From Plectonema cf. radiosum LEGE 06105 (GTDB lineage: Bacteria; Cyanobacteriota; Cyanobacteriia; Cyanobacteriales; Nostocaceae): 64,000 nucleotides of DNA. The stretch spans positions 1 through 64,000 of the forward strand of contig NZ_JADEWL010000020.1 in NCBI RefSeq assembly GCF_015207665.1, read 5' to 3'. Shown here piece by piece: positions 1-64,000 of this stretch. Under the pieces are notes generated by a model that worked only from the letters and a program-made list of their open reading frames with translations, searched no databases and was not told the origin of the DNA. A program made the translations under genes and the position numbers. Each line of letters starts with the position of its first letter. Position 1 is the first letter of the stretch.

Positions 1-34
1 GTCCCCCTCCCCCGCTCCTCCCCTGTTCTTCCTT
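1..34. repeat. Purine-rich low-complexity tract
   Basis: On the minus strand this stretch is almost pure G and A in GGGGAG-type units. Such tracts are common as dispersed short repeats in filamentous cyanobacteria. Here it sits inside the 3' part of an open frame, so it may have interrupted or extended that gene. Confidence 0.45.
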
Positions 35-533
35 TTAGCTGCTCGGTAGAAATCACCAAATCATACCCACTCCCTACCTGGCTTAAATCCCGTGGTGCAA
101 ATGTACCTTTTCCTAACTGCCAAGTTTCATTATTATCATTATTTATATCAAGCCCATCACGTCTTTCTTTAATACCAAAACGGGTTTGAAATGGTGTTGC
201 TGGCTCATTACCTAAAGACTTATGTAATACTGCATCTATCTTTCCATCACCATCCCCAACTAACTTAATTGCTTCAGAATTTGGCATCACCCTACCATTC
301 TCACCAGTTTCAGCATCTACAACTAAGACTCGCAAGTTTTCCCGCTCCGAAAAGCTTTGACAGGGTGTGAACATATTTGAGCCATATGCAGCACCGAAGT
401 GAGGTTGGTCAGTCAGGGTATGCTTAATTTTATCTGGCTCCGAGACTTGTGATATTATTGGTAGAGGATAAGGAATAGCTAAATCTTGGTTGCTAGCATC
501 TGCAATAAAGTTTCGATATTTTGATTTGATCAT
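1..533 (-). CDS. Hypothetical protein, N-terminal part (runs off window)
   Basis: A frame open from the ATG at 533 to the window edge gives about 177 residues. It begins MIKSKYRNFIADASNQD and contains RVLVVDAETGENG and a D-G-D-G-K-I-D segment. I recognise no family. It lies on the same strand as the following small genes. Its visible 3' end runs into a purine-rich tract read as Gly-Arg-Glu repeats, which may be an inserted repeat and not original coding sequence. The start is the first in-frame ATG. The function is unknown. Confidence 0.5.
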   Translation of the reverse strand, partial: MIKSKYRNFIADASNQDLAIPYPLPIISQVSEPDKIKHTLTDQPHFGAAYGSNMFTPCQSFSERENLRVLVVDAETGENGRVMPNSEAIKLVGDGDGKIDAVLHKSLGNEPATPFQTRFGIKERRDGLDINNDNNETWQLGKGTFAPRDLSQVGSGYDLVISTEQLKGRTGEERGRG

Positions 534-698
534 TTATTTCACCGCTATTACCGAAAGTTACTACTTTTTACTCCCCGTAAGGGGTTTTACTAAGAAAGGC
601 AGTCGGCAGTAGAAAATTAGGCTGAACCGCACATCGAAGGCGTGAACACGAACAAGATACGTAGTACGAGAACAATTATGTCCGAACTTTCAACCCCA

Positions 699-992
699 TT
701 ATTTATTTATGGAATTACTACTGCCTACTGCCCACTTTCCACTGCCCTTCATTAGCTGCAAGTATTCAGTTTCTAAAGAATTAATTGTCCTGAAATATAG
801 TCGAAACGAGCCATCATCATATTGCTTTAAGTCCGTTTCACAGAAGATAATGTCTTGTCTTTGCAGCCATTGAGTAATGCTTTCATGATAATCAGCCAAG
901 AATAGCGCTGGAAAGTAAATTCTTCCGGTTTTAATTCCTGTTTTTGAATGAGTGAGTATTTGAAATTGGGGTTCACTTAAAACTTCTGCCAT
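699..992 (-). CDS. Small hypothetical protein
   Basis: This encodes 97 residues from the ATG at 992. A longer reading from a GTG at 1052 adds a hydrophobic leader, but the ATG with GGTGAT just upstream is the more natural start. The protein is mixed in composition, without a signal peptide or recognised motif, and the last residues are Ser/Asn rich. It is the most downstream of four consecutive small minus-strand genes (699-2186) with short gaps, possibly one transcript. The function is unknown. Confidence 0.5.
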   Translation of the reverse strand: MAEVLSEPQFQILTHSKTGIKTGRIYFPALFLADYHESITQWLQRQDIIFCETDLKQYDDGSFRLYFRTINSLETEYLQLMKGSGKWAVGSSNSINK

Positions 993-1077
993 AGATATCA
1001 CCGAAATAATTTTTGACAACAGAAAGGGGAATAAAATCTTCTTTATTCCCACTTTTATATTGTTTGAAATGCCAGGA

Positions 1078-1455
1078 TTAATTCTCGGCTTCTACTTGAG
1101 GATTAACGTTTGCATTTACACGCTCGGCATATTCTCGTCTGCGCTGCCAAGATAATTGATTTAGTACTACCAAATCTTCAAGTTTTTTACCGAACTTACG
1201 ATTAGCAAATTCAAGTAGCTGTTCTAGAGAGAATCGCTGTTCTTCTACTTTTCCAAAATCCGAGACGAAGCGTTCTTTAAATACATCCCAATTGAAATCT
1301 TGGAAACTACGTTTGGCAAGGATTCCACACAAAGAACGAATAGAATAGTAGACTTTTGAGTACAAGCGTTCTGAGTAATTGCTAACTCCATATTCGCCTA
1401 AAACGGAATCATCGATTGCTTGAAAGTTTGGTGCAGAGGATTTACGTGTAGCCAT
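1078..1455 (-). CDS. Small hypothetical protein
   Basis: This encodes 125 residues, starting at an ATG preceded by GGAGAT about 11 nt upstream. It is rich in Lys, Arg and Glu, apparently all helical, soluble and without cysteine motifs. Its neighbours on both sides are similar-sized genes on the same strand. I do not recognise the family. Acquisition with the adjacent chaperone/ATPase operon is possible but unproved. Confidence 0.55.
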   Translation of the reverse strand: MATRKSSAPNFQAIDDSVLGEYGVSNYSERLYSKVYYSIRSLCGILAKRSFQDFNWDVFKERFVSDFGKVEEQRFSLEQLLEFANRKFGKKLEDLVVLNQLSWQRRREYAERVNANVNPQVEAEN

Positions 1456-1541
1456 AAGACAGATATCTCCTAAATTTTCATTGCTTTATTGGGCGTAAGC
1501 CCACTTTCTGTTGGAGTGTTTCAGTATTTTAGGCAGTCGAA

Positions 1542-1787
1542 TTACCACCAAGATGAATCATGGTAATCTGCCATCAAATCCTTGATTTCACAGTTGTGTT
1601 GATAATCAATCTCTAACTGTCGCAAGTCTGTATCTGATACTAGATTTTTCAGTTCTTGCATCATTTCTCTCACTTGATTTTCATCGCTGACACCTGAGTA
1701 GTAAATTTTTATAAATTTGTCAGCTTTCGTCATGAATTGTTCTAAGTTTGTGACAAATACCTGTTCTGAACCAATCGCTTGAATCAT
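1542..1787 (-). CDS. Small acidic hypothetical protein
   Basis: This encodes 81 residues behind a clear AGGAGA ribosome binding site. The protein is acidic and helical, ends in a His/Trp-containing tail, and has no membrane segment. It lies in a run of small minus-strand genes and shows no recognised domain. The good ribosome site and lack of overlap support a real gene of unknown role. Confidence 0.55.
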   Translation of the reverse strand: MIQAIGSEQVFVTNLEQFMTKADKFIKIYYSGVSDENQVREMMQELKNLVSDTDLRQLEIDYQHNCEIKDLMADYHDSSWW

Positions 1788-1823
1788 GATTTTCTCCTGA
1801 TAGCTAAAAGTATGTGATGCGCG

Positions 1824-2186
1824 TTAATATTCGCTTGGAAGCATTAAGACTTTTTCAACTAAATACAGCTTGATATGACTCAATGGAAAATCGGTATATT
1901 CAATTTCTTGCCGTAATACTTCTTGATTGGTGTCCCACTCGCATATCAAAATGCCGGAATTCTCTTTAACTCGTAAATGCCAAATTTGAAATTCTCTTAG
2001 TCTTGGATTGGACAGTAAATTCTTAGTTTGATGTGAAGCGATCGCATCTAATAACCAGTAGCAATTTGCTTCTTTTGCTAGGTATTGGATACCATCCGTA
2101 TATCTCAAGCCTAGCCAGTGTTTGTAGAGATTTACTGAACCATAAAATTTCTTTAAGTCGGTGGCTATTTCTTGTGAAGTTTTCAT
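1824..2186 (-). CDS. Small hypothetical protein
   Basis: This encodes 120 residues with an AAGGAT-type ribosome site before the ATG. It contains several Trp residues and the segment YWLLDAIASHQ. A pattern of this kind (a substrate-proximal region near YWLLDAI, then a short beta-rich C-terminal half) occurs in small cyanobacterial proteins of unknown role, often annotated as DUF6876-like. I cannot confirm that assignment. It is the first gene of the small-gene run. Confidence 0.55.
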   Translation of the reverse strand: MKTSQEIATDLKKFYGSVNLYKHWLGLRYTDGIQYLAKEANCYWLLDAIASHQTKNLLSNPRLREFQIWHLRVKENSGILICEWDTNQEVLRQEIEYTDFPLSHIKLYLVEKVLMLPSEY

Positions 2187-2243
2187 TTTTTCAAAATCCT
2201 TTTACGAACTTCACAACTTCATCGGCGTGAGCCGTAAAACGAT

Positions 2244-2270
2244 AACTGCTGATAAGAGATATCAGCAGTT
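2244..2270 (-). terminator. Hairpin, probable terminator
   Basis: A perfect 11-bp inverted repeat (AACTGCTGATA and its complement) flanks a 5-nt loop. On the minus strand it is followed by ATCGTTTTAC. It lies between the gene remnant at 2283-2543 and the small-gene run, where a terminator would separate the two transcripts. Confidence 0.55.
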
Positions 2271-2282
2271 GGGAGATATTTA

Positions 2283-2543
2283 TTAGGTATAACGGAAGGA
2301 TTTTTTAAATGTTTTGCGGAAGCGCCAAACTTTTATTGTGAATTTCAGCCAAAACTCAATACTGAAACGAATTTGTACTTCCAAACCAATTGCTGCATAA
2401 AAACCTGAATTCTCTACTGGTTTATCAAAATCAATCACACCGATATAACGCACACCGTAAGCTACATCAATTGCTGCTTCAACGCGAGCGCCAACAATTC
2501 CGGCTTCATACTTGGCGCTAAATCGCAAACTGGCGCGTGCCAA
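2283..2543 (-). pseudogene. Remnant of a larger protein (C-terminal piece)
   Basis: An 86-residue frame has only a TTG as possible start, and a stop lies just upstream in the same frame (near 2580). No ribosome site is present. The sequence alternates hydrophobic and polar residues like a beta-sheet repeat protein and ends in a Lys/Arg-rich tail. I read it as the surviving C-terminus of a larger protein whose 5' part has been lost. A short beta-rich gene is the alternative. Confidence 0.35.
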
Positions 2544-2745
2544 AATACTGAGACCAATGACTAATTGCTTCTTGGAAACCTAAAATTGAAGCCAGATGAC
2601 TACGATATTTGGAATCAGTGTGCGGTATTATTATGCGATCGCTTACAGGAATATGAGATATAGTTTCTTTACTGTCTAGCTTTCAATCTTTTTATTCATC
2701 TTTTTTCCTAAAGTCCAGGTATTTAGAAATTGATTTTTATAATCT

Positions 2746-3336
2746 CTAATTATATTCGCGACCATAAAATACTTCATTTTTCATAAATTCATATTTTTCT
2801 GGACTATAGAAAATTAATTTTTCTGGATCGGTTATGTAGCTAGCGTAAGATTCAGCAAAATCTTCTCTTTCATTAGTCATTGCATAACTACTGACAAATC
2901 CCGTTCCGTCATAAGAGTTTTGAGTGTAGCTTGCTTGATTAATTTCAATCCATTTATTTGCTAGTTCAGGATTATTTGACATTATGTTATAATGTGTATT
3001 ATGTCCGACTTCATGAGTCATAGTTTTTAACAGTTCTTCTTTTCCTTCACAAATCGAACAAATTTTTATTTCACGAGAATGACGATATATAAAACCTAAA
3101 GCATTAGGGCAAGTTTCGCTTGGTTGTGATTCATACCTAATACTCGGACAATTCTCCAAATGTGATAAAGGAATTTTTTCCCTAAGATAATTGCCTACTT
3201 CTTCTGTAGAAGTAAATTCACAGTCCTCAAAGTTACTAACTTCAGTACAGTTGACTAATTCTGTATATTCTGTGCCAGTTTCACTAGGAATTTCTATAGG
3301 AATGTTGTTTATCTCTTCAGTCGAGGAATAAGTCAT
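2746..3336 (-). CDS. HExxH zinc metallopeptidase-like protein
   Basis: This encodes 196 residues. The motif HEVGH (about residue 109) is a gluzincin-type zinc site, and the later EDFAESYA (about 157) has the acidic residue expected for the third ligand. That layout resembles peptidases of the anthrax-lethal-factor-like (ATLF) group. A pair of cysteines (CSIC) precedes the active site. The Ser/Thr/Glu-rich N-terminus has no signal peptide, so the protein is probably cytosolic. The start lies 2 nt after the stop of the upstream gene, indicating translational coupling. Candidate substrates would be operon partners or phage proteins, which is speculation. Confidence 0.65.
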   Translation of the reverse strand: MTYSSTEEINNIPIEIPSETGTEYTELVNCTEVSNFEDCEFTSTEEVGNYLREKIPLSHLENCPSIRYESQPSETCPNALGFIYRHSREIKICSICEGKEELLKTMTHEVGHNTHYNIMSNNPELANKWIEINQASYTQNSYDGTGFVSSYAMTNEREDFAESYASYITDPEKLIFYSPEKYEFMKNEVFYGREYN

Positions 3337-3338
3337 TT

Positions 3339-3680
3339 TTATTTTGCCTGTTGTTCTTGTAATAAGCCAAATACTCTTGCTTTCTGTTCTCCGAATGAAT
3401 TGCGACTTACAGCATCACTCAAAGCTGATAGAAATCTTTCATCGCTAGTTGTAACCTGAATTTTCTCGTCTACTAAAATGGTTTTACCGTCTTGTTCCAT
3501 TTGTTTTCCCGTTCTTAAGTTCACGCCGTTAGAGCAGCATTCGTCTATAAATTCTTGCAATGCAGATTGTGTATCTTCGTCTGTGGCTTCAGAGATTTCT
3601 ACCGAAACTCGGTTGGGTGTTTCCCAGGTAACTTTGGCTAAAGATTCTCTTTTACGGTTGACTATGTTTAAAATTTTCAT
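3339..3680 (-). CDS. Hypothetical protein coupled to metallopeptidase
   Basis: This encodes 113 residues beginning MKILNIVNRKRESLAKV, a mixed alpha/beta soluble protein with two adjacent Cys (ECCSNG). It sits directly between the HerA-like ATPase gene and the metallopeptidase gene with a 2-nt gap to the latter. It may be an adaptor or an inhibitor of the protease, which is inference from position only. No family was recognised. Confidence 0.55.
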   Translation of the reverse strand: MKILNIVNRKRESLAKVTWETPNRVSVEISEATDEDTQSALQEFIDECCSNGVNLRTGKQMEQDGKTILVDEKIQVTTSDERFLSALSDAVSRNSFGEQKARVFGLLQEQQAK

Positions 3681-3715
3681 TTTTATTATCTTTGTAACTA
3701 ACTTCTAATCCTCGA

Positions 3716-6472
3716 TTATGTTGAAGCGATTTTTACCCAAGCAGCCATGTCATCTAATTCTCCACAAACTATTGCTTGGCCAGCACGGAGGCGACTAATA
3801 ATTGCAGTTTGTTCGGGAGTTAGAGTCATACAAGCACTCATGGCATCGCGATCGTCAGCAGCAACTAAACGATGTACGATTTTAAGATTAGTATTTTTTA
3901 CAGCATCAGGGATCAACCTTGCTGGTATTTGGTCTACTAATAAAAATCCTTGACCATAAGCACGAATCTCAGAAAGTATATTGGCAAACATTTCGGCAAC
4001 TTTACCTTGAGGATTGGCTTGTTCGCCCATAGCAGAGTTGGTATTTAGTAAAATACGATGAGCTTCTTCAATGATTGTTAAATGACGTAGGTTATTTCCT
4101 GGATGTTTTTGAGAAGCAATCTGGTCAAATTGTGCCTGACGATACTCGTAAAGAAACTGAAACAAGAGTGCCATTGTAAAAGCTTTATCGCTATCATCTC
4201 CTAAGTGAGATAAGTTCACAACAGTAGGGCGATCAAATATATTCTGCCAGGGAGTAGAACGAGGTTGATCGAATAATTGTTTTTTCCAGCCTCTTCTTAA
4301 ACTTTGGATACGAGTTGTCAGTGCAGCCGTTAAATTACCAGCAATTCTCGGTTCATATCCTTTTCCTTTCACCACAGTTTGAATTTGATCTACTAATTGT
4401 GTCAGAGTAGGTCTGGGGGTATCAAATGGAGGAAGTTGTTCTCCTATCCAATCACGAGGAATGCTATAAGCGTTATATAGAGAGTCTTCCAGAAGAATAG
4501 GTAGAATTTCCTGCATGGGAAAAACACCATTCAAGATTGACTTTAGACGATCGATATGAGATAGGACTTGAGGATTCATCTCTTCAGAAAGCCAAACAAA
4601 ATCAAAGGGATTGAGGGCAAGTTTGTTTTTTAACTTTGTACCTCGCCAAGAATCTAGGCCCGGAATATAGATAGATATTCTATTTGGGCTATCCTCTGGC
4701 AAAGATTCATTGAATTGCATTGCCCATTCAACATATTCTTCCTTGGCAGGTTCAATAATCAGAAAAGGAATTTTCTTTTGAGTCAGTTCGTTTAAAATAT
4801 TTTTGCAGGTAGTGGTTTTTCCGCTTCCTGTAATGCCAGTAACTAAAGTATGTTTAGCTAGACTATCTAACGATAATTTATAATTAAGGCTGGTAGGCTC
4901 GCCACCTTCAAGCAAAGAACCTAATTTTATTGACTCGCTTTTGACTGAAGGTGGATTGAGACTAAAGGTTGCTGTTGGCATTACTTTGACCCCAGGTACT
5001 TCTTTGCGGGGCAAATTAACTAATAATGCTAGCTCTTCAGTATTGAGTGGAGTTGTCAAATGGCTGAAAGAAGGTCCGAGTGGATGTTCTATACGGTCTG
5101 CGAGTGTGAACTTTTCCTTTTGATACCGATCTGTAGTTTGTACTAACCCAATACAAGGCTGTTGAAAATCTTGCAAAGCACCTCTTACAGATTTTGCCCA
5201 CAATCTTGTTAAATCGTGTACGCGAATCGGTTCAAAAGTAGTATTTTCCCCAGTAAGCAAGGCTTTAAGCTGAGTACCACCTTGTTTAGCAATATCTGGT
5301 CTATTGGCTAGTAAGTAAACACCTACATTCCAGCAACCTAAACTAAAAGATTTTTCAAAGCGATTAATAAATTGTTGTAGTTGTCTTTCAGCTGTCTGAG
5401 CGTGGGCATTTATATACTCTTGACCCAGTGCTTCAGCCGCACTCTGATTCAAGGTTGACGTTTCTGAAAGACCGAAAGTCATAGTCTCAGAGTTAGTTTC
5501 TATGATGCTATTGGTAATTCTTCTATCTGGGTAAGATTTTTTGTTACGAGTTAAGACTGCTCCTAATGCAGCAGCAAAACCGAGGGGTGAAAATCTTTTA
5601 GCCGTTCCAAGAGCAGCTAATCCTAAACCTTTCAGTAAATCGCGATTGTAATCCGCCCCTCCTGGTCTTGTCGCCTCTTCACTACTGGTTGTACCAATAG
5701 ATTTGCCTTGGCTTTTACTTGCAGTCCATCCCTGACTTTGAGATGAACCTTCGGTTGTAGTCAATGTTTGAGTAATCTTAGTCAAAGCATATACATGACT
5801 CAATAGTTCTCGGCATCGCAGAAGAATATCCTCTACTTTATCCGTACCCATTGGTTCGGCAATGACCATATAGGTAAATGGCAACTCTTGGAAACCACGT
5901 AAAAACCGATCTAAAGTTTGTGGATAACCAGTATGGTCGCTATGTTTGAGAGATGGAATACCAGTTAGAGCGATCGCATTTCGTAGGTCGCTACGAAGTT
6001 GTTGCAATACTTCCTCTGCAAAAACGGGGTCTTCTTCTGTGCATACTGAAACTTTTGTTCCTGGCCAATTACCTTGCAAAAAATTGCCAATATTTTTGAT
6101 GAAGTCAATACTAGGATACTGCGAATAGTTATGGCTTCTTATCCCTAAATAGATATGATTTTCATGTCCATCACTGGTAACAAGAAAAATCAGCGTATAC
6201 TTTTTGGGAGCATGACAAGCAGATAGAGTAGTTTGCAGAGCAGTTAGCGCGTTCTCAAACGAACCATTAACAGATCCCCCTATGCGGTCAATACGCAAGA
6301 AACAAGGTTCTTCAAGTAAAAGCCGATCTGGAGGAGGAAGTGGCTGAATAAATTGAGCATCTGCAAGAGGAACATCAAGATGTTGCCTACTCAAACTATA
6401 AAGTAAAGATCGGGATATTAGATTAGCAGCATGAATTCGATGTTCAAGGGATTCTGGATTGGGCGTATACAT
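3716..6472 (-). CDS. HerA/VirB4-type ATP-binding protein (DUF87-like)
   Basis: This encodes 918 residues from the ATG at 6472; the longer reading uses a TTG. The Walker A motif GITGSGKTTT lies near residue 550 and Walker B LTIIEEAH near 805. The long insert between them and a late Arg-rich region fit hexameric HerA/FtsK-like DNA-pumping ATPases. The N-terminal half (about 500 residues) is not a HAS barrel I can recognise and may be a sensor. It carries a Ser/Thr/Gln-rich linker and a short Ala/Gly-rich segment. It follows the Hsp70-like gene on the same strand after 177 bp. Such ATPases act with nucleases in known defence systems, but no classic NurA nuclease is present here. Confidence 0.75.
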   Translation of the reverse strand: MYTPNPESLEHRIHAANLISRSLLYSLSRQHLDVPLADAQFIQPLPPPDRLLLEEPCFLRIDRIGGSVNGSFENALTALQTTLSACHAPKKYTLIFLVTSDGHENHIYLGIRSHNYSQYPSIDFIKNIGNFLQGNWPGTKVSVCTEEDPVFAEEVLQQLRSDLRNAIALTGIPSLKHSDHTGYPQTLDRFLRGFQELPFTYMVIAEPMGTDKVEDILLRCRELLSHVYALTKITQTLTTTEGSSQSQGWTASKSQGKSIGTTSSEEATRPGGADYNRDLLKGLGLAALGTAKRFSPLGFAAALGAVLTRNKKSYPDRRITNSIIETNSETMTFGLSETSTLNQSAAEALGQEYINAHAQTAERQLQQFINRFEKSFSLGCWNVGVYLLANRPDIAKQGGTQLKALLTGENTTFEPIRVHDLTRLWAKSVRGALQDFQQPCIGLVQTTDRYQKEKFTLADRIEHPLGPSFSHLTTPLNTEELALLVNLPRKEVPGVKVMPTATFSLNPPSVKSESIKLGSLLEGGEPTSLNYKLSLDSLAKHTLVTGITGSGKTTTCKNILNELTQKKIPFLIIEPAKEEYVEWAMQFNESLPEDSPNRISIYIPGLDSWRGTKLKNKLALNPFDFVWLSEEMNPQVLSHIDRLKSILNGVFPMQEILPILLEDSLYNAYSIPRDWIGEQLPPFDTPRPTLTQLVDQIQTVVKGKGYEPRIAGNLTAALTTRIQSLRRGWKKQLFDQPRSTPWQNIFDRPTVVNLSHLGDDSDKAFTMALLFQFLYEYRQAQFDQIASQKHPGNNLRHLTIIEEAHRILLNTNSAMGEQANPQGKVAEMFANILSEIRAYGQGFLLVDQIPARLIPDAVKNTNLKIVHRLVAADDRDAMSACMTLTPEQTAIISRLRAGQAIVCGELDDMAAWVKIAST

Positions 6473-6531
6473 GAAAATCTGATTAATAAAAAACAATATT
6501 TAGTTACAATACCTTTGCCAATTTACGAGGG

Positions 6532-6627
6532 TTAAACAACTGTAGAAACCTTGTGAATACGACCTAAAGATGTGAGCTTGGCAAAAATCTGTACTAATAA
6601 AATAGGATCGGGCTTGTGGGGAAGCAT
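6532..6627 (-). CDS. Possible 31-residue peptide
   Basis: A short frame starting MLPHKPDPILLVQIFAK lies wholly in the gap between the Hsp70-like and HerA-like genes. It is moderately hydrophobic. It could be a leader peptide or the tail of a lost gene, because the frame stays open some codons upstream of the ATG. Support is weak. Confidence 0.25.
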   Translation of the reverse strand: MLPHKPDPILLVQIFAKLTSLGRIHKVSTVV

Positions 6628-6649
6628 TTTTAATATTTCATTGGTATTG

Positions 6650-8704
6650 TTAGTTAATTAGTGCTTTCATGTCTTCAGCCTTAGCCTTGAGACTTTCTTC
6701 AAAAATAGTCGTGATGTTATCACTCAGTTCCTGCCTAATTTTTTCTTCCCCTTTAAGTTTGGCAGATATCTCATTAACAATTTGTGTATGCTGGTCATTA
6801 ATTTTGGAGTATACAGAGCTAGATTCAATTCTATCCCTAGCTAACATTGGAAGATCCCAACTAGGCATTTTTTCCTCAAGAGTACTCTTTACTGTATCTT
6901 TAGCTTTCGTCCCACCAAAAACTGCCAAACCAAGAACGACTAACAAGGCTCCCCCTCCTGAACCAATAGTAAGAATGGCAAACAACAAACCAGCTAGAGT
7001 TGTAGAGATTAGAGCTGTTATATATATTATTATTCCCAAAATAACAGGTGCAACTGCATAACTCACAACACCAGCTAGAACACCAGAAATCCAAGAAACA
7101 ATATTACTAAATTCGGATATTAGACCATCAGTTGCATCTATGTTTGACTGAGTACCCAAGGAAATACTTCCTACTGTAAGGTTCTTCAAGTCGAAGGATT
7201 CTCCTAACTTGCCAATAGGGACATTATATTTAACTTCTAATGCTTTAATGTCATTACGAAGCTCTTGAGAGATTTTAGCCAACATTTGATTGGTTTCTTT
7301 CCCATATAACTTACTGAGGTTCTCACCCTGCAACAAAGATTTTATATCTTTATCAATAGCATATTTCATATTGTTAACTGTTTTATGATCTCTGTTTTTC
7401 CATGAATCAAAGTTACGTTTAATAATGTTAATAACACTATCTGCTAGAGCAGAAGCAATAGCTTCATACAAAGAATCTATTTGTTTGGTGACTTCAGGTT
7501 TAATATTATCGGAGCAAAATATTTCTACTTCTTGAGAAAATTGGCTCGTGTTTATTTCGACTCGACCCCAACGAGCTAATCCCCTAGCAATACAATACTC
7601 AGGAGTTTTATCTAATCCTAGAGATGCTTGGGGAAAGACTTTTTTACAAATTTCTTGCACAAAGTCCATGCGAGACGCTCCACCAGTGAGAAGAATTGCT
7701 CCAGAAAAATCATTTGAGCTTCCGAATTGTTGTCTGATTTCTAATTCTTGTTTCAGCCTTATCAATTCATTCATAAAAGCAGCTGGCCATGTTTCTAGTC
7801 CACTTCCTAAATTGACAATAGGAGTGTTAAGAATTTCGTTCATCACATTACCATCAACTTCTGGCTCAAAATATATACCTGAAATTTTTACAGTTTGATA
7901 AGGAGCATAGTTTTCAGCCATTTGATAATTTTCTGGTTCAGCAAAGTAAGCTTCTTTAGTATCTCGACAAGCTAACTCACACTCGTTGCGAAGATACGAA
8001 TACTGGCTAAAGATATTTTCTAATTCAGTTTTTTTGTCATGATCAAAATTATTAATAACTCGCTGGAGAATAGCTTTATCAATTAAAGAAGCTCCTAAAT
8101 CACGACCCAAATCAATTGGGATACTATTTTTATTCTGATCGATGAATGTGATGTCAGTAGTAGAAGAACCTATATCAATAACAATTAAGCTATTTCTTAA
8201 TTGAGCCATGTTCACGATGCCTTTTTCTACAGCATGAATATAGGCAGCACGAGATTCTGCTACTACCTTTACTCGTTGAATACCAGCATCAGAAAATAAT
8301 TTTTCATAAGCACTTACAATCGCTAAATCTTTTGTCCATTCAGAAGGACATCCCACAATAAAAAAACTTTCGGTTCCTTTAATTCTTCCTTGTTCTATTT
8401 GAGTTTCATATATCATTCTAATATAATCACTCATAACCCTTTGATATTCAGGATCATTGCTGGGTTTTCTTTTAAAAGTTATATGTGATTCTACTATTCC
8501 TTTAGTTTTAAGGGCAGATCTTCCCACTAAAATACCTCGTGTAGGATGATAACCAATTGCCGTTATTATATTCTTTTTCCCAGCAAATATTTCAAGAAGT
8601 TCAGGCTCACTTGTTTTATCCGTATCATTCACGAATATATGCGCCAAGGCTGTTTCGCCATGACCTAAATCAAAACCAATAACTTCGCTAATATTTTCGG
8701 ACAT
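6650..8704 (-). CDS. Membrane-anchored Hsp70-like ATPase
   Basis: This encodes 684 residues. The start is set by AGAGGA 6 nt before the ATG at 8704. The actin-fold nucleotide site is complete: phosphate-1 GFDLGHGETA near residue 10, phosphate-2 VIDIGSSTTD near 180 and the adenosine motif LTGGASRMD near 335. Instead of a normal substrate-binding domain it has a helical region, a strongly hydrophobic block near residues 535-600 (two or three membrane segments) and a charged coiled C-terminus. Its catalytic domain would thus be tethered to a membrane. The adjacent upstream gene is a plausible nucleotide-exchange partner and the downstream gene is a HerA-like ATPase. Confidence 0.8.
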   Translation of the reverse strand: MSENISEVIGFDLGHGETALAHIFVNDTDKTSEPELLEIFAGKKNIITAIGYHPTRGILVGRSALKTKGIVESHITFKRKPSNDPEYQRVMSDYIRMIYETQIEQGRIKGTESFFIVGCPSEWTKDLAIVSAYEKLFSDAGIQRVKVVAESRAAYIHAVEKGIVNMAQLRNSLIVIDIGSSTTDITFIDQNKNSIPIDLGRDLGASLIDKAILQRVINNFDHDKKTELENIFSQYSYLRNECELACRDTKEAYFAEPENYQMAENYAPYQTVKISGIYFEPEVDGNVMNEILNTPIVNLGSGLETWPAAFMNELIRLKQELEIRQQFGSSNDFSGAILLTGGASRMDFVQEICKKVFPQASLGLDKTPEYCIARGLARWGRVEINTSQFSQEVEIFCSDNIKPEVTKQIDSLYEAIASALADSVINIIKRNFDSWKNRDHKTVNNMKYAIDKDIKSLLQGENLSKLYGKETNQMLAKISQELRNDIKALEVKYNVPIGKLGESFDLKNLTVGSISLGTQSNIDATDGLISEFSNIVSWISGVLAGVVSYAVAPVILGIIIYITALISTTLAGLLFAILTIGSGGGALLVVLGLAVFGGTKAKDTVKSTLEEKMPSWDLPMLARDRIESSSVYSKINDQHTQIVNEISAKLKGEEKIRQELSDNITTIFEESLKAKAEDMKALIN

Positions 8705-8763
8705 TTTTATTCCTCTTATTTTCTTATGAATAAATGGCAACTTTGCTATATAGGCAACGATCT

Positions 8764-9702
8764 TTATCTAAGATTTGAGGGACTGGGTTCAATTACTTTG
8801 CCATGGAGTAATATTTGATCATCTTTCAGAAATGCTGGTTTTTCCATTACATAGTTTTGTAAGTTGGGGTCTATGCTAGGTTCAAAATCAAAAAGCTCTT
8901 TTACTTGTTCAGAAGCATTATTTTGATAAGATTGATGTCGAATTCCATATTTACGCAAGATTGAAGATAATTGCCTTTTTCTCAATTTAAATACTTCTGG
9001 TAATTGACTTTCAAACTGTTCTGTTTCACCTATAAAATCTTGTAGAAATTCAAGGACTTCTAGATGATCTTCTAACTTCGGCTTATGGATCACAGGTTCT
9101 GATAAACGACAATACTCAGCTACTGTTTGATCGATTACATCAAGAGTCTGCTCTACATAGAGTAGCAATTCCTCTTTATCTATATTGGCAACTGCTTGTT
9201 CGGACTCAACTGGCTTCACTTGAGATTTATTAGGTTGATTGTCAAGAGAAGATTTATTAAACTGTCTGGATTTCATTACTGCTGTAGAAACGAATGCACC
9301 CAGAACTGCTCCCAAAGAACCACCGAAAATACCACCTGCGATTGTTCCTCCTAATGCACCACCCGCTAAACCACCCCAAACTCCATCGAACAAACTGTTT
9401 TGCTCATTATCATCAATAGATTCGTGAGGTTCAGGGGTAATTCTAGGAGAGACGTGAACCTGCGTTTGATTCTTTGCCAGCATGGAGAAAGAGAGGCGAA
9501 AAGCTTCCAGCATAGAAAGCGCAATACGAGCCTGTGATTGAGTTAAGCTTCCAATATATTCCCCATCAATGTCGCCAAGCTGCGTTAACCGATCTTGAAC
9601 TATCTCACTTAGTTCGCTAATAGTGGTTGCAGATTCAACTCTCTTTTGAAAATCAGGTAATTTCTGTTTGTAACAGTCTTTTAATGTCTTCATACTACAC
9701 AT
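8764..9702 (-). CDS. Glycine-zipper membrane protein, possible GrpE-like partner
   Basis: This encodes 312 residues. The helical N-terminus (1-80) is followed by a Gly-rich zipper of the GxxxG type near residues 107-140, typical of membrane-inserting segments, and then by a long coiled-coil region. The last 50 residues, including DDQILLHGKVIEP, faintly resemble the beta domain of GrpE exchange factors. That would suit its place 59 bp upstream of the Hsp70-like gene. The GrpE comparison is my inference and not certain. The start could also be the Met at residue 4. Confidence 0.6.
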   Translation of the reverse strand: MCSMKTLKDCYKQKLPDFQKRVESATTISELSEIVQDRLTQLGDIDGEYIGSLTQSQARIALSMLEAFRLSFSMLAKNQTQVHVSPRITPEPHESIDDNEQNSLFDGVWGGLAGGALGGTIAGGIFGGSLGAVLGAFVSTAVMKSRQFNKSSLDNQPNKSQVKPVESEQAVANIDKEELLLYVEQTLDVIDQTVAEYCRLSEPVIHKPKLEDHLEVLEFLQDFIGETEQFESQLPEVFKLRKRQLSSILRKYGIRHQSYQNNASEQVKELFDFEPSIDPNLQNYVMEKPAFLKDDQILLHGKVIEPSPSNLR

Positions 9703-9951
9703 ATTTCAAATGACTACTTCCAAGGCTGAATTGTTTTAGATAGAAGTGTAAAGCTAAATTACATTAGTTAGTTTTTGGCGATCATTATACGTGAAACACA
9801 AATTATTGAATGTATAATAAATTACAGTATACCATTTTGACTAAATACTAATGGTTCTCAATCTTTTTTTCAACTAAACCAATATTAGGCAGATTGCGAT
9901 TTAAACTATATTTTTGCCAAAAGAATTAAACCATACTTTGACCGGAGCATA

Positions 9952-10140
9952 TCACTTAAAGGATAAGATAGCCGTTTTTAAAGGATAAAATGACCGCTTC
10001 AGGTAAGCTATAACCCTTATTTATCTTGGAAATACGGGAGCAAGTGATTTCATTCAACTCTCTCAAATGCGCTTCCACCAAATTATTTTGGACGGCGGAC
10101 ACTTTATGGTTTTAAAACGGTCACTTTTTACTTTAAGTGA
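9952..10140. repeat. Possible MITE or IS remnant with 10-bp terminal inverted repeats
   Basis: TCACTTAAAG at 9952-9961 is matched by its exact complement at 10131-10140, and the similarity extends imperfectly for about 25 bp to a shared CCG. A second inner copy of TTAAAGGATAA lies next to the left end. The interior contains a 48-residue minus-strand frame with a GTG start (9956-10102) that I do not recognise. The 189-bp size suits a miniature element. The rest of 9703-10340 shows no gene. Confidence 0.4.
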
Positions 10141-10339
10141 CAATTGCTTGTAGTAATTGTCATAATTTTGAATTCTTAATTTATTCACTAAGTAATTCAT
10201 CAACAAGCAACAATAAGATTACGGGAAAATTCTGGTACCCAAAAGGGTAATATTTTTTTCTTGCTTCCACGTATAAATCCAGAGGCTATAATATCCAGCT
10301 TATCTTTTGTAAATTTTTAACTAACGGAGCCATTGATCT

Positions 10340-10836
10340 AAACGCTCCTATTCTTCACGTTGTGCTTGTACAACACCTTGTAAAAAAATCACCACTATCT
10401 AAAACACCTTCAGCAATTAAATCTCCTAAATTATCTGTATCCCATACAGAGGGTTGTAATTCTATTATTGGCGTTCGCAATTTTAGTGTCTGCTTTCACC
10501 TGCATCGCGTTGCTCCCATTCAATAGTTACAGCCCCAGCACTCATTTCACTTACTGCTACAGGAAGAATTTCTGCTCCACATAGCAAATTAACTAAAGTG
10601 CTTTTTCCGCTACTAGTTCTGCCTGTAGTCGCTAGGGAGAGAGTTGGAGAACGAATTTCATTAATTAGCTTATTAAGGGCTTCATTTAATTTGACAGAAA
10701 GTTCTTCCATTTCCGGCTGGTATCTACTATCTGGTAAGTATTGGGATATTTCTGTATAAAAGTTGTTCCAGCATTTAGTAAGTAACGTTGCCTTTAATTC
10801 TACATCTTCAAACAGCATGTATAATTTATCACTCAT
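10340..10836 (-). pseudogene. Truncated dynamin-like GTPase
   Basis: From the ATG at 10836 about 118 residues are intact. They include the G1 loop GRTSSGKSTLVN and the following G2 region as found in bacterial dynamin-like proteins. The frame stops at 10483, well short of the 500-800 residues usual for the family. In the next frame, downstream sequence reads as protein again (for example LGDLIAEGVLDSGDFF, then LQGVVQAQREE after a run of Ts). This indicates an internal deletion plus frameshifts. It lies upstream of the Hsp70-like operon on the same strand and was probably its first gene. Confidence 0.6.
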
Positions 10837-10983
10837 TTTACACAAATACTTAGTTGAAAGTAATTAATATTAGTCCAGAATTAACTACATAATTAATAAT
10901 TTCAAGTATACCGCAATACATTTGGAATTATAATTATGTGAAGTTTGTTGTATAAAAATGTTATTAAAGTCAGTTCCTTATTT

Positions 10984-11038
10984 GTAGATAAGCTTTATAA
11001 AACAAAAGGCTTATCTACTCAGTAAAGTTTCATTACTT
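10984..11038 (+). ncRNA. Possible small RNA end: two hairpins and T-run
   Basis: GTAGATAAGC and its complement form a 10-bp stem (10984-11018). A small AGTAA/TTACT stem ending in TTTTTT follows. This looks like a rho-independent terminator on the plus strand, but no plus-strand gene lies upstream, since 10836 is the start of a minus-strand gene. A short divergent transcript would explain it. The remainder of 10846-11130 shows nothing else. Confidence 0.3.
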
Positions 11039-11131
11039 TTTTGGCTTGTCAGTATACATAGCTTGGTTTAAAGATTTTAGAATGGTGTGAGCAAAAGGCA
11101 AGTAGTTATTTTTAAAAGATAAACTATATTC

Positions 11132-11158
11132 GCTAATCTCTGTATTTTTCCGGAATGT
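11132..11158 (+). promoter_or_regulatory. Conserved element upstream of CHAT gene, copy 1
   Basis: This 27-bp stretch matches 25 of 27 positions with 42181-42207 (other strand). In both cases it ends 60 bp before the ATG of a CHAT-type gene. Its centre is the palindrome TTCCGGAA preceded by GTATT. A weaker relative lies before the CHAT gene starting at 24466. It is probably an operator or promoter element for co-control. Confidence 0.55.
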
Positions 11159-11218
11159 CGAGGCAAATTACTGAATTATTGCCATAGTAATGTTACTACT
11201 TGCTATTCGTATCTACCT

Positions 11219-11512
11219 ATGAACCAACAGCGCCAGGATGCTTATCTTAACTTAATTAAACAATTGCTGAATTGCTCTAGTGGAAAATATTGGGAAATAT
11301 TAGAAACGAATCAAGATTTACTTGATGCTGGATTAGTGCAGACAATGCTCAGGGTGGCGAACGAGCAGATGACTTTGAGCAAACTAGATGCTGCTAATTT
11401 CTTAATGAATCTTGCGAGGCAATTAATGGGAGCTTTGGGAGCTTCTGGTAATACGCTTTTACCAATGTCACCGATTAGTAGTACTTGTTCATTAAGACTA
11501 ATTAAGGAATAA
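11219..11512 (+). pseudogene. N-terminal fragment of a CHAT-TPR protein
   Basis: The first 75 residues (MNQQRQDAYLNLIKQLLNC...) closely parallel the N-termini of the CHAT proteins starting at 24466 and 42121. The frame then turns into unrelated sequence and stops after 97 residues, without TPRs or a protease domain. It keeps the conserved upstream element at full spacing. It may be a relic of a complete gene replaced by the downstream CHAT gene, or a free N-terminal domain that could still compete for the partner of its relatives. Confidence 0.55.
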
Positions 11513-11629
11513 CAATGAGTCAACAAAGCAAAAATCATCAAAAGTCGTCATACCACTAAATCTTTAGCATTATCCCCCCGCAGGGTAGCAATCTGACGCT
11601 GAACACTTAAGTATAAAGGCAAGCCAGCA

Positions 11630-14600
11630 ATGAACGAACAACGCATCCAAGAATATGAGCAGTTCTTGATAAAAATATCGCAGGCAATCTACAGCAGCAA
11701 AGCTAACCCCGAAGTCATATACCCCATACTGCAAGCAAACCTAGACAAACTCGATAAAAACTTGATCGCCATCTTGCAAAATTGGTCAGCGGCAAGACTC
11801 TTAGAAGCGGAATCCTCAACAGCAATAAAAATCGCCTGGATGCTTATCGAATTGAGCAAACTTATCCAGGGGTTTCCCCTTGGCAGCAAGGAGACAAATA
11901 TAGAAATTAGCCTCGCTGGTTACGAAATATTGCTAACAGTCTTTTTGACCCGCGACAGTGACCGTGAAAATTGGGCGGTGATTCAACTAAATCTAGGGAA
12001 TACCTACCGCGAGAGGATATCGGGGAACAGGACAGAAAACTTAGAGAAAGCGATCACTGCCTGCGAAATGGCGTTACAAGTTTTCACTCCTGAAGCGCAC
12101 CCTATACCCTGGGCAATGACTCATAATAATTTAAGTCTTGCCTACAGCGAGAGGATATTTGGCAACCGGGCACAAAATCTGGAGTTGGCAATCGCGGCTC
12201 TGAAAAAAGCGTTGCAAGTTTTCACTCCTGAAGTACACCTAATACCCTGGGCACAAACTCAAAGCAATTTGGGTGGTGTTTACTGTAACAGGATATTGGG
12301 CAGCAGAGCAGAAAATTTGGAGTTGGCGATCGCTGCTCTAGAAAAAGCGTTGCAAGTTTTCACTCCTGAAGCATACCCTATACTTTGGGCACAAACTCAG
12401 TATAATTTGGGTGAAGCATACAAAAACAGGATATCAGGAGACAGGACAGAAAATTTGGAGAAGGCAATCGCTACCTGCAAAATGGCGTTGCAAGTTTTTA
12501 CTTTTGAAGCACTCCCTATCCAATGGGCAATGACTCAGAATAATTTGGGTACTGCCTACATTGAGAGGATATATGGTGACAAGGGCGAAAATATGGAGAT
12601 GGCAATCGCTGCCTGCAAAATGGCGTTGCAAGTTTTCACTTTTGAAGCACTCCCTATCCAATGGGCAATGACTCAGAACAACTTGGGTATTGCCTACGGT
12701 GACAGGATATGGGGCGACAAGTCCGAAAACTTGGAAAAAGCGATCGCTGCTTACAACATGGCGTTGCAAGTTCGCACTCGTGAAGCAAATCCTATTGATT
12801 GGGCAAAAACTCAGAACAATTTGGGTACTGACTACAGCAACAGAATATGCGGTGATAAGGCAGAAAATTTGGAGATGGCGATCGCTTCTTACCAACAGGC
12901 ACTACAAGTTTACACAAAACAAGCATTCCCTATACTTTGGGCAGGGACTCAGAATAATTTGGGGAATGCCTATGGCGACAGAATATCCGGTGACAAGGCA
13001 GAAAATCTGGAGAAGGCGATCGCTTCTTACGAACAGGCGCTACAAGTTCGTACTCGTCAAGCACTTCCCATTGATTGGGCTACGACTCAAAACAGTTTAG
13101 GTAATGCCTACAAGGACAGGATATGGGGCAACAAGGCCGAAAATCTGGAGAAGGCGATCGCTTCTTACGAACAGGCGTTGCAAGTTCGCACTCGTGAAGC
13201 AAATCCTGTCTATTGGGCAATGACTCAGAACAATTTGGGTAATGCCTACAGCAATAGGATATGGGGCAACAAGGCAGAAAATCTGGAGATGGCTATCGAA
13301 GCTTACGAACAGGCGCTGCAAGTTCGCACCCGTGAAGCAAATCCTATCTATTGGGCGAACACTCAGAACGATTTAGGTGAAGCATACAGAAATAGGATAT
13401 CTGGTAACAAAGCAGAAAATTTGGAGTTAGCTATCGCTGCTCTGGAAAAAGCATTGCAAGTTAGCACTCGCGAAACACTCCCTATCCAATGGGCAATAAC
13501 TCAGAATAATTTGGGGCTTGCCTACAGCGAGAGGATATCCGGTGACAGGGCTGAAAATTTGGAGTTAGCTATCGCTGCTCTGGAAAAAGCATTGCAAGTC
13601 AGCACCCGTGAAACACTCCCTATCCAATGGGCAATGACCCAGAACAATTTGGGTGAGGCATACAGAAATAGGATATCGGGCGACCGGGTAGAAAATTTGG
13701 AGAAGGCAATCGAAGCTTACGAACAGGCGTTGCAAGTAAGCACCCGTGAAGCACTTCCCATCAATTGGGCAATGACTCAGAATAATTTGGGTCTTGTTTA
13801 CACAAATAGAATATCTGGAGACAAGGCAGAAAATCTAGAGAAGGCGATCGCTGCTTTTGAGCAAGCGTTGCAAGTTCGCACTCGTGAAGCAAATCCTATT
13901 GATTGGGCAATGACCCAGAACAATTTGGGTGGCACCTATTTCTACAGGATATCTGGAGACAAGGCAGAAAATTTGGATAAGGCGATCGCTGCTTTTGAGC
14001 AAGCGTTGCAAGTTCATACTCCTGAAGCACTCCCCAGCCTCTGGGCAAGGACTCAGAATAACTTAGGTGTTATATACGTTCACAAGATATCCGGTGACAG
14101 TTCAGAAAATCTGGAGAAGGCGATCGCAGCTTTTGAGAAAGCGTTTCAAGTTTATACCCCAGAAACACTCCCCATGCTCTGGGCAGAAACTCAGATGAAT
14201 TTAGGTACTGCTTACCACAGTAGGGTATCTGGCAACGACAGAACAGAAAATTCGGAGAAGGCGATAGAAGCCTACGAAAAGGCGTTAACAGTTTTCACTC
14301 CCGAAGCAGATCCAATTAAATGTCTCGAAATTTTTCAAAACCTCGGCAATCTCCACTTCACTCAAGGCGACTGGGAAAAAGCAATTGATGCCTATGAAAA
14401 TGCAATAATCGTAGCTGAACTCAGTCGCAGTCGGGCAAACACCGACGAAAATCGCCAAAAGATTATGGAAAAAGCAATAGCAGTTTATCAAAAACAGGTT
14501 CAAGCCCATATTAACATCCAACAATGGGATAAAGCCATCGAAACAATCGAACGCAGTAAAGCCCGCAACCTAGTTGAACTTCTCACAAATCGTGACTTCT

Positions 14601-16060
14601 ATCCTAGAGGCAACGTTCCCCAAGAGATGATCGCCGAGTTAGATCGACTGCGACGAAGCATTCCATCATTGGAAAGGCAGTTACAGGTAATTATGGATCA
14701 ATTATCGGGAAGTATTGAAAAACAACAACCGCAGCGCTTGCCATTAGAGAAGTCAAGGCAACGACTAAAGGAAGAATTGCAGGAGTCACGGCAGCAATTA
14801 AATGAGGTATTGAATCAAATCAAACCTTTTGATCCTAGCTTCAACTTAACTCAAAAAATAGAAACTATTCGATTCCAGGAGATTCAAAGCCTTGTTGACG
14901 AGCAAACTGCCATGATTCAGTGGTACTTGACTGGAGATGAACTTCTCACTTCAATTATTACCCAGCACAGTTCACCAGTGATATTTGCTAGCTCTTCTGC
15001 TAAAGATAGAGAAGTTTTTATTAATTGGGCAGAGAAATATCTGGGTTCATACAGTCAACAGAGAGAACAATGGAAAAACGAACTACCTTCCCACCTTGCC
15101 GAGCTTGCCGAAATTCTCAAGATTGACAAAATCCTTGACGAGATTAATAAGATTTTTGCTTGCCAAGAGATTAAATGCGATCGCCTAATCCTTATTCCTC
15201 ATCGCATTCTTCATTTGCTGCCTCTCCATGCTTTACCATTAAAGAATGAAGATTTACTTTGCGATCGCTTTCCCCGAGGTCTTAGCTATGCTCCTAGCAT
15301 TCAACTGCTACAATTAAGTAAAACTTGGAGCCGTCCTTCACTAAAAAGTTTTTTCAGTGTCAAGAACCCCACAGAAGACCTCAGCTTTGCTGACCTAGAG
15401 GTTGCCACTATCCGTAATTACTTTTATCCTAACGATGACGTATTAGAAAGACAAGAAGCTAGCAAAACAGCTCTAACCTCAGAGCGCCTGGGTCAAACCA
15501 ATGTTGCTCATTTCTCTTGTCACGGTTATTTCAACTTTGAAACACCTAGCCAATCTGCTCTATTATTAGCAGGTAGTCGTGATGGAAGCGCGATTAATTT
15601 AGAAAAATCCCTCACTCTGGGTGATATCTTTGCCTTAGACTTGCGCCAATGTCGTCTCACTACCCTATCTGCCTGTGAAACGGGTCTGACAGATTTGAAA
15701 TCCCTCAGTGATGAATATATTGGTTTGCCCAGTGGATTTCTCTATGCAGGCAGCCCCGGTGTGGTCAGCAGTCTTTGGACTGTGGATGACCTATCAACAG
15801 CTTTTTTGATGATTAAGTTTTATAAGAATTTGCAAGATTCTGAGCATTATCCCAACGTAGCAATCGCCCTCAACCATGCTCAACTTTGGCTACGGAATAT
15901 TACTCAAAAAGAATTACAAGAATGGATTTTAAGAAATAAAATCTCTTTAGATGCAACTGCCAAGATAAAGCTGCGTCGTTGGCTACATAAAATGCCAGAT
16001 GATGCCCAACCATTTCAGTCTCCCTTCTACTGGGCAGCTTTTTGTGCGATCGGTCAGTGA
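11630..16060 (+). CDS. CHAT-domain protease with long TPR array
   Basis: This encodes 1476 residues. After a helical N-terminus (about 1-115) come roughly 17 TPR-like units of exactly 46 residues (138 bp), with the consensus ENLEKAI..YEQALQV and TQNNLG.AY..RI.G. A helical linker with ARNLVELL follows. The C-terminal CHAT domain is a caspase-like cysteine protease: the catalytic His is in HFSCHG near residue 1297 and the Cys in LSACETG near 1348. It ends in the FYWAAF motif seen in its relatives. The TPRs probably bind a trigger protein. The next gene, 54 bp downstream, carries an EAD and is likely its partner. The repeats are very alike at DNA level, some containing GCGATCGC. Confidence 0.9.
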   Translation: MNEQRIQEYEQFLIKISQAIYSSKANPEVIYPILQANLDKLDKNLIAILQNWSAARLLEAESSTAIKIAWMLIELSKLIQGFPLGSKETNIEISLAGYEILLTVFLTRDSDRENWAVIQLNLGNTYRERISGNRTENLEKAITACEMALQVFTPEAHPIPWAMTHNNLSLAYSERIFGNRAQNLELAIAALKKALQVFTPEVHLIPWAQTQSNLGGVYCNRILGSRAENLELAIAALEKALQVFTPEAYPILWAQTQYNLGEAYKNRISGDRTENLEKAIATCKMALQVFTFEALPIQWAMTQNNLGTAYIERIYGDKGENMEMAIAACKMALQVFTFEALPIQWAMTQNNLGIAYGDRIWGDKSENLEKAIAAYNMALQVRTREANPIDWAKTQNNLGTDYSNRICGDKAENLEMAIASYQQALQVYTKQAFPILWAGTQNNLGNAYGDRISGDKAENLEKAIASYEQALQVRTRQALPIDWATTQNSLGNAYKDRIWGNKAENLEKAIASYEQALQVRTREANPVYWAMTQNNLGNAYSNRIWGNKAENLEMAIEAYEQALQVRTREANPIYWANTQNDLGEAYRNRISGNKAENLELAIAALEKALQVSTRETLPIQWAITQNNLGLAYSERISGDRAENLELAIAALEKALQVSTRETLPIQWAMTQNNLGEAYRNRISGDRVENLEKAIEAYEQALQVSTREALPINWAMTQNNLGLVYTNRISGDKAENLEKAIAAFEQALQVRTREANPIDWAMTQNNLGGTYFYRISGDKAENLDKAIAAFEQALQVHTPEALPSLWARTQNNLGVIYVHKISGDSSENLEKAIAAFEKAFQVYTPETLPMLWAETQMNLGTAYHSRVSGNDRTENSEKAIEAYEKALTVFTPEADPIKCLEIFQNLGNLHFTQGDWEKAIDAYENAIIVAELSRSRANTDENRQKIMEKAIAVYQKQVQAHINIQQWDKAIETIERSKARNLVELLTNRDFYPRGNVPQEMIAELDRLRRSIPSLERQLQVIMDQLSGSIEKQQPQRLPLEKSRQRLKEELQESRQQLNEVLNQIKPFDPSFNLTQKIETIRFQEIQSLVDEQTAMIQWYLTGDELLTSIITQHSSPVIFASSSAKDREVFINWAEKYLGSYSQQREQWKNELPSHLAELAEILKIDKILDEINKIFACQEIKCDRLILIPHRILHLLPLHALPLKNEDLLCDRFPRGLSYAPSIQLLQLSKTWSRPSLKSFFSVKNPTEDLSFADLEVATIRNYFYPNDDVLERQEASKTALTSERLGQTNVAHFSCHGYFNFETPSQSALLLAGSRDGSAINLEKSLTLGDIFALDLRQCRLTTLSACETGLTDLKSLSDEYIGLPSGFLYAGSPGVVSSLWTVDDLSTAFLMIKFYKNLQDSEHYPNVAIALNHAQLWLRNITQKELQEWILRNKISLDATAKIKLRRWLHKMPDDAQPFQSPFYWAAFCAIGQ

Positions 16061-16114
16061 TCACCCAATATCGATAATATACTCTAAATATTATCGGTAA
16101 AAGATGCCCAAATA

Positions 16115-17662
16115 ATGATCGAAATAACCCAGAATTTAGGACTGCGTAGTCCTAGTATTACTCTTTATGCTTTCCATCTGCGAAACAGTATCAACCAAGG
16201 ACTAGAGCCGACTGTAGCAGAAGCACCACAGTTGTGGGAACAGTTAGTTGATTTGGGTAATAAACTTCACATTGCAGAATTACAAAATCTTCAACAACAA
16301 CTTATTTGTTACCAAGAAAATAAATATTTTCCACAAGCAGAAGATAATCGTAGTATTGAATACCTTAAATTACTACTTAATCAAAAAAAAAGTTTAAATT
16401 TTCAGTTAATTTCTCAAAGTAATGGGTTAAAACTTCAGGGCTTACTTTGTCCTTTTAGGTTACATGATACTTATGCAATCGATTTAACTTTGTCTTTTAA
16501 AGGTACGTTAACTCTAGCTCAATTAAGTAATATCAATCCCGAAAATCTACTGCTACCTCCACAAATACAACCTTCTCTGGGACAAACAATATTACTTTTT
16601 GGTAAACCAATAGAAACTCAAGAAAATTACCAATCCTTAGCTGATGCTTGTGTTGCACAAATTCTTTTAGAAAGAAATTCAATAGAGTTTGTAAGTGAAG
16701 GTTATCTGCTGGGAAATCCAATTTTTGAATATGAAAGCCCCCATACTGACCCTGCTCAAAAACTGCATATTTTAGTTTGGCTTAAATGCCAAGATATGAA
16801 TCCAGACCATATGGATAAAGTAGCAGAGATTATACTATATTTACTGTGGTGTCGCCATAAAATTCAGTACGTTTATCATCAATCCCGATGGTGCGATCGC
16901 CAAACAAAACAACTATACAGCAAATTAGAAGAGTACACACAGCGCTTTAATCAAATTTCTCAAGGTGCAAATCAACAATCGCTGTTAAGTAAGTTGTTAG
17001 GAGAAATCCGAAAAACCGAACTAGAGTATGTTCGCTACCTGGGGGAATTAGCAGACCACGAAAATACTATAAGTATCAACGAACAAAACTATAGTACTAA
17101 ACTGAAAAAACTGGAATTGCTACCAGAAACAAACTTGAATTTATGGCAACAGTTTTTAGATTATGCACGTAATAAATTACAAAAACAAATTCAAATAGAC
17201 TTACGCTCTTTAAAACCTGGACGGGAACGCTTAGAACACCTCAAGGCTACAGTCGGGGAAGCAATCGTTAATCAAGGAGTTGAAAGCCGAAATACTTATC
17301 ACAAAGAAATTGAAAACGAAGATAACACATCTGGTATTCCCCCTAAAATCTATAGTAAATTACGTAATGCCTTGTTAGATTGTGAGCAATTTGATAGCGT
17401 TCAGCAATTACGGAATTTTTTTAAATTAAATACTCCCCTTAAACCTTGGCGAAGTTGTTGGAAAGCAGGTAGCCCCTCTGAAATGGTAGAAGATGCCATT
17501 GGTTACTTACATGATAAATTTCGTAGCGATACAAAGGAAAATGCATTAATTATTTTAGTGCGTTTACTTGCAGACTCAATAGATCCAGGAGACAGTCGCA
17601 ATCAAATTTTAGCTGACTTAGCACAGGAATTGAGTGTAGTACTTGCTCGTAATGTCACGTAA
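16115..17662 (+). CDS. CHAT-partner protein with C-terminal effector-associated domain
   Basis: This encodes 515 residues. The N-terminal 400 residues are a cyanobacterial domain without a catalytic motif that I can see. It includes TLYAFHLRNSINQGLEP near the start, WCRHKIQYVYHQSRWC near 250, and then coiled-coil. Residues about 408-505 form an EAD that matches the N-termini of the proteins starting at 24650, 29021 and 29241: PPKIYSKLRNALLDCEQF, then PWR, then RSDTKENAL. The gene follows the CHAT protein gene closely on the same strand. I infer an adaptor that links the CHAT protease to other EAD proteins. Confidence 0.75.
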   Translation: MIEITQNLGLRSPSITLYAFHLRNSINQGLEPTVAEAPQLWEQLVDLGNKLHIAELQNLQQQLICYQENKYFPQAEDNRSIEYLKLLLNQKKSLNFQLISQSNGLKLQGLLCPFRLHDTYAIDLTLSFKGTLTLAQLSNINPENLLLPPQIQPSLGQTILLFGKPIETQENYQSLADACVAQILLERNSIEFVSEGYLLGNPIFEYESPHTDPAQKLHILVWLKCQDMNPDHMDKVAEIILYLLWCRHKIQYVYHQSRWCDRQTKQLYSKLEEYTQRFNQISQGANQQSLLSKLLGEIRKTELEYVRYLGELADHENTISINEQNYSTKLKKLELLPETNLNLWQQFLDYARNKLQKQIQIDLRSLKPGRERLEHLKATVGEAIVNQGVESRNTYHKEIENEDNTSGIPPKIYSKLRNALLDCEQFDSVQQLRNFFKLNTPLKPWRSCWKAGSPSEMVEDAIGYLHDKFRSDTKENALIILVRLLADSIDPGDSRNQILADLAQELSVVLARNVT

Positions 17663-17948
17663 AAGTTTATAATCCGATTTTAAAGAAAATACGGTATTAA
17701 GGGTTTATATGGTTACGTGATAGAACAAATAGAAGTAAGCGATAAAAACGATAAGTTAATATTCTGGCTTTGTAAAGCACGCCTACGATGTGAAAACAAG
17801 CATTCCGCTAGATTCTTCTGTAAATTTGAGTTATAAGCAGCACAATGAGCCGAAAGAGTTGAAAATGCTGTAATAATATATTTTTAGAAATATGTCAAAA
17901 ATTAACTTGGCTCAAAAATGAGCTACTAATAACCTAGGACTAGTCCTT

Positions 17949-18815
17949 TCAAGGTGTGTTATTTTCTAGTTTTTTCTGGTTTAGAATTTTAAAAGTTGAG
18001 ACATGAGGTCGATTCTTGAGATAAGTCCGCTTTGGTTGAGGTTTTTTTGGACCTCGTGGATGACGACGAAAAGCCCTCAATTTGACATGACCTGCGAGAT
18101 GTTTGAGAATTTGGGATAATTCGATAAAGGTCATGTTCTGAAAAACCCGCCACTTTTCAGGAGGAATGGCAATCATCATCCCCCGGTAAGTACCCTTGAT
18201 TTCGTCAGCTAAGTAGTAGCTGGAAACCTCAGTTTCAATTTTATCAGTTCCATGAACAGTTCTAAGTGCAGCCATAACCACGGACAGCACATTGTAGGTG
18301 ACTAAAGCGATACAGAAGGTAAATAAAGCTGCCTTTGGATAGCCCAATGTATTAATCTCGCAGCAGAGATTTTCTGTAAGTACTTGAAACAATGTTTCGA
18401 GTTTCCAACGTTTACGGTACAGTTGAGCGATCAAAAGTGAAGGAACCAACTCAGATGGGAGATTAGTGAGAATGAAAATTTCTCTATCCCCATCACGATT
18501 AGGCTGTTTCAAGCAGACCTTAATCCGGCGTGCTTTTAGAAGTTGACCATCATCAGCACTCAAAATGATGTTCTGCTCAAACACCATACCACTATCGTTT
18601 TGACCCACTAAGCGAAAATCATCACTTGCCTGCCAAGGCAGAGTTTGATGCTGACGGATAATAAAATAGCCTTTCTGAGCGGCAATGCCAAATAAGAACT
18701 TAAGTGTGCAAAAATTACGGTCAGCAATCCAAACGTCGTCTTCTTCAACAGTTTTTAGCACCTCATCAAATAAAGAACGCTCTTGGGCATGACCATCTTC
18801 AGGGCGGAAATACAT
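17949..18815 (-). CDS. IS4-family transposase, C-terminal frame
   Basis: This 288-residue frame holds the second catalytic Asp (VWIADRNFCTL) and the acidic site in the YRKRWKLETLFQVLTE helix, typical of IS4-type DDE enzymes. The N-terminal part lies in the preceding frame, ending in FPP. The two frames meet at CCC TGA (about 18801-18806); skipping one base there joins FPP to EDGHAQER without loss. Either a point mutation or +1 frameshifting would explain it. Confidence 0.8.
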   Translation of the reverse strand: MYFRPEDGHAQERSLFDEVLKTVEEDDVWIADRNFCTLKFLFGIAAQKGYFIIRQHQTLPWQASDDFRLVGQNDSGMVFEQNIILSADDGQLLKARRIKVCLKQPNRDGDREIFILTNLPSELVPSLLIAQLYRKRWKLETLFQVLTENLCCEINTLGYPKAALFTFCIALVTYNVLSVVMAALRTVHGTDKIETEVSSYYLADEIKGTYRGMMIAIPPEKWRVFQNMTFIELSQILKHLAGHVKLRAFRRHPRGPKKPQPKRTYLKNRPHVSTFKILNQKKLENNTP

Positions 18816-19362
18816 CTACTGCTAGCATCAAACTAGGGTCAAGCACAACCAAAGACTGCCCTGGTAATGGTGCGCTGTTAATTTGGCGCAGTTCTTTTAA
18901 ACGATGTTCACTAGCTGCAATTGCATTACCATCAATAATCTTGACTCGATAACCTGGTAGCAAATCCGGAATTGTTGCATTTAAATGTCGAATTGTGGCT
19001 TCCATAATTCCAGCAACTTCTCTAACTAACTCCCCACTCGTGTTTGGCTCAATACCATTAATCTTGTTGTAAACCGAAGTCACTGAAACACCTATTTCTT
19101 CGGAGGAAGCTTGGTGGGCTGCATTTACTGAAGGGTGGATTCCACAAACAACTAGACTCATTAAATTTACAACTGTGGAAAATAATAGCTCGCGAGTGTA
19201 TTGAGTTTTTGCACAACGTTCAAATAGGTTATCAATAATCTGAGGACATAATGCTTTCTCTAAAAGTCCACGAACCATTACCGATACTGGACTCTCCTTC
19301 ACAAAACGCTCAAAAACCGTAACCGAGCAGCATTTTTTTTCTCCATCCATATAGATTTGCAC
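18799..19362 (-). CDS. IS4-family transposase, N-terminal frame
   Basis: This 187-residue frame carries the N-terminal domain and the first catalytic Asp (VKIIDGNAIA near residue 139). It continues to LMLAVDVFPP and meets TGA. The rest of the enzyme is in the +1 frame (17949-18815), so the protein is complete only across the junction. Confidence 0.8.
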   Translation of the reverse strand: MQIYMDGEKKCCSVTVFERFVKESPVSVMVRGLLEKALCPQIIDNLFERCAKTQYTRELLFSTVVNLMSLVVCGIHPSVNAAHQASSEEIGVSVTSVYNKINGIEPNTSGELVREVAGIMEATIRHLNATIPDLLPGYRVKIIDGNAIAASEHRLKELRQINSAPLPGQSLVVLDPSLMLAVDVFPP

Positions 19363-19417
19363 CTCTTTTTACCAAACTACAAATCAACCCATTACACAAC
19401 ACCTTGAAAGGGCTAGT

Positions 19418-19507
19418 TTACGTCGCGGCTTTCACCGTTTACCAGATGATGCAAAGCCATTTCGGGAACCTTTTTATTGGGGCGCATTCTCTGTTATTGG
19501 TGCTTAG
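19418..19507 (+). pseudogene. C-terminal tail of a lost CHAT protein
   Basis: Directly at the right end of the IS element a frame reads LRRGFHRLPDDAKPF, then FYWGAFSVIG and stop. It aligns with the last 29 residues of the CHAT proteins in this window (RRWLHKMPDDAQPF..FYWAAF). The remainder of the gene is missing, so a fourth CHAT gene was destroyed here. Confidence 0.75.
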
Positions 19508-19516
19508 GAGTCAAAA

Positions 19517-19861
19517 ATGTCACCTTACGAAGAAAATATTTTAACTTTTGTATATATATTACAAAATCAATCTGAACTATTAACAGCAGAAGACCGTACC
19601 GATGTACTGGAATTGCTTACAACTCTTCCAGACGATGTTGAAGAAATATCAAATGCGATCGCGCTTTGGTACGAAACTCATCCGAAAATTCTAGATGCTA
19701 TCCTCAATTGGTACATTGAGGATTTAGACAGTTTGCGAGCTGCGGATGGTCGTAGTACACCTATTACAGGTGCAGAAAGTAAAGAAATGATTGAAAACTC
19801 GGTAACAGAAAGTACTAAGTCAAGCCAGCCAGATTCTTTATCTGAAACGAAAAAGGAATGA
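19517..19861 (+). CDS. Small acidic protein, former CHAT partner
   Basis: This encodes 114 residues, starting 9 nt after the CHAT tail with a GGAG ribosome site inside the gap. The helical N-terminal 75 residues contain IALWYETHPKILDAIL. The Ser/Thr/Glu-rich tail appears disordered. Its placement says it was co-translated with the lost CHAT gene. It may now lack a promoter, unless the IS supplies one. The function is unknown. Confidence 0.55.
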   Translation: MSPYEENILTFVYILQNQSELLTAEDRTDVLELLTTLPDDVEEISNAIALWYETHPKILDAILNWYIEDLDSLRAADGRSTPITGAESKEMIENSVTESTKSSQPDSLSETKKE

Positions 19862-19923
19862 AATTCAACTGATAAATTTTTAAGGTTTTGGGGTGGTGTC
19901 GAAAAATGTTGTAGCTGGGTTTT

Positions 19924-20047
19924 GGCTTTGTTGCACGAATATCTCAAAACCTTGTGTAGTAAGAATCGTCAATTAAACATTCTTATTGACGATTCCTTTT
20001 GTGACACGCATTTCAGCCCAAAGTCGGATTAATTATGCAACAAAGCC
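19924..20047. repeat. 124-bp MITE with 12-bp perfect terminal repeats
   Basis: GGCTTTGTTGCA at 19924-19935 and its exact complement at 20036-20047 enclose a non-coding core. The core contains an 11-bp perfect hairpin (GAATCGTCAAT, 19963-19995) followed by CCTTTT, which can also act as a terminator for the small upstream gene. Ends with TTTGTTGCA are seen in IS5-type elements, so this is probably a non-autonomous derivative. Confidence 0.65.
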
Positions 20048-20110
20048 TGCCGAACTACTTACTATCTTGAGTATTTTTAATTATTCTTACCTGTTGCTAT
20101 CCTCTAAGAT

Positions 20111-23100
20111 TTATAGCCCAACCCCACAAAAAGCAGCCCAGTAGAAGGGAGATTCAAATGGTCTGGAATCATTGGGTATATTATGAAACCGACGGCGTAA
20201 TTGATTCCTCAACGTTGGATCGGAATTTAATTTATGTTCCCCAATCCACTCTTCTAACTGAGTTTTAGTTGAATTCCGCAACCATTTTTGAGCTTGACTT
20301 AAACTAACTGCAACTGAAAAATCTTCACCATGAATTATGGCTGCTTGTAAATTTTGCAAGAATTTAATTGTCATAAATGCAGTGGATAAATCATTGACTT
20401 GCCACAAACTACTTACCACACTAGTGCTACCTGCATAGAGAAATCCACTAGGTAAGCTGATGTATTCATCACTAGCATTTGTAAAGTCCACTAAACCTGT
20501 TTCACAAGCAGAGAGGACGACAAGACGACAATTATCTAGCTGAAAGTCTTGCTCAAATAAGTTCCCCAAAGTAAGACATTTGTTTAAATCTAAATCATTA
20601 TTTTCATCTTTACTTTCTGCCAGCAATAAACAGGAATCTTGGGGAGAGTTAAGATTAAATGAACCATGACAAGAAAAATGTAGATAATTTGCTTGTTTTA
20701 GCTTTGGGATTTCTTGAAGTAGTGCATCTTTGCTAGCTTGCTTATCGGATAATACTTGATGGGAAGAGAAAAGATTTAAAATGTTATCTACTTCTAACTT
20801 GGTGTAAGCAAGGTCATTTGTAGGGTTTTTTATGGCAAAGACAGATTCAAAATTCGGACGCTCTCGCTTCTGTACTTGTTGTAAAAGTTGACAACTGGGT
20901 GCGTAGCTGATGCCACCTGTAAATAAATCTAGAAGACAATGGGAATCTTGATGATTTTCGCCTACTGGAAGTGCATGAAGAGGAAGCAAATGTAGGAAGG
21001 TATGGGGAATTATAATCAGTTGATTGCAGTCTTTTGGTATCAGGGTTAATATTTCATCAATGTGGAGAATGGAAGCTAATGTTTTGAGTTCTTCCCCTAA
21101 ACTATTCTTCCATTCGTCTTTTTGATTGTTGTAGTTCTGCAAATATTTATCTAGCCAATTTTTCAAAGCTTCTCGATCTTCTGGTTGAGATTGCCAAACA
21201 GTAATCTTTCCTGTAGGTTTAACAATAAACGCCAAAATTTTCTCGTCGAGAATATACCACTCAATGATGGCTGTGCCATCATCTAAAGTTTTCCGGAATG
21301 AATCAAATTTGAAATCAGAACCAACACTTAAGTAGTGGTTTTGCAATTCATTACGCTGCTGTCGCAATTGATTGAGATGTTGTGCTAAAAGTTGGGAATT
21401 TTCAGCTTTACCATTTTGGATTTGATATTGTCCTATGGCAATTTCATCTCTATATTTTTCTAATTGAGTGACTACTTCTGGGGGGAAGATAGTTTTAGAG
21501 TCACGTTCGACGATAAGTTCAACTAAATTGCGAGTTTTGCTGCGCTCAGCGTATTCAATTGCTTCGGTTACGTTATCTAATTCTAAGCAAACTTCTACCA
21601 TATGCCGATAAGCTTCGTTAAAAATTTCCGCTTGCTTACGTTTACTTTCCTCCCCAGATACTATCTCTTCGCGTAAATAGTCTACTGTGTTAATGACAGA
21701 TTTTAAGCTGGTGTAAGCTAAATCAAACTTGTTTGCTTCTTGATAAACTTTTCCAAGGAAAAAGAAAATTTGTGCATACATTTGAGGAAAAGCTTCAAAA
21801 GTATAAATTTCTAGAGCGTCATGGTAGTAAGCTATTGCCTGTTCTAAGTTCTTAGCTCGCTCACCTCTAATTCTGTTAAGGTAAGTAGTTCCAAGATTAT
21901 TTTTTGTTAGCGCCCAATCTTGAGGAAAAGCTTCAAAAGTATAAACTTTCAGGGCTTCATGATAATAAACAATTGCTTGCTCTAAATTCTGTGGTTTATC
22001 CTCTATTTCTCTGTTAGTGTAAGCATTGGCGAGATTATTTTGCGTTCTTGCCCATTCTTTGGGAAAAGCATCAAAAGTATAAACTCTTAAAGACTCTTGG
22101 TAATAATAAATTGCCTGCTCTAAATTCTCAGCCTTATCACCTTTGATTCTTTTACAGTAAGCAATACCAAGATTATTCTGTGTTTGTGCCCACTCATATG
22201 GAAATTTATCAATAGTATAAACTTTTAGAACCAGAGGTTTTCCATAATAAGCGATTGCCAGTTCTAAATTACTTGACTGCTCCCCTTTTATTCTATCGCA
22301 GTAAGCATTAGCAATATTAATCTGTGTTAGTGCCCAATATTGAGGAAAAGCTTCAAAAGTATAAACCTTCATCGCTTCTTCTAAACAAGCAATCGTCTGT
22401 TCTAAATTTTGTGCTTTATCCCCTATGATTCTATTACGGTAAATAGTAGCAATATTATTCTGTATTAGTGCCCAATCTTGAGGAAAATCTTTAAAATTAT
22501 AAACTTTCATCGCTTCTTGGCAATAAGCAATCGCTTGCTCTAAATTCTGTGCCTTCTCACCTTTTATTCTATCTCTGTAAGCATTACCAAGATTACTTTG
22601 TCTTCTTGCCCATTCATAGGGATAATCATCAAAAGTATAAATTTTAAGAGATTCTTTAAAACAAACGATTGCCTGCTCTAAATTATCAGCTTTGTCCTCT
22701 TTTATTCTTTGAAAGTAAGCTAAACCAAGATTGTTTTGTGTTTGTGACCATCTATAAGGGAAAGCTTTAAAAGTATAAACTTTCATAGTCTCTTGGCAAT
22801 AAGCGATCGCTTGCTCCAAATTTTCTGCTTTATCCCCTCTGATTCTGTGAAGATAAGCATTGGCAAAATTATTTTGTGTGTTTGCCCAATCTAGGGGAAA
22901 AGCCTCAAAAGTATAAACTTTCATCGCCTCTTGGCAACAAGCGATTGCCTGCTCCAAATTCTCTGCTTTCTCGCCTTTGATTCTTTCAATATAAGCAGTA
23001 GAGAAATTATTTTGTAACTGTGCCCAATCTTGCGGAAAAGCATCAAAAGTATAAATTCTTAGAGCTTCTTGGTAGTAAGCAATTCCCTGCTCTAAATTCT

Positions 23101-24466
23101 GTGCCTTCTCACCTTTGATTCTATCGCAGTAAGCATTAGCAAGATGAATTTGCGTACCTGCCCAATCTACAGGAGAACTGTCAATAGTTCTGACTTTTAA
23201 AGATTCTTGAAAACAAGCGATCGCCAACTCTAAATTTTGTGCCTTCTCACCTTTGATTCTGTTACGGTAAGCACTACCAAGACTACTTTGCGTCCTTGCC
23301 CATTCATAAGGAAAAGTCTTAATAGCATAAACTCTTAAAGCTTGATGAGAACAAGTAATGGCATCTTCTATATTCTGCGCTTTATTCCCTTTGATGCGGT
23401 TAGTGTAAGCATTCGCAAGATTATGTTGTGTTTGTGCCCACTCATAAGGGAAAGCGTCAAAAGTATAAACTCTTAAAGCTTTTTGGTAATAAGCAATAGC
23501 CCACTCTAAATTCTCAGATTTATCCCCTCTAATTCTTCGACTATAAGCACTAGCGAGATTATCTTGCACCATTGCCCATTGTTTGGGGAAAGCGTCAAAA
23601 GTATGAACTTTCAAAGCTTCTTCGTAATAAGCAATAGCTAACTCTACATTCTGTGCCCGCTCGCCTCTAATTCTGTTAGTGTAAACATGACCGAGATTAT
23701 TTTGTGCATTTGCCCAATCTTGGGGAAATGCGCCAAAAGTGAAAACTTTCAAAGCTTGTTGGGAATAAGCGATCGCCCGTTCTAAATTATCCGCTCGCTC
23801 GCCTCTGATTCTGATACTGTAAGCATTACCGAGATTACTTTGTGCCACAGCCCAATCTCTGGGAAATGCTTGCTGAGTGTAGAATGTCAGTGCAACTTCA
23901 CAGCCAGCAATAGTAATTTCGACATTGTTGGCTTTGTTACCCAAAGGAAATTGCGCTATCAAAGTACTAAAAATGACAATATTTGCGGCTAAGTATTCCG
24001 CCTGATATCCTCTCGCTTCCCTTAGTGTATTTATCCCCCACTGGCGTAATATTTCTTCTAACACCTCGTCGAGTTTATCTATATTATTTGCGAGCAATGG
24101 ATAAACTAATTGAGGATTACCCATACCTCCAGCAGTTGCTTGCATTACTTCATTGAAGAATTGAAAATATGACTTTCTCTCCTCTTCTTTCAGCGATGGT
24201 AAATCTACTTTGGTATGCAGTCTCAACGCTTTCTTAAGATAACTTGCCAAGCTTTTCATAAGAACATTTACCAAGCTTTGCAATCTATTCGCTGTATTCC
24301 GATCTCCCTGCTGCAAAAACATCGCCCTTAACGCTTGTAATGTCTGGAATAAGCCAGTATCTACTAATTCTTGGTTTGCATCTAAAATCTCTGCTTCTTC
24401 ACCGTTAGGGCAATTTAACAGGCTGTGAATGAGGTTAAGGTAGGCTTGCTGACGCTGTTGGTTCAT
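20111..24466 (-). CDS. CHAT-domain protease with long TPR array
   Basis: This encodes 1451 residues. The N-terminal domain (1-75, MNQQRQQAYLNLIHSLLNC) is followed by a helical region to about 200 and then about 16 units of 46 residues (ENLEQAIAYYQEALKVYTF.AFP..WA..QNNL). One unit has a three-residue insertion (KPLVLK). The CHAT domain has HFSCHG near 1268 and LSACETG near 1319. The protein lacks an EAD. It is divergent from the caspase-like gene at 24650, so the 183-bp gap holds both promoters. The TPR faces differ from those of the 11630 protein (YTFEAFP instead of RTREANP), suggesting another ligand. Confidence 0.9.
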   Translation of the reverse strand: MNQQRQQAYLNLIHSLLNCPNGEEAEILDANQELVDTGLFQTLQALRAMFLQQGDRNTANRLQSLVNVLMKSLASYLKKALRLHTKVDLPSLKEEERKSYFQFFNEVMQATAGGMGNPQLVYPLLANNIDKLDEVLEEILRQWGINTLREARGYQAEYLAANIVIFSTLIAQFPLGNKANNVEITIAGCEVALTFYTQQAFPRDWAVAQSNLGNAYSIRIRGERADNLERAIAYSQQALKVFTFGAFPQDWANAQNNLGHVYTNRIRGERAQNVELAIAYYEEALKVHTFDAFPKQWAMVQDNLASAYSRRIRGDKSENLEWAIAYYQKALRVYTFDAFPYEWAQTQHNLANAYTNRIKGNKAQNIEDAITCSHQALRVYAIKTFPYEWARTQSSLGSAYRNRIKGEKAQNLELAIACFQESLKVRTIDSSPVDWAGTQIHLANAYCDRIKGEKAQNLEQGIAYYQEALRIYTFDAFPQDWAQLQNNFSTAYIERIKGEKAENLEQAIACCQEAMKVYTFEAFPLDWANTQNNFANAYLHRIRGDKAENLEQAIAYCQETMKVYTFKAFPYRWSQTQNNLGLAYFQRIKEDKADNLEQAIVCFKESLKIYTFDDYPYEWARRQSNLGNAYRDRIKGEKAQNLEQAIAYCQEAMKVYNFKDFPQDWALIQNNIATIYRNRIIGDKAQNLEQTIACLEEAMKVYTFEAFPQYWALTQINIANAYCDRIKGEQSSNLELAIAYYGKPLVLKVYTIDKFPYEWAQTQNNLGIAYCKRIKGDKAENLEQAIYYYQESLRVYTFDAFPKEWARTQNNLANAYTNREIEDKPQNLEQAIVYYHEALKVYTFEAFPQDWALTKNNLGTTYLNRIRGERAKNLEQAIAYYHDALEIYTFEAFPQMYAQIFFFLGKVYQEANKFDLAYTSLKSVINTVDYLREEIVSGEESKRKQAEIFNEAYRHMVEVCLELDNVTEAIEYAERSKTRNLVELIVERDSKTIFPPEVVTQLEKYRDEIAIGQYQIQNGKAENSQLLAQHLNQLRQQRNELQNHYLSVGSDFKFDSFRKTLDDGTAIIEWYILDEKILAFIVKPTGKITVWQSQPEDREALKNWLDKYLQNYNNQKDEWKNSLGEELKTLASILHIDEILTLIPKDCNQLIIIPHTFLHLLPLHALPVGENHQDSHCLLDLFTGGISYAPSCQLLQQVQKRERPNFESVFAIKNPTNDLAYTKLEVDNILNLFSSHQVLSDKQASKDALLQEIPKLKQANYLHFSCHGSFNLNSPQDSCLLLAESKDENNDLDLNKCLTLGNLFEQDFQLDNCRLVVLSACETGLVDFTNASDEYISLPSGFLYAGSTSVVSSLWQVNDLSTAFMTIKFLQNLQAAIIHGEDFSVAVSLSQAQKWLRNSTKTQLEEWIGEHKLNSDPTLRNQLRRRFHNIPNDSRPFESPFYWAAFCGVGL

Positions 24467-24524
24467 GGATAAAAGCCAGTATTAACTAAATATATATGTT
24501 ATGAAAATATTCAAAAGTACTACC

Positions 24525-24542
24525 AATGTTTACGGAAAATAC
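24525..24542 (-). promoter_or_regulatory. Possible element upstream of CHAT gene, copy 2 (weak)
   Basis: On the minus strand GTATTTTCCGTAAACATT lies 60-76 bp before the ATG at 24466. It shares GTATT.TTCCG and the spacing with the elements at 11132 and 42207, but the palindrome is imperfect here. It lies within the divergent gap shared with the caspase gene. Confidence 0.35.
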
Positions 24543-24544
24543 TT

Positions 24545-24649
24545 ACAAAACTTGATGACTTTTATAAGCAGTTATGCGGCGCAAAATAATATTTTAGATA
24601 AATTTATCATGTATAATTTAACGTATTTATCAGGTATTTAGACGGATAT
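24545..24649 (+). promoter_or_regulatory. Duplicated upstream region, copy 1
   Basis: About 100 bp before the caspase ATG are closely matched, in inverted orientation, by 29022-29130. Shared blocks include GACTTTTATAA, AAAATAATATTTTAG, CATGTATAATTTAA and TATTTATCAGGTATTTAG. TATAAT inside the third block is a good -10 box. The duplication runs on into the EAD coding sequence. Confidence 0.6.
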
Positions 24650-25813
24650 ATGGCTGGTATCCCCCCGCAACTGCACAAACGACTGCGTAATGTTTTGTTA
24701 GAATGCGAACAATTCGAGAGCGATCGCAACCTCAAGACAATTTTCACTAACGAGTCACTCCGTCCTTGGCGTTCTAGTTTACCTCAAGCTGATAGCCTTA
24801 ACAGTAGAGTGGATTATTTGATTGCTTTCTTGGTTAACAAGCGTCGCAGCGACACCAAAGAAAATGCTCTTGTGCTATTTGTACGCTTATTAAGCGAGCT
24901 GATAGATGAGGCAGATAATCGTCACCAACAGTTGAAGCATTTAGCAGCGGAACTCGAATATAATCTTGAAAACAACTCAATTACTAATAGTACTCCGGAT
25001 AATCGATCACCAGAAGATAACCCAATACCAGAAAATCACCCTATAAAAAATCGCCCAATAAAAAATCGCTGGGCATTTTTGGTTGGTGTTAATAATTACA
25101 ACGACCCTAATTTTGGGCGTTTGAATTTCTGTGTAAGTGATGTACTAGCATTGGAAGAAAGACTCAAAGCTCTAAATTATACAGTTGTTTGCTTACACGA
25201 CCAACTTGGACACGGAAATCAACGCTTCCCAAGCCGAGATAATATTGAAGCAGAATTGATTCGACTTTGCGAAATGGTCGAACCTAATGATTTATTACTG
25301 GTGCATTTTGCTTGTCATGGCAAGCTTTTTCATGAAAAACCTTTACTAATAGTAAATAATACTCGTTCCCAAACTTTGGAAAAAACTGGGCTACCTCTTG
25401 AAGTTGTAAAGCAGCATATGCGTTCTAGTCAAGCAAGGCGCTTGGTGCTGACTTTGGATGCTTGCCACATGGGAGTAGAAACTGGTAGGGACATTAACGA
25501 CGATCCGCAGTTTATTCATAATGCTTATGACTTAGCTGAGGGTTTTGCTCTAATCGCAGCAAGCACAGCACAACAGAAAGCGCAAGAGTCAAAAGACAAA
25601 AAGTTTGGAGTTTTTACTTATTATTTACTAGAAGCACTCAGTGGTAAAGCAGATAGGGGTAGCAAGCGATTTGTGACTGTGGATGATATTAAAACTTATG
25701 TATTGGATTCTCTCAAGCGTTGGAGTGTGGAAAATGGTGGCATTATTCAAGAGCCGACTGCTTCCATTGAGGGATTCGGGGACATAATATTAGCAGATTA
25801 TCGTAACAGCTAA
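24650..25813 (+). CDS. EAD plus caspase-like protease (peptidase C14)
   Basis: This encodes 387 residues. The EAD spans residues 1-100 (GIPPQLHKRLRNVLLECEQF, PWR, RSDTKENAL), followed by a low-complexity linker rich in Asn, Pro and Ile repeats (112-138). The caspase fold starts with WAFLVGVNNYNDP near 142. The catalytic His is in HFACHG near 221 and the Cys in LTLDACHMG near 271. Metacaspase-like proteins of this kind cleave after basic residues or regulate cell death; which applies here is unknown. The EAD should recruit it to the STAND or adaptor proteins nearby. The next gene encodes a membrane protein. Confidence 0.88.
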   Translation: MAGIPPQLHKRLRNVLLECEQFESDRNLKTIFTNESLRPWRSSLPQADSLNSRVDYLIAFLVNKRRSDTKENALVLFVRLLSELIDEADNRHQQLKHLAAELEYNLENNSITNSTPDNRSPEDNPIPENHPIKNRPIKNRWAFLVGVNNYNDPNFGRLNFCVSDVLALEERLKALNYTVVCLHDQLGHGNQRFPSRDNIEAELIRLCEMVEPNDLLLVHFACHGKLFHEKPLLIVNNTRSQTLEKTGLPLEVVKQHMRSSQARRLVLTLDACHMGVETGRDINDDPQFIHNAYDLAEGFALIAASTAQQKAQESKDKKFGVFTYYLLEALSGKADRGSKRFVTVDDIKTYVLDSLKRWSVENGGIIQEPTASIEGFGDIILADYRNS

Positions 25814-25939
25814 TAATAAATACGGGTAGCGTATAAAACTCGAAAAAATCATTAACTTCTTATATAAAATAAGCAATTGGGCTATATTATCATCAAAACT
25901 GTGAGGTATTGAAAAATCAAAAAATTAAGGAGAATTGGC

Positions 25940-27397
25940 ATGAAGCGCAGTCAAAAGACCATGATTAGCTTATTCATGCTTACTCTGGGTTTTGTCTTAG
26001 CAGCTTCACCAGCCCAAGCTGAAGCTAAAGTAACTCTAAATCCCTCTAGCTTGACGGTAGTGGGAACACAATGCCCAGCTTTTTTTAAATGCCCACCTGT
26101 TAAACGAAACTTACTTGTAAAGACAAATGAGGTGATTACAGATTTACAGGTAATTACTCTTGATTTGAATCGCGCAGATTCGACTACTATTGTTCCAACT
26201 AGCGCCATCCGTCTTGCTTTACCTAATCAATCAGTCCAACCAAAGCAACCTTTAACTTTCCCTGTAGAATTTGACTTTAACAAAATTCGCAGTGGAGAAT
26301 ATAGCGGACAATTACTTGTTGTTTATGACAATGGTGAGTTATCTGTTCCTGTTATAGTGCGACTTAAAGACCACTGGTTTTTTCCTTTGCTCGTGCTTTT
26401 ATTGGGTGTTGGGCTGGGAATCGGAGTTTCAGCATATCGTAACGATGGTATGCCTCGCGACGAAATTATTGTACAAGTTGGTCGCATTCGCACTCAAATA
26501 CAAGCCGATCCTGAATTGGCGCAATCATTCCAAGGAAAAATTGCAAGACATTTAATAGATGTAGAAACAACTTTGACGAACAAGCGTTGGGATGAAGCAC
26601 AAAAAGCAGTAGTTCAAGCACAAGCGGTTTGGGATAAATGGCGAAAAGAAAGGGAAGATTGGTTAGCTCTGGTAAATTACTTATCTGAGTTATTTGATAG
26701 CCTCGAATCTTTAAATAGTAATGCACCATATGTGCAAGAAGTACGTAGCCAATTAGAAAACGCAAAAAGACAAGCAGCTGATAAAGAAGCTACCCAAAAG
26801 TTTCGCGAAGATTTAGATCGCTTACGACAACAAATAGCCTGGTACAAACAAAGTCAAGCTAAACTCGATCAGTTCAATACTCTTAGAAATGAGTTAACTC
26901 AATTGGTACCGGATAAAGATGAATTCCTAAGACGTATATCACAAGGTTTGCAGAACGACTTAGACCAGCTTTCTCCAACAGATAAGAAATTTACCGACGA
27001 TTGGCATCAAAAAGTTAACAATGCAATTGACGAATTAGATAAAGAGATTAAACAACAATCAGTTACCGAAACTAAAGATACTCAAATTACAGCCAGGGAT
27101 GCTAACTACACTACACCACCTACCCTTCCTAACCCCGTACCTGAAGTCATTTCTGCACAAACAAATTCAAAACAAGCTGCCCGAAATATATATTGGTTTA
27201 ATTGGTTGAGTTACGCGATCGCAGTAGGGCTTCTTGCAGGAGCAGGATTTGGACAACTTTATGCAAACCAGCCCATGTTTGGTGCTAATGGCCCGAGTGA
27301 TTATTTTAGCTTACTAGCTTGGGGTTTCGGTGCAGAAGCTAGCCGTGATGCAATTGCTAAGGTTGTACGCGATTGGAAGTTGCCAGGACTTAAATAA
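25940..27397 (+). CDS. Membrane-anchored coiled-coil protein with exported domain
   Basis: This encodes 485 residues behind an AAGGAG ribosome site. A signal peptide (to about residue 28, ending in PAQA) precedes a beta-sandwich-like exported domain with one Cys pair (CPAFFKCP). A membrane segment lies near 147-165, then a long charged helical region with coiled-coil character (170-380), and two hydrophobic segments near the C-terminus (about 420-455). It follows the caspase gene after 126 bp on the same strand. It could be a target or a membrane effector of the protease, inferred from position only. No family was recognised. Confidence 0.65.
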   Translation: MKRSQKTMISLFMLTLGFVLAASPAQAEAKVTLNPSSLTVVGTQCPAFFKCPPVKRNLLVKTNEVITDLQVITLDLNRADSTTIVPTSAIRLALPNQSVQPKQPLTFPVEFDFNKIRSGEYSGQLLVVYDNGELSVPVIVRLKDHWFFPLLVLLLGVGLGIGVSAYRNDGMPRDEIIVQVGRIRTQIQADPELAQSFQGKIARHLIDVETTLTNKRWDEAQKAVVQAQAVWDKWRKEREDWLALVNYLSELFDSLESLNSNAPYVQEVRSQLENAKRQAADKEATQKFREDLDRLRQQIAWYKQSQAKLDQFNTLRNELTQLVPDKDEFLRRISQGLQNDLDQLSPTDKKFTDDWHQKVNNAIDELDKEIKQQSVTETKDTQITARDANYTTPPTLPNPVPEVISAQTNSKQAARNIYWFNWLSYAIAVGLLAGAGFGQLYANQPMFGANGPSDYFSLLAWGFGAEASRDAIAKVVRDWKLPGLK

Positions 27398-27530
27398 GTG
27401 CTTAGGAATGTGGATTAAATAAAGTGCAAAACTTGGTTTAAAGACCAGCCCTCTCAATATTGACAAATAGTACATGATCTGGATCTGGGGTTTTTAAGAA
27501 GGTAGGACGCTCAACAGCACTTAAACGCTT

Positions 27531-27653
27531 ATGTTATCTCCGTTATTTGATGCTTTTGTACAGGCAAGCCCGGTCAGTGTAATGATGCGAGTTCTTATGA
27601 AACACATTTTTAACTCCGAGCGAATGAATAATTTGTTCAAGCTTCACTTTTAG
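27531..27653 (+). pseudogene. IS4-type transposase N-terminal remnant
   Basis: The 40-residue frame MLSPLFDAFVQASPVSVMMR... resembles the N-terminus of the transposase at 19362 (FVKESPVSVMVRGLLEK) and its IS4 relatives, then stops. No inverted ends or catalytic domain are near. It shows that another element was once between the caspase and STAND operons. The rest of 27398-27734 shows nothing. Confidence 0.6.
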
Positions 27654-27734
27654 CTTTACTCAATATTTACACATTTTATCCGGCTATTTACTAGTACAAA
27701 CAGGATTAATAGTTATAGTTTATACTTAAAAATA

Positions 27735-27950
27735 TTGGAAGACCCTAAAGTAAAGCTACTGAAAGTCCAGTTAGGAAAAGTTGCTCAGAAAATTACTAAT
27801 AAGAAACAAGAACTTGTAGGAAAGCAAAATGAACTGTATAAAGTTCAGCAAGAGAGTAAAAAACTAAAAGCAGAAATTAGTAAATTAAACTCTGAAGTTA
27901 AATCAATTCAGAAAAAAATCGAATCAATTCAAAACAAAAATACTAATTAG
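27735..27950 (+). CDS. Small coiled-coil protein
   Basis: This encodes 71 residues from a TTG, with no ATG in frame upstream and no clear ribosome site. Almost the whole chain is Lys/Glu/Gln-rich coiled coil without Trp or Cys. It converges on the neighbouring EAD-PNP gene, whose middle part is also coiled coil. It may be a fragment of such a protein or a genuine small gene. Confidence 0.4.
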   Translation: MEDPKVKLLKVQLGKVAQKITNKKQELVGKQNELYKVQQESKKLKAEISKLNSEVKSIQKKIESIQNKNTN

Positions 27951-27968
27951 GAAATTAGAATAAGTAGT

Positions 27969-29021
27969 CTAAGACAAATTAGAAATTAAAATTTGTAGGC
28001 TGTCTTTAATTTGTTTACCATCCTCGCCTATTTCTTCATATGCTATCATTCCGGCTGCTTCAAGTGCCTTTTCATATGCATTTAAATGAAGGTATATTGG
28101 AGAACCAGGTTGTTCAAGTAGGTTTTTGTCGTCACTTAGGATATAGTAATAAATTTTCTCCAAGTAAATTTCTATCTCATTGCAAAAACCTTCAAAAATC
28201 TTATCCGGTGGTAGTTCTGTTTCTATAATCATTTCTTTAAGCCCCGATGATTTATCATCAAAGACACGCTTAACTGCTTCCTTTGCAATTTCTTTTCGTT
28301 TACCTAACCAGTTGGAAGCTGTTAGTGTTTGTTGAGGTGCAACACTTATGATTTGCTTCTCTAAGGAAGCACTTTCATTTTCTTGTTCTTTAATTTCTGC
28401 ATTCAGCCTTTTGATATCATTTTGATACCTGTTTTCTTGCTCTTGAAGTGTGCTATCTTGTTCTTGAAGTTTGCTTATCTCTCCTAATAGTCTGCTTTTC
28501 TCATTTTTATTTTTCTGAATTGGATTATGAACTACGTCAATTTTTGCCAAAATCTCGAATGCAAAAGCACTTGAGTTATGTGCAGCAATTTCTTGCCAAC
28601 CTACTTTATCTGTTTTACTTTTGCTACTGATTAAATCCGAAATACCACGAACAATTAGTGCCAATACTGGTTCATTGGCATGGGCAGCTTGAAGTAAACC
28701 CTTTCCTTCCATCTCTACTGCTACAGCATCACCGTAATTTGACTGGAGAAATTTGACAAGACTTGAGCGCTTTGAGGTAATTACTTTTTCGCCAGCTGCA
28801 ATAGGTGCAACTAATGCATTAGGTGGTGGGTTAGGAACAAGGAAACCAATTAAGTTATCTACCCTGCTGGTAAGGCTATCAGCTTGTGGTAAGCTAAAAC
28901 GCCAAGGACGGAGTGGCTCATAGGTGAAAATTGGCCTGAGCTTGCGATCGCTCTCGAATTGTTCGCACAGTAACAGTGCTTGTCGCAATTTGTTGAGCAG
29001 TTGCGGGGGGATACCAGCCAT
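27969..29021 (-). CDS. Truncated EAD fused to C-terminal half of a nucleoside phosphorylase, plus coiled coil
   Basis: This encodes 350 residues. Residues 1-68 are the first two thirds of the EAD, ending where relatives continue with RSDTKENAL. The chain then enters the C-terminal half of a PNP/MTAN-type phosphorylase: IAAGEKVITSK, AVAVEMEGKGLLQAA, IVRGISDLI and the Phe-Ala-Phe-Glu helix, residues about 73-170. The N-terminal half with the phosphate site is absent. A coiled coil (175-235) and a helical C-terminus follow. An in-frame deletion would create this layout. Catalysis is doubtful, though the Met-Glu that grips ribose and the Asp that protonates the base are kept. Confidence 0.7.
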   Translation of the reverse strand: MAGIPPQLLNKLRQALLLCEQFESDRKLRPIFTYEPLRPWRFSLPQADSLTSRVDNLIGFLVPNPPPNALVAPIAAGEKVITSKRSSLVKFLQSNYGDAVAVEMEGKGLLQAAHANEPVLALIVRGISDLISSKSKTDKVGWQEIAAHNSSAFAFEILAKIDVVHNPIQKNKNEKSRLLGEISKLQEQDSTLQEQENRYQNDIKRLNAEIKEQENESASLEKQIISVAPQQTLTASNWLGKRKEIAKEAVKRVFDDKSSGLKEMIIETELPPDKIFEGFCNEIEIYLEKIYYYILSDDKNLLEQPGSPIYLHLNAYEKALEAAGMIAYEEIGEDGKQIKDSLQILISNLS

Positions 29022-29130
29022 ATTTCCGTCTAAATACCTGATAAATACATTAAATTATACATGGTAAACCGACCTAAAATATTATTTTGAAATTCATAAC
29101 TGTTTATAAAAGTCAAACAAGTGTTAATTA
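29022..29130 (-). promoter_or_regulatory. Duplicated upstream region, copy 2
   Basis: Read on the minus strand, this is the counterpart of 24545-24649, with the same ordered blocks up to the ATG and TATAAT about 38 bp before it. It lies in the divergent gap with the STAND gene at 29241 and may contain that gene's promoter as well. Confidence 0.6.
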
Positions 29131-29240
29131 GAAAGAATAATAAAAAAATCTGGAAAAATTCGAGGCAGTAAAAGTTTTACAAAAATGCGCTACATTAGTT
29201 TCAGTATTTGAAAACATTATCTATCAATATTTATCAATAG

Positions 29241-32200
29241 ATGAGCGGAGGACTGCCGAAAGAGCTAAATCATCGATGTCGTCAAGTTTTCTTACAATGC
29301 GATGAGTTTAAACATTATGATGCTTTAATTGCTGTTTTTGTCACTGATGAATTGCTTCCATTTAAATCTGAAATTAGAAATGCAAATAATCGGAAGCAAC
29401 TAGTTGACTTTTGTTTGGAAGATTTACTGCAAAAGCGGATAAAAAGCGGTAAGCCCGTATTAGAAATTTTTTTAGCGACTTTAAAAGATAAATATGAAGT
29501 AGGAAATGCTTTGCATGATGAATTAGCAGCCCTATATAGGGATGTACACTTAGCATTCACAAAAATAGAAGTTTTATCGAAACAAATTCAATTAAGCTAT
29601 CAGCAATTTCCAGATGTATTAAGTTTTAATTTACCGGGTGAAGAATTATTTGCTGGCAGAAAGCAGTTAATTCACGAGTTTCTTTCTCTTTCTAAGAAAA
29701 CCCGTATTGTTGCAATAATAGGTATTCCAGGTGTTGGAAAAACATCTCTAATGAAACAAGTTGCATCCCAACTGGAACTGAATCATGTTTTCTGGTATGA
29801 GTTTCATCCAGAATTGGCATCGTTGAATCATATCTTGATAACTTTGGCTCAGTTTATCGAAAAGCAGATAGACAATGGAGATAATTTAACATTTACGTTC
29901 AAATCTTCTGAGTTATTGGATGAACAACGCATTGCAATTATAATCAAAAATTTAAATCATCACCGTTATTATCTATTCTTTGATTCAGTTCATCTTATTG
30001 AGAAGAATTCAAACATAGAGAGCTTTTTCTCTATTTTAAAACAGAAGTTAACACAAAGCATAATTTTTATCAGTAGTCGTGCAAAACCCTGCTTCTGTAA
30101 ACCAATTGATGAAGCAAAGAAAATTATAAAAGTATTTCACTTGGATGGTTTACGTGATGTTGATGAAATACAAGATTTTTTTGTTCGGAGAAGTATTCAA
30201 ATTTCCTCTGAGTTAGCGAGAAAAATTGATAAACGTTTTGGTGGTTTACCTCTTGCTCTTGAATTAATAGCTGTTTTATTTAAGGAAGACTTTACAGAAG
30301 AACATTTATTAGCATTAGCTGAAGACCAGGTTATAGAACAATTATTTGATGAAATATACGAACGCTTAACCCCGAATGAAAGAAAGTTTTTGACAATAGC
30401 TTCAATGTTTTATTTACCATTCTCAGAAGAAAATGTAGTAAGTGCTTATCGTTCTATATTTTTCCAAGATGACGGAAAAATTCATTTAACAAAACTAAAA
30501 CGGCAATTATTAATTAATGTATCTGTATCTAATGACTATAAAGTACATGAATCTATTCGCACGCTAATACTCAGATATACAGATGAGCCAAGCAATTTGC
30601 AAATTCAGCTTGCTGATTTTTTGGTGGCTCAAATGCAAGAAGAATATCATCTTTTACTAGAAGCAATACTACTTTATTACCGTGCGAAAGCATTTAATAA
30701 AGCATCAACAGTAGTAGTTGATGCTATTGATGCTGGTTTAATTCCTTATCACCCTAATTTAGCAGAAACATTTCTTAGTCAATTTGAAGAAGATATGGTA
30801 AGTCCAGATAAATGGATATGGCTGCTTGGTAGTAAAGGAATGCTAGCTAATTTTTGGCGTAGATATGACGAGGCTGAAGACTTTTACCAAAGAATGTTAC
30901 ATTTAGCTGGTGAACTTCAAGATAAAGTTGCCAGTGCACTTGCTTTTCAAATATTAGGAGCCGTTTATGTTCAGAGAAATGACGAAATTGCAAAGAAAAA
31001 TTATTTGAATAGCCTTGCTTTAAAAAAGGAATTAAACGATGTCAAAGGGCAAGCCGAAATATACAATAATTTGGGAGAAATCTATACTCGTCAACAGCAA
31101 TTACCTGAAGCCGAATTTCTTTTAAAACAAGGCTTAAAGTTACTTGAAAAGATTAATGCTCCAAATTGGCAGAAAATATGCCTATACGCAAACTTAGCAC
31201 ATTTATATGCCGAACAAGGTAATTGGCAAAAAGCTGTTAATTTTACTCAGACTGCTCGCCAGATAGCGGAAGAAATGCGTATGATTTACAAGGTAGGGAT
31301 GTTAACTTATGATTTAGGCGTACATGAATTTAAGCAAGGTAAATACGAAATTGCAAGCAAATACTACTCAGAATCTTTAGAAATAGCACAAACTTATAAA
31401 CTATGGGAATTGGAAGAATTAGTTCATGTAGGCTTGGGAAAATTACATCATAAGTTGGGTAATTACAATAAAGCAATAAAGCATTTTCAGAAAGTTGCAG
31501 AAATTGAAGAAGAAATCGATGATAAAAGTAAATTAACTAGCACTTACTTTGATATTGGAACTTTCTATTATGAAATAAATGATTATCAAAATGCGTTTGG
31601 TTATTACGAAAAAGGAATTTACCTATTTGAGCATCTAATGGATGATAAGCAAATTCAGGTATTTTTAAACAATATTTATGTTTTTGCAAGTAAATTGGAA
31701 ACACCTCAATCTATTTTACGTCCTTTAAAATTATTGAAGAAGCGATTGCTTGTTAATGCTCCATCTTATGCTCTAGCAAAAGTATACGGAACCTTGGGAG
31801 AAATATATTTGCAGCTTTTAAATCGCAATCGCGTTGCGATAGCTTGTATGCGTCAAGAAATAGCTTTATTATCACAACTTGACCGTAAACCAGAAGAAAT
31901 AAATGCATTAATTAATTTGGGAGCAACTTATGAAAACTTAGAACTTTACGCAAATGTCTTAGACATAAGTGAAGAAGCTATAAAACGTGCAGAAGCCCAC
32001 AATCTTAACACTCTAACAGCAATTTCTTACTATAACCGAGGTAATTGCTTGACTAAGATGAAAATGTGGGAAGACGCAGAAAATGATTATCAGCGTGCTT
32101 TAGTATTAGTTGAAAATGTAAAAGATACGGTGCAACGGGAGGCAATACTTCATAATTTTGGAGAAATGTATCGTCGCTGGGGAAAACTAGAAAACAGTGT

Positions 32201-32978
32201 GAAGTTATTGCAATTAAGTTTGGAATCTGTACGCCAGCGTAATGATGTTGATTCCGAAATTACCAATTTAAACAATCTTGGTTTAGCTTATCGCTCCCTA
32301 TCACAAACTCAAGAAGCACTTGACTGTTTCAATACTGCTTTAAATTTAACTCACCAATACTATCGTAAATGCGATGAGTCAAGAATTTGTATTAGTTTAG
32401 GTAATCTATATTTATTAAATAACCAACCAGAACAAGCAAAATATTACTACCATAATACTTTAGTGGCAGCTCGCCAAATAGAAGATACTGATTGGGAAGA
32501 AGGTAGCATCCTGTCTCTTGCTGCTGCTTGCAAAGAACTTGGTAAATTTGATGATATTGCTGATGATTTTCAAGCTGTCGCAGAACGTGCTTATAATTTA
32601 GGACATCATGAAAATTGTATCAAATTTTTAACTTTCGCTGGTAAAATAAATCTTGAAGAAAAGAAACCAGACAGTTCTGCTGATATGTTTGATAAAGCTT
32701 TATCAATAGCTCTTGTGCTAGTATATGAGCGTATCAGGCAATGTGGAGAGCAGGCAAATATTTCTTTTTTGTCTCAGAAATTAACAGAAGTTCTTGATAG
32801 TATTGGTGACAGTATTGAAGAGTCTGTAGAAAATAATTCTGTTGAATATGCTGTTATTATGTATCAAAGTTTATTGGAAAAACTTCACAGTGAACATTAT
32901 TGGGAAGAATCAAATTATTGGATTTTTGATTGTCTAAAGCCAATGGGAGACTGGCTAAATAACTGGAGTTTAGACTAA
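29241..32978 (+). CDS. EAD-STAND NTPase (NB-ARC type) with TPR sensor
   Basis: This encodes 1245 residues. A divergent EAD (1-105, GLPKELNHRCRQVFLQCDEF) is followed by a STAND ATPase: Walker A IIGIPGVGKTSL near 160, Walker B LFFDSVHL near 246, sensor FISSRAKP near 274 and GGLPLALEL near 333. A winged-helix-like region follows. From about 500 to 1200 it is TPR repeats with varied sequence, unlike the homogeneous CHAT arrays. In such proteins ligand binding to the repeats triggers NTPase-driven oligomerisation, and the N-terminal death-like domain recruits effectors. Here the EAD could recruit the caspase, the CHAT adaptor or the PNP protein. Confidence 0.88.
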   Translation: MSGGLPKELNHRCRQVFLQCDEFKHYDALIAVFVTDELLPFKSEIRNANNRKQLVDFCLEDLLQKRIKSGKPVLEIFLATLKDKYEVGNALHDELAALYRDVHLAFTKIEVLSKQIQLSYQQFPDVLSFNLPGEELFAGRKQLIHEFLSLSKKTRIVAIIGIPGVGKTSLMKQVASQLELNHVFWYEFHPELASLNHILITLAQFIEKQIDNGDNLTFTFKSSELLDEQRIAIIIKNLNHHRYYLFFDSVHLIEKNSNIESFFSILKQKLTQSIIFISSRAKPCFCKPIDEAKKIIKVFHLDGLRDVDEIQDFFVRRSIQISSELARKIDKRFGGLPLALELIAVLFKEDFTEEHLLALAEDQVIEQLFDEIYERLTPNERKFLTIASMFYLPFSEENVVSAYRSIFFQDDGKIHLTKLKRQLLINVSVSNDYKVHESIRTLILRYTDEPSNLQIQLADFLVAQMQEEYHLLLEAILLYYRAKAFNKASTVVVDAIDAGLIPYHPNLAETFLSQFEEDMVSPDKWIWLLGSKGMLANFWRRYDEAEDFYQRMLHLAGELQDKVASALAFQILGAVYVQRNDEIAKKNYLNSLALKKELNDVKGQAEIYNNLGEIYTRQQQLPEAEFLLKQGLKLLEKINAPNWQKICLYANLAHLYAEQGNWQKAVNFTQTARQIAEEMRMIYKVGMLTYDLGVHEFKQGKYEIASKYYSESLEIAQTYKLWELEELVHVGLGKLHHKLGNYNKAIKHFQKVAEIEEEIDDKSKLTSTYFDIGTFYYEINDYQNAFGYYEKGIYLFEHLMDDKQIQVFLNNIYVFASKLETPQSILRPLKLLKKRLLVNAPSYALAKVYGTLGEIYLQLLNRNRVAIACMRQEIALLSQLDRKPEEINALINLGATYENLELYANVLDISEEAIKRAEAHNLNTLTAISYYNRGNCLTKMKMWEDAENDYQRALVLVENVKDTVQREAILHNFGEMYRRWGKLENSVKLLQLSLESVRQRNDVDSEITNLNNLGLAYRSLSQTQEALDCFNTALNLTHQYYRKCDESRICISLGNLYLLNNQPEQAKYYYHNTLVAARQIEDTDWEEGSILSLAAACKELGKFDDIADDFQAVAERAYNLGHHENCIKFLTFAGKINLEEKKPDSSADMFDKALSIALVLVYERIRQCGEQANISFLSQKLTEVLDSIGDSIEESVENNSVEYAVIMYQSLLEKLHSEHYWEESNYWIFDCLKPMGDWLNNWSLD

Positions 32979-33008
32979 AGTAATTTCCGCAACATAATGA
33001 CTGCGTAC

Positions 33009-33049
33009 AAAAAAGTAGAGAGATACCTGTGTAAAAACAAGTATCTCTC
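33009..33049 (-). terminator. Terminator of the methyltransferase transcript
   Basis: GAGAGATAC (33018-33026) and its perfect complement (33041-33049) form a 9-bp stem. On the minus strand the stem is followed by TACTTTTTTG. It lies about 115 bp beyond the methyltransferase stop and separates it from the STAND gene ending at 32978. Confidence 0.65.
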
Positions 33050-33165
33050 GACGGAAGATGAGAAAAACACAACCAATTCTCAACCTTCCCTATGGAACTT
33101 GTATCTAAATAGCAGAAAAATAGTACATATTGACATTCTGCGCTTGTTTTTAACTTGTGAATGGA

Positions 33166-33984
33166 CTAATTCTTCAACCGAAGCTCTCGTGAGTAGAGAT
33201 AAAACACTCGCTTCCAGGCAATTTGAGCGAGCCGCACATCTAGACAATTTCCAAGTGCTGCTCGGCGATCGCGAGTAACTCTGTCGCCGCTCGGCACTCC
33301 TGCGGGGATGTCCAGCCGATTGGCAGCCCAAATTGTAGTTCTAGCCACTCTGGATTGAATACTTCCTTCTTGCCAATTAAGCCTAACTTCTTGGCTTTGG
33401 CTTCCGATTTGGTGGTGCCAGGAGGTCGTCCTTTGCCACTCCAGCTTAAGGCTCCTGGACGTGGCAACGAGTAAGAGTCTTTTTCCAGACCATCTGGTTC
33501 CAAACCTTGATGTTCCGACAACCATCCACTCTGCATCATACCCGCATTCATGAAGCTGCCGGAGCATCTGTTGAAAATATGTTCCGGGTTCGTTTCTTGG
33601 GTATTGAGGTGCCGACAATAATCCGGGTACGTTTTCGAGACAGAAAAATTTGGGTTGGATTCTGGCAACAAGTCGCAACACTGCGGGAATACAGTCTCGC
33701 TTGTCGGCTCCTCCCAAACGCTTTCCCTCAATGCTGAAGGGCTGGCATGGAGGCGATGCTGTGATTGTGTCGATTTCTCCCTTTTCAATTCGGAGGTGGC
33801 GCACGTCGTTGTAGATTGGCACACCGGGAAAACGTTGTTGCAACCTTTGTCTACAAAACGAGTCGGTTTCGCAAAGTCCACATAGTCTGACTTTTCCGGT
33901 GATGATTCCCGAGAGGGGGAAACCGGCTCCAATTCCGCTGCACAAGTCAAGCTGTCTAAGTTTTCTTGTTCCCATTGGTGCCAT
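33166..33984 (-). CDS. C5-cytosine DNA methyltransferase
   Basis: This encodes 272 residues. Motif I (DLCSGIGAGFPLSG near residue 11), motif IV with catalytic Cys (SPPCQPFS near 78), motif VI (ENVPGLL near 118), a motif VIII-like GTRWSGKR and a motif X-like RRAALGN near 247 are present. Between VIII and X the recognition region is short, so the enzyme resembles compact phage or orphan methyltransferases. No partner restriction enzyme is adjacent. Its frame is overlapped almost completely by another long frame on the same strand (33240-34148). The 30 residues after ALGN seem less conserved. Confidence 0.8.
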   Translation of the reverse strand: MAPMGTRKLRQLDLCSGIGAGFPLSGIITGKVRLCGLCETDSFCRQRLQQRFPGVPIYNDVRHLRIEKGEIDTITASPPCQPFSIEGKRLGGADKRDCIPAVLRLVARIQPKFFCLENVPGLLSAPQYPRNEPGTYFQQMLRQLHECGYDAEWMVVGTSRFGTRWSGKRLLLVATSRSLKLEWQRTTSWHHQIGSQSQEVRLNWQEGSIQSRVARTTIWAANRLDIPAGVPSGDRVTRDRRAALGNCLDVRLAQIAWKRVFYLYSRELRLKN

Positions 33985-34148
33985 GCCTCCTCATATTCGA
34001 TTAATGTGTCATAGTCATCCGGTTCTGGTGGCTCGATGCTGTCATCCCAAAAGATTGTAGGATTACCGTTTGAATCGAGTTTACGCGGCATTTCATCGAA
34101 ATGTGCCGGATTCCAACGGTCAGACTCAGAAATTTCTTTCACTTTCAT
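33240..34148 (-). CDS. Overlapping frame: Ser/Pro-rich protein sharing DNA with methyltransferase
   Basis: This encodes 302 residues from an ATG with a GGGGAG site just upstream. The first 55 residues (WNPAHFDEMPRKLDSNGN, then PPEPDDYDTLIEYEEAW) precede the methyltransferase. The next 245 are read in another frame through it. The C-terminus reads as conserved protein: SLPRPGALSWSGKGRPPG, KLGLIGKKEVFNPEWLE and GLPIGWTSP. I recall similar endings in cyanobacterial proteins linked to DNA methylases. The middle is Ser/Thr/Cys-rich and fits no fold I know. Either both frames are used or this is a long chance frame with a frameshifted C-terminus. Confidence 0.6.
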   Translation of the reverse strand: MKVKEISESDRWNPAHFDEMPRKLDSNGNPTIFWDDSIEPPEPDDYDTLIEYEEAWHQWEQENLDSLTCAAELEPVSPSRESSPEKSDYVDFAKPTRFVDKGCNNVFPVCQSTTTCATSELKREKSTQSQHRLHASPSALRESVWEEPTSETVFPQCCDLLPESNPNFSVSKTYPDYCRHLNTQETNPEHIFNRCSGSFMNAGMMQSGWLSEHQGLEPDGLEKDSYSLPRPGALSWSGKGRPPGTTKSEAKAKKLGLIGKKEVFNPEWLELQFGLPIGWTSPQECRAATELLAIAEQHLEIV

Positions 34149-34216
34149 TCTCCCCAGAGCGTTTTATTCTGAAACGGATGCACCCATCGAAACTTTTTTA
34201 TACAATAACTAAAAGC

Positions 34217-35833
34217 TCAGTTAACCGAGTAAGACATATCTCGCCATCGACGCAGGTGATGATATATCTCAATTTCATGAAAGGCTCGGTTTTCCCATAT
34301 TAACGTACCAGGAAGTTTGATTTCATACACCCCCGAAGCTATCTCCTTATATTCTTCTATTACACCCTCTTTCTTGGCTTTATTTAATACCTTGACACTA
34401 TCCGGAGTAATATCAATCACCCTCCGTTTTTGCTCAATACAGAGAGCATTCCAGGCTTCTCCTTTAACTTCTGGATACTGGTTAAATATGATTCTAATAT
34501 CTTCCCAATCTCCTTGTATTAGCACATCGATTGCTTTGTCTAAGGGTGTCGGTTCCAACTCTAAATCCGATTCTTCGGCTTCTTCTAAATATTCTTGTGC
34601 TTCTGAGGCGCTAGTATAAGACCTAAAGCTACTTGTTTCTTCTACTATTTCTAACTCGCTCCAATGGAAATAATTATTAAAACCATCAACTTTAACCAGG
34701 ATGGGAGTGATATTCTCCCCATTTAATCCGATCACCTTACCTTGTCTGTTCTGAAGATTCCCTGTTTTAATTTCTACAGTAGCAGGTATATCGAATCCCA
34801 TCGATACGAGAGCGTCATTCCGAATGTCGGTGTCTACCCAAGTCAACTCTTGCTCGAAGTTGTGATAATTTGCAAGAGTCGTACCCCAAGTTTGTCTCCA
34901 TTGGGGATTGTGGTTGACGGCATAATTAGAAAGATGCTTGAGGGATGTTCCGTCGCGATTTGTAATATTAGCGATCGCATTCCATCTTTTATCTTGGGGA
35001 ACCGCTGCTTCCCATCGCTGGCAATTCTCCGCGATTAAGTTGCCCGTTTGACGATCAAGGAAGCCAATATCATCAACATCAGCTTGCAGTTGTTCGCTCA
35101 ATTCTTGCCACTTATCTTTGACGGTTGGGATTTGATTGACTGATGGGATTGGTTCACTATAATGATTATCATCATTCACTCTCACACCAACACCATTCAC
35201 ATCAGGGGCAGCACTTTCTTCTTGTTGCCCTTCCGTAATCTTCTGATATAAATCAGCAACTGCCTCTCTGAGTATTGCTTGCGGTATTAGCCCGTACTCA
35301 TCCATTAGCTTTTGAGTTAATACTCCCGTCCGCTGATCATCTTCATATACGGGTGGAAACTGCGCGTAGCGTTCACCCCGGCAATTTCTGCGCCATATTG
35401 AAGGTTTTTCTGGTAGCTCCGATTCTTTCTCTTTCTTAAGTAATGCTTGCCTTTCTTTGATTAAACCAAGAACGCGATCGCAAGTTATATCATCCTCATC
35501 AAGTTGGTTTAATTCTGCGATTATCGGCTTGTATTTCTCTGAGCATAATCTCAATAATGTCGTAACGGGGATTTGGATTAGAGCATGGGGACGATGGGCA
35601 AAATCTTGGAAATGTTCTGCTAACTTGAGCGCCCGTTTCTCCTCCATGCTGCCTTTATCCCAACCGTACCCGTCGAGTAGTTCTCGATATTCTCGTTTGC
35701 TGTACGCTCTTTTGTATTCCCAGAGCAGAAAACTAACGTGGAGATATTCTATGGTGCTAGCTTCCAGATGCTTTACGGGGTCAGCATCTATGTTGTGAGT
35801 TTCGCAGTAGGTTGATTTTTGTAGTAGTTGCAT
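34217..35833 (-). CDS. Large hypothetical protein of mobile-element type
   Basis: This encodes 538 residues from the Met at 35833 (MQLLQKSTYC). This start is supported by a decayed duplicate near 37071 that keeps the same upstream bases. The helical N-terminal half includes a Trp-rich region (SIWRRNCRGERYAQFPP). A middle part has NGENITPILVKVDGFNNYFHW, an SH3-like stretch before an acidic linker, and a small C-terminal domain follows. No catalytic motif is seen. The gene lies between the methyltransferase pair and a DNA-binding-type gene, so a role in replication or maintenance of the element is possible. Confidence 0.6.
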   Translation of the reverse strand: MQLLQKSTYCETHNIDADPVKHLEASTIEYLHVSFLLWEYKRAYSKREYRELLDGYGWDKGSMEEKRALKLAEHFQDFAHRPHALIQIPVTTLLRLCSEKYKPIIAELNQLDEDDITCDRVLGLIKERQALLKKEKESELPEKPSIWRRNCRGERYAQFPPVYEDDQRTGVLTQKLMDEYGLIPQAILREAVADLYQKITEGQQEESAAPDVNGVGVRVNDDNHYSEPIPSVNQIPTVKDKWQELSEQLQADVDDIGFLDRQTGNLIAENCQRWEAAVPQDKRWNAIANITNRDGTSLKHLSNYAVNHNPQWRQTWGTTLANYHNFEQELTWVDTDIRNDALVSMGFDIPATVEIKTGNLQNRQGKVIGLNGENITPILVKVDGFNNYFHWSELEIVEETSSFRSYTSASEAQEYLEEAEESDLELEPTPLDKAIDVLIQGDWEDIRIIFNQYPEVKGEAWNALCIEQKRRVIDITPDSVKVLNKAKKEGVIEEYKEIASGVYEIKLPGTLIWENRAFHEIEIYHHLRRWRDMSYSVN

Positions 35834-35908
35834 GGTATTAATAAATTCTGATTTTGTTGTTTGGTCTTCCTTTAAGACCAAATTTTATTTATTTGACCAA
35901 CTCGAATA

Positions 35909-36496
35909 TTAAGCAGCACTTTGTTTTGCAGTAGTTTGTTGTCTTTTTTTATAGACTGCGATCGCGTAGGCAAGAGTATGCTGGTAATGTCGGGGCATAT
36001 CGCGCAACTCCATGTCACGCCCCCATTCGTATAACCTGCGCTTAGATATGTTTAAAGTTTCGGACAATAACGTAAAGCATTGCCCGCGAAATTTGGTGGA
36101 ACTAATTACTTTCAATCTTTCCGATGGCGATAATCCCAGTAAAAGTATCTCCTCTATAAATTCCATCGCGCTTACTGCTGGCGCTTCATAATCGTGATGA
36201 ATAATTCTGTTTAATTCTTCCTTTGATAGTGCTGCTTGCGCGTAGCTACAAGTAACTTTGGCGTAATGAGGCATACCTTCAAAGTTGGGATTTTCACCCC
36301 ATTCACGAACCGTCTTTCTCTTCATTCCTAATATCTTGGAGAGCAGTTTGACACATTTAGAGCAGTATCCGAAACTAGTTTCTTCTTCCAAAATGTTTTC
36401 GGATGAAAGTTGGTCAATGTCGAAGCAATAACGCAAGAAATGGCGAGGCTCAATATTTTCCGAGGGTAGGGTTTTGAGCATTTCGTAACTTTTCAT
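35909..36496 (-). CDS. Protein with two internal helix-turn-helix-like repeats
   Basis: This encodes 195 residues. Two segments are alike: residues 48-88 (CVKLLSKILGMKRKTVREWG, then EGMPHY) and 137-178 (CFTLLSETLNISKRRLYEWG, then RDMPRHY). Each has the spacing of a helix-turn-helix ending in a conserved Glu-Trp-Gly. A tandem DNA-binding protein is likely, perhaps a regulator or replication protein of the element. I recognise no named family. It lies upstream of and codirectional with the 538-residue gene. Confidence 0.6.
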   Translation of the reverse strand: MKSYEMLKTLPSENIEPRHFLRYCFDIDQLSSENILEEETSFGYCSKCVKLLSKILGMKRKTVREWGENPNFEGMPHYAKVTCSYAQAALSKEELNRIIHHDYEAPAVSAMEFIEEILLLGLSPSERLKVISSTKFRGQCFTLLSETLNISKRRLYEWGRDMELRDMPRHYQHTLAYAIAVYKKRQQTTAKQSAA

Positions 36497-36648
36497 AATC
36501 TTTATAGTTTTTGTGAGCTTTAAAATACGATATCATAACTAGAGCATCTCTAGTGCAAAACTTTTCTCAATCTATTGTATAGTTTTTATGACAGAAGGCA
36601 AAACCTGTTGAAATTTCTGGACTTGACCCAAAGCGTAAGGGAATATAT

Positions 36649-36918
36649 ATGAAAAGTTCTAAAAAATCTACTATGGCGATCGATCCTCATAACACCAGAT
36701 TGACGATTACGATATCGAAGTACAACTATAAAAAACTGTTGCATTGGGCTAAAATTCATGGTAAACAACCTACCGCTTTCGCAGGTCAGATAATTTCTTC
36801 GAGATTAGAAGCAAACACAAGCCTTATTAAAGAACAAGTCGCGGATATGGCGAAAAGCGAGAATATTTCCGTTGAAGAATTAGAAGAAAGATGGGAAGAA
36901 GAAGACAACAAATTATAG
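36649..36918 (+). CDS. Ribbon-helix-helix-type small DNA-binding protein
   Basis: This encodes 89 residues. The segment RLTITISKYNYKKLLHWAKIHGK, then TAFAGQIISSRLE, has the beta-strand plus two-helix pattern of ribbon-helix-helix proteins (antitoxins, plasmid copy or partition regulators). An acidic tail follows. No toxin gene is adjacent on the same strand; it is divergent from the gene at 36496. It probably controls its own promoter. Confidence 0.6.
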   Translation: MKSSKKSTMAIDPHNTRLTITISKYNYKKLLHWAKIHGKQPTAFAGQIISSRLEANTSLIKEQVADMAKSENISVEELEERWEEEDNKL

Positions 36919-36979
36919 GTAAAGATATATTGAGCTTATTAAGCCAAAATTAATTACTTTGACAAAAATTATGTTTTAT

Positions 36980-37071
36980 GAATTATTATCAAAGTTTTCA
37001 CCTGCTTTACCAGGTCGGCATCTATGTTTATAGATTTTTTGGTAGCTAATTGATTTTTGTAGTCATTGCAT
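36980..37071 (-). pseudogene. Decayed copy of the 5' end of the 538-residue gene
   Basis: About 37000-37080 repeats the bases around the start of the gene at 35833, including the shared TGATTTTTGTAGT, TTGCATGGTATT and CATCTATGTT. The copy carries a stop and frameshifts after the start. It shows a partial duplication of this region, with the DNA-binding genes in between. Confidence 0.55.
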
Positions 37072-37165
37072 GGTATTGTACCCATTCGTCAAGTGTAGTC
37101 GAGTCTTTTTTTAGACCGACTTTTTCCTCTTTAAGTTAACCGACACCGATAAGGGTATTGGATTC

Positions 37166-37255
37166 GTGTCAAGAATAGTCACAGACCATCTTGACCGTTT
37201 GTGGGAACCGCTTTATGCTTCTCAAGTAGCAGCTGACGATTTTGAAAATTGGTAA
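37166..37255 (+). CDS. Possible 29-residue peptide
   Basis: A GTG-initiated frame VSRIVTDHLDRLWEPLY... ends 10 nt before the next ATG, and its stop region supplies the GGAG ribosome site for that gene. The frame stays open further upstream (GIGF). It may be a leader peptide or the tail of a lost gene. Confidence 0.3.
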   Translation: MSRIVTDHLDRLWEPLYASQVAADDFENW

Positions 37256-37265
37256 GGAGTAAAAC

Positions 37266-37601
37266 ATGGTACAGGCACCACAACAAATTACAGAATTTAC
37301 AAAAGAAAAGGTACAACAAGCTGTAGACGCAATTCTTGAAGTTCTTGCGGAACCAGAGAAAGAACTGCATAAAGAAGCACGTGACGCTTTTGTTCAAGGC
37401 GATTATGCTAGGGTAAAGCGATTAGCTTCCACTAATTTGTCAGACTATTACTGCAAATCCCTCGGATACCTTGGTGGCGCACTAAAGCTTACACCCAATA
37501 CTGATACAATCCTTGCAGAATCTGCACGAGCGGCGGCAGATTTTAATAAAGAAAAGGTTTTATCTCAGCTTAGGGATAAGATAAAAAGCGCTTTGGGTTA
37601 A
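37266..37601 (+). CDS. Small helical hypothetical protein
   Basis: This encodes 111 residues with an AAGGAG site before the ATG. It is helical and charged. Residues 50-75 include the short motif DYYCKSLGYLGGALKL. There is no signal peptide and no recognised family. It is transcribed towards the XRE-type regulator gene 186 bp downstream. The function is unknown. Confidence 0.55.
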   Translation: MVQAPQQITEFTKEKVQQAVDAILEVLAEPEKELHKEARDAFVQGDYARVKRLASTNLSDYYCKSLGYLGGALKLTPNTDTILAESARAAADFNKEKVLSQLRDKIKSALG

Positions 37602-37787
37602 TTTTTGTTTCAATCCTCGATTTTTCAATGTTTTCGCGGTTGTCGCAATCAATCTTTATTACCGATAATTTGCGATTAATTTAGATAATAATACTTGTCG
37701 TACTTAAAGTCAATACTATCTGTACAGCAATCAGTACAAAATAAAAAAACTTTGATGTGTATGTAGTTGGGTAAAAATAGTTCGATT

Positions 37788-38351
37788 ATGACGAATGAAG
37801 ACGAACGTAAGCAACGTCTCTCGATATTATGTAAGAAACTTCGAGGCGGTGAATCGTTACGTTCGTTTGCTAAGAAGCGTAGTCAAGAACTTGGAGGTAT
37901 CGGTTTTACTACCTGGGGAGCTTGGGAAAGAGGTCAAGCCGATTTAAGTAAGGAATCTTTAGAAAGGTTAGTAAAATTTATAGGCTGCTCTTATCAGGCT
38001 TTTAACGGTTATCTTGAAGGGTTTATTTCTTTGGAGGAATTGCTACAACCTTCTTCGGGCGATTTGCAGTCTCGTGAGGAGCTAGATTTTTCTCCTGATA
38101 CCACCTCTGCTTGGATAAAATCACTTCAACCAGAAGAACAGCTCTTCATTGTCACTCAAGGTTTTCAGGCATTTCAAGAAAAATTCGATAAGCTTGTTGA
38201 AACAAGGTCTAAAGAGAAAGTAGAATTGTTGTTGAATTTATTGTCCGGCAGCACCTATCCTGAAAATTCCACAATTGAAGAAACTGCAACAAGGTTGGAT
38301 ATGTCGGTAGAAGATTTGAGGAAGTTGTGCGATCGCGTTTTTGAATCGTGA
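37788..38351 (+). CDS. XRE-type helix-turn-helix regulator
   Basis: This encodes 187 residues from the ATG at 37788; the longer reading starts at TTG. The N-terminal domain has the lambda-repressor type of helix-turn-helix (LRSFAKKRSQEL, then FTTWGAWERGQADLS), followed by a cyanobacterial C-terminal part. The ending includes a second small helix pair (EETATRLDMSVEDLRKL). Similar proteins regulate mobile elements or stress genes in filamentous cyanobacteria. The target is unknown; the gene itself is the nearest candidate. Confidence 0.65.
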   Translation: MTNEDERKQRLSILCKKLRGGESLRSFAKKRSQELGGIGFTTWGAWERGQADLSKESLERLVKFIGCSYQAFNGYLEGFISLEELLQPSSGDLQSREELDFSPDTTSAWIKSLQPEEQLFIVTQGFQAFQEKFDKLVETRSKEKVELLLNLLSGSTYPENSTIEETATRLDMSVEDLRKLCDRVFES

Positions 38352-38355
38352 AATT

Positions 38356-38463
38356 TTATACTGAATCATCTTTCCAACCGCATTCGGGACAATCCTAATG
38401 AACTCGTGCCGTGTAATTCCGGTCAAAATCTATACCATACTGGGGACACTTCCTAGTAAACAT
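38356..38463 (-). pseudogene. Broken small zinc-ribbon gene
   Basis: A 36-codon frame MFTRKCPQYGIDFDRNYTARV then has TAG, followed by DCPECGWK and stop. The second pair CPEC fits a zinc ribbon, but the first has lost a Cys (CPQY). The nonsense codon and the lost ligand indicate decay. Confidence 0.45.
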
Positions 38464-38606
38464 GGGGTAAGTATCAAGTAATTCTAATTGCTGGTAAAAC
38501 CTTATTAATATTTTTTGGGTTGCGATCGCACTCCAAGATTACTAATACTGTTGATGTAGTGTATTAAATATATAATTACCTAATACTTACAGATAAAAAC
38601 TATTAT

Positions 38607-38987
38607 ATGATTACAGTTACACCAGAGGAAATTAGTCAGTTTCGCACTCAGTTGGCGGATAATCCAGAAGCTTTAGCAGCTTTGGATGCCATAGAAGAGT
38701 GTAAAGGAAATCTGGAAGCAGCAGCACAGTTAATTGCTGTTGAGACAACCGAAGCAGAAGTCAGCTTGAGGGGAGATTCAAATTATTTAGAGAAATTAGC
38801 CCAAAAACTCAGCAAAATTATCTGCCAGGAAGAATTTGACGAGTTGATGGCAGGAGTATTGACAACTGCGATCGCCACCCTCGCAGTAAGTGGTAATATT
38901 CCCGCAGCTTTGGCAACTCCAGTGGTAATTTATGTTGCCAAAATTGGGAAGAAGCAATTTTGTGAAACCGCCAAACCTGAATCCTAA
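38607..38987 (+). CDS. Small protein with C-terminal membrane segment, convergent with CHAT gene
   Basis: This encodes 126 residues. The helical N-terminal part is rich in Glu and Ala (residues 1-75). A hydrophobic helix near 85-115 (LTTAIATLAVSGN, then ATPVVIYVAKIG) probably inserts in a membrane. Its stop codon overlaps that of the CHAT gene on the other strand, so the two transcripts collide. Similar small genes beside CHAT-TPR genes are familiar in cyanobacteria, which suggests a functional pair. Its role as activator or target is not known. Confidence 0.6.
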   Translation: MITVTPEEISQFRTQLADNPEALAALDAIEECKGNLEAAAQLIAVETTEAEVSLRGDSNYLEKLAQKLSKIICQEEFDELMAGVLTTAIATLAVSGNIPAALATPVVIYVAKIGKKQFCETAKPES

Positions 38988-41900
38988 AGACCTGTAGCTG
39001 TAAATCCTGCCCAGTAAAATGGTGCTACAAAAGGGTGGGGTTTACGTTTGCAGGTTCTTCTTAATATTGCTCTTGCCACTGGACGCTTTTCTTCTGGAAG
39101 TTGAGCAAAAATTTCTTCAATTTGTGAATCATATTTAACTAATAGTGCTTCAAATTCCTCTGTTGTTAAATTTCGTAGCCATTCCTGTGCTTGATTGAGT
39201 GCTAGAGATACACTATTTATTATTTGCAAATTTTCATAAAATTTCATCATCAAAAATGCTGTAGATAAATCGCTGACAGTCCACAAACTACTGACTACAG
39301 CTTTGCTCCCAGCTAATATAAAACCGCTAGGTAAGCCAATATATTCGTCACTGGTATTTTGAAAATCAATTAAACCAGTTTCGCAGGCGGAGAGAACTAC
39401 AAGACGAGCTTGACTAACGTCGAAAGTTTGTTCAAATAAATTACCTAATGTCAGGCATTTACTTAAATCTACAGCTTTGTCTTTGGATACTTTTACATAT
39501 TTTTCGGGGTGAGCATCAGCAAATTCTGGAGAAACATAAGCATCTGCTAGCACTAAACAGGAATTTTTGGGAAAATCTAAATTGAAGAAACCGTGACAAG
39601 AAAAGTGGAGATAATTCGCTTGCTTTAATTGTATTGCAGCTTGGGATAAAGCAGCTTTTGTAGCTTGTTTTTTGGATAATACTTCATGAGAGGGAAAGTA
39701 AGATAATATGCTTTCTACTTCTAAGTCAGTAAAAGATAAGTCTTCTGTGGGGTTTTGAATCGCAAACAGGGATTGGAAATCAGGACGTTGGCGCTGTTGT
39801 ACCTGTTGCAGTATTTGACAACTGGGTGCATAACTTACACCACCAGCAAATAAATCTAGAAGACAAGACGAATTTTGAGAATTTTGATTTACTGGTAGTG
39901 CATGAAGGGGGAATAAGTGCAGGTATTGATGGGGAATTAGGATGAGTTTATCGCAGTGCTTTGGTATCTGGGTTAATATTTCATCAATGTGCAGAATTGA
40001 GGCTAATTTATTGAGTGCCTCTCCTAAGCTATTCAGCCATTGGTCTTTTTGCTCGTAGTAGTTCTGCAAATATTGATTTATCCAATTTCCCAAAGCTTCT
40101 AGGTCTTCTGGTTGGGATTGCCAAACATTAACCTCTCCTTTTTGTGTGACAATAAACGCCAGAATTTTATTATTGAGAATATACCACTCGATAATGGCTG
40201 TATGCTCATCCAAAGTAGATTGAAATGAGTCAAATTTGAAACCATAACCAACGGGTAAGTAGCGGTTTTGCAATTCATTACGCTCTTGTCGCAACTGTTG
40301 CAGATGTTGTGCTAGGACTTGGGGATTTTCATCAGCTTTGCCATTTTGGATTTGATATTGTCCTACGGCTATTTCATCCCTGTATGTTTCTAGTTGAGTG
40401 ACTACTTCTGGCGGGAAGATGGTTTTAGAGTCGCGTTCGAGGATTTGTTCAACTAAATTGCGAGTTTTGCTACGCTCAACATATTCAATCGCTGCCGTGA
40501 TATTACTTAATTCCAAGCAAACTTCTACCATGTTGCTATAAACTTCGTTAAAACGCTCTGCTTGTTTGCGTTTACTTTCCTCTCCAGAAACTATTTCCTC
40601 TCGCAAAGATTCTACTGTGGCAATGACAGATTCAAAAGTATTGTAAGCTAAACAAAACTGGTTTATATTTTGGTAAGCAACCCCCAGTCTACACGAAGAC
40701 TCCGCCCATTCTTGGGGAAAGTCTTCGCGGGTTGTGACAGTTAAGGCAGCAGTAAAAGCAGCGATCGCCTGTTCTATGTTTTCTGCTTTCTCTCCTCGAA
40801 TTCGATCGACGTAGGCACCACCGAGATTATGTAGCGTCATTGCCCAATTTTCGGGAAAGGCTTCGCGGGTGCTAACAGCTAAAGCAGCAGTAAAAGAAGC
40901 GATCGCCTGTTCTATATTTTCTGCCTTTTCTCCCGAAATTCTTTTACGGTAGGTGGCACCGAGATTACTTTGCGTAACTGCCCAATCTTCGGGAAAGGCT
41001 TCGCGGGTTCTAACAGTTAAGGCAGCTGTAAAAGCAGCGATCGCCTGTTCTACATTTTCTGACTTCTCTCCTCGAATTCTAATATGGTAGGTGGCACCGA
41101 GATTATTTTGCGTATCTGCCCAATCTTTGGGAAAGGCTTCGCGGGTTCTGACAGTTAAGGCAGCCTTATAAGCCTTGATCGCTTGTTCAATATTTTCTGC
41201 GTTATCTCCTAGAATTCGATCACCGTAAGCACCACCGAGATTATGTTGTGCCCTTGCCCATTCTTCGGGAAAGGCTTCGCTAGTTATGATAGTTAAAGCA
41301 GCCTTATAAGCCTTGATCGCCTGTTCAATATTTTCTGCCTTATCTCCTAGAATTCTCATATAGTAAGCAGCACCGAGATTATTTTGCGTATCTGCCCAAT
41401 CTTTGGGAAAAGCTTCGCGGGTTCTGATAGTTAAAGCAGCAGTAAAAGCAGCGATAGCAATTTCGATGTTCTCTGCCCTGTCTCCTTTGATTCTCTGGCT
41501 GTAGGCAGCAGCAAGATTATTTTGCGTCATTGCCCACTCAACAGGCAAAGCTTCCCTAGTGTAGAGAGTTAACGCGACTTCATGCCCAGTGATGGCAATT
41601 TCCATATTGCTGGTTTTGTTACCCAAGGGGAATTGCTGAATAAGATTGCTAAAATTGTCGATAACTGATGCTATGTTTTCCGCCTCATCTGCTTTCACTT
41701 CTCTGAGTGTATTTGTTTCCAAGCCACGTAGTATTTGTGCAAACACTCCATCGAGCTTGTCTGTATTCCGTGCCAGCAAGGGGTAAACCACCTGGGGATT
41801 ACCTTTGCTGTCTGCGGTTGCTTGTAGCACCTCCCCCACGAATTGGAAATATGTTTCCATCTCCTCCTTACTCAGAAATTGCAAATCTACTTGATTATCT

Positions 41901-42121
41901 AGATTTAACACTTCCTTAAGATAACTTGCCAAATTTTGCAACCAATTTGCCGTATTTTCATTTCCATGTTGAGAATATATCTGTGCTAATTCTTCTAATT
42001 GATGCACAAATCCAGCATCAAGTAAATCTTGGTGTGCGGTTAAAATCTCTTCTCCAGCACTGGGGAAATCAAACAGGCTGCTAATGAGGTTGAGATAGGC
42101 TTGCTGACGTTGTTCGTTCAT
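38984..42121 (-). CDS. CHAT-domain protease with seven TPR units
   Basis: This encodes 1045 residues. The N-terminal domain MNEQRQQAYLNLISSLFD is related to those at 11219 and 24466. Then follow a helical region to about 190 and about seven 46-residue TPR units (ENIEQAIAAFTAALTVRTREAFP..WA..QNNLG). The CHAT domain carries HFSCHG near 840 and LSACETG near 908. The shorter array and a variant spacer between His and Cys (an insertion near DAYVSPEFADAHPE) set it apart from the other two. The same upstream element as at 11132 ends 60 bp before the ATG. Confidence 0.9.
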   Translation of the reverse strand: MNEQRQQAYLNLISSLFDFPSAGEEILTAHQDLLDAGFVHQLEELAQIYSQHGNENTANWLQNLASYLKEVLNLDNQVDLQFLSKEEMETYFQFVGEVLQATADSKGNPQVVYPLLARNTDKLDGVFAQILRGLETNTLREVKADEAENIASVIDNFSNLIQQFPLGNKTSNMEIAITGHEVALTLYTREALPVEWAMTQNNLAAAYSQRIKGDRAENIEIAIAAFTAALTIRTREAFPKDWADTQNNLGAAYYMRILGDKAENIEQAIKAYKAALTIITSEAFPEEWARAQHNLGGAYGDRILGDNAENIEQAIKAYKAALTVRTREAFPKDWADTQNNLGATYHIRIRGEKSENVEQAIAAFTAALTVRTREAFPEDWAVTQSNLGATYRKRISGEKAENIEQAIASFTAALAVSTREAFPENWAMTLHNLGGAYVDRIRGEKAENIEQAIAAFTAALTVTTREDFPQEWAESSCRLGVAYQNINQFCLAYNTFESVIATVESLREEIVSGEESKRKQAERFNEVYSNMVEVCLELSNITAAIEYVERSKTRNLVEQILERDSKTIFPPEVVTQLETYRDEIAVGQYQIQNGKADENPQVLAQHLQQLRQERNELQNRYLPVGYGFKFDSFQSTLDEHTAIIEWYILNNKILAFIVTQKGEVNVWQSQPEDLEALGNWINQYLQNYYEQKDQWLNSLGEALNKLASILHIDEILTQIPKHCDKLILIPHQYLHLFPLHALPVNQNSQNSSCLLDLFAGGVSYAPSCQILQQVQQRQRPDFQSLFAIQNPTEDLSFTDLEVESILSYFPSHEVLSKKQATKAALSQAAIQLKQANYLHFSCHGFFNLDFPKNSCLVLADAYVSPEFADAHPEKYVKVSKDKAVDLSKCLTLGNLFEQTFDVSQARLVVLSACETGLIDFQNTSDEYIGLPSGFILAGSKAVVSSLWTVSDLSTAFLMMKFYENLQIINSVSLALNQAQEWLRNLTTEEFEALLVKYDSQIEEIFAQLPEEKRPVARAILRRTCKRKPHPFVAPFYWAGFTATGL

Positions 42122-42180
42122 GGGTAAGGATGTGAGATATTACACACTTAGTCATGATAAAAGTTCAATAACAGCATCAT

Positions 42181-42207
42181 ACATTCCGGAATAATACGGA
42201 GATTAGC
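42181..42207 (-). promoter_or_regulatory. Conserved element upstream of CHAT gene, copy 3
   Basis: On the minus strand this reads GCTAATCTCCGTATTATTCC and continues GGAATGT. It matches 11132-11158 at 25 of 27 positions, with the same 60-bp distance to the ATG. ATTCCGGAAT forms a perfect 10-bp palindrome, as expected for a dimeric repressor or activator site. Confidence 0.6.
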
Positions 42208-42269
42208 CAAAAAATTAGTATTATTTACTATTATTCCACCCCTTTATAATACAATCCCCAAAACCCAAC

Positions 42270-42974
42270 TCAATAATCCCCCAAAGGCGAACAATTCAAC
42301 TCATCTTTATAAAACCGCCAATTGGGCATAAATTTATTCATCAAAGCTACAAACCTCTCCCCGTGACTTCTCTCCAATAAATGCACCATTTCATGGACTA
42401 CGACATATTCCAAGCAATGCCGATCTTTTTTAGCGAGTTCTAGATTTAACCAGATGCGTTTTGCTTGGGTGTTGCAGGTTCCCCATTTTGTTTTCATCTG
42501 CTTTACTCCCCAATCTTTTACTTCAACGTTGATAATTGGTTCCCATTTGGCGATTAGTTGGGGAATGTCTTGCTTTAATTGTTTGCGATACCAGGAAGTC
42601 ATGGCATTTTTACGTTGGGTTTCGTTGCTTCCTTCTTTTACATAAAGGTCAATATAGGTATTATTCCTAACTTCTACTTTGGAATTTCCCTGATGATAAA
42701 TAACGTTTAGTAAATAGCGTTTTCCTTGATAATAATGACTTTCACCAGATACGAATTCTCGTTTGGATTGACGCTCTTGAGTATTAAAGTTTGCTTGGTG
42801 TTTTTTTATCCAGGACAGTTTGGAGATGGCGAATAAACGCACGGCTTCGTCATCAATGTTTAATGGTGTGGCGATTCGTACCCGTCCGTCGGGTGGATAT
42901 ACTGCTAAATGCAAGTTTTTGATTTTCTTTCTCACAATATCTATATTCAGTTCGCCGAATGTTATTTGATGCAT
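42270..42974 (-). CDS. YgjP-type zinc metallopeptidase (M48-related)
   Basis: This encodes 234 residues from Met10 of the longer frame, since the earlier codons come from a dispersed repeat. The active-site motif HEMVH near residue 190, the preceding KTKWGTCNTQ region and the later HGERF are diagnostic of this family, often placed next to type I restriction genes. Its divergent neighbour at 43520 is an HsdR-like protein, consistent with that association. The proteolytic target is unknown. Confidence 0.8.
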   Translation of the reverse strand: MHQITFGELNIDIVRKKIKNLHLAVYPPDGRVRIATPLNIDDEAVRLFAISKLSWIKKHQANFNTQERQSKREFVSGESHYYQGKRYLLNVIYHQGNSKVEVRNNTYIDLYVKEGSNETQRKNAMTSWYRKQLKQDIPQLIAKWEPIINVEVKDWGVKQMKTKWGTCNTQAKRIWLNLELAKKDRHCLEYVVVHEMVHLLERSHGERFVALMNKFMPNWRFYKDELNCSPLGDY

Positions 42975-42980
42975 TTGATT

Positions 42981-43016
42981 GGGGAATTGGTAATGGGTCA
43001 TTGGTAATTGGTAAAT
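42981..43016. repeat. Short dispersed repeat (GGTAAT units)
   Basis: The sequence consists of imperfect GGTAATTGG and GGTAATGGGTCATT units. Such degenerate short tandem repeats are common between genes of filamentous cyanobacteria. It extends the reading frame of the YgjP-like gene artificially at its 5' end. Confidence 0.55.
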
Positions 43017-43125
43017 TATTATTCTTCTTCTGCCCTCTTACTAACTCCCCCTTTTATGCGCTTCAATACTCATGTTGGCTTTTGACTATTTCAAAAATAC
43101 CTTCGAGGTCTTCTGAGGATTCTAG

Positions 43126-43473
43126 ATGCTTTTTAAACTCTTCTGCCAAGACGAGAAGGTACCAGCCCAGGTTGCTGGGAAAATGGAAGAATTCGCTCAA
43201 ACAGAAAGTTCTTTCAGCTATATCTCAAGCCCCGTTTTTGCAATCATCACAAATCCTAAACACCACCTTTTGATTCCTATCAAAGAAAATGCTGAAGCTG
43301 AAAATGAAAAGTTTGCTATAGTAATCCTCAAGCATTTAGCAAAAGACTTGGAAACCCAATCAGTGGAAAATGTTTGCGCTAAAGCTGAGGAAACTATACA
43401 AGCTTTCTTGGAAATGACTAAGGCGAGCATGACTCCAGAATTGATTCAAAAATTCATAGATATTCCTATTTAA
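43126..43473 (+). CDS. Small hypothetical protein
   Basis: This encodes 115 residues from an ATG behind GAGGATT. The N-terminal 20 residues have two Cys. The remainder is mixed alpha/beta, including ITNPKHHLLIPIKEN, and helical at the end. It is codirectional with the HsdR-like gene that begins 46 bp later. No family was recognised. The start could be the later Met at residue 20. Confidence 0.45.
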   Translation: MLFKLFCQDEKVPAQVAGKMEEFAQTESSFSYISSPVFAIITNPKHHLLIPIKENAEAENEKFAIVILKHLAKDLETQSVENVCAKAEETIQAFLEMTKASMTPELIQKFIDIPI

Positions 43474-43519
43474 ATAAATTACAGTATTATTGTACTACCT
43501 CTATAGATAATTATTATAA

Positions 43520-44164
43520 ATGACCTTAGCCGTCACCGATAGAATCAAAAGCTTCAAAGATTTAAAAAGAAGCTTCAACTTAGAACAATCCAAAGACCTG
43601 GCATTTTTCAGCGAGTTATCCGAGGAGTTGCAAGAATTATCCCAGGAAGAAAAAGCCGGAGTTGGCAAGATTAAGAAGCGGTTTGATTACCACCGCGAAG
43701 ACGGCTTCCTTCTGGAAGGTACTGTTAATTTGCTTGTTGTGTCCCCACTTCTGGAACTAGCCGGATTTCTTGACGAGCCATACCAAATCCGTTCTCCCTT
43801 CGGAGTGGAACTAGTTATTGATGATACGGTAGAAACTCTACGTGGTTTTATTGACACCTTAGTAGTTAACAATAATTTATGGATTCTATCGCTTGAATCC
43901 AAACGAAGCGCGATTCCTGTAGGTGTTGCTCTTCCCCAACTCTTTGCCTATATGCTTGCCCAGCCACGACAAGGTAATCTAGCTTTTGGACTAGCTACCA
44001 ATGGAGATGAATTTATTTTTCTCAAATTGGATTTAAGCGCCGAACAGCCCCTATACGGTTTTTCACGGGCTTACTCTCTGCTCCCGGTCAACCACGAGCT
44101 AGATATTGTTCTCAAGATTCTCAAAAGATTGGGTAATGCAGTTGCTGAAACTAAGGAAAATTAA
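43520..44164 (+). CDS. HsdR N-terminal-like PD-(D/E)xK nuclease domain protein
   Basis: This encodes 214 residues. The core GFIDTLVVNNNLWILSLESK supplies the Asp and Glu-x-Lys of a PD-(D/E)xK nuclease and resembles the N-terminal domain of type I restriction R subunits. No helicase domain follows, so it is a stand-alone domain of a kind common in cyanobacteria. It is paired divergently with the YgjP-like peptidase. A restriction-like role is possible, but no specificity or methylase subunit lies next to it. Confidence 0.65.
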   Translation: MTLAVTDRIKSFKDLKRSFNLEQSKDLAFFSELSEELQELSQEEKAGVGKIKKRFDYHREDGFLLEGTVNLLVVSPLLELAGFLDEPYQIRSPFGVELVIDDTVETLRGFIDTLVVNNNLWILSLESKRSAIPVGVALPQLFAYMLAQPRQGNLAFGLATNGDEFIFLKLDLSAEQPLYGFSRAYSLLPVNHELDIVLKILKRLGNAVAETKEN

Positions 44165-44335
44165 TTTACTAATTGGGTCAATACAACCCACATTCCGCAA
44201 AATCTCTCCAAGTAGGGGTGAATTACTTGTCCTGCGTCGTTGATTAACCACGCATGAGCGGATGCATAAAGGCGGTTTGTCTAACGACACGCGAACGCGA
44301 AGCGACCATCGCAAAAAGCTCAACCTTATTTTGAG

Positions 44336-44542
44336 TTGGCGTACAACCATTACAGTAAATCTAACTTACTATCGGTAGCACTTTTAGAAGATGTAGCAGT
44401 CAGATTTTCAACAGTACCCGATAACGTTACGCCTGGGGTATTGGCGGTTGCAGTTGTACTTTCTTTATTAATATTGTTGCTGAGTCACGCAATTTGGCAC
44501 GTTTTTAATAAAAAAACCTTACAAGCGGATCTGATATTTTAA
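44336..44542 (+). CDS. Possible small single-pass membrane protein
   Basis: This encodes 68 residues from a TTG. One hydrophobic helix (VLAVAVVLSLLILLLSHAIW, residues 34-53) would cross the membrane. There is no clear ribosome site. It ends 1 bp before the convergent CPBP gene. It may be a true small gene; support is limited. Confidence 0.35.
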   Translation: MAYNHYSKSNLLSVALLEDVAVRFSTVPDNVTPGVLAVAVVLSLLILLLSHAIWHVFNKKTLQADLIF

Positions 44543-44543
44543 A

Positions 44544-45320
44544 CTAATTAGAAGTATCTTTAACCGCACGCTTATTTCTGATTCGATTTCTGTAATTAAT
44601 AGCACTTCTTTTTAGCGATATAAACGGATAGATATCTCCAGCAAAGTGAAAACCAATAGCCCCGATAAGTCCAAAAGGTGAGTAAAGCAATGCGATCGCA
44701 ATCAGATAAAAGATAATGTGCGTAGCTATTTGTAACTTTCCTTGATAAATATGATTTCCCAGGTTTATAAATAATCCTAAAGCGATCGCCAACAGATGGT
44801 TATTTATAAAAAGACCTAATTGATGTACCAATATTCCACGAAACATCAACTCTTCGGTTATGGGATTAAATATGCATACGCCTATGAGAAATAATATTTT
44901 TGGAAGTTTTTGTCGTGGTGTAAGCCTTAACATAACTCGATAAGTATCATCTTCTGTGGCTTCCAAAAGCTTCAAAATTTTTAATATTATAATTAATCCA
45001 AAAGTAAATAAGATATAGCAGATACTACCAACTATCAAAGAAATTATTGGAAATATTTCAAATTTTAACCCAACTGACGTGAAATTCCACCCGTTTTTGT
45101 ACGATACGATTAAAAATAAAATTAACGATATTTGAGTGATTAATATGGAAAAACCTAAACTAGGTTTTGGTCTTTCTATTTTTAAACCTTTTTCACTCTG
45201 TTGCTTTTTAATTAGTTGTCTCTGATTTATGCCGCCAAGTAAATGCATCGCACTTATAAAGAGTACAAAGCACACAGCAATAATACTTGATGGAGGTAAC
45301 TCAATTTTCACTATTCTCAA
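44544..45320 (-). CDS. CPBP-family intramembrane metalloprotease
   Basis: This encodes 258 residues from a TTG, or 255 from a GTG three codons later. Seven or so hydrophobic segments are visible. The family signature is present: EELMFRG near residue 155 (EExxxR), an Asn-His in NLGNHIYQ near 187, and HFAGD near 230. These are the residues of the membrane-embedded metal site. Such proteins process prenylated or small peptides, and several confer self-immunity to bacteriocins. No bacteriocin gene is recognised nearby. Confidence 0.75.
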   Translation of the reverse strand: MRIVKIELPPSSIIAVCFVLFISAMHLLGGINQRQLIKKQQSEKGLKIERPKPSLGFSILITQISLILFLIVSYKNGWNFTSVGLKFEIFPIISLIVGSICYILFTFGLIIILKILKLLEATEDDTYRVMLRLTPRQKLPKILFLIGVCIFNPITEELMFRGILVHQLGLFINNHLLAIALGLFINLGNHIYQGKLQIATHIIFYLIAIALLYSPFGLIGAIGFHFAGDIYPFISLKRSAINYRNRIRNKRAVKDTSN

Positions 45321-45415
45321 CCACCATTTGCTTTAACATATAATTATATTTACTGAGCTATTATATTCGACTATTAATAGTTACTAAAAAATCTTAATTG
45401 ATAATGTAGTTTAAG

Positions 45416-45883
45416 TTAACTTCCAATTTTTGTTGTACCTTTACCACAATCAAGTACGCCTAAATCAACTGTTGGTAATTCTGGTTTATTCCTTCCTATA
45501 AAATTGTCTTCGCATAAAATAGTTGGGATTTTGGGTTTGTCGTCAACTTGATTTATTGATTGGTTCGTAGAAAAAGGATTTAAGTATACTCCTCCGACAT
45601 AAACTTTTAAGTTGTGGGAACGAGGAATAGCATAATTAAATGCAGCTTGATGGTTAAGAACAATTGAGTAATCATAATTATCCGTTCTCAGTTTATCGCC
45701 AATATGCAGTTCTTCAATAGAAGTAGCAAAGCGACCTTCCTCATAAAAAAAGGCAATTTGTGCAACGTTAATTGTTCTGACGCTATCTTGAACTTGTTCT
45801 CCTTCTCTTGTCTGCTTACTCAAAAAGACAATAACTCCGATAACTATACTTGGTATAATTAGCCAAGAAAAATCACTACGCAT
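45416..45883 (-). CDS. Type IV pilin-like protein (G/H family type)
   Basis: This encodes 155 residues. A single hydrophobic N-terminal helix (WLIIPSIVIGVIVFL) lacks the usual prepilin cleavage site. A globular domain follows with QIAFFYEEGRFATSIEEL near 43, characteristic of the cyanobacterial pilin-like G/H family. Two Cys near the C-terminus may form a disulfide. It might be a minor pseudopilin, but the absence of other pilus genes leaves its role open. Confidence 0.65.
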   Translation of the reverse strand: MRSDFSWLIIPSIVIGVIVFLSKQTREGEQVQDSVRTINVAQIAFFYEEGRFATSIEELHIGDKLRTDNYDYSIVLNHQAAFNYAIPRSHNLKVYVGGVYLNPFSTNQSINQVDDKPKIPTILCEDNFIGRNKPELPTVDLGVLDCGKGTTKIGS

Positions 45884-45932
45884 ATTAAATGTAATATTTA
45901 TTACTTAATATTGTACGAATTAATTTTCTTAA

Positions 45933-46196
45933 GTGTCAAATAAGATGAAGATAAAAATGTTATCAAATAGCGATACGCAAAGCGTCAAGCCTCCGCCTTC
46001 TCGCCCATATTTAATCCCCGCTCTTGATGCGGTTAAAAGCAGTGGTCAATGTAATATGTTTGACTCCAATTGTGTTATTCGAGTAATGCAAAACTTAGGT
46101 TATGTCGAGCAAGCTAATTGGTTAGCAGCGCATTTAGATAATTATCTAGATATTTTAATGAACGATTACCTTACGCTTCTACTGTTGCGCGGTTAA
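45933..46196 (+). CDS. Small protein resembling DUF5049
   Basis: This encodes 87 residues from a GTG, or 83 from the ATG at 45945. The segment ALDAVKSSGQCNMFDSNCV matches the pattern of DUF5049 proteins (a Gly-x-x-Asn-Met-Phe-Asp core), found on phages and plasmids. The rest is helical. The molecular function of that family is unknown. Confidence 0.5.
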   Translation: MSNKMKIKMLSNSDTQSVKPPPSRPYLIPALDAVKSSGQCNMFDSNCVIRVMQNLGYVEQANWLAAHLDNYLDILMNDYLTLLLLRG

Positions 46197-46374
46197 CTAG
46201 AACCGAAATATTCCAAGAAACTGGCTACTGGTGAATAGTTTAATTTCAATAATAATCAACGCATTCAGGTTTGGGATATTAACTTGGGTAATTGATAGCT
46301 GAAACGTTTATAGACTCGGCTTCCTATTTCCTCACCACAACAAAAAATTTTCCCACCTATTTGATTGTAAATCT

Positions 46375-46686
46375 ATGAAAAACATCCAAGTAATTGATGC
46401 AGCAGAAAATTGTGTTTACGATATTTTCGCTGCAACGGAAAAAGAATTTGTATTAATTTTCCCAGATGGGCAGGATATTGCCTTTATCGATGAAGTTTGC
46501 GATCGCGAAGATAAGGAAAGCTTGGATCAAGCTTTTAAAAACATTTGGTCGCGTCCTATTCCTAAAGCTGAAGCCCAAGGAATTCATGGGTTGCTTTTCT
46601 ATCAGTTGGAAGCAAAGAAAGTCTACTATCCAACGCGAAAAGATGAGGAAGCAAGAAATCCGAATGGTTCGCGTTTGCGACGTTAA
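46375..46686 (+). CDS. Small hypothetical protein
   Basis: This encodes 103 residues, starting MKNIQVIDAAENCVYDIFAA. It contains FPDGQDIAFIDEV, with an acidic middle, and ends in a basic tail. The family appears to be cyanobacterial and conserved, but I assign no function. The gene stops directly before a remnant of DNA polymerase IV, so its 3' surroundings are rearranged. Confidence 0.5.
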   Translation: MKNIQVIDAAENCVYDIFAATEKEFVLIFPDGQDIAFIDEVCDREDKESLDQAFKNIWSRPIPKAEAQGIHGLLFYQLEAKKVYYPTRKDEEARNPNGSRLRR

Positions 46687-46700
46687 CTGGGGATTAAGCG

Positions 46701-46847
46701 CTATTAGAAACGATTCAGCTAGAAGATAAAAGTATTCGGCTGTTGGGGATTTCGCTATCTAATCTTGATAACGTTAAAGAATCCCAAGTAATGCAGCTGC
46801 CATTGTTTGAATTATCGGATTGGAATAATTATTGTATTCACGAATAA
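46701..46847 (+). pseudogene. C-terminal remnant of DNA polymerase IV (dinB)
   Basis: The frame reads LLETIQLEDKSIRLLGISLS, then NLDNV, and later LPLFEL before a stop. This is the tail of the little-finger domain of Y-family polymerases (RLLGVS.S.L...LPLF). The catalytic parts are absent, so only the last 48 codons remain. Confidence 0.6.
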
Positions 46848-46898
46848 CTTGACACCTATTCTGTAAAATAAGTTTTAATCGCCTTAATATGCGTACCT

Positions 46899-47453
46899 AT
46901 GTCAACTAAATCTGCTTCCACCCAAAAAATTTACCAACTCAAAATTACTCTTAAGCAGATCCGACCGCCGATTTGGAGAAGAGTTTTGGTTGACAGCGAT
47001 ATTAAACTATCTTTATTACATTCAATTGTTCAAATAGTAATGGGTTGGTACGACTGTCACCTTCACTCTTGGAATATTGGTGGTATCGATTACGGTGAAC
47101 CTCACGAAGAATATGAATCCGACCTGCTCAATGAGAAAACGGTAAAACTTAATAAGGTAGTTCCTGGGGAGAAATTTAAGTTTTATTACACCTACGATTT
47201 TGGGGATTCTTGGGAACACGAAATTTTAGTAGAAAAGGTGCTACCTCCAACTGTTGATACACGCTACCCCGTATGTATAGCAGGAAAGCGTGCTTGTCCT
47301 CCTGAAGATTGTGGCGGTGCTTGGTGTTATTCGGAGTTATTGTCTATACTTAATGACCCAGAACATCCTGAGTATGAGGAGAAAATGGAATGGTTAGAAG
47401 AAGATTTTGACCCCGATAAATTTGATTTAAAGCAAATTAACTCAAAGCTTTAG
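46899..47453 (+). CDS. pRiA4b ORF-3 family protein
   Basis: This encodes 184 residues. Diagnostic blocks are IRPPIWRRVLVDSD near residue 19, TYDFGDSWEHEI near 99, and the CPPEDCGG near 126 before a helical end. The family is common on plasmids and in cyanobacterial accessory DNA. It may bind nucleic acid or metal through the Cys pair, but no activity is established. Confidence 0.8.
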   Translation: MSTKSASTQKIYQLKITLKQIRPPIWRRVLVDSDIKLSLLHSIVQIVMGWYDCHLHSWNIGGIDYGEPHEEYESDLLNEKTVKLNKVVPGEKFKFYYTYDFGDSWEHEILVEKVLPPTVDTRYPVCIAGKRACPPEDCGGAWCYSELLSILNDPEHPEYEEKMEWLEEDFDPDKFDLKQINSKL

Positions 47454-47644
47454 TATACTTTGTGTTTTTAAAGGCGATCGCAAAAACATCTCCTCCCCAC
47501 CAAGAGTAGTTTTTCTTCCCCAAAACATATATTATCGATTGGTGCGATAATTTTATCTTAAGAATTTCAACTTAGCATTTTTTATGCACGAGTATAAAAG
47601 GGAAGTGTTTCTATTTATACAAATGCCAGAACGTAAAGAAAATC

Positions 47645-47788
47645 GTGAATCGGGAACTACATGATGAAATCACTGGAAACGATTACATGGAATATCATGA
47701 AATGCTAGCTTTAGCAAAAAAAAGGTTCGAGCCAGTTAATGTTCAGTCCAGCAAAGGCGATAAAGAACGTTGGAAACAAGAAGACTAG
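47645..47788 (+). CDS. Possible 47-residue protein
   Basis: A GTG-started frame VNRELHDEITGNDYMEYHEM... ends with a charged tail. The first bases also read as another frame (MPERKENRES) that stops, so a frameshifted gene is possible. It is the only coding-like stretch in the gap 47454-48020, where I see nothing else but scattered HIP1 sites. Confidence 0.3.
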   Translation: MNRELHDEITGNDYMEYHEMLALAKKRFEPVNVQSSKGDKERWKQED

Positions 47789-48020
47789 TCCGTAAGTTAT
47801 CGCGATCGCCTTGCTTTCAGGATTAGGTTTTCTGTTGGGAGGCACTTTAATCAACTAAATGGTAAAAGTGATCGCTCTCAAGTTTTACAGTTACCAAACT
47901 GAACGAACTATACAGCAAACTGTGATTGTCGGCACTTAGTTTCAAGGGAACACGCTAGGCGATCGCATTGGTACAAAGCTGAGAGCTAGAAAAATGAACC
48001 AGCGATTCAAGGAGTTGGGG

Positions 48021-48197
48021 TTATTTTTTTAGCATTCGCAGAATTTTTTGGAATACTGAATAGCATAATAAAATCATTATAATTAGAGGTATAAAACTAA
48101 TTATAAATAATATTAAATCTAAAAATTCAAGACCAAAGTTAGTAGAAATATAATTGATTATTCGTTTAATTAATTTACGGTATTTTGAATTTGACAC
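48021..48197 (-). CDS. Possible small membrane protein
   Basis: This encodes 58 residues from a GTG (VSNSKYRKLIKR). One strong hydrophobic helix (about residues 24-47) is bracketed by basic ends, the layout of a single-pass peptide or small toxin. There is no clear ribosome site, and the region is very AT-rich, which can mimic such peptides. Confidence 0.3.
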   Translation of the reverse strand: MSNSKYRKLIKRIINYISTNFGLEFLDLILFIISFIPLIIMILLCYSVFQKILRMLKK

Positions 48198-48298
48198 TAC
48201 CCAAATCCGAAGAAGAAAAGCACAAGGTAGTTAAAGTTAGCTTGGAGCAAAATTAAGGTTTCTTGTACATGAGTGCTGTGTGATATTGTAATGTGTGA

Positions 48299-48331
48299 AG
48301 CCTGGTTGTTAAGTCAACTGGGCTTTTTTTA
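48299..48331 (+). terminator. Rho-independent terminator
   Basis: AGCCTGGTTG pairs with CAACTGGGCT (two wobble pairs) around a 6-nt loop and is followed by seven Ts. No complete plus-strand gene ends just before it, so it may belong to a decayed gene or short transcript. Confidence 0.55.
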
Positions 48332-48357
48332 TTAAGTAAAGACCATTAATAAGACAG

Positions 48358-48426
48358 TTAACTATTAGAAACAACAATTTCTCCCGTCATTCCTGCTTCT
48401 GCGTGTCCTTTTATAGAACAGTGTAG
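48358..48426 (-). pseudogene. C-terminal remnant of a cupredoxin
   Basis: The frame LHCSIKGHAEAGMTGEIVV resembles the copper-binding loop and last strand of plastocyanin/azurin-type proteins (Y.C..PGH..AGM.G). The rest of the gene is gone. It abuts and overlaps the truncated NADAR gene, marking a recombination joint. Confidence 0.5.
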
Positions 48427-48728
48427 TTAGTTTTGATACAAAGTTTATCAGTAAGTTTGAGTTCGTGATACCAACCTTCATCCGCGAATTTAGCACATAA
48501 ACAAACGTACATTACTGCCAATTTAATTTCTTCCCAATCTGAACGTAAATTTACGTTTCTTCCAGCTTTTTTCGCTGCTCCTGGCGAACCTATATTAGCA
48601 ATATGCTTTCTTTCTTTAATATCAAGAGTCTTCGCCGCTTGAAATGCGTATTCTACTGTTGGGTAACTGAAATCGCTCATAAATATCGGTTTATGTGCAA
48701 AATTTGAAAACCAATTATCTTTACTCAT
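48411..48728 (-). CDS. NADAR-domain protein, C-terminally truncated
   Basis: This encodes 105 residues. The NADAR (YbiA-like) pattern is clear: NWFSNFAHKPI, then YPTVEYAFQAAKTLD, SPGAAKKAGR and LRSDWEEIK. Complete proteins are about 150 residues and continue with a L-x-E-x-T/N-x-W region, missing here. Its end is replaced by sequence from a cupredoxin remnant. Such proteins act on ADP-ribose-linked intermediates; this one is probably inactive or altered. Confidence 0.7.
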   Translation of the reverse strand: MSKDNWFSNFAHKPIFMSDFSYPTVEYAFQAAKTLDIKERKHIANIGSPGAAKKAGRNVNLRSDWEEIKLAVMYVCLCAKFADEGWYHELKLTDKLCIKTNYTVL

Positions 48729-48976
48729 AATTTAATCCTAAAATCGATCGCGCTAATAAGAATGTAATTCCAGCCCTTTTAATAATTTAAGAATATTTTT
48801 ATTAACTTAACCTGCCGTCTCGATAATTTTTTCCTAAAACTGCAAATTACCAAAATCCAGAAAGTTTAACTACCTAATACAATTTATCTTGTAAAGCTTC
48901 TAAATCTATGTATATATAATATGTGTAAAGAACAGCGACTTTAGCTGAGCTTTAATTTATATCAAATCAAACTCAA

Positions 48977-49021
48977 GCGACAAGACTTGTGAAATAAAAA
49001 TAAGTTCACAACTCTTGTCGC
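48977..49021 (+). promoter_or_regulatory. Large inverted repeat before transfer operon
   Basis: GCGACAAGA, one mismatch, TTGTGAA, an 11-nt loop, then the complement: a 17-bp interrupted stem. It lies 48 bp before the first ATG of the plus-strand operon. It could be an operator for a dimeric regulator, such as the MerR-like product of that first gene, or an RNA hairpin acting as an attenuator. The remainder of 48729-49069 shows no gene. Confidence 0.5.
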
Positions 49022-49069
49022 CAAGTTTTCAAGAGAGTTTATCTTGCCTAAAGTATTTTTTGAATTTCA

Positions 49070-49471
49070 ATGAAATGTGAAGAAAACATTATTTATACGC
49101 AAAAGTCTCTATCCCAAAGATATGGGATTTCAATTGCGGCATTACAGTACTGGTACCCATATGCGGGAATAGTTAAGCCGAAAAAGCGTGGCGGCTACTT
49201 TGCTTTAGATGCAGTAGAAATTGCCGACCTTTTTTATGTAGCGACAAAGATAAGACGGCTGACTCACGAAGAGTATTTAGAAAAAGTAATTCCTGCTGGT
49301 GGATTAGATAAGTTTATGCGTCAAACAAACGGACTTAGCTTGTACGATTTTTTGACTAAGCATATTCCTGAAGAAGAAAAACAAAATCCAATTGTAAAAG
49401 TTGTAATTAGGAGGATAGAAAGAAATGAAACACATCAACGCAGTAGCTCAAATTTTGCAAACCACCCCTGA
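49070..49471 (+). CDS. MerR-like helix-turn-helix protein, first gene of operon
   Basis: This encodes 133 residues. The N-terminal part (SLSQRYGISIAALQYWYPYAGIV near 13-35, then GGYFALDAVEIADL) follows the winged helix of MerR proteins. A C-terminal helical tail ends in a Ser/Asn region. The next gene begins 47 bp before its end. It may regulate the operon through the inverted repeat just upstream. Confidence 0.65.
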   Translation: MKCEENIIYTQKSLSQRYGISIAALQYWYPYAGIVKPKKRGGYFALDAVEIADLFYVATKIRRLTHEEYLEKVIPAGGLDKFMRQTNGLSLYDFLTKHIPEEEKQNPIVKVVIRRIERNETHQRSSSNFANHP

Positions 49472-50015
49472 AATAGTAGGTAAAGTATGTCAAATATTAG
49501 AGTTAAAAATAAACAAAGATAATACTCTCAAACCTGATGTGGAAGAGCATCTAATTCAATTAAAACAAGTTGCTGCGGCTGAAAATATGTCGTTAGAAGA
49601 AGCTGCCAATCATTTGTTACAAATGCGTGACGAGCGTTCGGGTAAAGAGCATGAATTTGATGAAGATGAGTATATTGAACAAAGATTTGGTGTAAAACCC
49701 TCAGAAGCATCAACTAATAGTTTTGTTAAATTACTGCATTCAGATGTTGCTAGAGGAAAACAGTTAGCAGCATTGCGTCATAAAGTAGTTATCGAATCTT
49801 CTACCTTAATGTTGGAGGATTTGTTATTTAACGGAACTCAAGAAACATCGACAGAATTAGAAGAAAATCAAAACAAGATTTATTCCCGAATTGATAATGA
49901 TTTTTTCGGCAAAGTCAATTGGGGGGAGGAGCCGCATCCATCGTTAGCGATACAACCCCAACAATTGAAATCTCGCCACAAGACAAAATCCTTGCCAGAG
50001 AAGTCATCACCTTGA
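49425..50015 (+). CDS. Hypothetical operon protein
   Basis: This encodes 196 residues with an AGGAGG site before the ATG. The first 65 residues resemble a MerR-like or HTH segment (AVAQILQTTPEIVGKVCQIL, then VEEHLIQLKQV). The remainder is acidic and helical. It overlaps the genes on both sides, showing tight coupling. It is probably a DNA-binding accessory factor of the transfer unit, but no family was recognised. Confidence 0.55.
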   Translation: MKHINAVAQILQTTPEIVGKVCQILELKINKDNTLKPDVEEHLIQLKQVAAAENMSLEEAANHLLQMRDERSGKEHEFDEDEYIEQRFGVKPSEASTNSFVKLLHSDVARGKQLAALRHKVVIESSTLMLEDLLFNGTQETSTELEENQNKIYSRIDNDFFGKVNWGEEPHPSLAIQPQQLKSRHKTKSLPEKSSP

Positions 50016-50266
50016 TGATGCCGATATGCACCGATTACATTGCTGAAGGCATACAACAATTCAGGATTGCAGCAATACAAGGTATAGGAATTGTATTTTT
50101 GGGTAATTTTTCCGGGATGGTAGCGGGATTCGTGTTATCTCCACAAGAAATAAATGTACCCAAAGTTATTGGTAGTTCTTTGTTTGGTGGCTTAGTTGGA
50201 ATTGCGATCGCATTTACTTTAATACTCAAGAAAACCAGGGAGTTTACCAGTTATGAGAGCGATTAA
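50015..50266 (+). CDS. Small two-pass membrane protein
   Basis: This encodes 83 residues from the ATG at 50015, which overlaps the previous stop as TGATG. Two hydrophobic helices, about residues 18-40 and 52-72, cross the membrane, with a Pro-containing loop between. The longer reading from TTG is unlikely. It is probably a component of the transfer membrane complex, since several similar small genes follow. Confidence 0.6.
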   Translation: MMPICTDYIAEGIQQFRIAAIQGIGIVFLGNFSGMVAGFVLSPQEINVPKVIGSSLFGGLVGIAIAFTLILKKTREFTSYESD

Positions 50267-50480
50267 AGATTTTTTAATTAATATCGGTGGTGGGATAGCG
50301 ACTGGATGCGGTATCAGCGGATTTATAGGTCAAATGATGGGAGTCGGTGCAGCGCTTGCGATTAATCCTTTGCTATTACTAATGGGTGCAGTTGTTGGTG
50401 GAGCTTGGGTTTGTATACTGCGTTCAACCTTCGCCTCTTATTCAAGGGAACCTTTGTACTTAATCGTTGATAACTCTTAA
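50253..50480 (+). CDS. Small glycine-rich membrane protein
   Basis: This encodes 75 residues, overlapping the upstream gene by 14 bp. The Gly/Ala-rich stretch IGGGIATGCGISGFIG and two hydrophobic helices (about 11-30 and 37-56) suggest a membrane protein of the pilin-like or channel type. TrbC/VirB2 pilins are of this size, but no signal cleavage site was seen. Confidence 0.5.
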   Translation: MRAIKDFLINIGGGIATGCGISGFIGQMMGVGAALAINPLLLLMGAVVGGAWVCILRSTFASYSREPLYLIVDNS

Positions 50481-50485
50481 GCGTT

Positions 50486-51310
50486 ATGCAACTACTTCCT
50501 AAAAGAGATAAATTTAATTCGATCAATACGAACGGCATACCTAAAAAGCGCAGTCGAAAAATCGACATAGTGTTGTGGGTTTGTTGTGCAACGGTTGGAT
50601 TGGGTTCAGTGTTGGCAGCCGCTGCAATTATCGTAGGTAGACGCGGTGAAGTACCATCCACTGTTTCTGCTGTTAACCATGCTAAAGAAATCGCAGATTC
50701 CCGACGGCGCGTTTACATCGAGAAGTTGACTCGTACCGACTTCAATCCCGACGAGTTACAAAACTCCAGTGTTAATGGGGAAGTAACGCTAACGGGTTGG
50801 CGGCAACTAGCTGCGGCGCAATGGTCTAGTGAGGTATTGCAAAATATAAACAACCAGCAAAGTGATGATAATTCTCCGTTTTTTAGACTTCATCACATGG
50901 CAGCATTGGCAATAATGAAGCAAGATACGATGGATGCTTTGATTGAAGTTGCTGCCGGAAATAATAGTTTTAACTATAGCTATACCAAAACTGATGGTAC
51001 TAAAGTTGAGCAAAAGTTAAGTACAGGTGGTGCTGCGGTATTGCTAATAGGGAAGTTGGAGGCTATCGATTATGCCGAGAATTTGCAGAATCGTCCGATG
51101 GTTGACCTGAATCAAATAGTGACGCAAATCCAGACGGTACAAGAACCATATGCATTATCTCAAGCCAATTATTTGCGGATACAGGGGTACAAAGACCCCG
51201 TGCGTCAATTATCCGAAGTACCAATAATACGTCAAAGGATAGCTGAATCATTGCGTAAGAGGAAGCTGAAGCTAGAAAAGTTGAAGAAATCCAAACAAGG
51301 AGTTGATTAA
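50486..51310 (+). CDS. Membrane-anchored protein of transfer operon
   Basis: This encodes 274 residues. A basic N-terminus precedes one transmembrane helix (residues 28-51). Then comes a helical extracytoplasmic or cytoplasmic domain and a Lys/Arg-rich end. The middle contains NSSVNGEVTLTGWRQLAAA. No known family. Its gene overlaps neither neighbour, and the next starts with GTG directly after its stop. Confidence 0.5.
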   Translation: MQLLPKRDKFNSINTNGIPKKRSRKIDIVLWVCCATVGLGSVLAAAAIIVGRRGEVPSTVSAVNHAKEIADSRRRVYIEKLTRTDFNPDELQNSSVNGEVTLTGWRQLAAAQWSSEVLQNINNQQSDDNSPFFRLHHMAALAIMKQDTMDALIEVAAGNNSFNYSYTKTDGTKVEQKLSTGGAAVLLIGKLEAIDYAENLQNRPMVDLNQIVTQIQTVQEPYALSQANYLRIQGYKDPVRQLSEVPIIRQRIAESLRKRKLKLEKLKKSKQGVD

Positions 51311-51793
51311 GTGTATGTCAAATTTATTGGTGCGGGTATATGTTTCGTACTTTCGCTATTTAACGTATTGGGTGCCATGCAGCGGGTTCCGATAAAGACG
51401 AGTGTTGGCGATTCATCCCGTCCTGCTGTGGCTCAGATGAAATCCCCAGGAGCTAACTTAAATTGGTTATCGGGTGGAGTATTTTTTGCAGCAAGCATCG
51501 GGTTAATTGGTTGGGCAATTTGGGAATATAACTCCAATATTGACCTTGGTATTGATTCAACTGACGCTCCGATTACACCCCTTATCCCATCTATACCCGA
51601 AATCGACAGTCAGAAATTAAACGGTGATGTTGCAATCGGCGGGATGGAACCAATTCAATCCCAGCAATATGAAGGTGTTAAGCCCGAATTTCAAAACTTA
51701 GTTCCATTTCGTCGTCCTACTGCCGACGGTAGCGTACCGATAACCCCCGAACAATTCAAGAATGCTTTAGAAGACGATGTTTGGTCTGATTAA
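51311..51793 (+). CDS. Two-pass membrane protein with acidic tail
   Basis: This encodes 160 residues from a GTG directly after the previous TAA. Two hydrophobic helices (about 4-20 and 53-70) precede a Pro/Asp-rich tail ending in DDVWSD. The GTG is the only start that fits the spacing. No family was recognised; operon position suggests a role in the transfer apparatus. Confidence 0.5.
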   Translation: MYVKFIGAGICFVLSLFNVLGAMQRVPIKTSVGDSSRPAVAQMKSPGANLNWLSGGVFFAASIGLIGWAIWEYNSNIDLGIDSTDAPITPLIPSIPEIDSQKLNGDVAIGGMEPIQSQQYEGVKPEFQNLVPFRRPTADGSVPITPEQFKNALEDDVWSD

Positions 51794-51804
51794 AGAGGTA
51801 AATT

Positions 51805-52302
51805 ATGGCAAACAATAGACGTAGAGATTTTGGTGTTGACTATTCTCAAGCCGGTCAATTAGCCACACAACAACAATTAGCGCAAATGTTGCAGTCGGCT
51901 CAACAACAGCAATATCCGACTCAACAACCAACTACTATTAACGTCGAGCCGACTTCAATACACCGCGAACAAGGTGTTACCGTACATCACGTAAATTCTC
52001 CGAATAAACCGACTGGTAATCGAGTACCGGAGATTTATGTCCCTGTAACAGATTATTGGAAGGCACATAGATTCCATCCCCATAACAATCTACGTTACTT
52101 TTGGTATATCTTTTACTGGCTCAAGGACGTGATTGCTTCCCCCGTAGGTATTGCCATCGTAATGCTGTGGTTGGGGATTGGTGGAATTAACTTTATGCTC
52201 AATGGTAATTATTCGGGTCCTGGTTACGTGCAAAATAAAGAAATTAAACTAACGCCAGATAGCTTACCTAATTTAACTCCTGTTGTTGATTTGGTGGATT
52301 AA
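51805..52302 (+). CDS. Gln-rich single-pass membrane protein
   Basis: This encodes 165 residues, with AGAGG before the ATG. The first 60 residues are rich in Gln, with a QQQ-type low-complexity run. A helix near 112-130 (VIASPVGIAIVMLWLGIGGI) crosses the membrane, followed by a short tail. The disordered part could bind the translocase or DNA. No known family. Confidence 0.5.
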   Translation: MANNRRRDFGVDYSQAGQLATQQQLAQMLQSAQQQQYPTQQPTTINVEPTSIHREQGVTVHHVNSPNKPTGNRVPEIYVPVTDYWKAHRFHPHNNLRYFWYIFYWLKDVIASPVGIAIVMLWLGIGGINFMLNGNYSGPGYVQNKEIKLTPDSLPNLTPVVDLVD

Positions 52303-52551
52303 GTGTTTGTTCGCATTACATTCTGGCTGGTACTACTCCTATTCTTTGCGGATTTAGCCGAGCCCGGATATCTAAAGTTTTGGCAGCCTAACTCAATTGA
52401 ACTATCTCTATCCGATGTTAGGTTGTCGAGACTAAAAAAAAATACACCAATAACATCCTCTCCTCAACCTTCTACTTGTCCCTCTCCTGACAATGATTTA
52501 GAAGCGGTTCTTCAAGCTAGATTTGGCTGCCACAATGCGACTTCTGATTGA
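52303..52551 (+). CDS. Short secreted or anchored protein
   Basis: This encodes 82 residues from GTG immediately after the previous TAA. An N-terminal hydrophobic helix (residues 3-18) is followed by a Ser/Pro/Cys tail. It overlaps the M23 peptidase start by 17 bp. It may be a lipoprotein-like partner, though no lipobox is present. No known family. Confidence 0.45.
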   Translation: MFVRITFWLVLLLFFADLAEPGYLKFWQPNSIELSLSDVRLSRLKKNTPITSSPQPSTCPSPDNDLEAVLQARFGCHNATSD

Positions 52552-53170
52552 TTTTAGTACTACCGAAACGAATAAAACAGATGCATCAATAGTAAAACCA
52601 ATTTCTCCTAATTGGAAATATGGTTTTTCTACTTTGATTTTATGCATGGTGATAGCGAAGCGCTGCTGCAAGCAGATCGCACTTCCCCAATTTTCTGGAT
52701 GGGTTGAGTCCCAACTCCCGATTCGATTAATCCAACGACTCGCAAAAACTACGAACAACGTGAGCGAATCAGAAAGTACAGCTTTTCCTACAATAAAAGG
52801 TTCACCTATAACCAGTGGTTTTGGCTGGAGAATTCATCCCCTTACTGGAGAACGTAAATTTCATTCCGGTATTGATTTTAGTGCTTCTAAAGGTACTCCA
52901 ATCTATGCTTCTGAAGCAGGCTTAGTTGAGTTTGCTGGCTCCAAAGGCGGTTATGGAAAAGCTGTTATCATCAATCACGGTGCGGGAAAGTCAACTCTTT
53001 ACGGTCATGCGAAGGCGCTTTCTGTAAGAAAAGGGGAACGAGTTTTAGCAGGACAAATGATTGGGGAGGTCGGAAGTACGGGATTTTCTACCGGACCGCA
53101 TTTACATTTTGAGGTGAGGCTAAATAATAAGCCAGTAAACCCGCGTCCCTATTTACAACGTGGTAGATAA
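52535..53170 (+). CDS. M23-family peptidase (LytM type)
   Basis: This encodes 211 residues from the ATG at 52535. An N-terminal signal-like region precedes the catalytic domain from about residue 85 (GWRIHPLTGERKFHSGID). Zinc ligands are His in KFHSGID, Asp next to it, and the second His of GPHLHFEV. Such enzymes cut peptidoglycan cross-links and are used in conjugation to open the wall. It lies just upstream of a second wall-active-type protein and the translocase gene. Confidence 0.85.
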   Translation: MRLLIDFSTTETNKTDASIVKPISPNWKYGFSTLILCMVIAKRCCKQIALPQFSGWVESQLPIRLIQRLAKTTNNVSESESTAFPTIKGSPITSGFGWRIHPLTGERKFHSGIDFSASKGTPIYASEAGLVEFAGSKGGYGKAVIINHGAGKSTLYGHAKALSVRKGERVLAGQMIGEVGSTGFSTGPHLHFEVRLNNKPVNPRPYLQRGR

Positions 53171-53173
53171 AAA

Positions 53174-53884
53174 ATGATTCGTCCCTATCACCTCACAATC
53201 TTATCTTTACTAATCCTATCCTCCCCTTTACTTGGATTATCAATCAATCAAAGTTTCAGCTACATAGATAGGAATAATGCTGAAAAACTGTTTAGTAATA
53301 TTGAGAGTCCAGGCAATGTTGCTATTTGCCGCGCTGAGGGGAACTGCGAAAAAAATGGTCAATTTACCTCATTATATTATGGTCATATTGACCCATCAAA
53401 AATAGGAGGTAAGCGAGTATTAAATCAAGGCTTTTGTAGCGACTACGGTAAAAGTAAAGCGGGTGATATTGATGGTGCAAATCGCGGCTGTTTGCATCGA
53501 ATAAAATCTCGTTTACCGCGATTAAATAAATTATTTCAACAGCATAATCTTGATGTAAATAAACATACTGCTGCCTATATTAATGCCGTAGATTTATGGA
53601 ATCAAGCAGCACCTAGAGTTAGCGATAATTTTCCTCAAATTTATGCAAATAATATATCCTTTGGATTATCTATTGATGATGCTATTCGTCGCTCCCGAAT
53701 TGATGCATTCAATTTAAGTGCGTCCGGCTTGTTCAACATTTGTAGTAGAGAACCATATTACATATCAAGGCTTGCTGCTTATCCTCGAAATTCAACGCAA
53801 TGGAAGCGTGGATGCATTGATATTGACCAAAACCGCAGACGATTGGCAATCAATGAAGTACTAATTAATCGCGGAGTAATTTAG
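53174..53884 (+). CDS. Secreted muramidase-like protein
   Basis: This encodes 236 residues with an N-terminal hydrophobic segment acting as signal peptide or anchor. After it the sequence IESPGNVAICRAEGNC, then YYGHIDP and NQGFCSDYG, recalls cyanobacterial lysozyme-like proteins (AEG...YYGH.DP). Several Cys may form disulfides outside the cell. It would pair with the M23 enzyme to thin peptidoglycan during transfer. The catalytic Glu in AEGNC is plausible but unproved. Confidence 0.5.
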   Translation: MIRPYHLTILSLLILSSPLLGLSINQSFSYIDRNNAEKLFSNIESPGNVAICRAEGNCEKNGQFTSLYYGHIDPSKIGGKRVLNQGFCSDYGKSKAGDIDGANRGCLHRIKSRLPRLNKLFQQHNLDVNKHTAAYINAVDLWNQAAPRVSDNFPQIYANNISFGLSIDDAIRRSRIDAFNLSASGLFNICSREPYYISRLAAYPRNSTQWKRGCIDIDQNRRRLAINEVLINRGVI

Positions 53885-53886
53885 TC

Positions 53887-55914
53887 ATGGAACTAGATAA
53901 TTATATATATAAAGCTATAGTTCATGCTCATGACAGTGGCATGAGTAAAGATGAAATATTAGAAACAACTATTGCTAATTTGCCCGATAGTTTACACGAC
54001 AATGCGATTGCTATTATTGATAATTTAGATTTCAATAACGAGCAGAATGAGCGTGATTTTAACAATTTATCAGAATTATTTAACTATATATTTTATTTAG
54101 TAAACCAAAATAAGAACGACGAAGCAATACTAAATCAATTATCAAATAGCTGCAACTTGGAGCAATTTGAGTTTGCTAAGTATGCACTGCGTTATATAAA
54201 TATCAATCGCATTCCTTCCGCATGGGAATTAGATAACGTACATAGCGAACTAGTTAAACTTGATATTGATGAATTAATTAAAAAGTGCGAGACTATTAAA
54301 AACTTTGCATATAAAGAAGTTGCATATCGGATAATACTGCAACATCTTTACAGGGCATTTTGTGACAATAAACCGATTAAGTGGTTCATTGATATTGCCC
54401 GCTCAACTACTGATGAAACGATAATCAAGTATTGCGATCGCGCAGCGGTAATGATATCCAAGGCTCAAGGTGTGGAGCCAATTGAGGCATTGGAATCTGC
54501 TAAAACAGATATCGAACAACCGAACATAACAACTTCCGAATCAGGAAAGCTGATTGTAGATACCTTAGCCGAATTTAAGATAGCAGCAGAATATATTGAT
54601 GCACAATGCGGTCCCACCTTTAACCGCATCAAAATAAAATTGGGTAAAGGGGTGTCATTTAAGAAAATTCAAGATTTTGGTAACGACTTTGTGCAGCAAC
54701 TTGGAGACACTTTGAATATGGACACCCCACCAATGGTGTCTGTTGTTCCTGGAGGTGCTGCTATTGATGTCCCCCGTAGGTATAGAGAAATTGTTTATTT
54801 CAAAGATTACGCTGATTTCTCTTCACCAATAGATATACACAATATTGTCATCCCCGGTGGTGTTGGTGTTGATGGGAAATATGTTGATATCCCGCTCTCT
54901 GACGAAAACGTTACTCATATTCTTGGTGGTGGAAGAACTCGTGGGGGTAAATCACAATTTGAGAAAGCAGCGATACTTTACCTAGCACGTCGTTACCCCC
55001 CGTCGGTAGTTCAACTGGCTTTGTCAGATGTTAAGCGAGTTACTTTTAGCAAATTTTCTAAGTTACCTCACCTAATTGCACCCGTAGCTAAAGATGCTGA
55101 ATCTAGCGCCAAATTATTTAGTTTGCTGGTGGAGCATATGGAAGCCCGATATCGGGAGTTTGAGAAGGTAGGTGTAGAGACGATAGCCGAATTCAATCGC
55201 AAGCATTACCCAGATTTAATTATGACTCGGATAGCGACATGGGCAGACGAATGTTTTGACTTGCTAACTGACAAAGTTCATTGCGACTTTATTGAATTGG
55301 ACATGATGAAACTTTTAGCTAAAGCTGGGGGTGCGGGTATTCACATAATGCTTTACACCCAACGTCCAGACAAAAACGTTATTAATCCTTTAATTCGGAG
55401 TAATTTCCCTGCCAAAACCGCATTTGCGACTACTCGCCCAGAAGATAGCTGCATTATCTTAGGCGACGATAATACCTTAGCTGCTAACTTGTTGGGCTAT
55501 GGAGACTTTTTATATAAAACTTCTACTAAAATTGTACGACTTCAAGCTCTTTATGTCGGCGATGCGGAGGAACCGGAATATTTTGAAAAGCTCTTAGAAG
55601 AAGCAATAAATCAGGAAGATATTTATAATGCTTGGCAACCAAAAGATATTGAAGAGTTTTCTCATTCTGAAAATATAAACTCCAGTCACAAAGATGATAA
55701 AGCAAAATTTGATCATAGTTTTGGCTTTGAGATAAAGCTTGATGATGAATCCAAAAACTCGATATTAAATTTATGTAGAAGGAATTATCGTGTTGATGAG
55801 ATAGTTAAAGCAATATTTAATATTTCTCGATATGACGGTAAATCGTACAAAAAATATCGAACTGTTGTAGAAAATTTTTTAAGTAGTCAAGGGTGTGAAG
55901 AAGATGATATATGA
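53887..55914 (+). CDS. FtsK/SpoIIIE-type DNA translocase
   Basis: This encodes 675 residues. An N-terminal helical region of about 300 residues is unlike FtsK. The motor domain has Walker A GGGRTRGGKSQF near 350 and Walker B IATWADECFD near 453, then YTQRPDKNVINPLIRSNFP, the sensor typical of FtsK-type pumps. The C-terminus has a small helical domain that could bind DNA. No VirD4/VirB4 pair is visible, so this unit may move double-stranded DNA as in actinobacterial Tra systems. It overlaps the next gene by 11 bp. Confidence 0.85.
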   Translation: MELDNYIYKAIVHAHDSGMSKDEILETTIANLPDSLHDNAIAIIDNLDFNNEQNERDFNNLSELFNYIFYLVNQNKNDEAILNQLSNSCNLEQFEFAKYALRYININRIPSAWELDNVHSELVKLDIDELIKKCETIKNFAYKEVAYRIILQHLYRAFCDNKPIKWFIDIARSTTDETIIKYCDRAAVMISKAQGVEPIEALESAKTDIEQPNITTSESGKLIVDTLAEFKIAAEYIDAQCGPTFNRIKIKLGKGVSFKKIQDFGNDFVQQLGDTLNMDTPPMVSVVPGGAAIDVPRRYREIVYFKDYADFSSPIDIHNIVIPGGVGVDGKYVDIPLSDENVTHILGGGRTRGGKSQFEKAAILYLARRYPPSVVQLALSDVKRVTFSKFSKLPHLIAPVAKDAESSAKLFSLLVEHMEARYREFEKVGVETIAEFNRKHYPDLIMTRIATWADECFDLLTDKVHCDFIELDMMKLLAKAGGAGIHIMLYTQRPDKNVINPLIRSNFPAKTAFATTRPEDSCIILGDDNTLAANLLGYGDFLYKTSTKIVRLQALYVGDAEEPEYFEKLLEEAINQEDIYNAWQPKDIEEFSHSENINSSHKDDKAKFDHSFGFEIKLDDESKNSILNLCRRNYRVDEIVKAIFNISRYDGKSYKKYRTVVENFLSSQGCEEDDI

Positions 55915-56344
55915 ACTTAAAATGCCCTTACCACCAACTATGAATGAAATTATCAATACTGCCCGTAGTGGTTGGCAACCAAGTAATAAATTAAAAAAGC
56001 AGTGGACAAATAAAATCGCTAACTTTGTTAAGAACTGTGGATTTACCTTAAATGATAAAATTTGGATTGAATTTCATTGGTATTTACGTAACTTTGGTAG
56101 AGATGCTGATAATACGGCGGCAGCTGCAAAATTCATTATGGATGGTTTAGTTAGTGCTAAAGCAATTCGTAATGATAATTTGACAGTAATTCAATCGCCG
56201 GTAGTTCATTATTATCATCGTTGTTCTGGTAATGATATTGTAATAATACGACTATCCCCTACTCCTGAATTTTTGTTAGATAATTTTTTACTATCTAATA
56301 ATTTTCCATCCACAAAGCTTGAGCAATATTTATTGAATTCATAG
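55904..56344 (+). CDS. RusA-family Holliday junction resolvase-like protein
   Basis: This encodes 146 residues from the ATG at 55904, within the end of the translocase gene. The pattern LPPTMNEI, then GRDADNTAAAAKFIMDGL and IRNDNLTVI, contains the DxDN and second Asp of RusA-type endonucleases. These cut four-way junctions at the end of recombination. On a conjugative element it could resolve integration intermediates. Confidence 0.8.
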   Translation: MIYELKMPLPPTMNEIINTARSGWQPSNKLKKQWTNKIANFVKNCGFTLNDKIWIEFHWYLRNFGRDADNTAAAAKFIMDGLVSAKAIRNDNLTVIQSPVVHYYHRCSGNDIVIIRLSPTPEFLLDNFLLSNNFPSTKLEQYLLNS

Positions 56345-56348
56345 TTTT

Positions 56349-56510
56349 ATGAAAGAAGAAATAAACAAGAATAAAGAAGCCCTGTGTTGTGCCTTAGAAG
56401 CGTTGAATTATTATGCTGATACCTCCAATTGGGGAACAGTTTCTACCTATGGTCATAAAAAAGCTAATAGATGGATTGGGGAAGGAGAAGGAATTGAAGA
56501 CGGCATCTGA
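56349..56510 (+). CDS. Small 53-residue protein
   Basis: The frame MKEEINKNKEALCCALEALN... ends GEGIEDGI. An adjacent frame continues the helical character (LKTASDALRKIDLIL) to 56567, so a frameshift may have split one small gene of about 70 residues. It starts 5 nt after the resolvase stop. No known family. Confidence 0.4.
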   Translation: MKEEINKNKEALCCALEALNYYADTSNWGTVSTYGHKKANRWIGEGEGIEDGI

Positions 56511-56745
56511 TGCATTACGTAAAATTGATTTAATTTTAAGCGAGGCACCCGGCAGTTCTGGTGAGTAAAAGCAAGTTCGATTCTTGCTATTGCCATTGGG
56601 AGCTTTTAAGGATACCGAACTCGAATTAATTGCTATTAAAAATACCGCACTTTTAGTAGATAGTAGGTTTGACTAAAAAGCTTTCATATCCTGCGTTGTG
56701 CGGGGCTAATAAATATTAGTTGAAACACAATGTATGGAGGTTCAT

Positions 56746-57990
56746 ATGTTACGAAGAAGATTATCAACTTTTTTGGATGAAGCTAGCTGTTTTCTTGGCG
56801 CATCTTGTCTGATTGCTGTATTTACCGGCTGTATTACCGCAGTTGTTGCTGTAGGAGGATACTCACTACAAAAGTGCGGTATTGTTCGACAAGGAAATAC
56901 TTGGAATCATGTGTGGCGTTTCGCTTTAATCTCATCTACGGTTGGTGTAGGAGGTATTAGCTCCGCTTTCGCATTAGCATCAGTTTCAAAAAAGTTGCAT
57001 GAGGAATTGAGCGAGGAAGAAGTATCAAGTAATCAACTGTTATCATTTACAAGCCTTAAACTAGCAAGTGAACCTGAAGAAAAGGTGGAAAAGCCTTGCG
57101 TTTACACCTATTATTTTGTGGAAATCAAAGGGAATCCATCAATTAACAGGTTGATGGTTGCTCCTCGTATGCAATCAAATTCAATCAACCTATGCAATTG
57201 CGTACTTACTGAGAATGAAGAAGATTTGGCGTTAATCCACGAAAATCAAAGTGAAATTAACCCAGGTTTGGTAGGGAAAACCTTTTCGTCATATCAACCA
57301 TTAACAGAAGAAGCATTACGCGAACACTTGGACATTCATCGTTCGTATATTCATGCGCGTCAAGGAGGAGATTTTAATCCCTCCAATTTGCAATCTTGCA
57401 AAGGATGTCAAAATTTACACGGTGAAGATAAAATCGTTTGCGGCATCTATCCTTATGGATGGGATGGAGTCGATTGTCCTTATAAAAACTGGGATAAAAG
57501 GAAAGCGCTTCGTCCTTATGAAGATGATGCAGTTATTGCATCATTAGCTCAAGAATTAAATGGTTGGAAAATTTTTAAGTATGACGATTTTCTTAGTTTA
57601 TTCCATCCTCAAACCTATGGTCAATTTAGCTTTGATTTTGATGGCAAGCTTCTTCCTTATTCCAATAAGCTAGCTGGGCTTGAAAAGGGAAATATTGTTG
57701 ATTATGTTTACTTCTTGCGTCGAGAGCGACAATTTCAGCATGATTATTCACACGCTGATTTTATCGAAAAAGCAAGTCTTTTTCTAATAGGAGCAGATGC
57801 AACAATTAGTGTGGATGATTTTAAGATATTTGTAAAAGAGAAAGACTCAAATGTTGTCCATACTTTTTTACATAATGGCGAACCATTTTTTGCTAATAAC
57901 TCTGCTTGTCCTCCAAAGCTTAAAGACAATTACAATTTATCTACGTTGATTGACTTTTTGTATAACGACGTAGGTGAATTGGATTCTTAG
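56746..57990 (+). CDS. Membrane protein with Cys-rich C-terminal domain
   Basis: This encodes 414 residues. GGAGG lies 5 nt before the ATG at 56746, so the Met four codons upstream is not the start. Two membrane helices (about 17-40 and 59-84) precede a soluble region. It contains a Cys cluster (SCKGCQNLHGEDKIVCGIYP, then VDCPYKNW, about 218-245) that could bind zinc or a cofactor, followed by an alpha/beta domain. I recognise no family. It lies downstream of the transfer operon. Confidence 0.55.
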   Translation: MLRRRLSTFLDEASCFLGASCLIAVFTGCITAVVAVGGYSLQKCGIVRQGNTWNHVWRFALISSTVGVGGISSAFALASVSKKLHEELSEEEVSSNQLLSFTSLKLASEPEEKVEKPCVYTYYFVEIKGNPSINRLMVAPRMQSNSINLCNCVLTENEEDLALIHENQSEINPGLVGKTFSSYQPLTEEALREHLDIHRSYIHARQGGDFNPSNLQSCKGCQNLHGEDKIVCGIYPYGWDGVDCPYKNWDKRKALRPYEDDAVIASLAQELNGWKIFKYDDFLSLFHPQTYGQFSFDFDGKLLPYSNKLAGLEKGNIVDYVYFLRRERQFQHDYSHADFIEKASLFLIGADATISVDDFKIFVKEKDSNVVHTFLHNGEPFFANNSACPPKLKDNYNLSTLIDFLYNDVGELDS

Positions 57991-58025
57991 CTTAAATTTT
58001 CTTTTTAAAACTTTTGAAACCTCCA

Positions 58026-58135
58026 CCTCTAATTTCTAGTTATTAGTGGCGGTACCGAACTACTTAGTACGGGGGATTTTCCCCCACTACTGGGTAGTAA
58101 TCGATAACCGCTACTCAATTGTTATTAATTAGAGG
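58026..58135 (+). promoter_or_regulatory. 110-nt imperfect inverted repeat covering the next gene's ribosome site
   Basis: Three nested pairs are visible. CCTCTAATT (58026-58034) pairs with AATTAGAGG (58127-58135). AGTGGCGGT pairs with ACCGCTACT (58045-58115, one mismatch). The inner GGGGGATTTTCCCCC closes a tight loop. AGAGG is the ribosome binding site of the gene at 58144 and lies in the outer arm. The structure could hide that site until something opens it. A terminator or mobile hairpin is the alternative. Confidence 0.55.
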
Positions 58136-58143
58136 AAATCGCA

Positions 58144-58563
58144 ATGTTCACAACTCAATTTATCACAACTCCAGAAATTGTTTGTACTATCAACGATTTA
58201 TTGTTTCCCATCTTCTTGTTTTGTTTTATATTTGGGCTTTTATGCTATCTAACTTACGATTATGAGCAGCATGAAATATCGGAGGAAATTGATAGCAAGT
58301 CCGATTGTGTTGAAGTAACTAAAATGCAGTCTGAGTCGGAAATAATTCCAGCAATAAAAGAAGAAGCAATGACAATTGTTGAGAAGGATAAGCAAGCTAA
58401 GTTGTTAATTGGTTTGGGTATCCGAAACCTACGCTTGTTTTGTAAGCAACGGCAAATTCAAGGTTATTCCACTGTTTATAAGCGAGGAAAGATAAAAGGT
58501 TTAGCCAACTTTTTACTTAGTCAAGGATACTTTTACTCGGATATTGTAATTGCATTGAAATAA
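58144..58563 (+). CDS. Single-pass membrane protein
   Basis: This encodes 139 residues. A hydrophobic helix (LLFPIFLFCFIFGLLCYL, about 19-36) follows a short N-terminus. The rest is an acidic linker and a basic C-terminal domain (LRLFCKQRQIQGYSTVYKRG, then LANFLLSQGY) that may bind nucleic acid. It is translated under the hairpin described at 58026. No known family. Confidence 0.5.
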   Translation: MFTTQFITTPEIVCTINDLLFPIFLFCFIFGLLCYLTYDYEQHEISEEIDSKSDCVEVTKMQSESEIIPAIKEEAMTIVEKDKQAKLLIGLGIRNLRLFCKQRQIQGYSTVYKRGKIKGLANFLLSQGYFYSDIVIALK

Positions 58564-58714
58564 ACGATTTTTAAATTAGCCTCGTAAGACGAAGGATAAT
58601 TTTGATAATACTATTTTTATAACTTTACTTAGAAGTTATTAATCAAATTTTGGTGAGGAATCTTAAATAATTTAACTTATTAAATAACTAAAAATTTAGT
58701 TTTAAGGAAGCAAA

Positions 58715-58912
58715 ATGTGTTTTTATGAAGTATTAGCTTGGAAGGTGTACGACAAAATATACTCCTTAAAAAAAAACAATATACTTCTATATGACTTAAC
58801 TAAAATACGAAATCTTAAGAAGTGTTCGTTTAGCTTAATTTATGGGAATACTAAGTTGGTTGGATTAGCAAAGATTCAAAATCTAAATACATCTTACACA
58901 AAGCTATATTAA
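58715..58912 (+). CDS. Small basic hypothetical protein
   Basis: This encodes 65 residues with AGGAAG before the ATG. It is rich in Lys, Tyr and Asn and contains no domain I recognise. It precedes the next gene by 8 bp on the same strand, so the two probably form one transcript. AT-rich composition tempers confidence. Confidence 0.4.
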   Translation: MCFYEVLAWKVYDKIYSLKKNNILLYDLTKIRNLKKCSFSLIYGNTKLVGLAKIQNLNTSYTKLY

Positions 58913-58919
58913 AGATATT

Positions 58920-59558
58920 ATGCCCTATACAATAGAAAATTGGAAACAGAGAATTGCTTCACGCTCGGATTTAACAGGACATCTTATACATTTAACTAGA
59001 CCTAAAAATATAAATGGTAAAGAATTTAGTTCGATTGAAGTCTTAATGAAAATTATTCAAGAACAATGCTTGATTGGTAGTTCCACTAAATCGGGTCTTA
59101 TCTGTGGATCAAGGAAAGCAGTTTGTTTCCAAGATACACCCCTTTATCAGCTATCACAAAATATTTATTCAGAACAAGAATATCGTAGTAAAAATCCTCA
59201 AGCGAAGGTGCGTTATGTGGGTGCAGGATTAATGTTTCCAAAGCCATATATTTATCGTCAGGGTGGAAGACCAGTAATTTATGACAATACTGAAGATGCA
59301 AAAAACTATTTACCGAGTCATGAATTATGGCGAGTTGTGAGATTGGAACTAAGTGATGATACTAATATAATTGATTGGACTCATGAGCGTGAGTGGCGCA
59401 TTCCTGATGATTTCAAGTTTGAAATCAATCAAACGATAGTAATTTTACCTAATACAAATGCTTACAAAAATTTTATTACCCTTTGTAGGTCTATTAATCA
59501 TATAAATATTCTAAATGAAATTCGAGGAATAGTTACTCTAAATGCTGTTTTCTTTTAA
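58920..59558 (+). CDS. Phage- or defence-type protein of unknown function
   Basis: This encodes 212 residues. Conserved-looking blocks are LTGHLIHLTRPK near 18, AVCFQDTPLYQL near 66, GGRPVIYD near 110 and DWTHEREWRIP near 150. These remind me of uncharacterised proteins near phage and abortive-infection genes. The early His, the central Tyr and the late Glu are placed as in some ADP-ribosyltransferase folds, but I cannot confirm this. It stands alone upstream of the TerY-P-type operon. Confidence 0.5.
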   Translation: MPYTIENWKQRIASRSDLTGHLIHLTRPKNINGKEFSSIEVLMKIIQEQCLIGSSTKSGLICGSRKAVCFQDTPLYQLSQNIYSEQEYRSKNPQAKVRYVGAGLMFPKPYIYRQGGRPVIYDNTEDAKNYLPSHELWRVVRLELSDDTNIIDWTHEREWRIPDDFKFEINQTIVILPNTNAYKNFITLCRSINHINILNEIRGIVTLNAVFF

Positions 59559-59793
59559 TCTATAGATGTTTTTCCTATAATTAAATTCTTATCTAATTTG
59601 TAAAAGTTTCAAAAATATCTCGGTGATAATCCGGTGGTTATAGATTTTCAGAAAGTGTTAATTTAAACTTATCCTTTCTATGCTTGTCTGACGAAAACAT
59701 AAAAAGGCTTCAAATATACTTACATCATTTATTGGTAATAGCGTCGATAAAAGATGTTTGAATTTATAAAAATAAAAAAATATAATTCTTGAA

Positions 59794-60489
59794 ATGAACA
59801 GGTTCAAGCAATTTACTGTTTCTGCTGCTAAAAAAATGCCTGTCATAATCCTTGCAGATGTTAGCGGGAGTATGAGCGTTGATGGCAAGATAGAAACACT
59901 TAACAGAGCGATCGCCGAAATGATTTCTTCTTTCCAAGAGGAGGAATATGCTGGTGCCGAAATCCATATTGCGGTTGTGACTTTTGGTCAAGGTGGAGCT
60001 AAAATCCATCTGCCTTTGCAAGTTGCGTCTGGGGTTGAATGGACTGATATGGAAGCGATTGGTTCTACACCGATGGGAGAGGCTTTTGAGGTAGTTCAGG
60101 GTATTGTAGAAGATAAAAATCAAATAGCTAGTCGAGATTATCATCCTACTATTGTTTTAGTTTCTGATGGTCAACCTACTAATCGAACAGGTCATTTGAC
60201 AGATGAATGGAAACAACCGCTACAAGAGTTACTCAACTCCTCAAGAGCTTCTAAAGCATTGCGCTTGTCGATGGCTATTGGTGCGGATGCTGACTATGAG
60301 GTGCTAAAGGAATTCTTGCAAAATCAACAGCAGCAAGATATACCAGTATTTCGCGCTGATGAAGCACATCAAATTCGCCAGTTCTTCCGTTGGGTAACAT
60401 TAAGCGTGACAAGTCGTTCTAGAAGCGTGAGTCCCAATACTGTATCTATTAAAGACTTTGGTAATGTTGAAGACCTAGAAATGTTCTGA
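59794..60489 (+). CDS. TerY-type VWA-domain protein
   Basis: This encodes 231 residues. The metal-ion-dependent adhesion site is complete: DVSGSMS near residue 21, the Thr in GSTPMGEAF near 90 and Asp in LVSDGQP near 124. The layout matches TerY proteins, which are VWA proteins linked to tellurite-type stress modules. Its stop overlaps the start of the phosphatase gene (TGATG). It would serve as a scaffold whose Ser/Thr residues are possible kinase targets. Confidence 0.85.
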   Translation: MNRFKQFTVSAAKKMPVIILADVSGSMSVDGKIETLNRAIAEMISSFQEEEYAGAEIHIAVVTFGQGGAKIHLPLQVASGVEWTDMEAIGSTPMGEAFEVVQGIVEDKNQIASRDYHPTIVLVSDGQPTNRTGHLTDEWKQPLQELLNSSRASKALRLSMAIGADADYEVLKEFLQNQQQQDIPVFRADEAHQIRQFFRWVTLSVTSRSRSVSPNTVSIKDFGNVEDLEMF

Positions 60490-61238
60490 TGGCACAGAAA
60501 TTATTAACTCAGGTGCAATGCTTTGGTGCTTCTGTAAAAGGACCGCTTCACAAACGTGAAGGTCGTCCAAATGAAGATGCTTGGGAATTTATGCGTGGTA
60601 GTTTTGGTACCGCTATTGTAGTCAGTGATGGCATGGGTTCTAAGCCAAATGCTCGCACTGGAGCGCGTATGGCTTGTCGCGCGGTAAAAGAAGCACTGCA
60701 ATACTGGGCAAAAATTGAAGGTGCGTCGCCAGTAATGCTCTTACGGTTAGTACATATACTGTGGGGAATGCGGGTATTACCTATTAGTGAGGAAGATAGT
60801 GCTGCCACTTGCGTATTTGCTGTGGTTGTTCCCTCTGGGGAACTACTTGTAGCAAAATTAGGGGATGGAATCGCCGCAATAAGGGAAAGCGATGGCAAAG
60901 TTGTTCTAATTGGTGATGAGCGTACCGGGTTTTGCAATCAAACTACAGCTTTGGGTATAGCAAAGTCAACCAAAGAATGGTCTGTAATTACTAGACCAAG
61001 TTTAGCTCCTGGGGCTGCTGTTTTATTAGCTACTGATGGGATAGCAGACGATTTGATAGAGGAGCAGGTAGGAGGTTTTATCAAATTTCTTGTAGAAGAA
61101 TTCGCTTATATGGAACCCGCAACCAGGTGGAGAGCTTTATGCCACGAGTTGCGAAATTGGTCTACACCTAAACACATGGATGATAAGACTTTGGCGGTTC
61201 TTTGGCATCAAAAAGATGATTTAGGAGGTGCAGCTTAA
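60489..61238 (+). CDS. PP2C-family Ser/Thr phosphatase
   Basis: This encodes 249 residues. Metal-binding motifs are NEDAW near residue 28, SDGMGS near 45 and ATDGIADD near 181, with the late Asp in DDKTLAVL near 232. It has the compact PP2C fold of TerY-P triads and lacks a membrane segment. It overlaps both neighbouring genes by one base. It would reverse phosphorylation by the following kinase. Confidence 0.88.
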   Translation: MAQKLLTQVQCFGASVKGPLHKREGRPNEDAWEFMRGSFGTAIVVSDGMGSKPNARTGARMACRAVKEALQYWAKIEGASPVMLLRLVHILWGMRVLPISEEDSAATCVFAVVVPSGELLVAKLGDGIAAIRESDGKVVLIGDERTGFCNQTTALGIAKSTKEWSVITRPSLAPGAAVLLATDGIADDLIEEQVGGFIKFLVEEFAYMEPATRWRALCHELRNWSTPKHMDDKTLAVLWHQKDDLGGAA

Positions 61239-62647
61239 TGATAGAACAAAAGAAAAGAGTAGTAGACGAAGTTGGTCAGGTATATCAACTGGGTAAAGAA
61301 TTAGGTCGCGGAGGACAAGGTGCTGTTTTTGCGGTTGAGAATGGTAATCTTGCAGTAAAAATTATTTTTGACCGTTCTGCTGCACGTCGTAATCATTTTA
61401 AAAAGCAACTAACATCGGTAAAGATGTTATGTGACATAGAAAAACTTTTCGTCGCACGTCCACGAGAGATGTTAGAAGCTCCATATGTTGGTTATGTGAT
61501 GGAACTTTTAACTGATATGGTTCCTATTAGTAAATTAATTAATATTCCTAAAAATACAAATTGCTTAATTGAATGGTATTTAGAAGGTGGGGGACTTCGC
61601 CGTCGTTTATTATTACTAGCGCGTTGTGCAGAAAGTTTAGCTCAGTTACACGGTAAAGGACTTGTATATAGCGACCCTTCACCGAATAATATCTTTATTT
61701 CTAATGATGTTAGTAATAATGATATTATCCGCTTCATCGATGCTGATAATCTTCAATATTCAAGTTCTTCATCTTCCATAAATGTTTATACTCCCGAATT
61801 TGGCGCACCGGAATTAGTTACGGAAAAGTCGGGTGTTAATACTCTTACTGATGCTCATGCTTTTGCTGTTATAGCATTCAAAACTTTATCTTTAGTTCAC
61901 CCGTTGATGGGAGATATGGTTAATGATGGAGAACCCGAATTAGAAACACAAGCCTTGGAAGGAAAATTACCTTGGATTGATGACCCTGAAGATAATCAAA
62001 ACTCCACAAATCAGGGATTTCCAAGAGATATTGTACTTTCTCCATATCTAATAGAATTATCAAAAAAATGTTTTGGAGTTGGTCTTAATCAACCTTCCAA
62101 AAGACCAGGTGTTGGACAATGGGCTGAAAGACTATATTCAGCAGCAGATTGTACTATTTGCTGTCCGGAATGTAATAGTACATATTATATAAAGAAAAAA
62201 AAATACAATACTACATCTTACATAAATCAAACAAATTGTCCTTGGTGTGATTATCCCAGACCTGCTTTTGTTCAAGTTGCAATTCAACGTTGGGAAATGC
62301 TTGAAGGACGTTTTAAAGAACAAAAACCTTTACAAATTCTTGCTTTAAATTCTTATGAACCTTTAATTCTAACTAATAGAATTATTAGCGGTAGAACGGG
62401 TATAGATAGTCATAATCCTAATATTGAACTTGTTTTAGAAGGAGAAATTATTAAAGTACGCAGTGTTAACGGTCAATGTTTCTGGTTGACATCTGAAGGA
62501 ACTCAAATAGAGAAAGAAGTACGGGATAAATGGGTTCGCTTTCCTGCAAGAACTGGGAAAGATGGCTCCTGGCTCTTACATTTTAACCATCTTGATTGCT
62601 CCCATCGTCTGGCTAGTTTTCAGCTCTTTCGGGGAGAAAATGTATGA
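61238..62647 (+). CDS. Protein kinase with C-terminal zinc ribbon
   Basis: This encodes 469 residues. The Gly-rich loop LGRGGQGAVF (about 21-30), the Lys of LAVKII near 40, the catalytic loop YSDPSPNNIF near 145 (HxD variant YxD) and FIDADN near 166 make a Ser/Thr kinase core. Two Cys pairs (CCPEC near 306 and CPWC near 334) form a zinc ribbon. The last 130 residues form a beta-rich domain. This is the third member of the TerY-P triad. It overlaps the next gene as ATGA. Confidence 0.88.
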   Translation: MIEQKKRVVDEVGQVYQLGKELGRGGQGAVFAVENGNLAVKIIFDRSAARRNHFKKQLTSVKMLCDIEKLFVARPREMLEAPYVGYVMELLTDMVPISKLINIPKNTNCLIEWYLEGGGLRRRLLLLARCAESLAQLHGKGLVYSDPSPNNIFISNDVSNNDIIRFIDADNLQYSSSSSSINVYTPEFGAPELVTEKSGVNTLTDAHAFAVIAFKTLSLVHPLMGDMVNDGEPELETQALEGKLPWIDDPEDNQNSTNQGFPRDIVLSPYLIELSKKCFGVGLNQPSKRPGVGQWAERLYSAADCTICCPECNSTYYIKKKKYNTTSYINQTNCPWCDYPRPAFVQVAIQRWEMLEGRFKEQKPLQILALNSYEPLILTNRIISGRTGIDSHNPNIELVLEGEIIKVRSVNGQCFWLTSEGTQIEKEVRDKWVRFPARTGKDGSWLLHFNHLDCSHRLASFQLFRGENV

Positions 62648-64000
62648 GAGTCAGTGATGTTCAAAGCGGACTGGTTTATACCGTAGAAGTTGAACAAAGA
62701 GAACGTACTACTTTTACGGGAACTGATATATTAGCTGTTAATAACGAAGTTTTCTTATATCAACCAGAAAATACTGGTGAAATTCTCCTACGTCACTCTA
62801 AAGAAGATGTTTGGGAAATTAGGGGAACCGATCAAAAGAATAAAAATATTTTACAAGGAATTATAGAGCGAAATTTACCGCGTTTATGTTGGGTAGCTTC
62901 AATACTTCCCAAGAAATCACCAACAACTTTGATGATACAGATACATGAATTTCCTCAAAAGTTTTTATTACCTGATGATTTACAAATTGGTATCGATGAA
63001 AAAATTATTGAAGATATTCGCGACAGACATCTGAAGAAGAAAGAACCAGTTGAGAAAATTATCGGATGGCTGACAGGACAATTTTTGCTTCCAGAATTAA
63101 AAGAGAATGGGGGTAAGCGTGCGCTACTTCAGGCAGGTAAAATAATTCATAGCGGTTTAGAAAATACATTTCGTTTGTATGGAACGGGAAGAACTATTAA
63201 TATCCGTCGCAATTCCAATGATAAGCTAATTATTGACAGCATACAAAGGGCAAGACAACCAAAAGATTATAACGAGCAGCGACCGATTGTATTGGTAGAA
63301 GCAAAGTTTTCTTTTTGTGATATTTCAGTAGCAGGTACTATCCGAAAAGATGCTCGTAACGAGTTAGATTCCATTGTTGAAAAATCTGAAAGTTATTTAG
63401 CACTTTGGAAAGATTATAATCAACTAGAGATTGATAGTATTGTTGATAAAGCCCAACAGTTTCAATGGGTAAGCTATAACAATTATGAGTTCTTACCAAG
63501 TGGTAATTACAGATTTCACTTACTATCCGAAAAACATTTAGAACAAAGCCTGAGAATGCTTGTAGAAGCAACAAATATTTCTATAGAAGCTAGCGAGTCT
63601 CAACCAAATTTTAGTATAGATAAAGAAAGTAAAATTCAAACAAAATCTTTTGTTGGACAGATAGAAAATGTAAGTTTATCTCGTACTACTATTGATAGTA
63701 TCCCTGCAAATCTAGATGATGATTTATCTCTTCCCATAAAAGGTTTTTTGTTTATTTCACTCCAAGGAGATGTGACTCGTCTAACACGTCGTAATAAAGC
63801 AGAACAACTTATCAGAACTGCTCAATGTCCGATGCCACAGTTAGGGTTAATTTTAGAAAATCAGCGCGTTCCAACACGTCGTACTCGTCAACATAAACCG
63901 CTTTCTCCCGATACCAAAAAAGTTTTTAATGGTTCTCCAACTTCTCGACAGCAAGAAGCTTTGCAAGTAGCTCTGAATACTCCCGATATCGCTTTAATTC
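62644..64000 (+). CDS. Large protein of the triad operon, N-terminal part (probable helicase)
   Basis: The frame starts at the ATG overlapping the kinase stop and runs at least 452 residues to the window end. A nuclease-like block (RPIVLVEAKFSFCDI near residue 218) stands in a mixed domain. The final visible part, SPTSRQQEALQVALNTPDIA, matches the stretch before Walker A in Upf1/Dna2-like SF1 helicases. Such helicases are known partners of TerY-P type triads. The helicase core itself lies outside the window, so the assignment is provisional. Confidence 0.6.
   Translation, partial: MRVSDVQSGLVYTVEVEQRERTTFTGTDILAVNNEVFLYQPENTGEILLRHSKEDVWEIRGTDQKNKNILQGIIERNLPRLCWVASILPKKSPTTLMIQIHEFPQKFLLPDDLQIGIDEKIIEDIRDRHLKKKEPVEKIIGWLTGQFLLPELKENGGKRALLQAGKIIHSGLENTFRLYGTGRTINIRRNSNDKLIIDSIQRARQPKDYNEQRPIVLVEAKFSFCDISVAGTIRKDARNELDSIVEKSESYLALWKDYNQLEIDSIVDKAQQFQWVSYNNYEFLPSGNYRFHLLSEKHLEQSLRMLVEATNISIEASESQPNFSIDKESKIQTKSFVGQIENVSLSRTTIDSIPANLDDDLSLPIKGFLFISLQGDVTRLTRRNKAEQLIRTAQCPMPQLGLILENQRVPTRRTRQHKPLSPDTKKVFNGSPTSRQQEALQVALNTPDIALI

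What the first reader, a model, noticed from the sequence alone, without database searches (positions are those of the whole stretch)
33166..34148. Methyltransferase and a second conserved-looking protein share about 745 bp in different frames
Frame one has all main C5-methyltransferase motifs. Frame two begins 164 bp earlier with a good ribosome site. It reads without a stop through the methyltransferase and ends in a block (SLPRPGALSWSGKG, then GLPIGWTSP) that resembles cyanobacterial methylase-linked proteins. True dual coding of this length is rare. The alternative is a frameshift that moved the recognition region out of frame.
Basis: partly seen in the sequence, partly recalled or inferred. 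Interest (0 to 1): 0.7.

Follow-up and report, generated by a model that had tools for sequence, protein, structure and literature searches.

The report
Interleaved genes for split DNA methyltransferase
One stretch of DNA appears to encode, in two reading frames at once, the two halves of a DNA-methylating enzyme (the catalytic part in one frame, the part expected to recognise the target in the other), and the same interleaved arrangement is found in many cyanobacteria and in phages and plasmids of other bacteria, although annotations often show only one of the two genes.

Summary
On the minus strand, frame A (33166-33984, 272 aa) is a C5-cytosine methyltransferase with motifs I-VIII and X but no motif IX in frame. 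Frame B (33240-34148, 302 aa) overlaps it by 745 bp. This is not a recent frameshift or assembly error: frame B is A+1 in 81 of 87 distinct loci with a B-core match and in 46 of 50 distinct viral loci. Codon-position substitution shows which frame is selected: A over motifs I-VIII, B over the next 67 codons (recognition region plus a motif-IX-like element), then A again for motif X; 36 of 36 pairs in the first two segments. The switch recurs in four other groups and is absent in canonical methyltransferases. Two phage homologues carry everything in one chain, so both frames encode parts of one enzyme. Best reading: a split, two-subunit C5 methyltransferase that works like M.EcoHK31I, alpha (I-VIII, X) and beta (recognition region, IX) coming from interlocked genes. 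In the window, beta starts upstream of alpha with an extra conserved N-terminal domain; in some relatives beta is fused to an N6-adenine methyltransferase. New variant of a known kind. Expression, activity and specificity are untested.

The parts
33166..33984 (-). alpha subunit (frame A), 272 aa: catalytic C5-methyltransferase domain, motifs I-VIII and X, no motif IX in frame; likely start ATG at 33975
   Evidence: PF00145 3.4e-30; AF2 pLDDT 83.7, M.HhaI Z 25.1 over 236 residues; start context
33240..34148 (-). beta subunit (frame B), 302 aa: N-terminal conserved domain, linker read through alpha's first half, recognition region plus motif-IX-like element; likely start GTG at 34142
33240..33984 (-). 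745-bp same-strand overlap of the two genes (frame B = frame A + 1)
33963..34127 (-). conserved N-terminal domain of beta (B residues 8-62), mostly upstream of alpha; also found in other cyanobacterial proteins
   Evidence: N-only matches; fused in frame B in 8 of 32 family loci
33460..33960 (-). segment under frame-A selection (A residues 9-175, motifs I-VIII)
   Evidence: A third positions fastest in 36 of 36 pairs
33478..33594 (-). zone where all three codon positions are slow (A residues about 131-169): dual constraint
   Evidence: sliding window
33259..33459 (-). segment under frame-B selection (A residues 176-242): beta recognition region and NPEWLELQFGLPIGWT element; in alpha a linker, low confidence at residues 204-226
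   Evidence: B third positions fastest in 36 of 36 pairs; AF2
33246..33602 (-). beta core used for profile and structure work (119 aa)
33169..33282 (-). motif X (ALGN) and C-terminal helices of alpha (A residues 235-272)
33986..33991 (-). AGGAGG, ribosome-binding-site-like, for alpha; lies inside the beta coding sequence
34150..34155 (-). GGGGAG, ribosome-binding-site-like, for beta (7 nt before GTG 34142; only 1 nt before ATG 34148)
34217..35881 (-). upstream 554-aa gene without a Pfam match, conserved next to the pair in three same-genus genomes; association only

Best explanation
The two frames encode the two subunits of one C5-cytosine DNA methyltransferase. Alpha (frame A) binds the methyl donor and carries catalysis (motifs I-VIII and X). 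Beta (frame B) supplies the recognition region and the motif IX element that a canonical enzyme holds between VIII and X. Alpha reads the DNA of beta's recognition region as a poorly conserved linker; beta reads the DNA of alpha's first half as an open, mostly unconserved linker. Shown here by sequence: the selected-frame switch A-B-A, conservation of the interlocked layout, single-chain homologues, no frame-A selection where the small domain should be. Inferred: both proteins are made from separate starts, they form a heterodimer, both are needed for methylation, beta sets the target. Recalled as precedent: M.EcoHK31I is a two-polypeptide enzyme whose small-subunit gene lies in another frame of the large one.
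For: Selected-frame switch in 36/36 pairs, repeated in 13 short cyanobacterial loci (78/78, 77/77, 75/75 of the pairs that passed a minimum-change filter, 78 in all), N15/Citrobacter (1 pair), the L100 group (3/3) and L095/L096 (1 pair); seven canonical loci have A3 fastest in 21/21 pairs in each of three segments. B = A+1 in 81 of 87 distinct loci, 77 of them with at least 90% of the B segment inside alpha's frame, and in 46 of 50 distinct viral loci. Zero frame-B stops over A 131-240 in 32/32 loci, about 54 expected. Single-chain homologues L219, L228. Motif IX in frame B: L095/L096/L100/L106/L108 against the canonical IX region E 4.8e-6; phage set against that set 1.3e-7; window family against phage set 1.2e-5 (hhalign probabilities 81-94%). 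Alpha model matches M.HhaI Z 25.1, residues 204-226 under pLDDT 50. Frame B is a real protein elsewhere: in 4 of 10 long frame-B ORFs scanned it runs on into a Dam domain (PF05869; L017, L144, L159, L172), also L049. Own genome holds a second interlocked copy, L002. Precedent text in PMC3404938 (passages).
Against: Direct profile comparison of the window-family beta core with canonical enzymes is not significant (E 0.15, 0.53), nor is phage set against canonical (0.012) or window family against the L095 set (0.007) convincing; the motif IX assignment rests on a chain of intermediates plus the single-chain homologues. The beta model is poor (pLDDT 62) and matches no solved fold. No expression data. 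Ten of the 24 family loci without the N-domain have frame-B stops in the first half, so beta must start inside alpha there; 7 of these 10 show no ribosome-site-like motif. In six diverged proteobacterial genes only 10 of 15 pairs show the switch. PMC3404938 places the predicted TRD of M.EcoHK31I in the larger subunit, unlike here.
Confidence: 0.82

Rival explanations
1. Programmed ribosomal frameshifting joins the frames: ribosomes shift from A to B after motif VIII and back to A before motif X, making one chain as in L219/L228.
For: Single-chain homologues exist, and the selected frame switches at two sharp points.
Against: Two opposite shifts would be needed. In 8 of 32 family loci beta has its own conserved N-domain in frame upstream of alpha, and some beta ORFs run past alpha into Dam domains, which fits independent initiation. 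No slippery-site test was made.
Confidence: 0.06
2. Two unrelated proteins: frame A is a complete (short) methyltransferase and frame B an independent protein with another function.
For: Alpha folds with high confidence on its own; beta can be fused to other domains.
Against: Alpha lacks motif IX, and over its TRD position frame A is not the selected frame; single-chain homologues hold the beta element between VIII and X.
Confidence: 0.06
3. Relic: an old frameshift separated the recognition part, the enzyme is dead and frame B is open by inheritance.
For: Broken copies occur: L015, L058, L059, L152, L166; third own-genome copy L003 is truncated.
Against: Each frame is under strong selection in its own segment, across distant groups.
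Confidence: 0.04
4. Sequencing or assembly error.
For: Draft genome; G004 (L015) shows what a frame break looks like.
Against: The same layout in complete plasmid and phage records and in 81 of 87 distinct loci.
Confidence: 0.01

Closest known systems
M.EcoHK31I (YGGCCR; passages of PMC3404938; gene overlap recalled)
   Same: Two-polypeptide C5 methyltransferase; larger subunit I-VIII and X, motif IX in the smaller one; small-subunit frame overlaps the large one (recalled).
   Different: In the window beta starts 164 bp before alpha and has an extra N-terminal domain; the selected frame over the TRD position is beta's, whereas that paper puts the predicted TRD in the larger subunit.
M.AquI (CYCGRG; passages of PMC3404938)
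   Same: Two polypeptides, split within the variable region between VIII and IX.
   Different: M.AquI beta holds IX and X; in the window X is in alpha. L053, L188, L217 and L223 look AquI-like but with overlapping frames.
Paenibacillus larvae phage Diva DNA-cytosine methyltransferase plus 'g49 internal gene' (KP296791)
   Same: Same A / A+1 layout; frame A fits phrog_363 (8.1e-90), frame B phrog_1008 (1.1e-73); both are annotated.
   Different: Beta starts inside alpha; longer recognition region with TPxAxD-type repeats.
Phage N15 gp58 (AF064539)
   Same: Frame A+1 open for 242 codons, with a QLNPHHSRWLMGLPVEW element near its end; same codon switch with a Citrobacter plasmid gene.
   Different: Only frame A is annotated in that record; N-domain not seen there.
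Canonical single-chain C5 methyltransferases (M.HhaI, M.HaeIII)
   Same: Alpha matches the fold (M.HhaI Z 25.1, M.HaeIII Z 21.1).
   Different: They hold TRD and IX in the same chain and frame.

Membership tests
M.EcoHK31I-type two-polypeptide C5 methyltransferase | larger subunit carries motifs I-VIII and X | tested here: met
M.EcoHK31I-type two-polypeptide C5 methyltransferase | motif IX in the smaller polypeptide | tested here: met
   Only through intermediates: chain (4.8e-6, 1.3e-7, 1.2e-5) and single-chain homologues; direct comparison not significant
M.EcoHK31I-type two-polypeptide C5 methyltransferase | predicted TRD in the larger subunit (PMC3404938) | tested here: not met
   TRD-position codons are under frame-B selection in 36/36 pairs; alpha model low-confidence at 204-226
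M.EcoHK31I-type two-polypeptide C5 methyltransferase | small-subunit gene nested inside the large one (recalled) | tested here: not met
   Beta starts 164 bp upstream of alpha. In viral loci the matched B segment lies inside alpha's frame in 41 of 46 A+1 cases
M.EcoHK31I-type two-polypeptide C5 methyltransferase | both polypeptides needed for activity | not testable with these tools
   needs expression
M.EcoHK31I-type two-polypeptide C5 methyltransferase | YGGCCR specificity | not testable with these tools
   needs methylome data
M.AquI-type | second subunit carries IX and X | tested here: not met
   Motif X is in frame A
Canonical single-chain C5 methyltransferase | motifs I-X in one frame | tested here: not met
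   PF00145 stops at residue 191; the segment before motif X is selected in frame B

The most novel reading that the evidence does not exclude
Interlocked-frame C5 methyltransferases are a large, old class present in Cyanobacteria and in phages or plasmids of Bacillota, Bacteroidota and Pseudomonadota, perhaps the most widespread case of long same-strand overlapping genes in bacteria. The overlap is kept by selection because it locks a catalytic subunit to its own specificity subunit. In cyanobacteria the second-frame protein became a multi-domain platform (N-domain, recognition/IX, in some an N6-adenine methyltransferase) with the catalytic gene interlocked with or nested inside it.
Probability: 0.5. 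Interest if true: 0.8.

Novelty: new variant of a known kind. Interest (0 to 1): 0.66.

Why it matters
A survey of prokaryotic genomes judged all 715 same-strand overlaps over 60 bp that it examined by hand to be misannotations and gave 56 bp as the longest real one it could identify (PMC2478687, passages and section 8). Here a same-strand overlap of hundreds of base pairs recurs in distant groups, with clear codon evidence for which frame is selected where. If the reading is right, some methyltransferases annotated as single proteins lack the part expected to recognise DNA, which sits in an unannotated or 'hypothetical' second frame: cloning alpha alone should fail, and specificity predictions from alpha alone should be wrong. 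It gives a ready system to test why a long overlap is kept.

Tried and rejected
Assembly error, recent frameshift and chance open frame: rejected. Two classes: in full-length overlap-class copies the longest open A+1 run is about 150 to 300 codons; in 23 canonical methyltransferase loci without a B-core match (the 24 less L053, which is an AquI-like overlap) the A+1 frame has 8 to 39 stops and a longest run of 32 to 104 codons.

Ascertainment: the 32 loci are those with tblastn bits over 165 in frame A, after dropping L035 (stop in alpha) and L070 (part of a broken copy); L051 covers only part of the first region. They came from searches by B and by A, so open frame B is partly selected for; many are related, so pairs and loci are not independent. 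The nine loci were chosen as the closest. One search replaces a first count (89 of 94), whose removal of duplicates was faulty: it kept near-identical copies and lost L128. In one search, of 173 loci 147 have a B-core match, 87 of them distinct: 81 A+1 (77 with at least 90% of the B segment inside alpha's frame; L046, L050, L171 partly; L141 not overlapping at all), 3 A+2 (L015, L058, L152), 3 A+0 (L059, L166, L128). L015, L059, L152 and L166 read as broken copies; L058 changes frame in both matches; L128 is a canonical enzyme whose in-frame motif IX weakly matches the phage profile. Each search used an A or B query; 60 viral loci, 10 duplicates dropped, 50 distinct: 46 A+1 (41 nested, 5 partial), 3 A+0 (L219, L228 single-chain; L208 broken), 1 without an alpha match (L222).

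Structure of beta: poor model, no match in Foldseek or VIA-align, inconclusive. Sequence search of solved structures with beta: only chance-level rows. Pfam and NCBIfam with beta: nothing. M.EcoHK31I sequence: none at hand, no search made for it as such, so not compared. Papers: searches (open-licence library, listings of the best-ranked papers only) listed none that I recognised as describing a widespread interlocked class; the 1995 and 1990 primary papers are not held.

Full report
What is there. On the minus strand frame A (33166-33984, 272 aa) and frame B (33240-34148, 302 aa) overlap by 745 bp. Frame A matches PF00145 over residues 10-191 (3.4e-30) and PHROG 363 over residues 2-255 (1e-42). 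Frame B matches no Pfam or NCBIfam family and PHROG 1008, labelled 'DNA methyltransferase', only weakly (0.0044). Frame B is frame A + 1, so A third positions are B second positions and A first positions are B third positions. Frame B stops 74 nt before frame A.

It is conserved, so not an error. The own genome has a second interlocked copy, L002 (G000:C280; A 286 aa, B 418 aa), and a truncated third, L003. Frame B was found at E up to 0.001 in 84 of 292 relatives, in some by the N-domain alone; frame A at E up to 1e-10 in 243 of 292, which includes canonical methyltransferases. With a profile of the B core, 22 of 386 genomes drawn from the phylum match at 1e-5, a lower bound because at most 11 first-look candidates per genome were scored. 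Over the 173 loci held at that point, 87 distinct B-core segments gave B = A+1 in 81, A+2 in 3, A+0 in 3; in 77 of the 81 at least 90% of the B segment lies inside alpha's frame; 24 loci with a methyltransferase match had no B-core match.

Which frame is selected where. In nine related loci (36 pairs), mean divergence at A1/A2/A3 is 0.254/0.162/0.421 over motifs I-VIII (A3 fastest in 36 of 36 pairs), 0.412/0.160/0.129 over A residues 176-242 (A1, i.e. B third position, fastest in 36 of 36), and 0.421/0.258/0.560 in the tail after frame B stops (A3 highest in 32 of 36, A1 in 6, ties counted twice). Around A residues 131-169 A3 falls to 0.21-0.36, the mark of constraint in both frames. The switch repeats in 13 short cyanobacterial loci (78 of 78, 77 of 77, 75 of 75 pairs that passed a minimum-change filter, out of 78), in N15 against a Citrobacter plasmid gene (1 pair), in the L100 group (3 of 3) and in L095/L096 (1 pair). 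In six diverged proteobacterial genes it holds in 10 of 15 pairs. Seven canonical methyltransferases show A3 fastest in 21 of 21 pairs in each of three alignment segments.

Stops. Synonymous-codon shuffles of frame A in 32 loci predict about 54 frame-B stops in all opposite A residues 131-240; none is seen in 32 of 32. Opposite the first part of alpha, the 8 loci with beta's N-domain fused in frame have none (about 18 expected); of the 24 others, 10 have stops (19 seen, about 64 expected). So beta needs an open linker when it starts upstream, and must start inside alpha in those ten. All ten were in the start scan: nine have an ATG between the last stop and the core, one (L085) only a TTG, and a ribosome-site-like motif precedes a start in three (L024, L052, L085).

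What frame B carries. The B-core alignment (49 rows) has a consensus with LPxPxALS, RPPGQTKLE and EVLNPxxL blocks. Diverged methyltransferases in relatives show a textbook motif IX in frame B, for example VRRMTPSEYEKLQGFPVDWTLV in L095; that set aligns with the canonical IX region at 4.8e-6 and with the phage set at 1.3e-7, and the phage set aligns with the window family at 1.2e-5 and with the short cyanobacterial group at 1e-9. Not significant or weak: window family against canonical 0.53 (0.15), phage set against canonical 0.012, window family against the L095 set 0.007. Two viral contigs hold everything in one chain: L219 (361 aa) and L228 (420 aa) have motifs I-VIII, TP-repeats, the (N/S)PDWVECLM element and motif X in one frame. 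They show the two frames to be parts of one enzyme.

Structure. Alpha models well (pLDDT 83.7, pTM 0.83; residues 204-226 under 50; helices 235-245 and 250-271) and matches M.HhaI (Z 25.1, rmsd 2.7, 236 aligned) and M.HaeIII (Z 21.1, rmsd 3.6, 232 aligned). The low-confidence stretch lies within the frame-B-selected segment. The beta core models poorly (62.1) with helices at 65-73, 84-90 and 106-113 and matches nothing.

Breadth. A+1 is open over 184-379 codons in N15 gp58, BcepC6B gp33, SEN5, Lc-Nu, BS-TP4, PHB09, PhiXhv-18, Diva and a Citrobacter plasmid. Both frames are annotated in the Paenibacillus phages Leyra and Diva (Diva calls it an internal gene) and in PhiXhv-18. In a Synechocystis plasmid the table lists, on the coding strand, only a frame-B stretch, as hypothetical (L142; that gene table is incomplete by its own description). 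In IMG/VR 46 of 50 distinct loci are A+1, 41 with the B segment inside alpha's frame. In 13 Diva-like phage loci frame B is also conserved opposite motifs IV-VIII, and A3 divergence falls from about 0.6 to 0.26-0.46 where it begins, so there both frames are constrained over roughly 100 codons.

Variants. In the window beta starts upstream of alpha and carries an N-terminal domain also present in other cyanobacterial proteins. In 4 of 10 long frame-B ORFs scanned (L017, L144, L159, L172) the reading frame runs on into an N6-adenine methyltransferase domain, as in L049. In L188, L217 and L223 alpha ends after VIII and beta holds IX and X; L053 looks the same with the N-domain in front.

Mechanism. 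Best reading: alpha is the donor-binding catalytic subunit, beta the recognition subunit with motif IX, and they join as a heterodimer. M.EcoHK31I is the precedent: PMC3404938 (passages) says that it consists of two polypeptides, the larger with I-VIII, X and the predicted TRD, only IX in the smaller; the overlap of its genes is recalled, not read. The window pair differs in that the TRD position is under frame-B selection and that beta starts upstream. It therefore works like M.EcoHK31I but is not filed as a member. Heterodimer, activity and specificity are inferred.

Context. The upstream 554-aa gene stays next to the pair in three same-genus genomes and has no Pfam match. A cognate restriction enzyme was not searched for.

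Noticed in passing
L017:1-2991 (-), L144:4167-6605 (+), L159:335-2221 (+), L172:1-2694 (-), L049:784-3531 (-): Frame-B (beta) reading frames that continue into an N6-adenine methyltransferase domain (PF05869); L144 also has KilA-N; L172, in the own genome, also has a partial DnaB in front.
   Followed up: partly
L053:3718-6774 (-) and 6038-6610 (-): An AquI-like interlocked pair: a 190-aa frame ends after motif VIII while the 1018-aa overlapping frame has the N-domain, a motif-IX-like stretch and a motif-X-like MLGNGIIP.
   Followed up: partly
window 33963-34127; L054:1624-2259; L055:2029-2682: The N-domain of beta (WNPAHFGE...EPPEPDD) occurs in other cyanobacterial proteins without a methyltransferase match; L055 has a weak Arm-DNA-binding match.
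   Followed up: no
L142:1829-2530 and L144:4785-6608: Public annotation picks up different frames: L142 lists only a stretch in frame B on the coding strand (hypothetical protein), L144 lists alpha and, apart, the downstream part of the beta frame.
   Followed up: partly
L015 (G004:C51): A same-genus copy with a frame change between the two halves, so that beta's first part and alpha's last part share a frame: a broken copy or an assembly error.
   Followed up: no
window 29241-32978 (+): 1245-aa protein with bacterial Death-like domain 1, NB-ARC and TPR repeats.
   Followed up: no
window 38984-42121 (-) and 24650-25813 (+): CHAT-domain TPR protein and a caspase-like protein (PADLOC 1.9e-14); possibly a conflict-system cluster.
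   Followed up: no
window 59794-62647 (+): Adjacent VWA, PP2C phosphatase and protein kinase genes.
   Followed up: no
L003:103-483 (+): 126-aa open frame made of near-perfect copies of an 18-residue unit beside the truncated third copy in the own genome.
   Followed up: no
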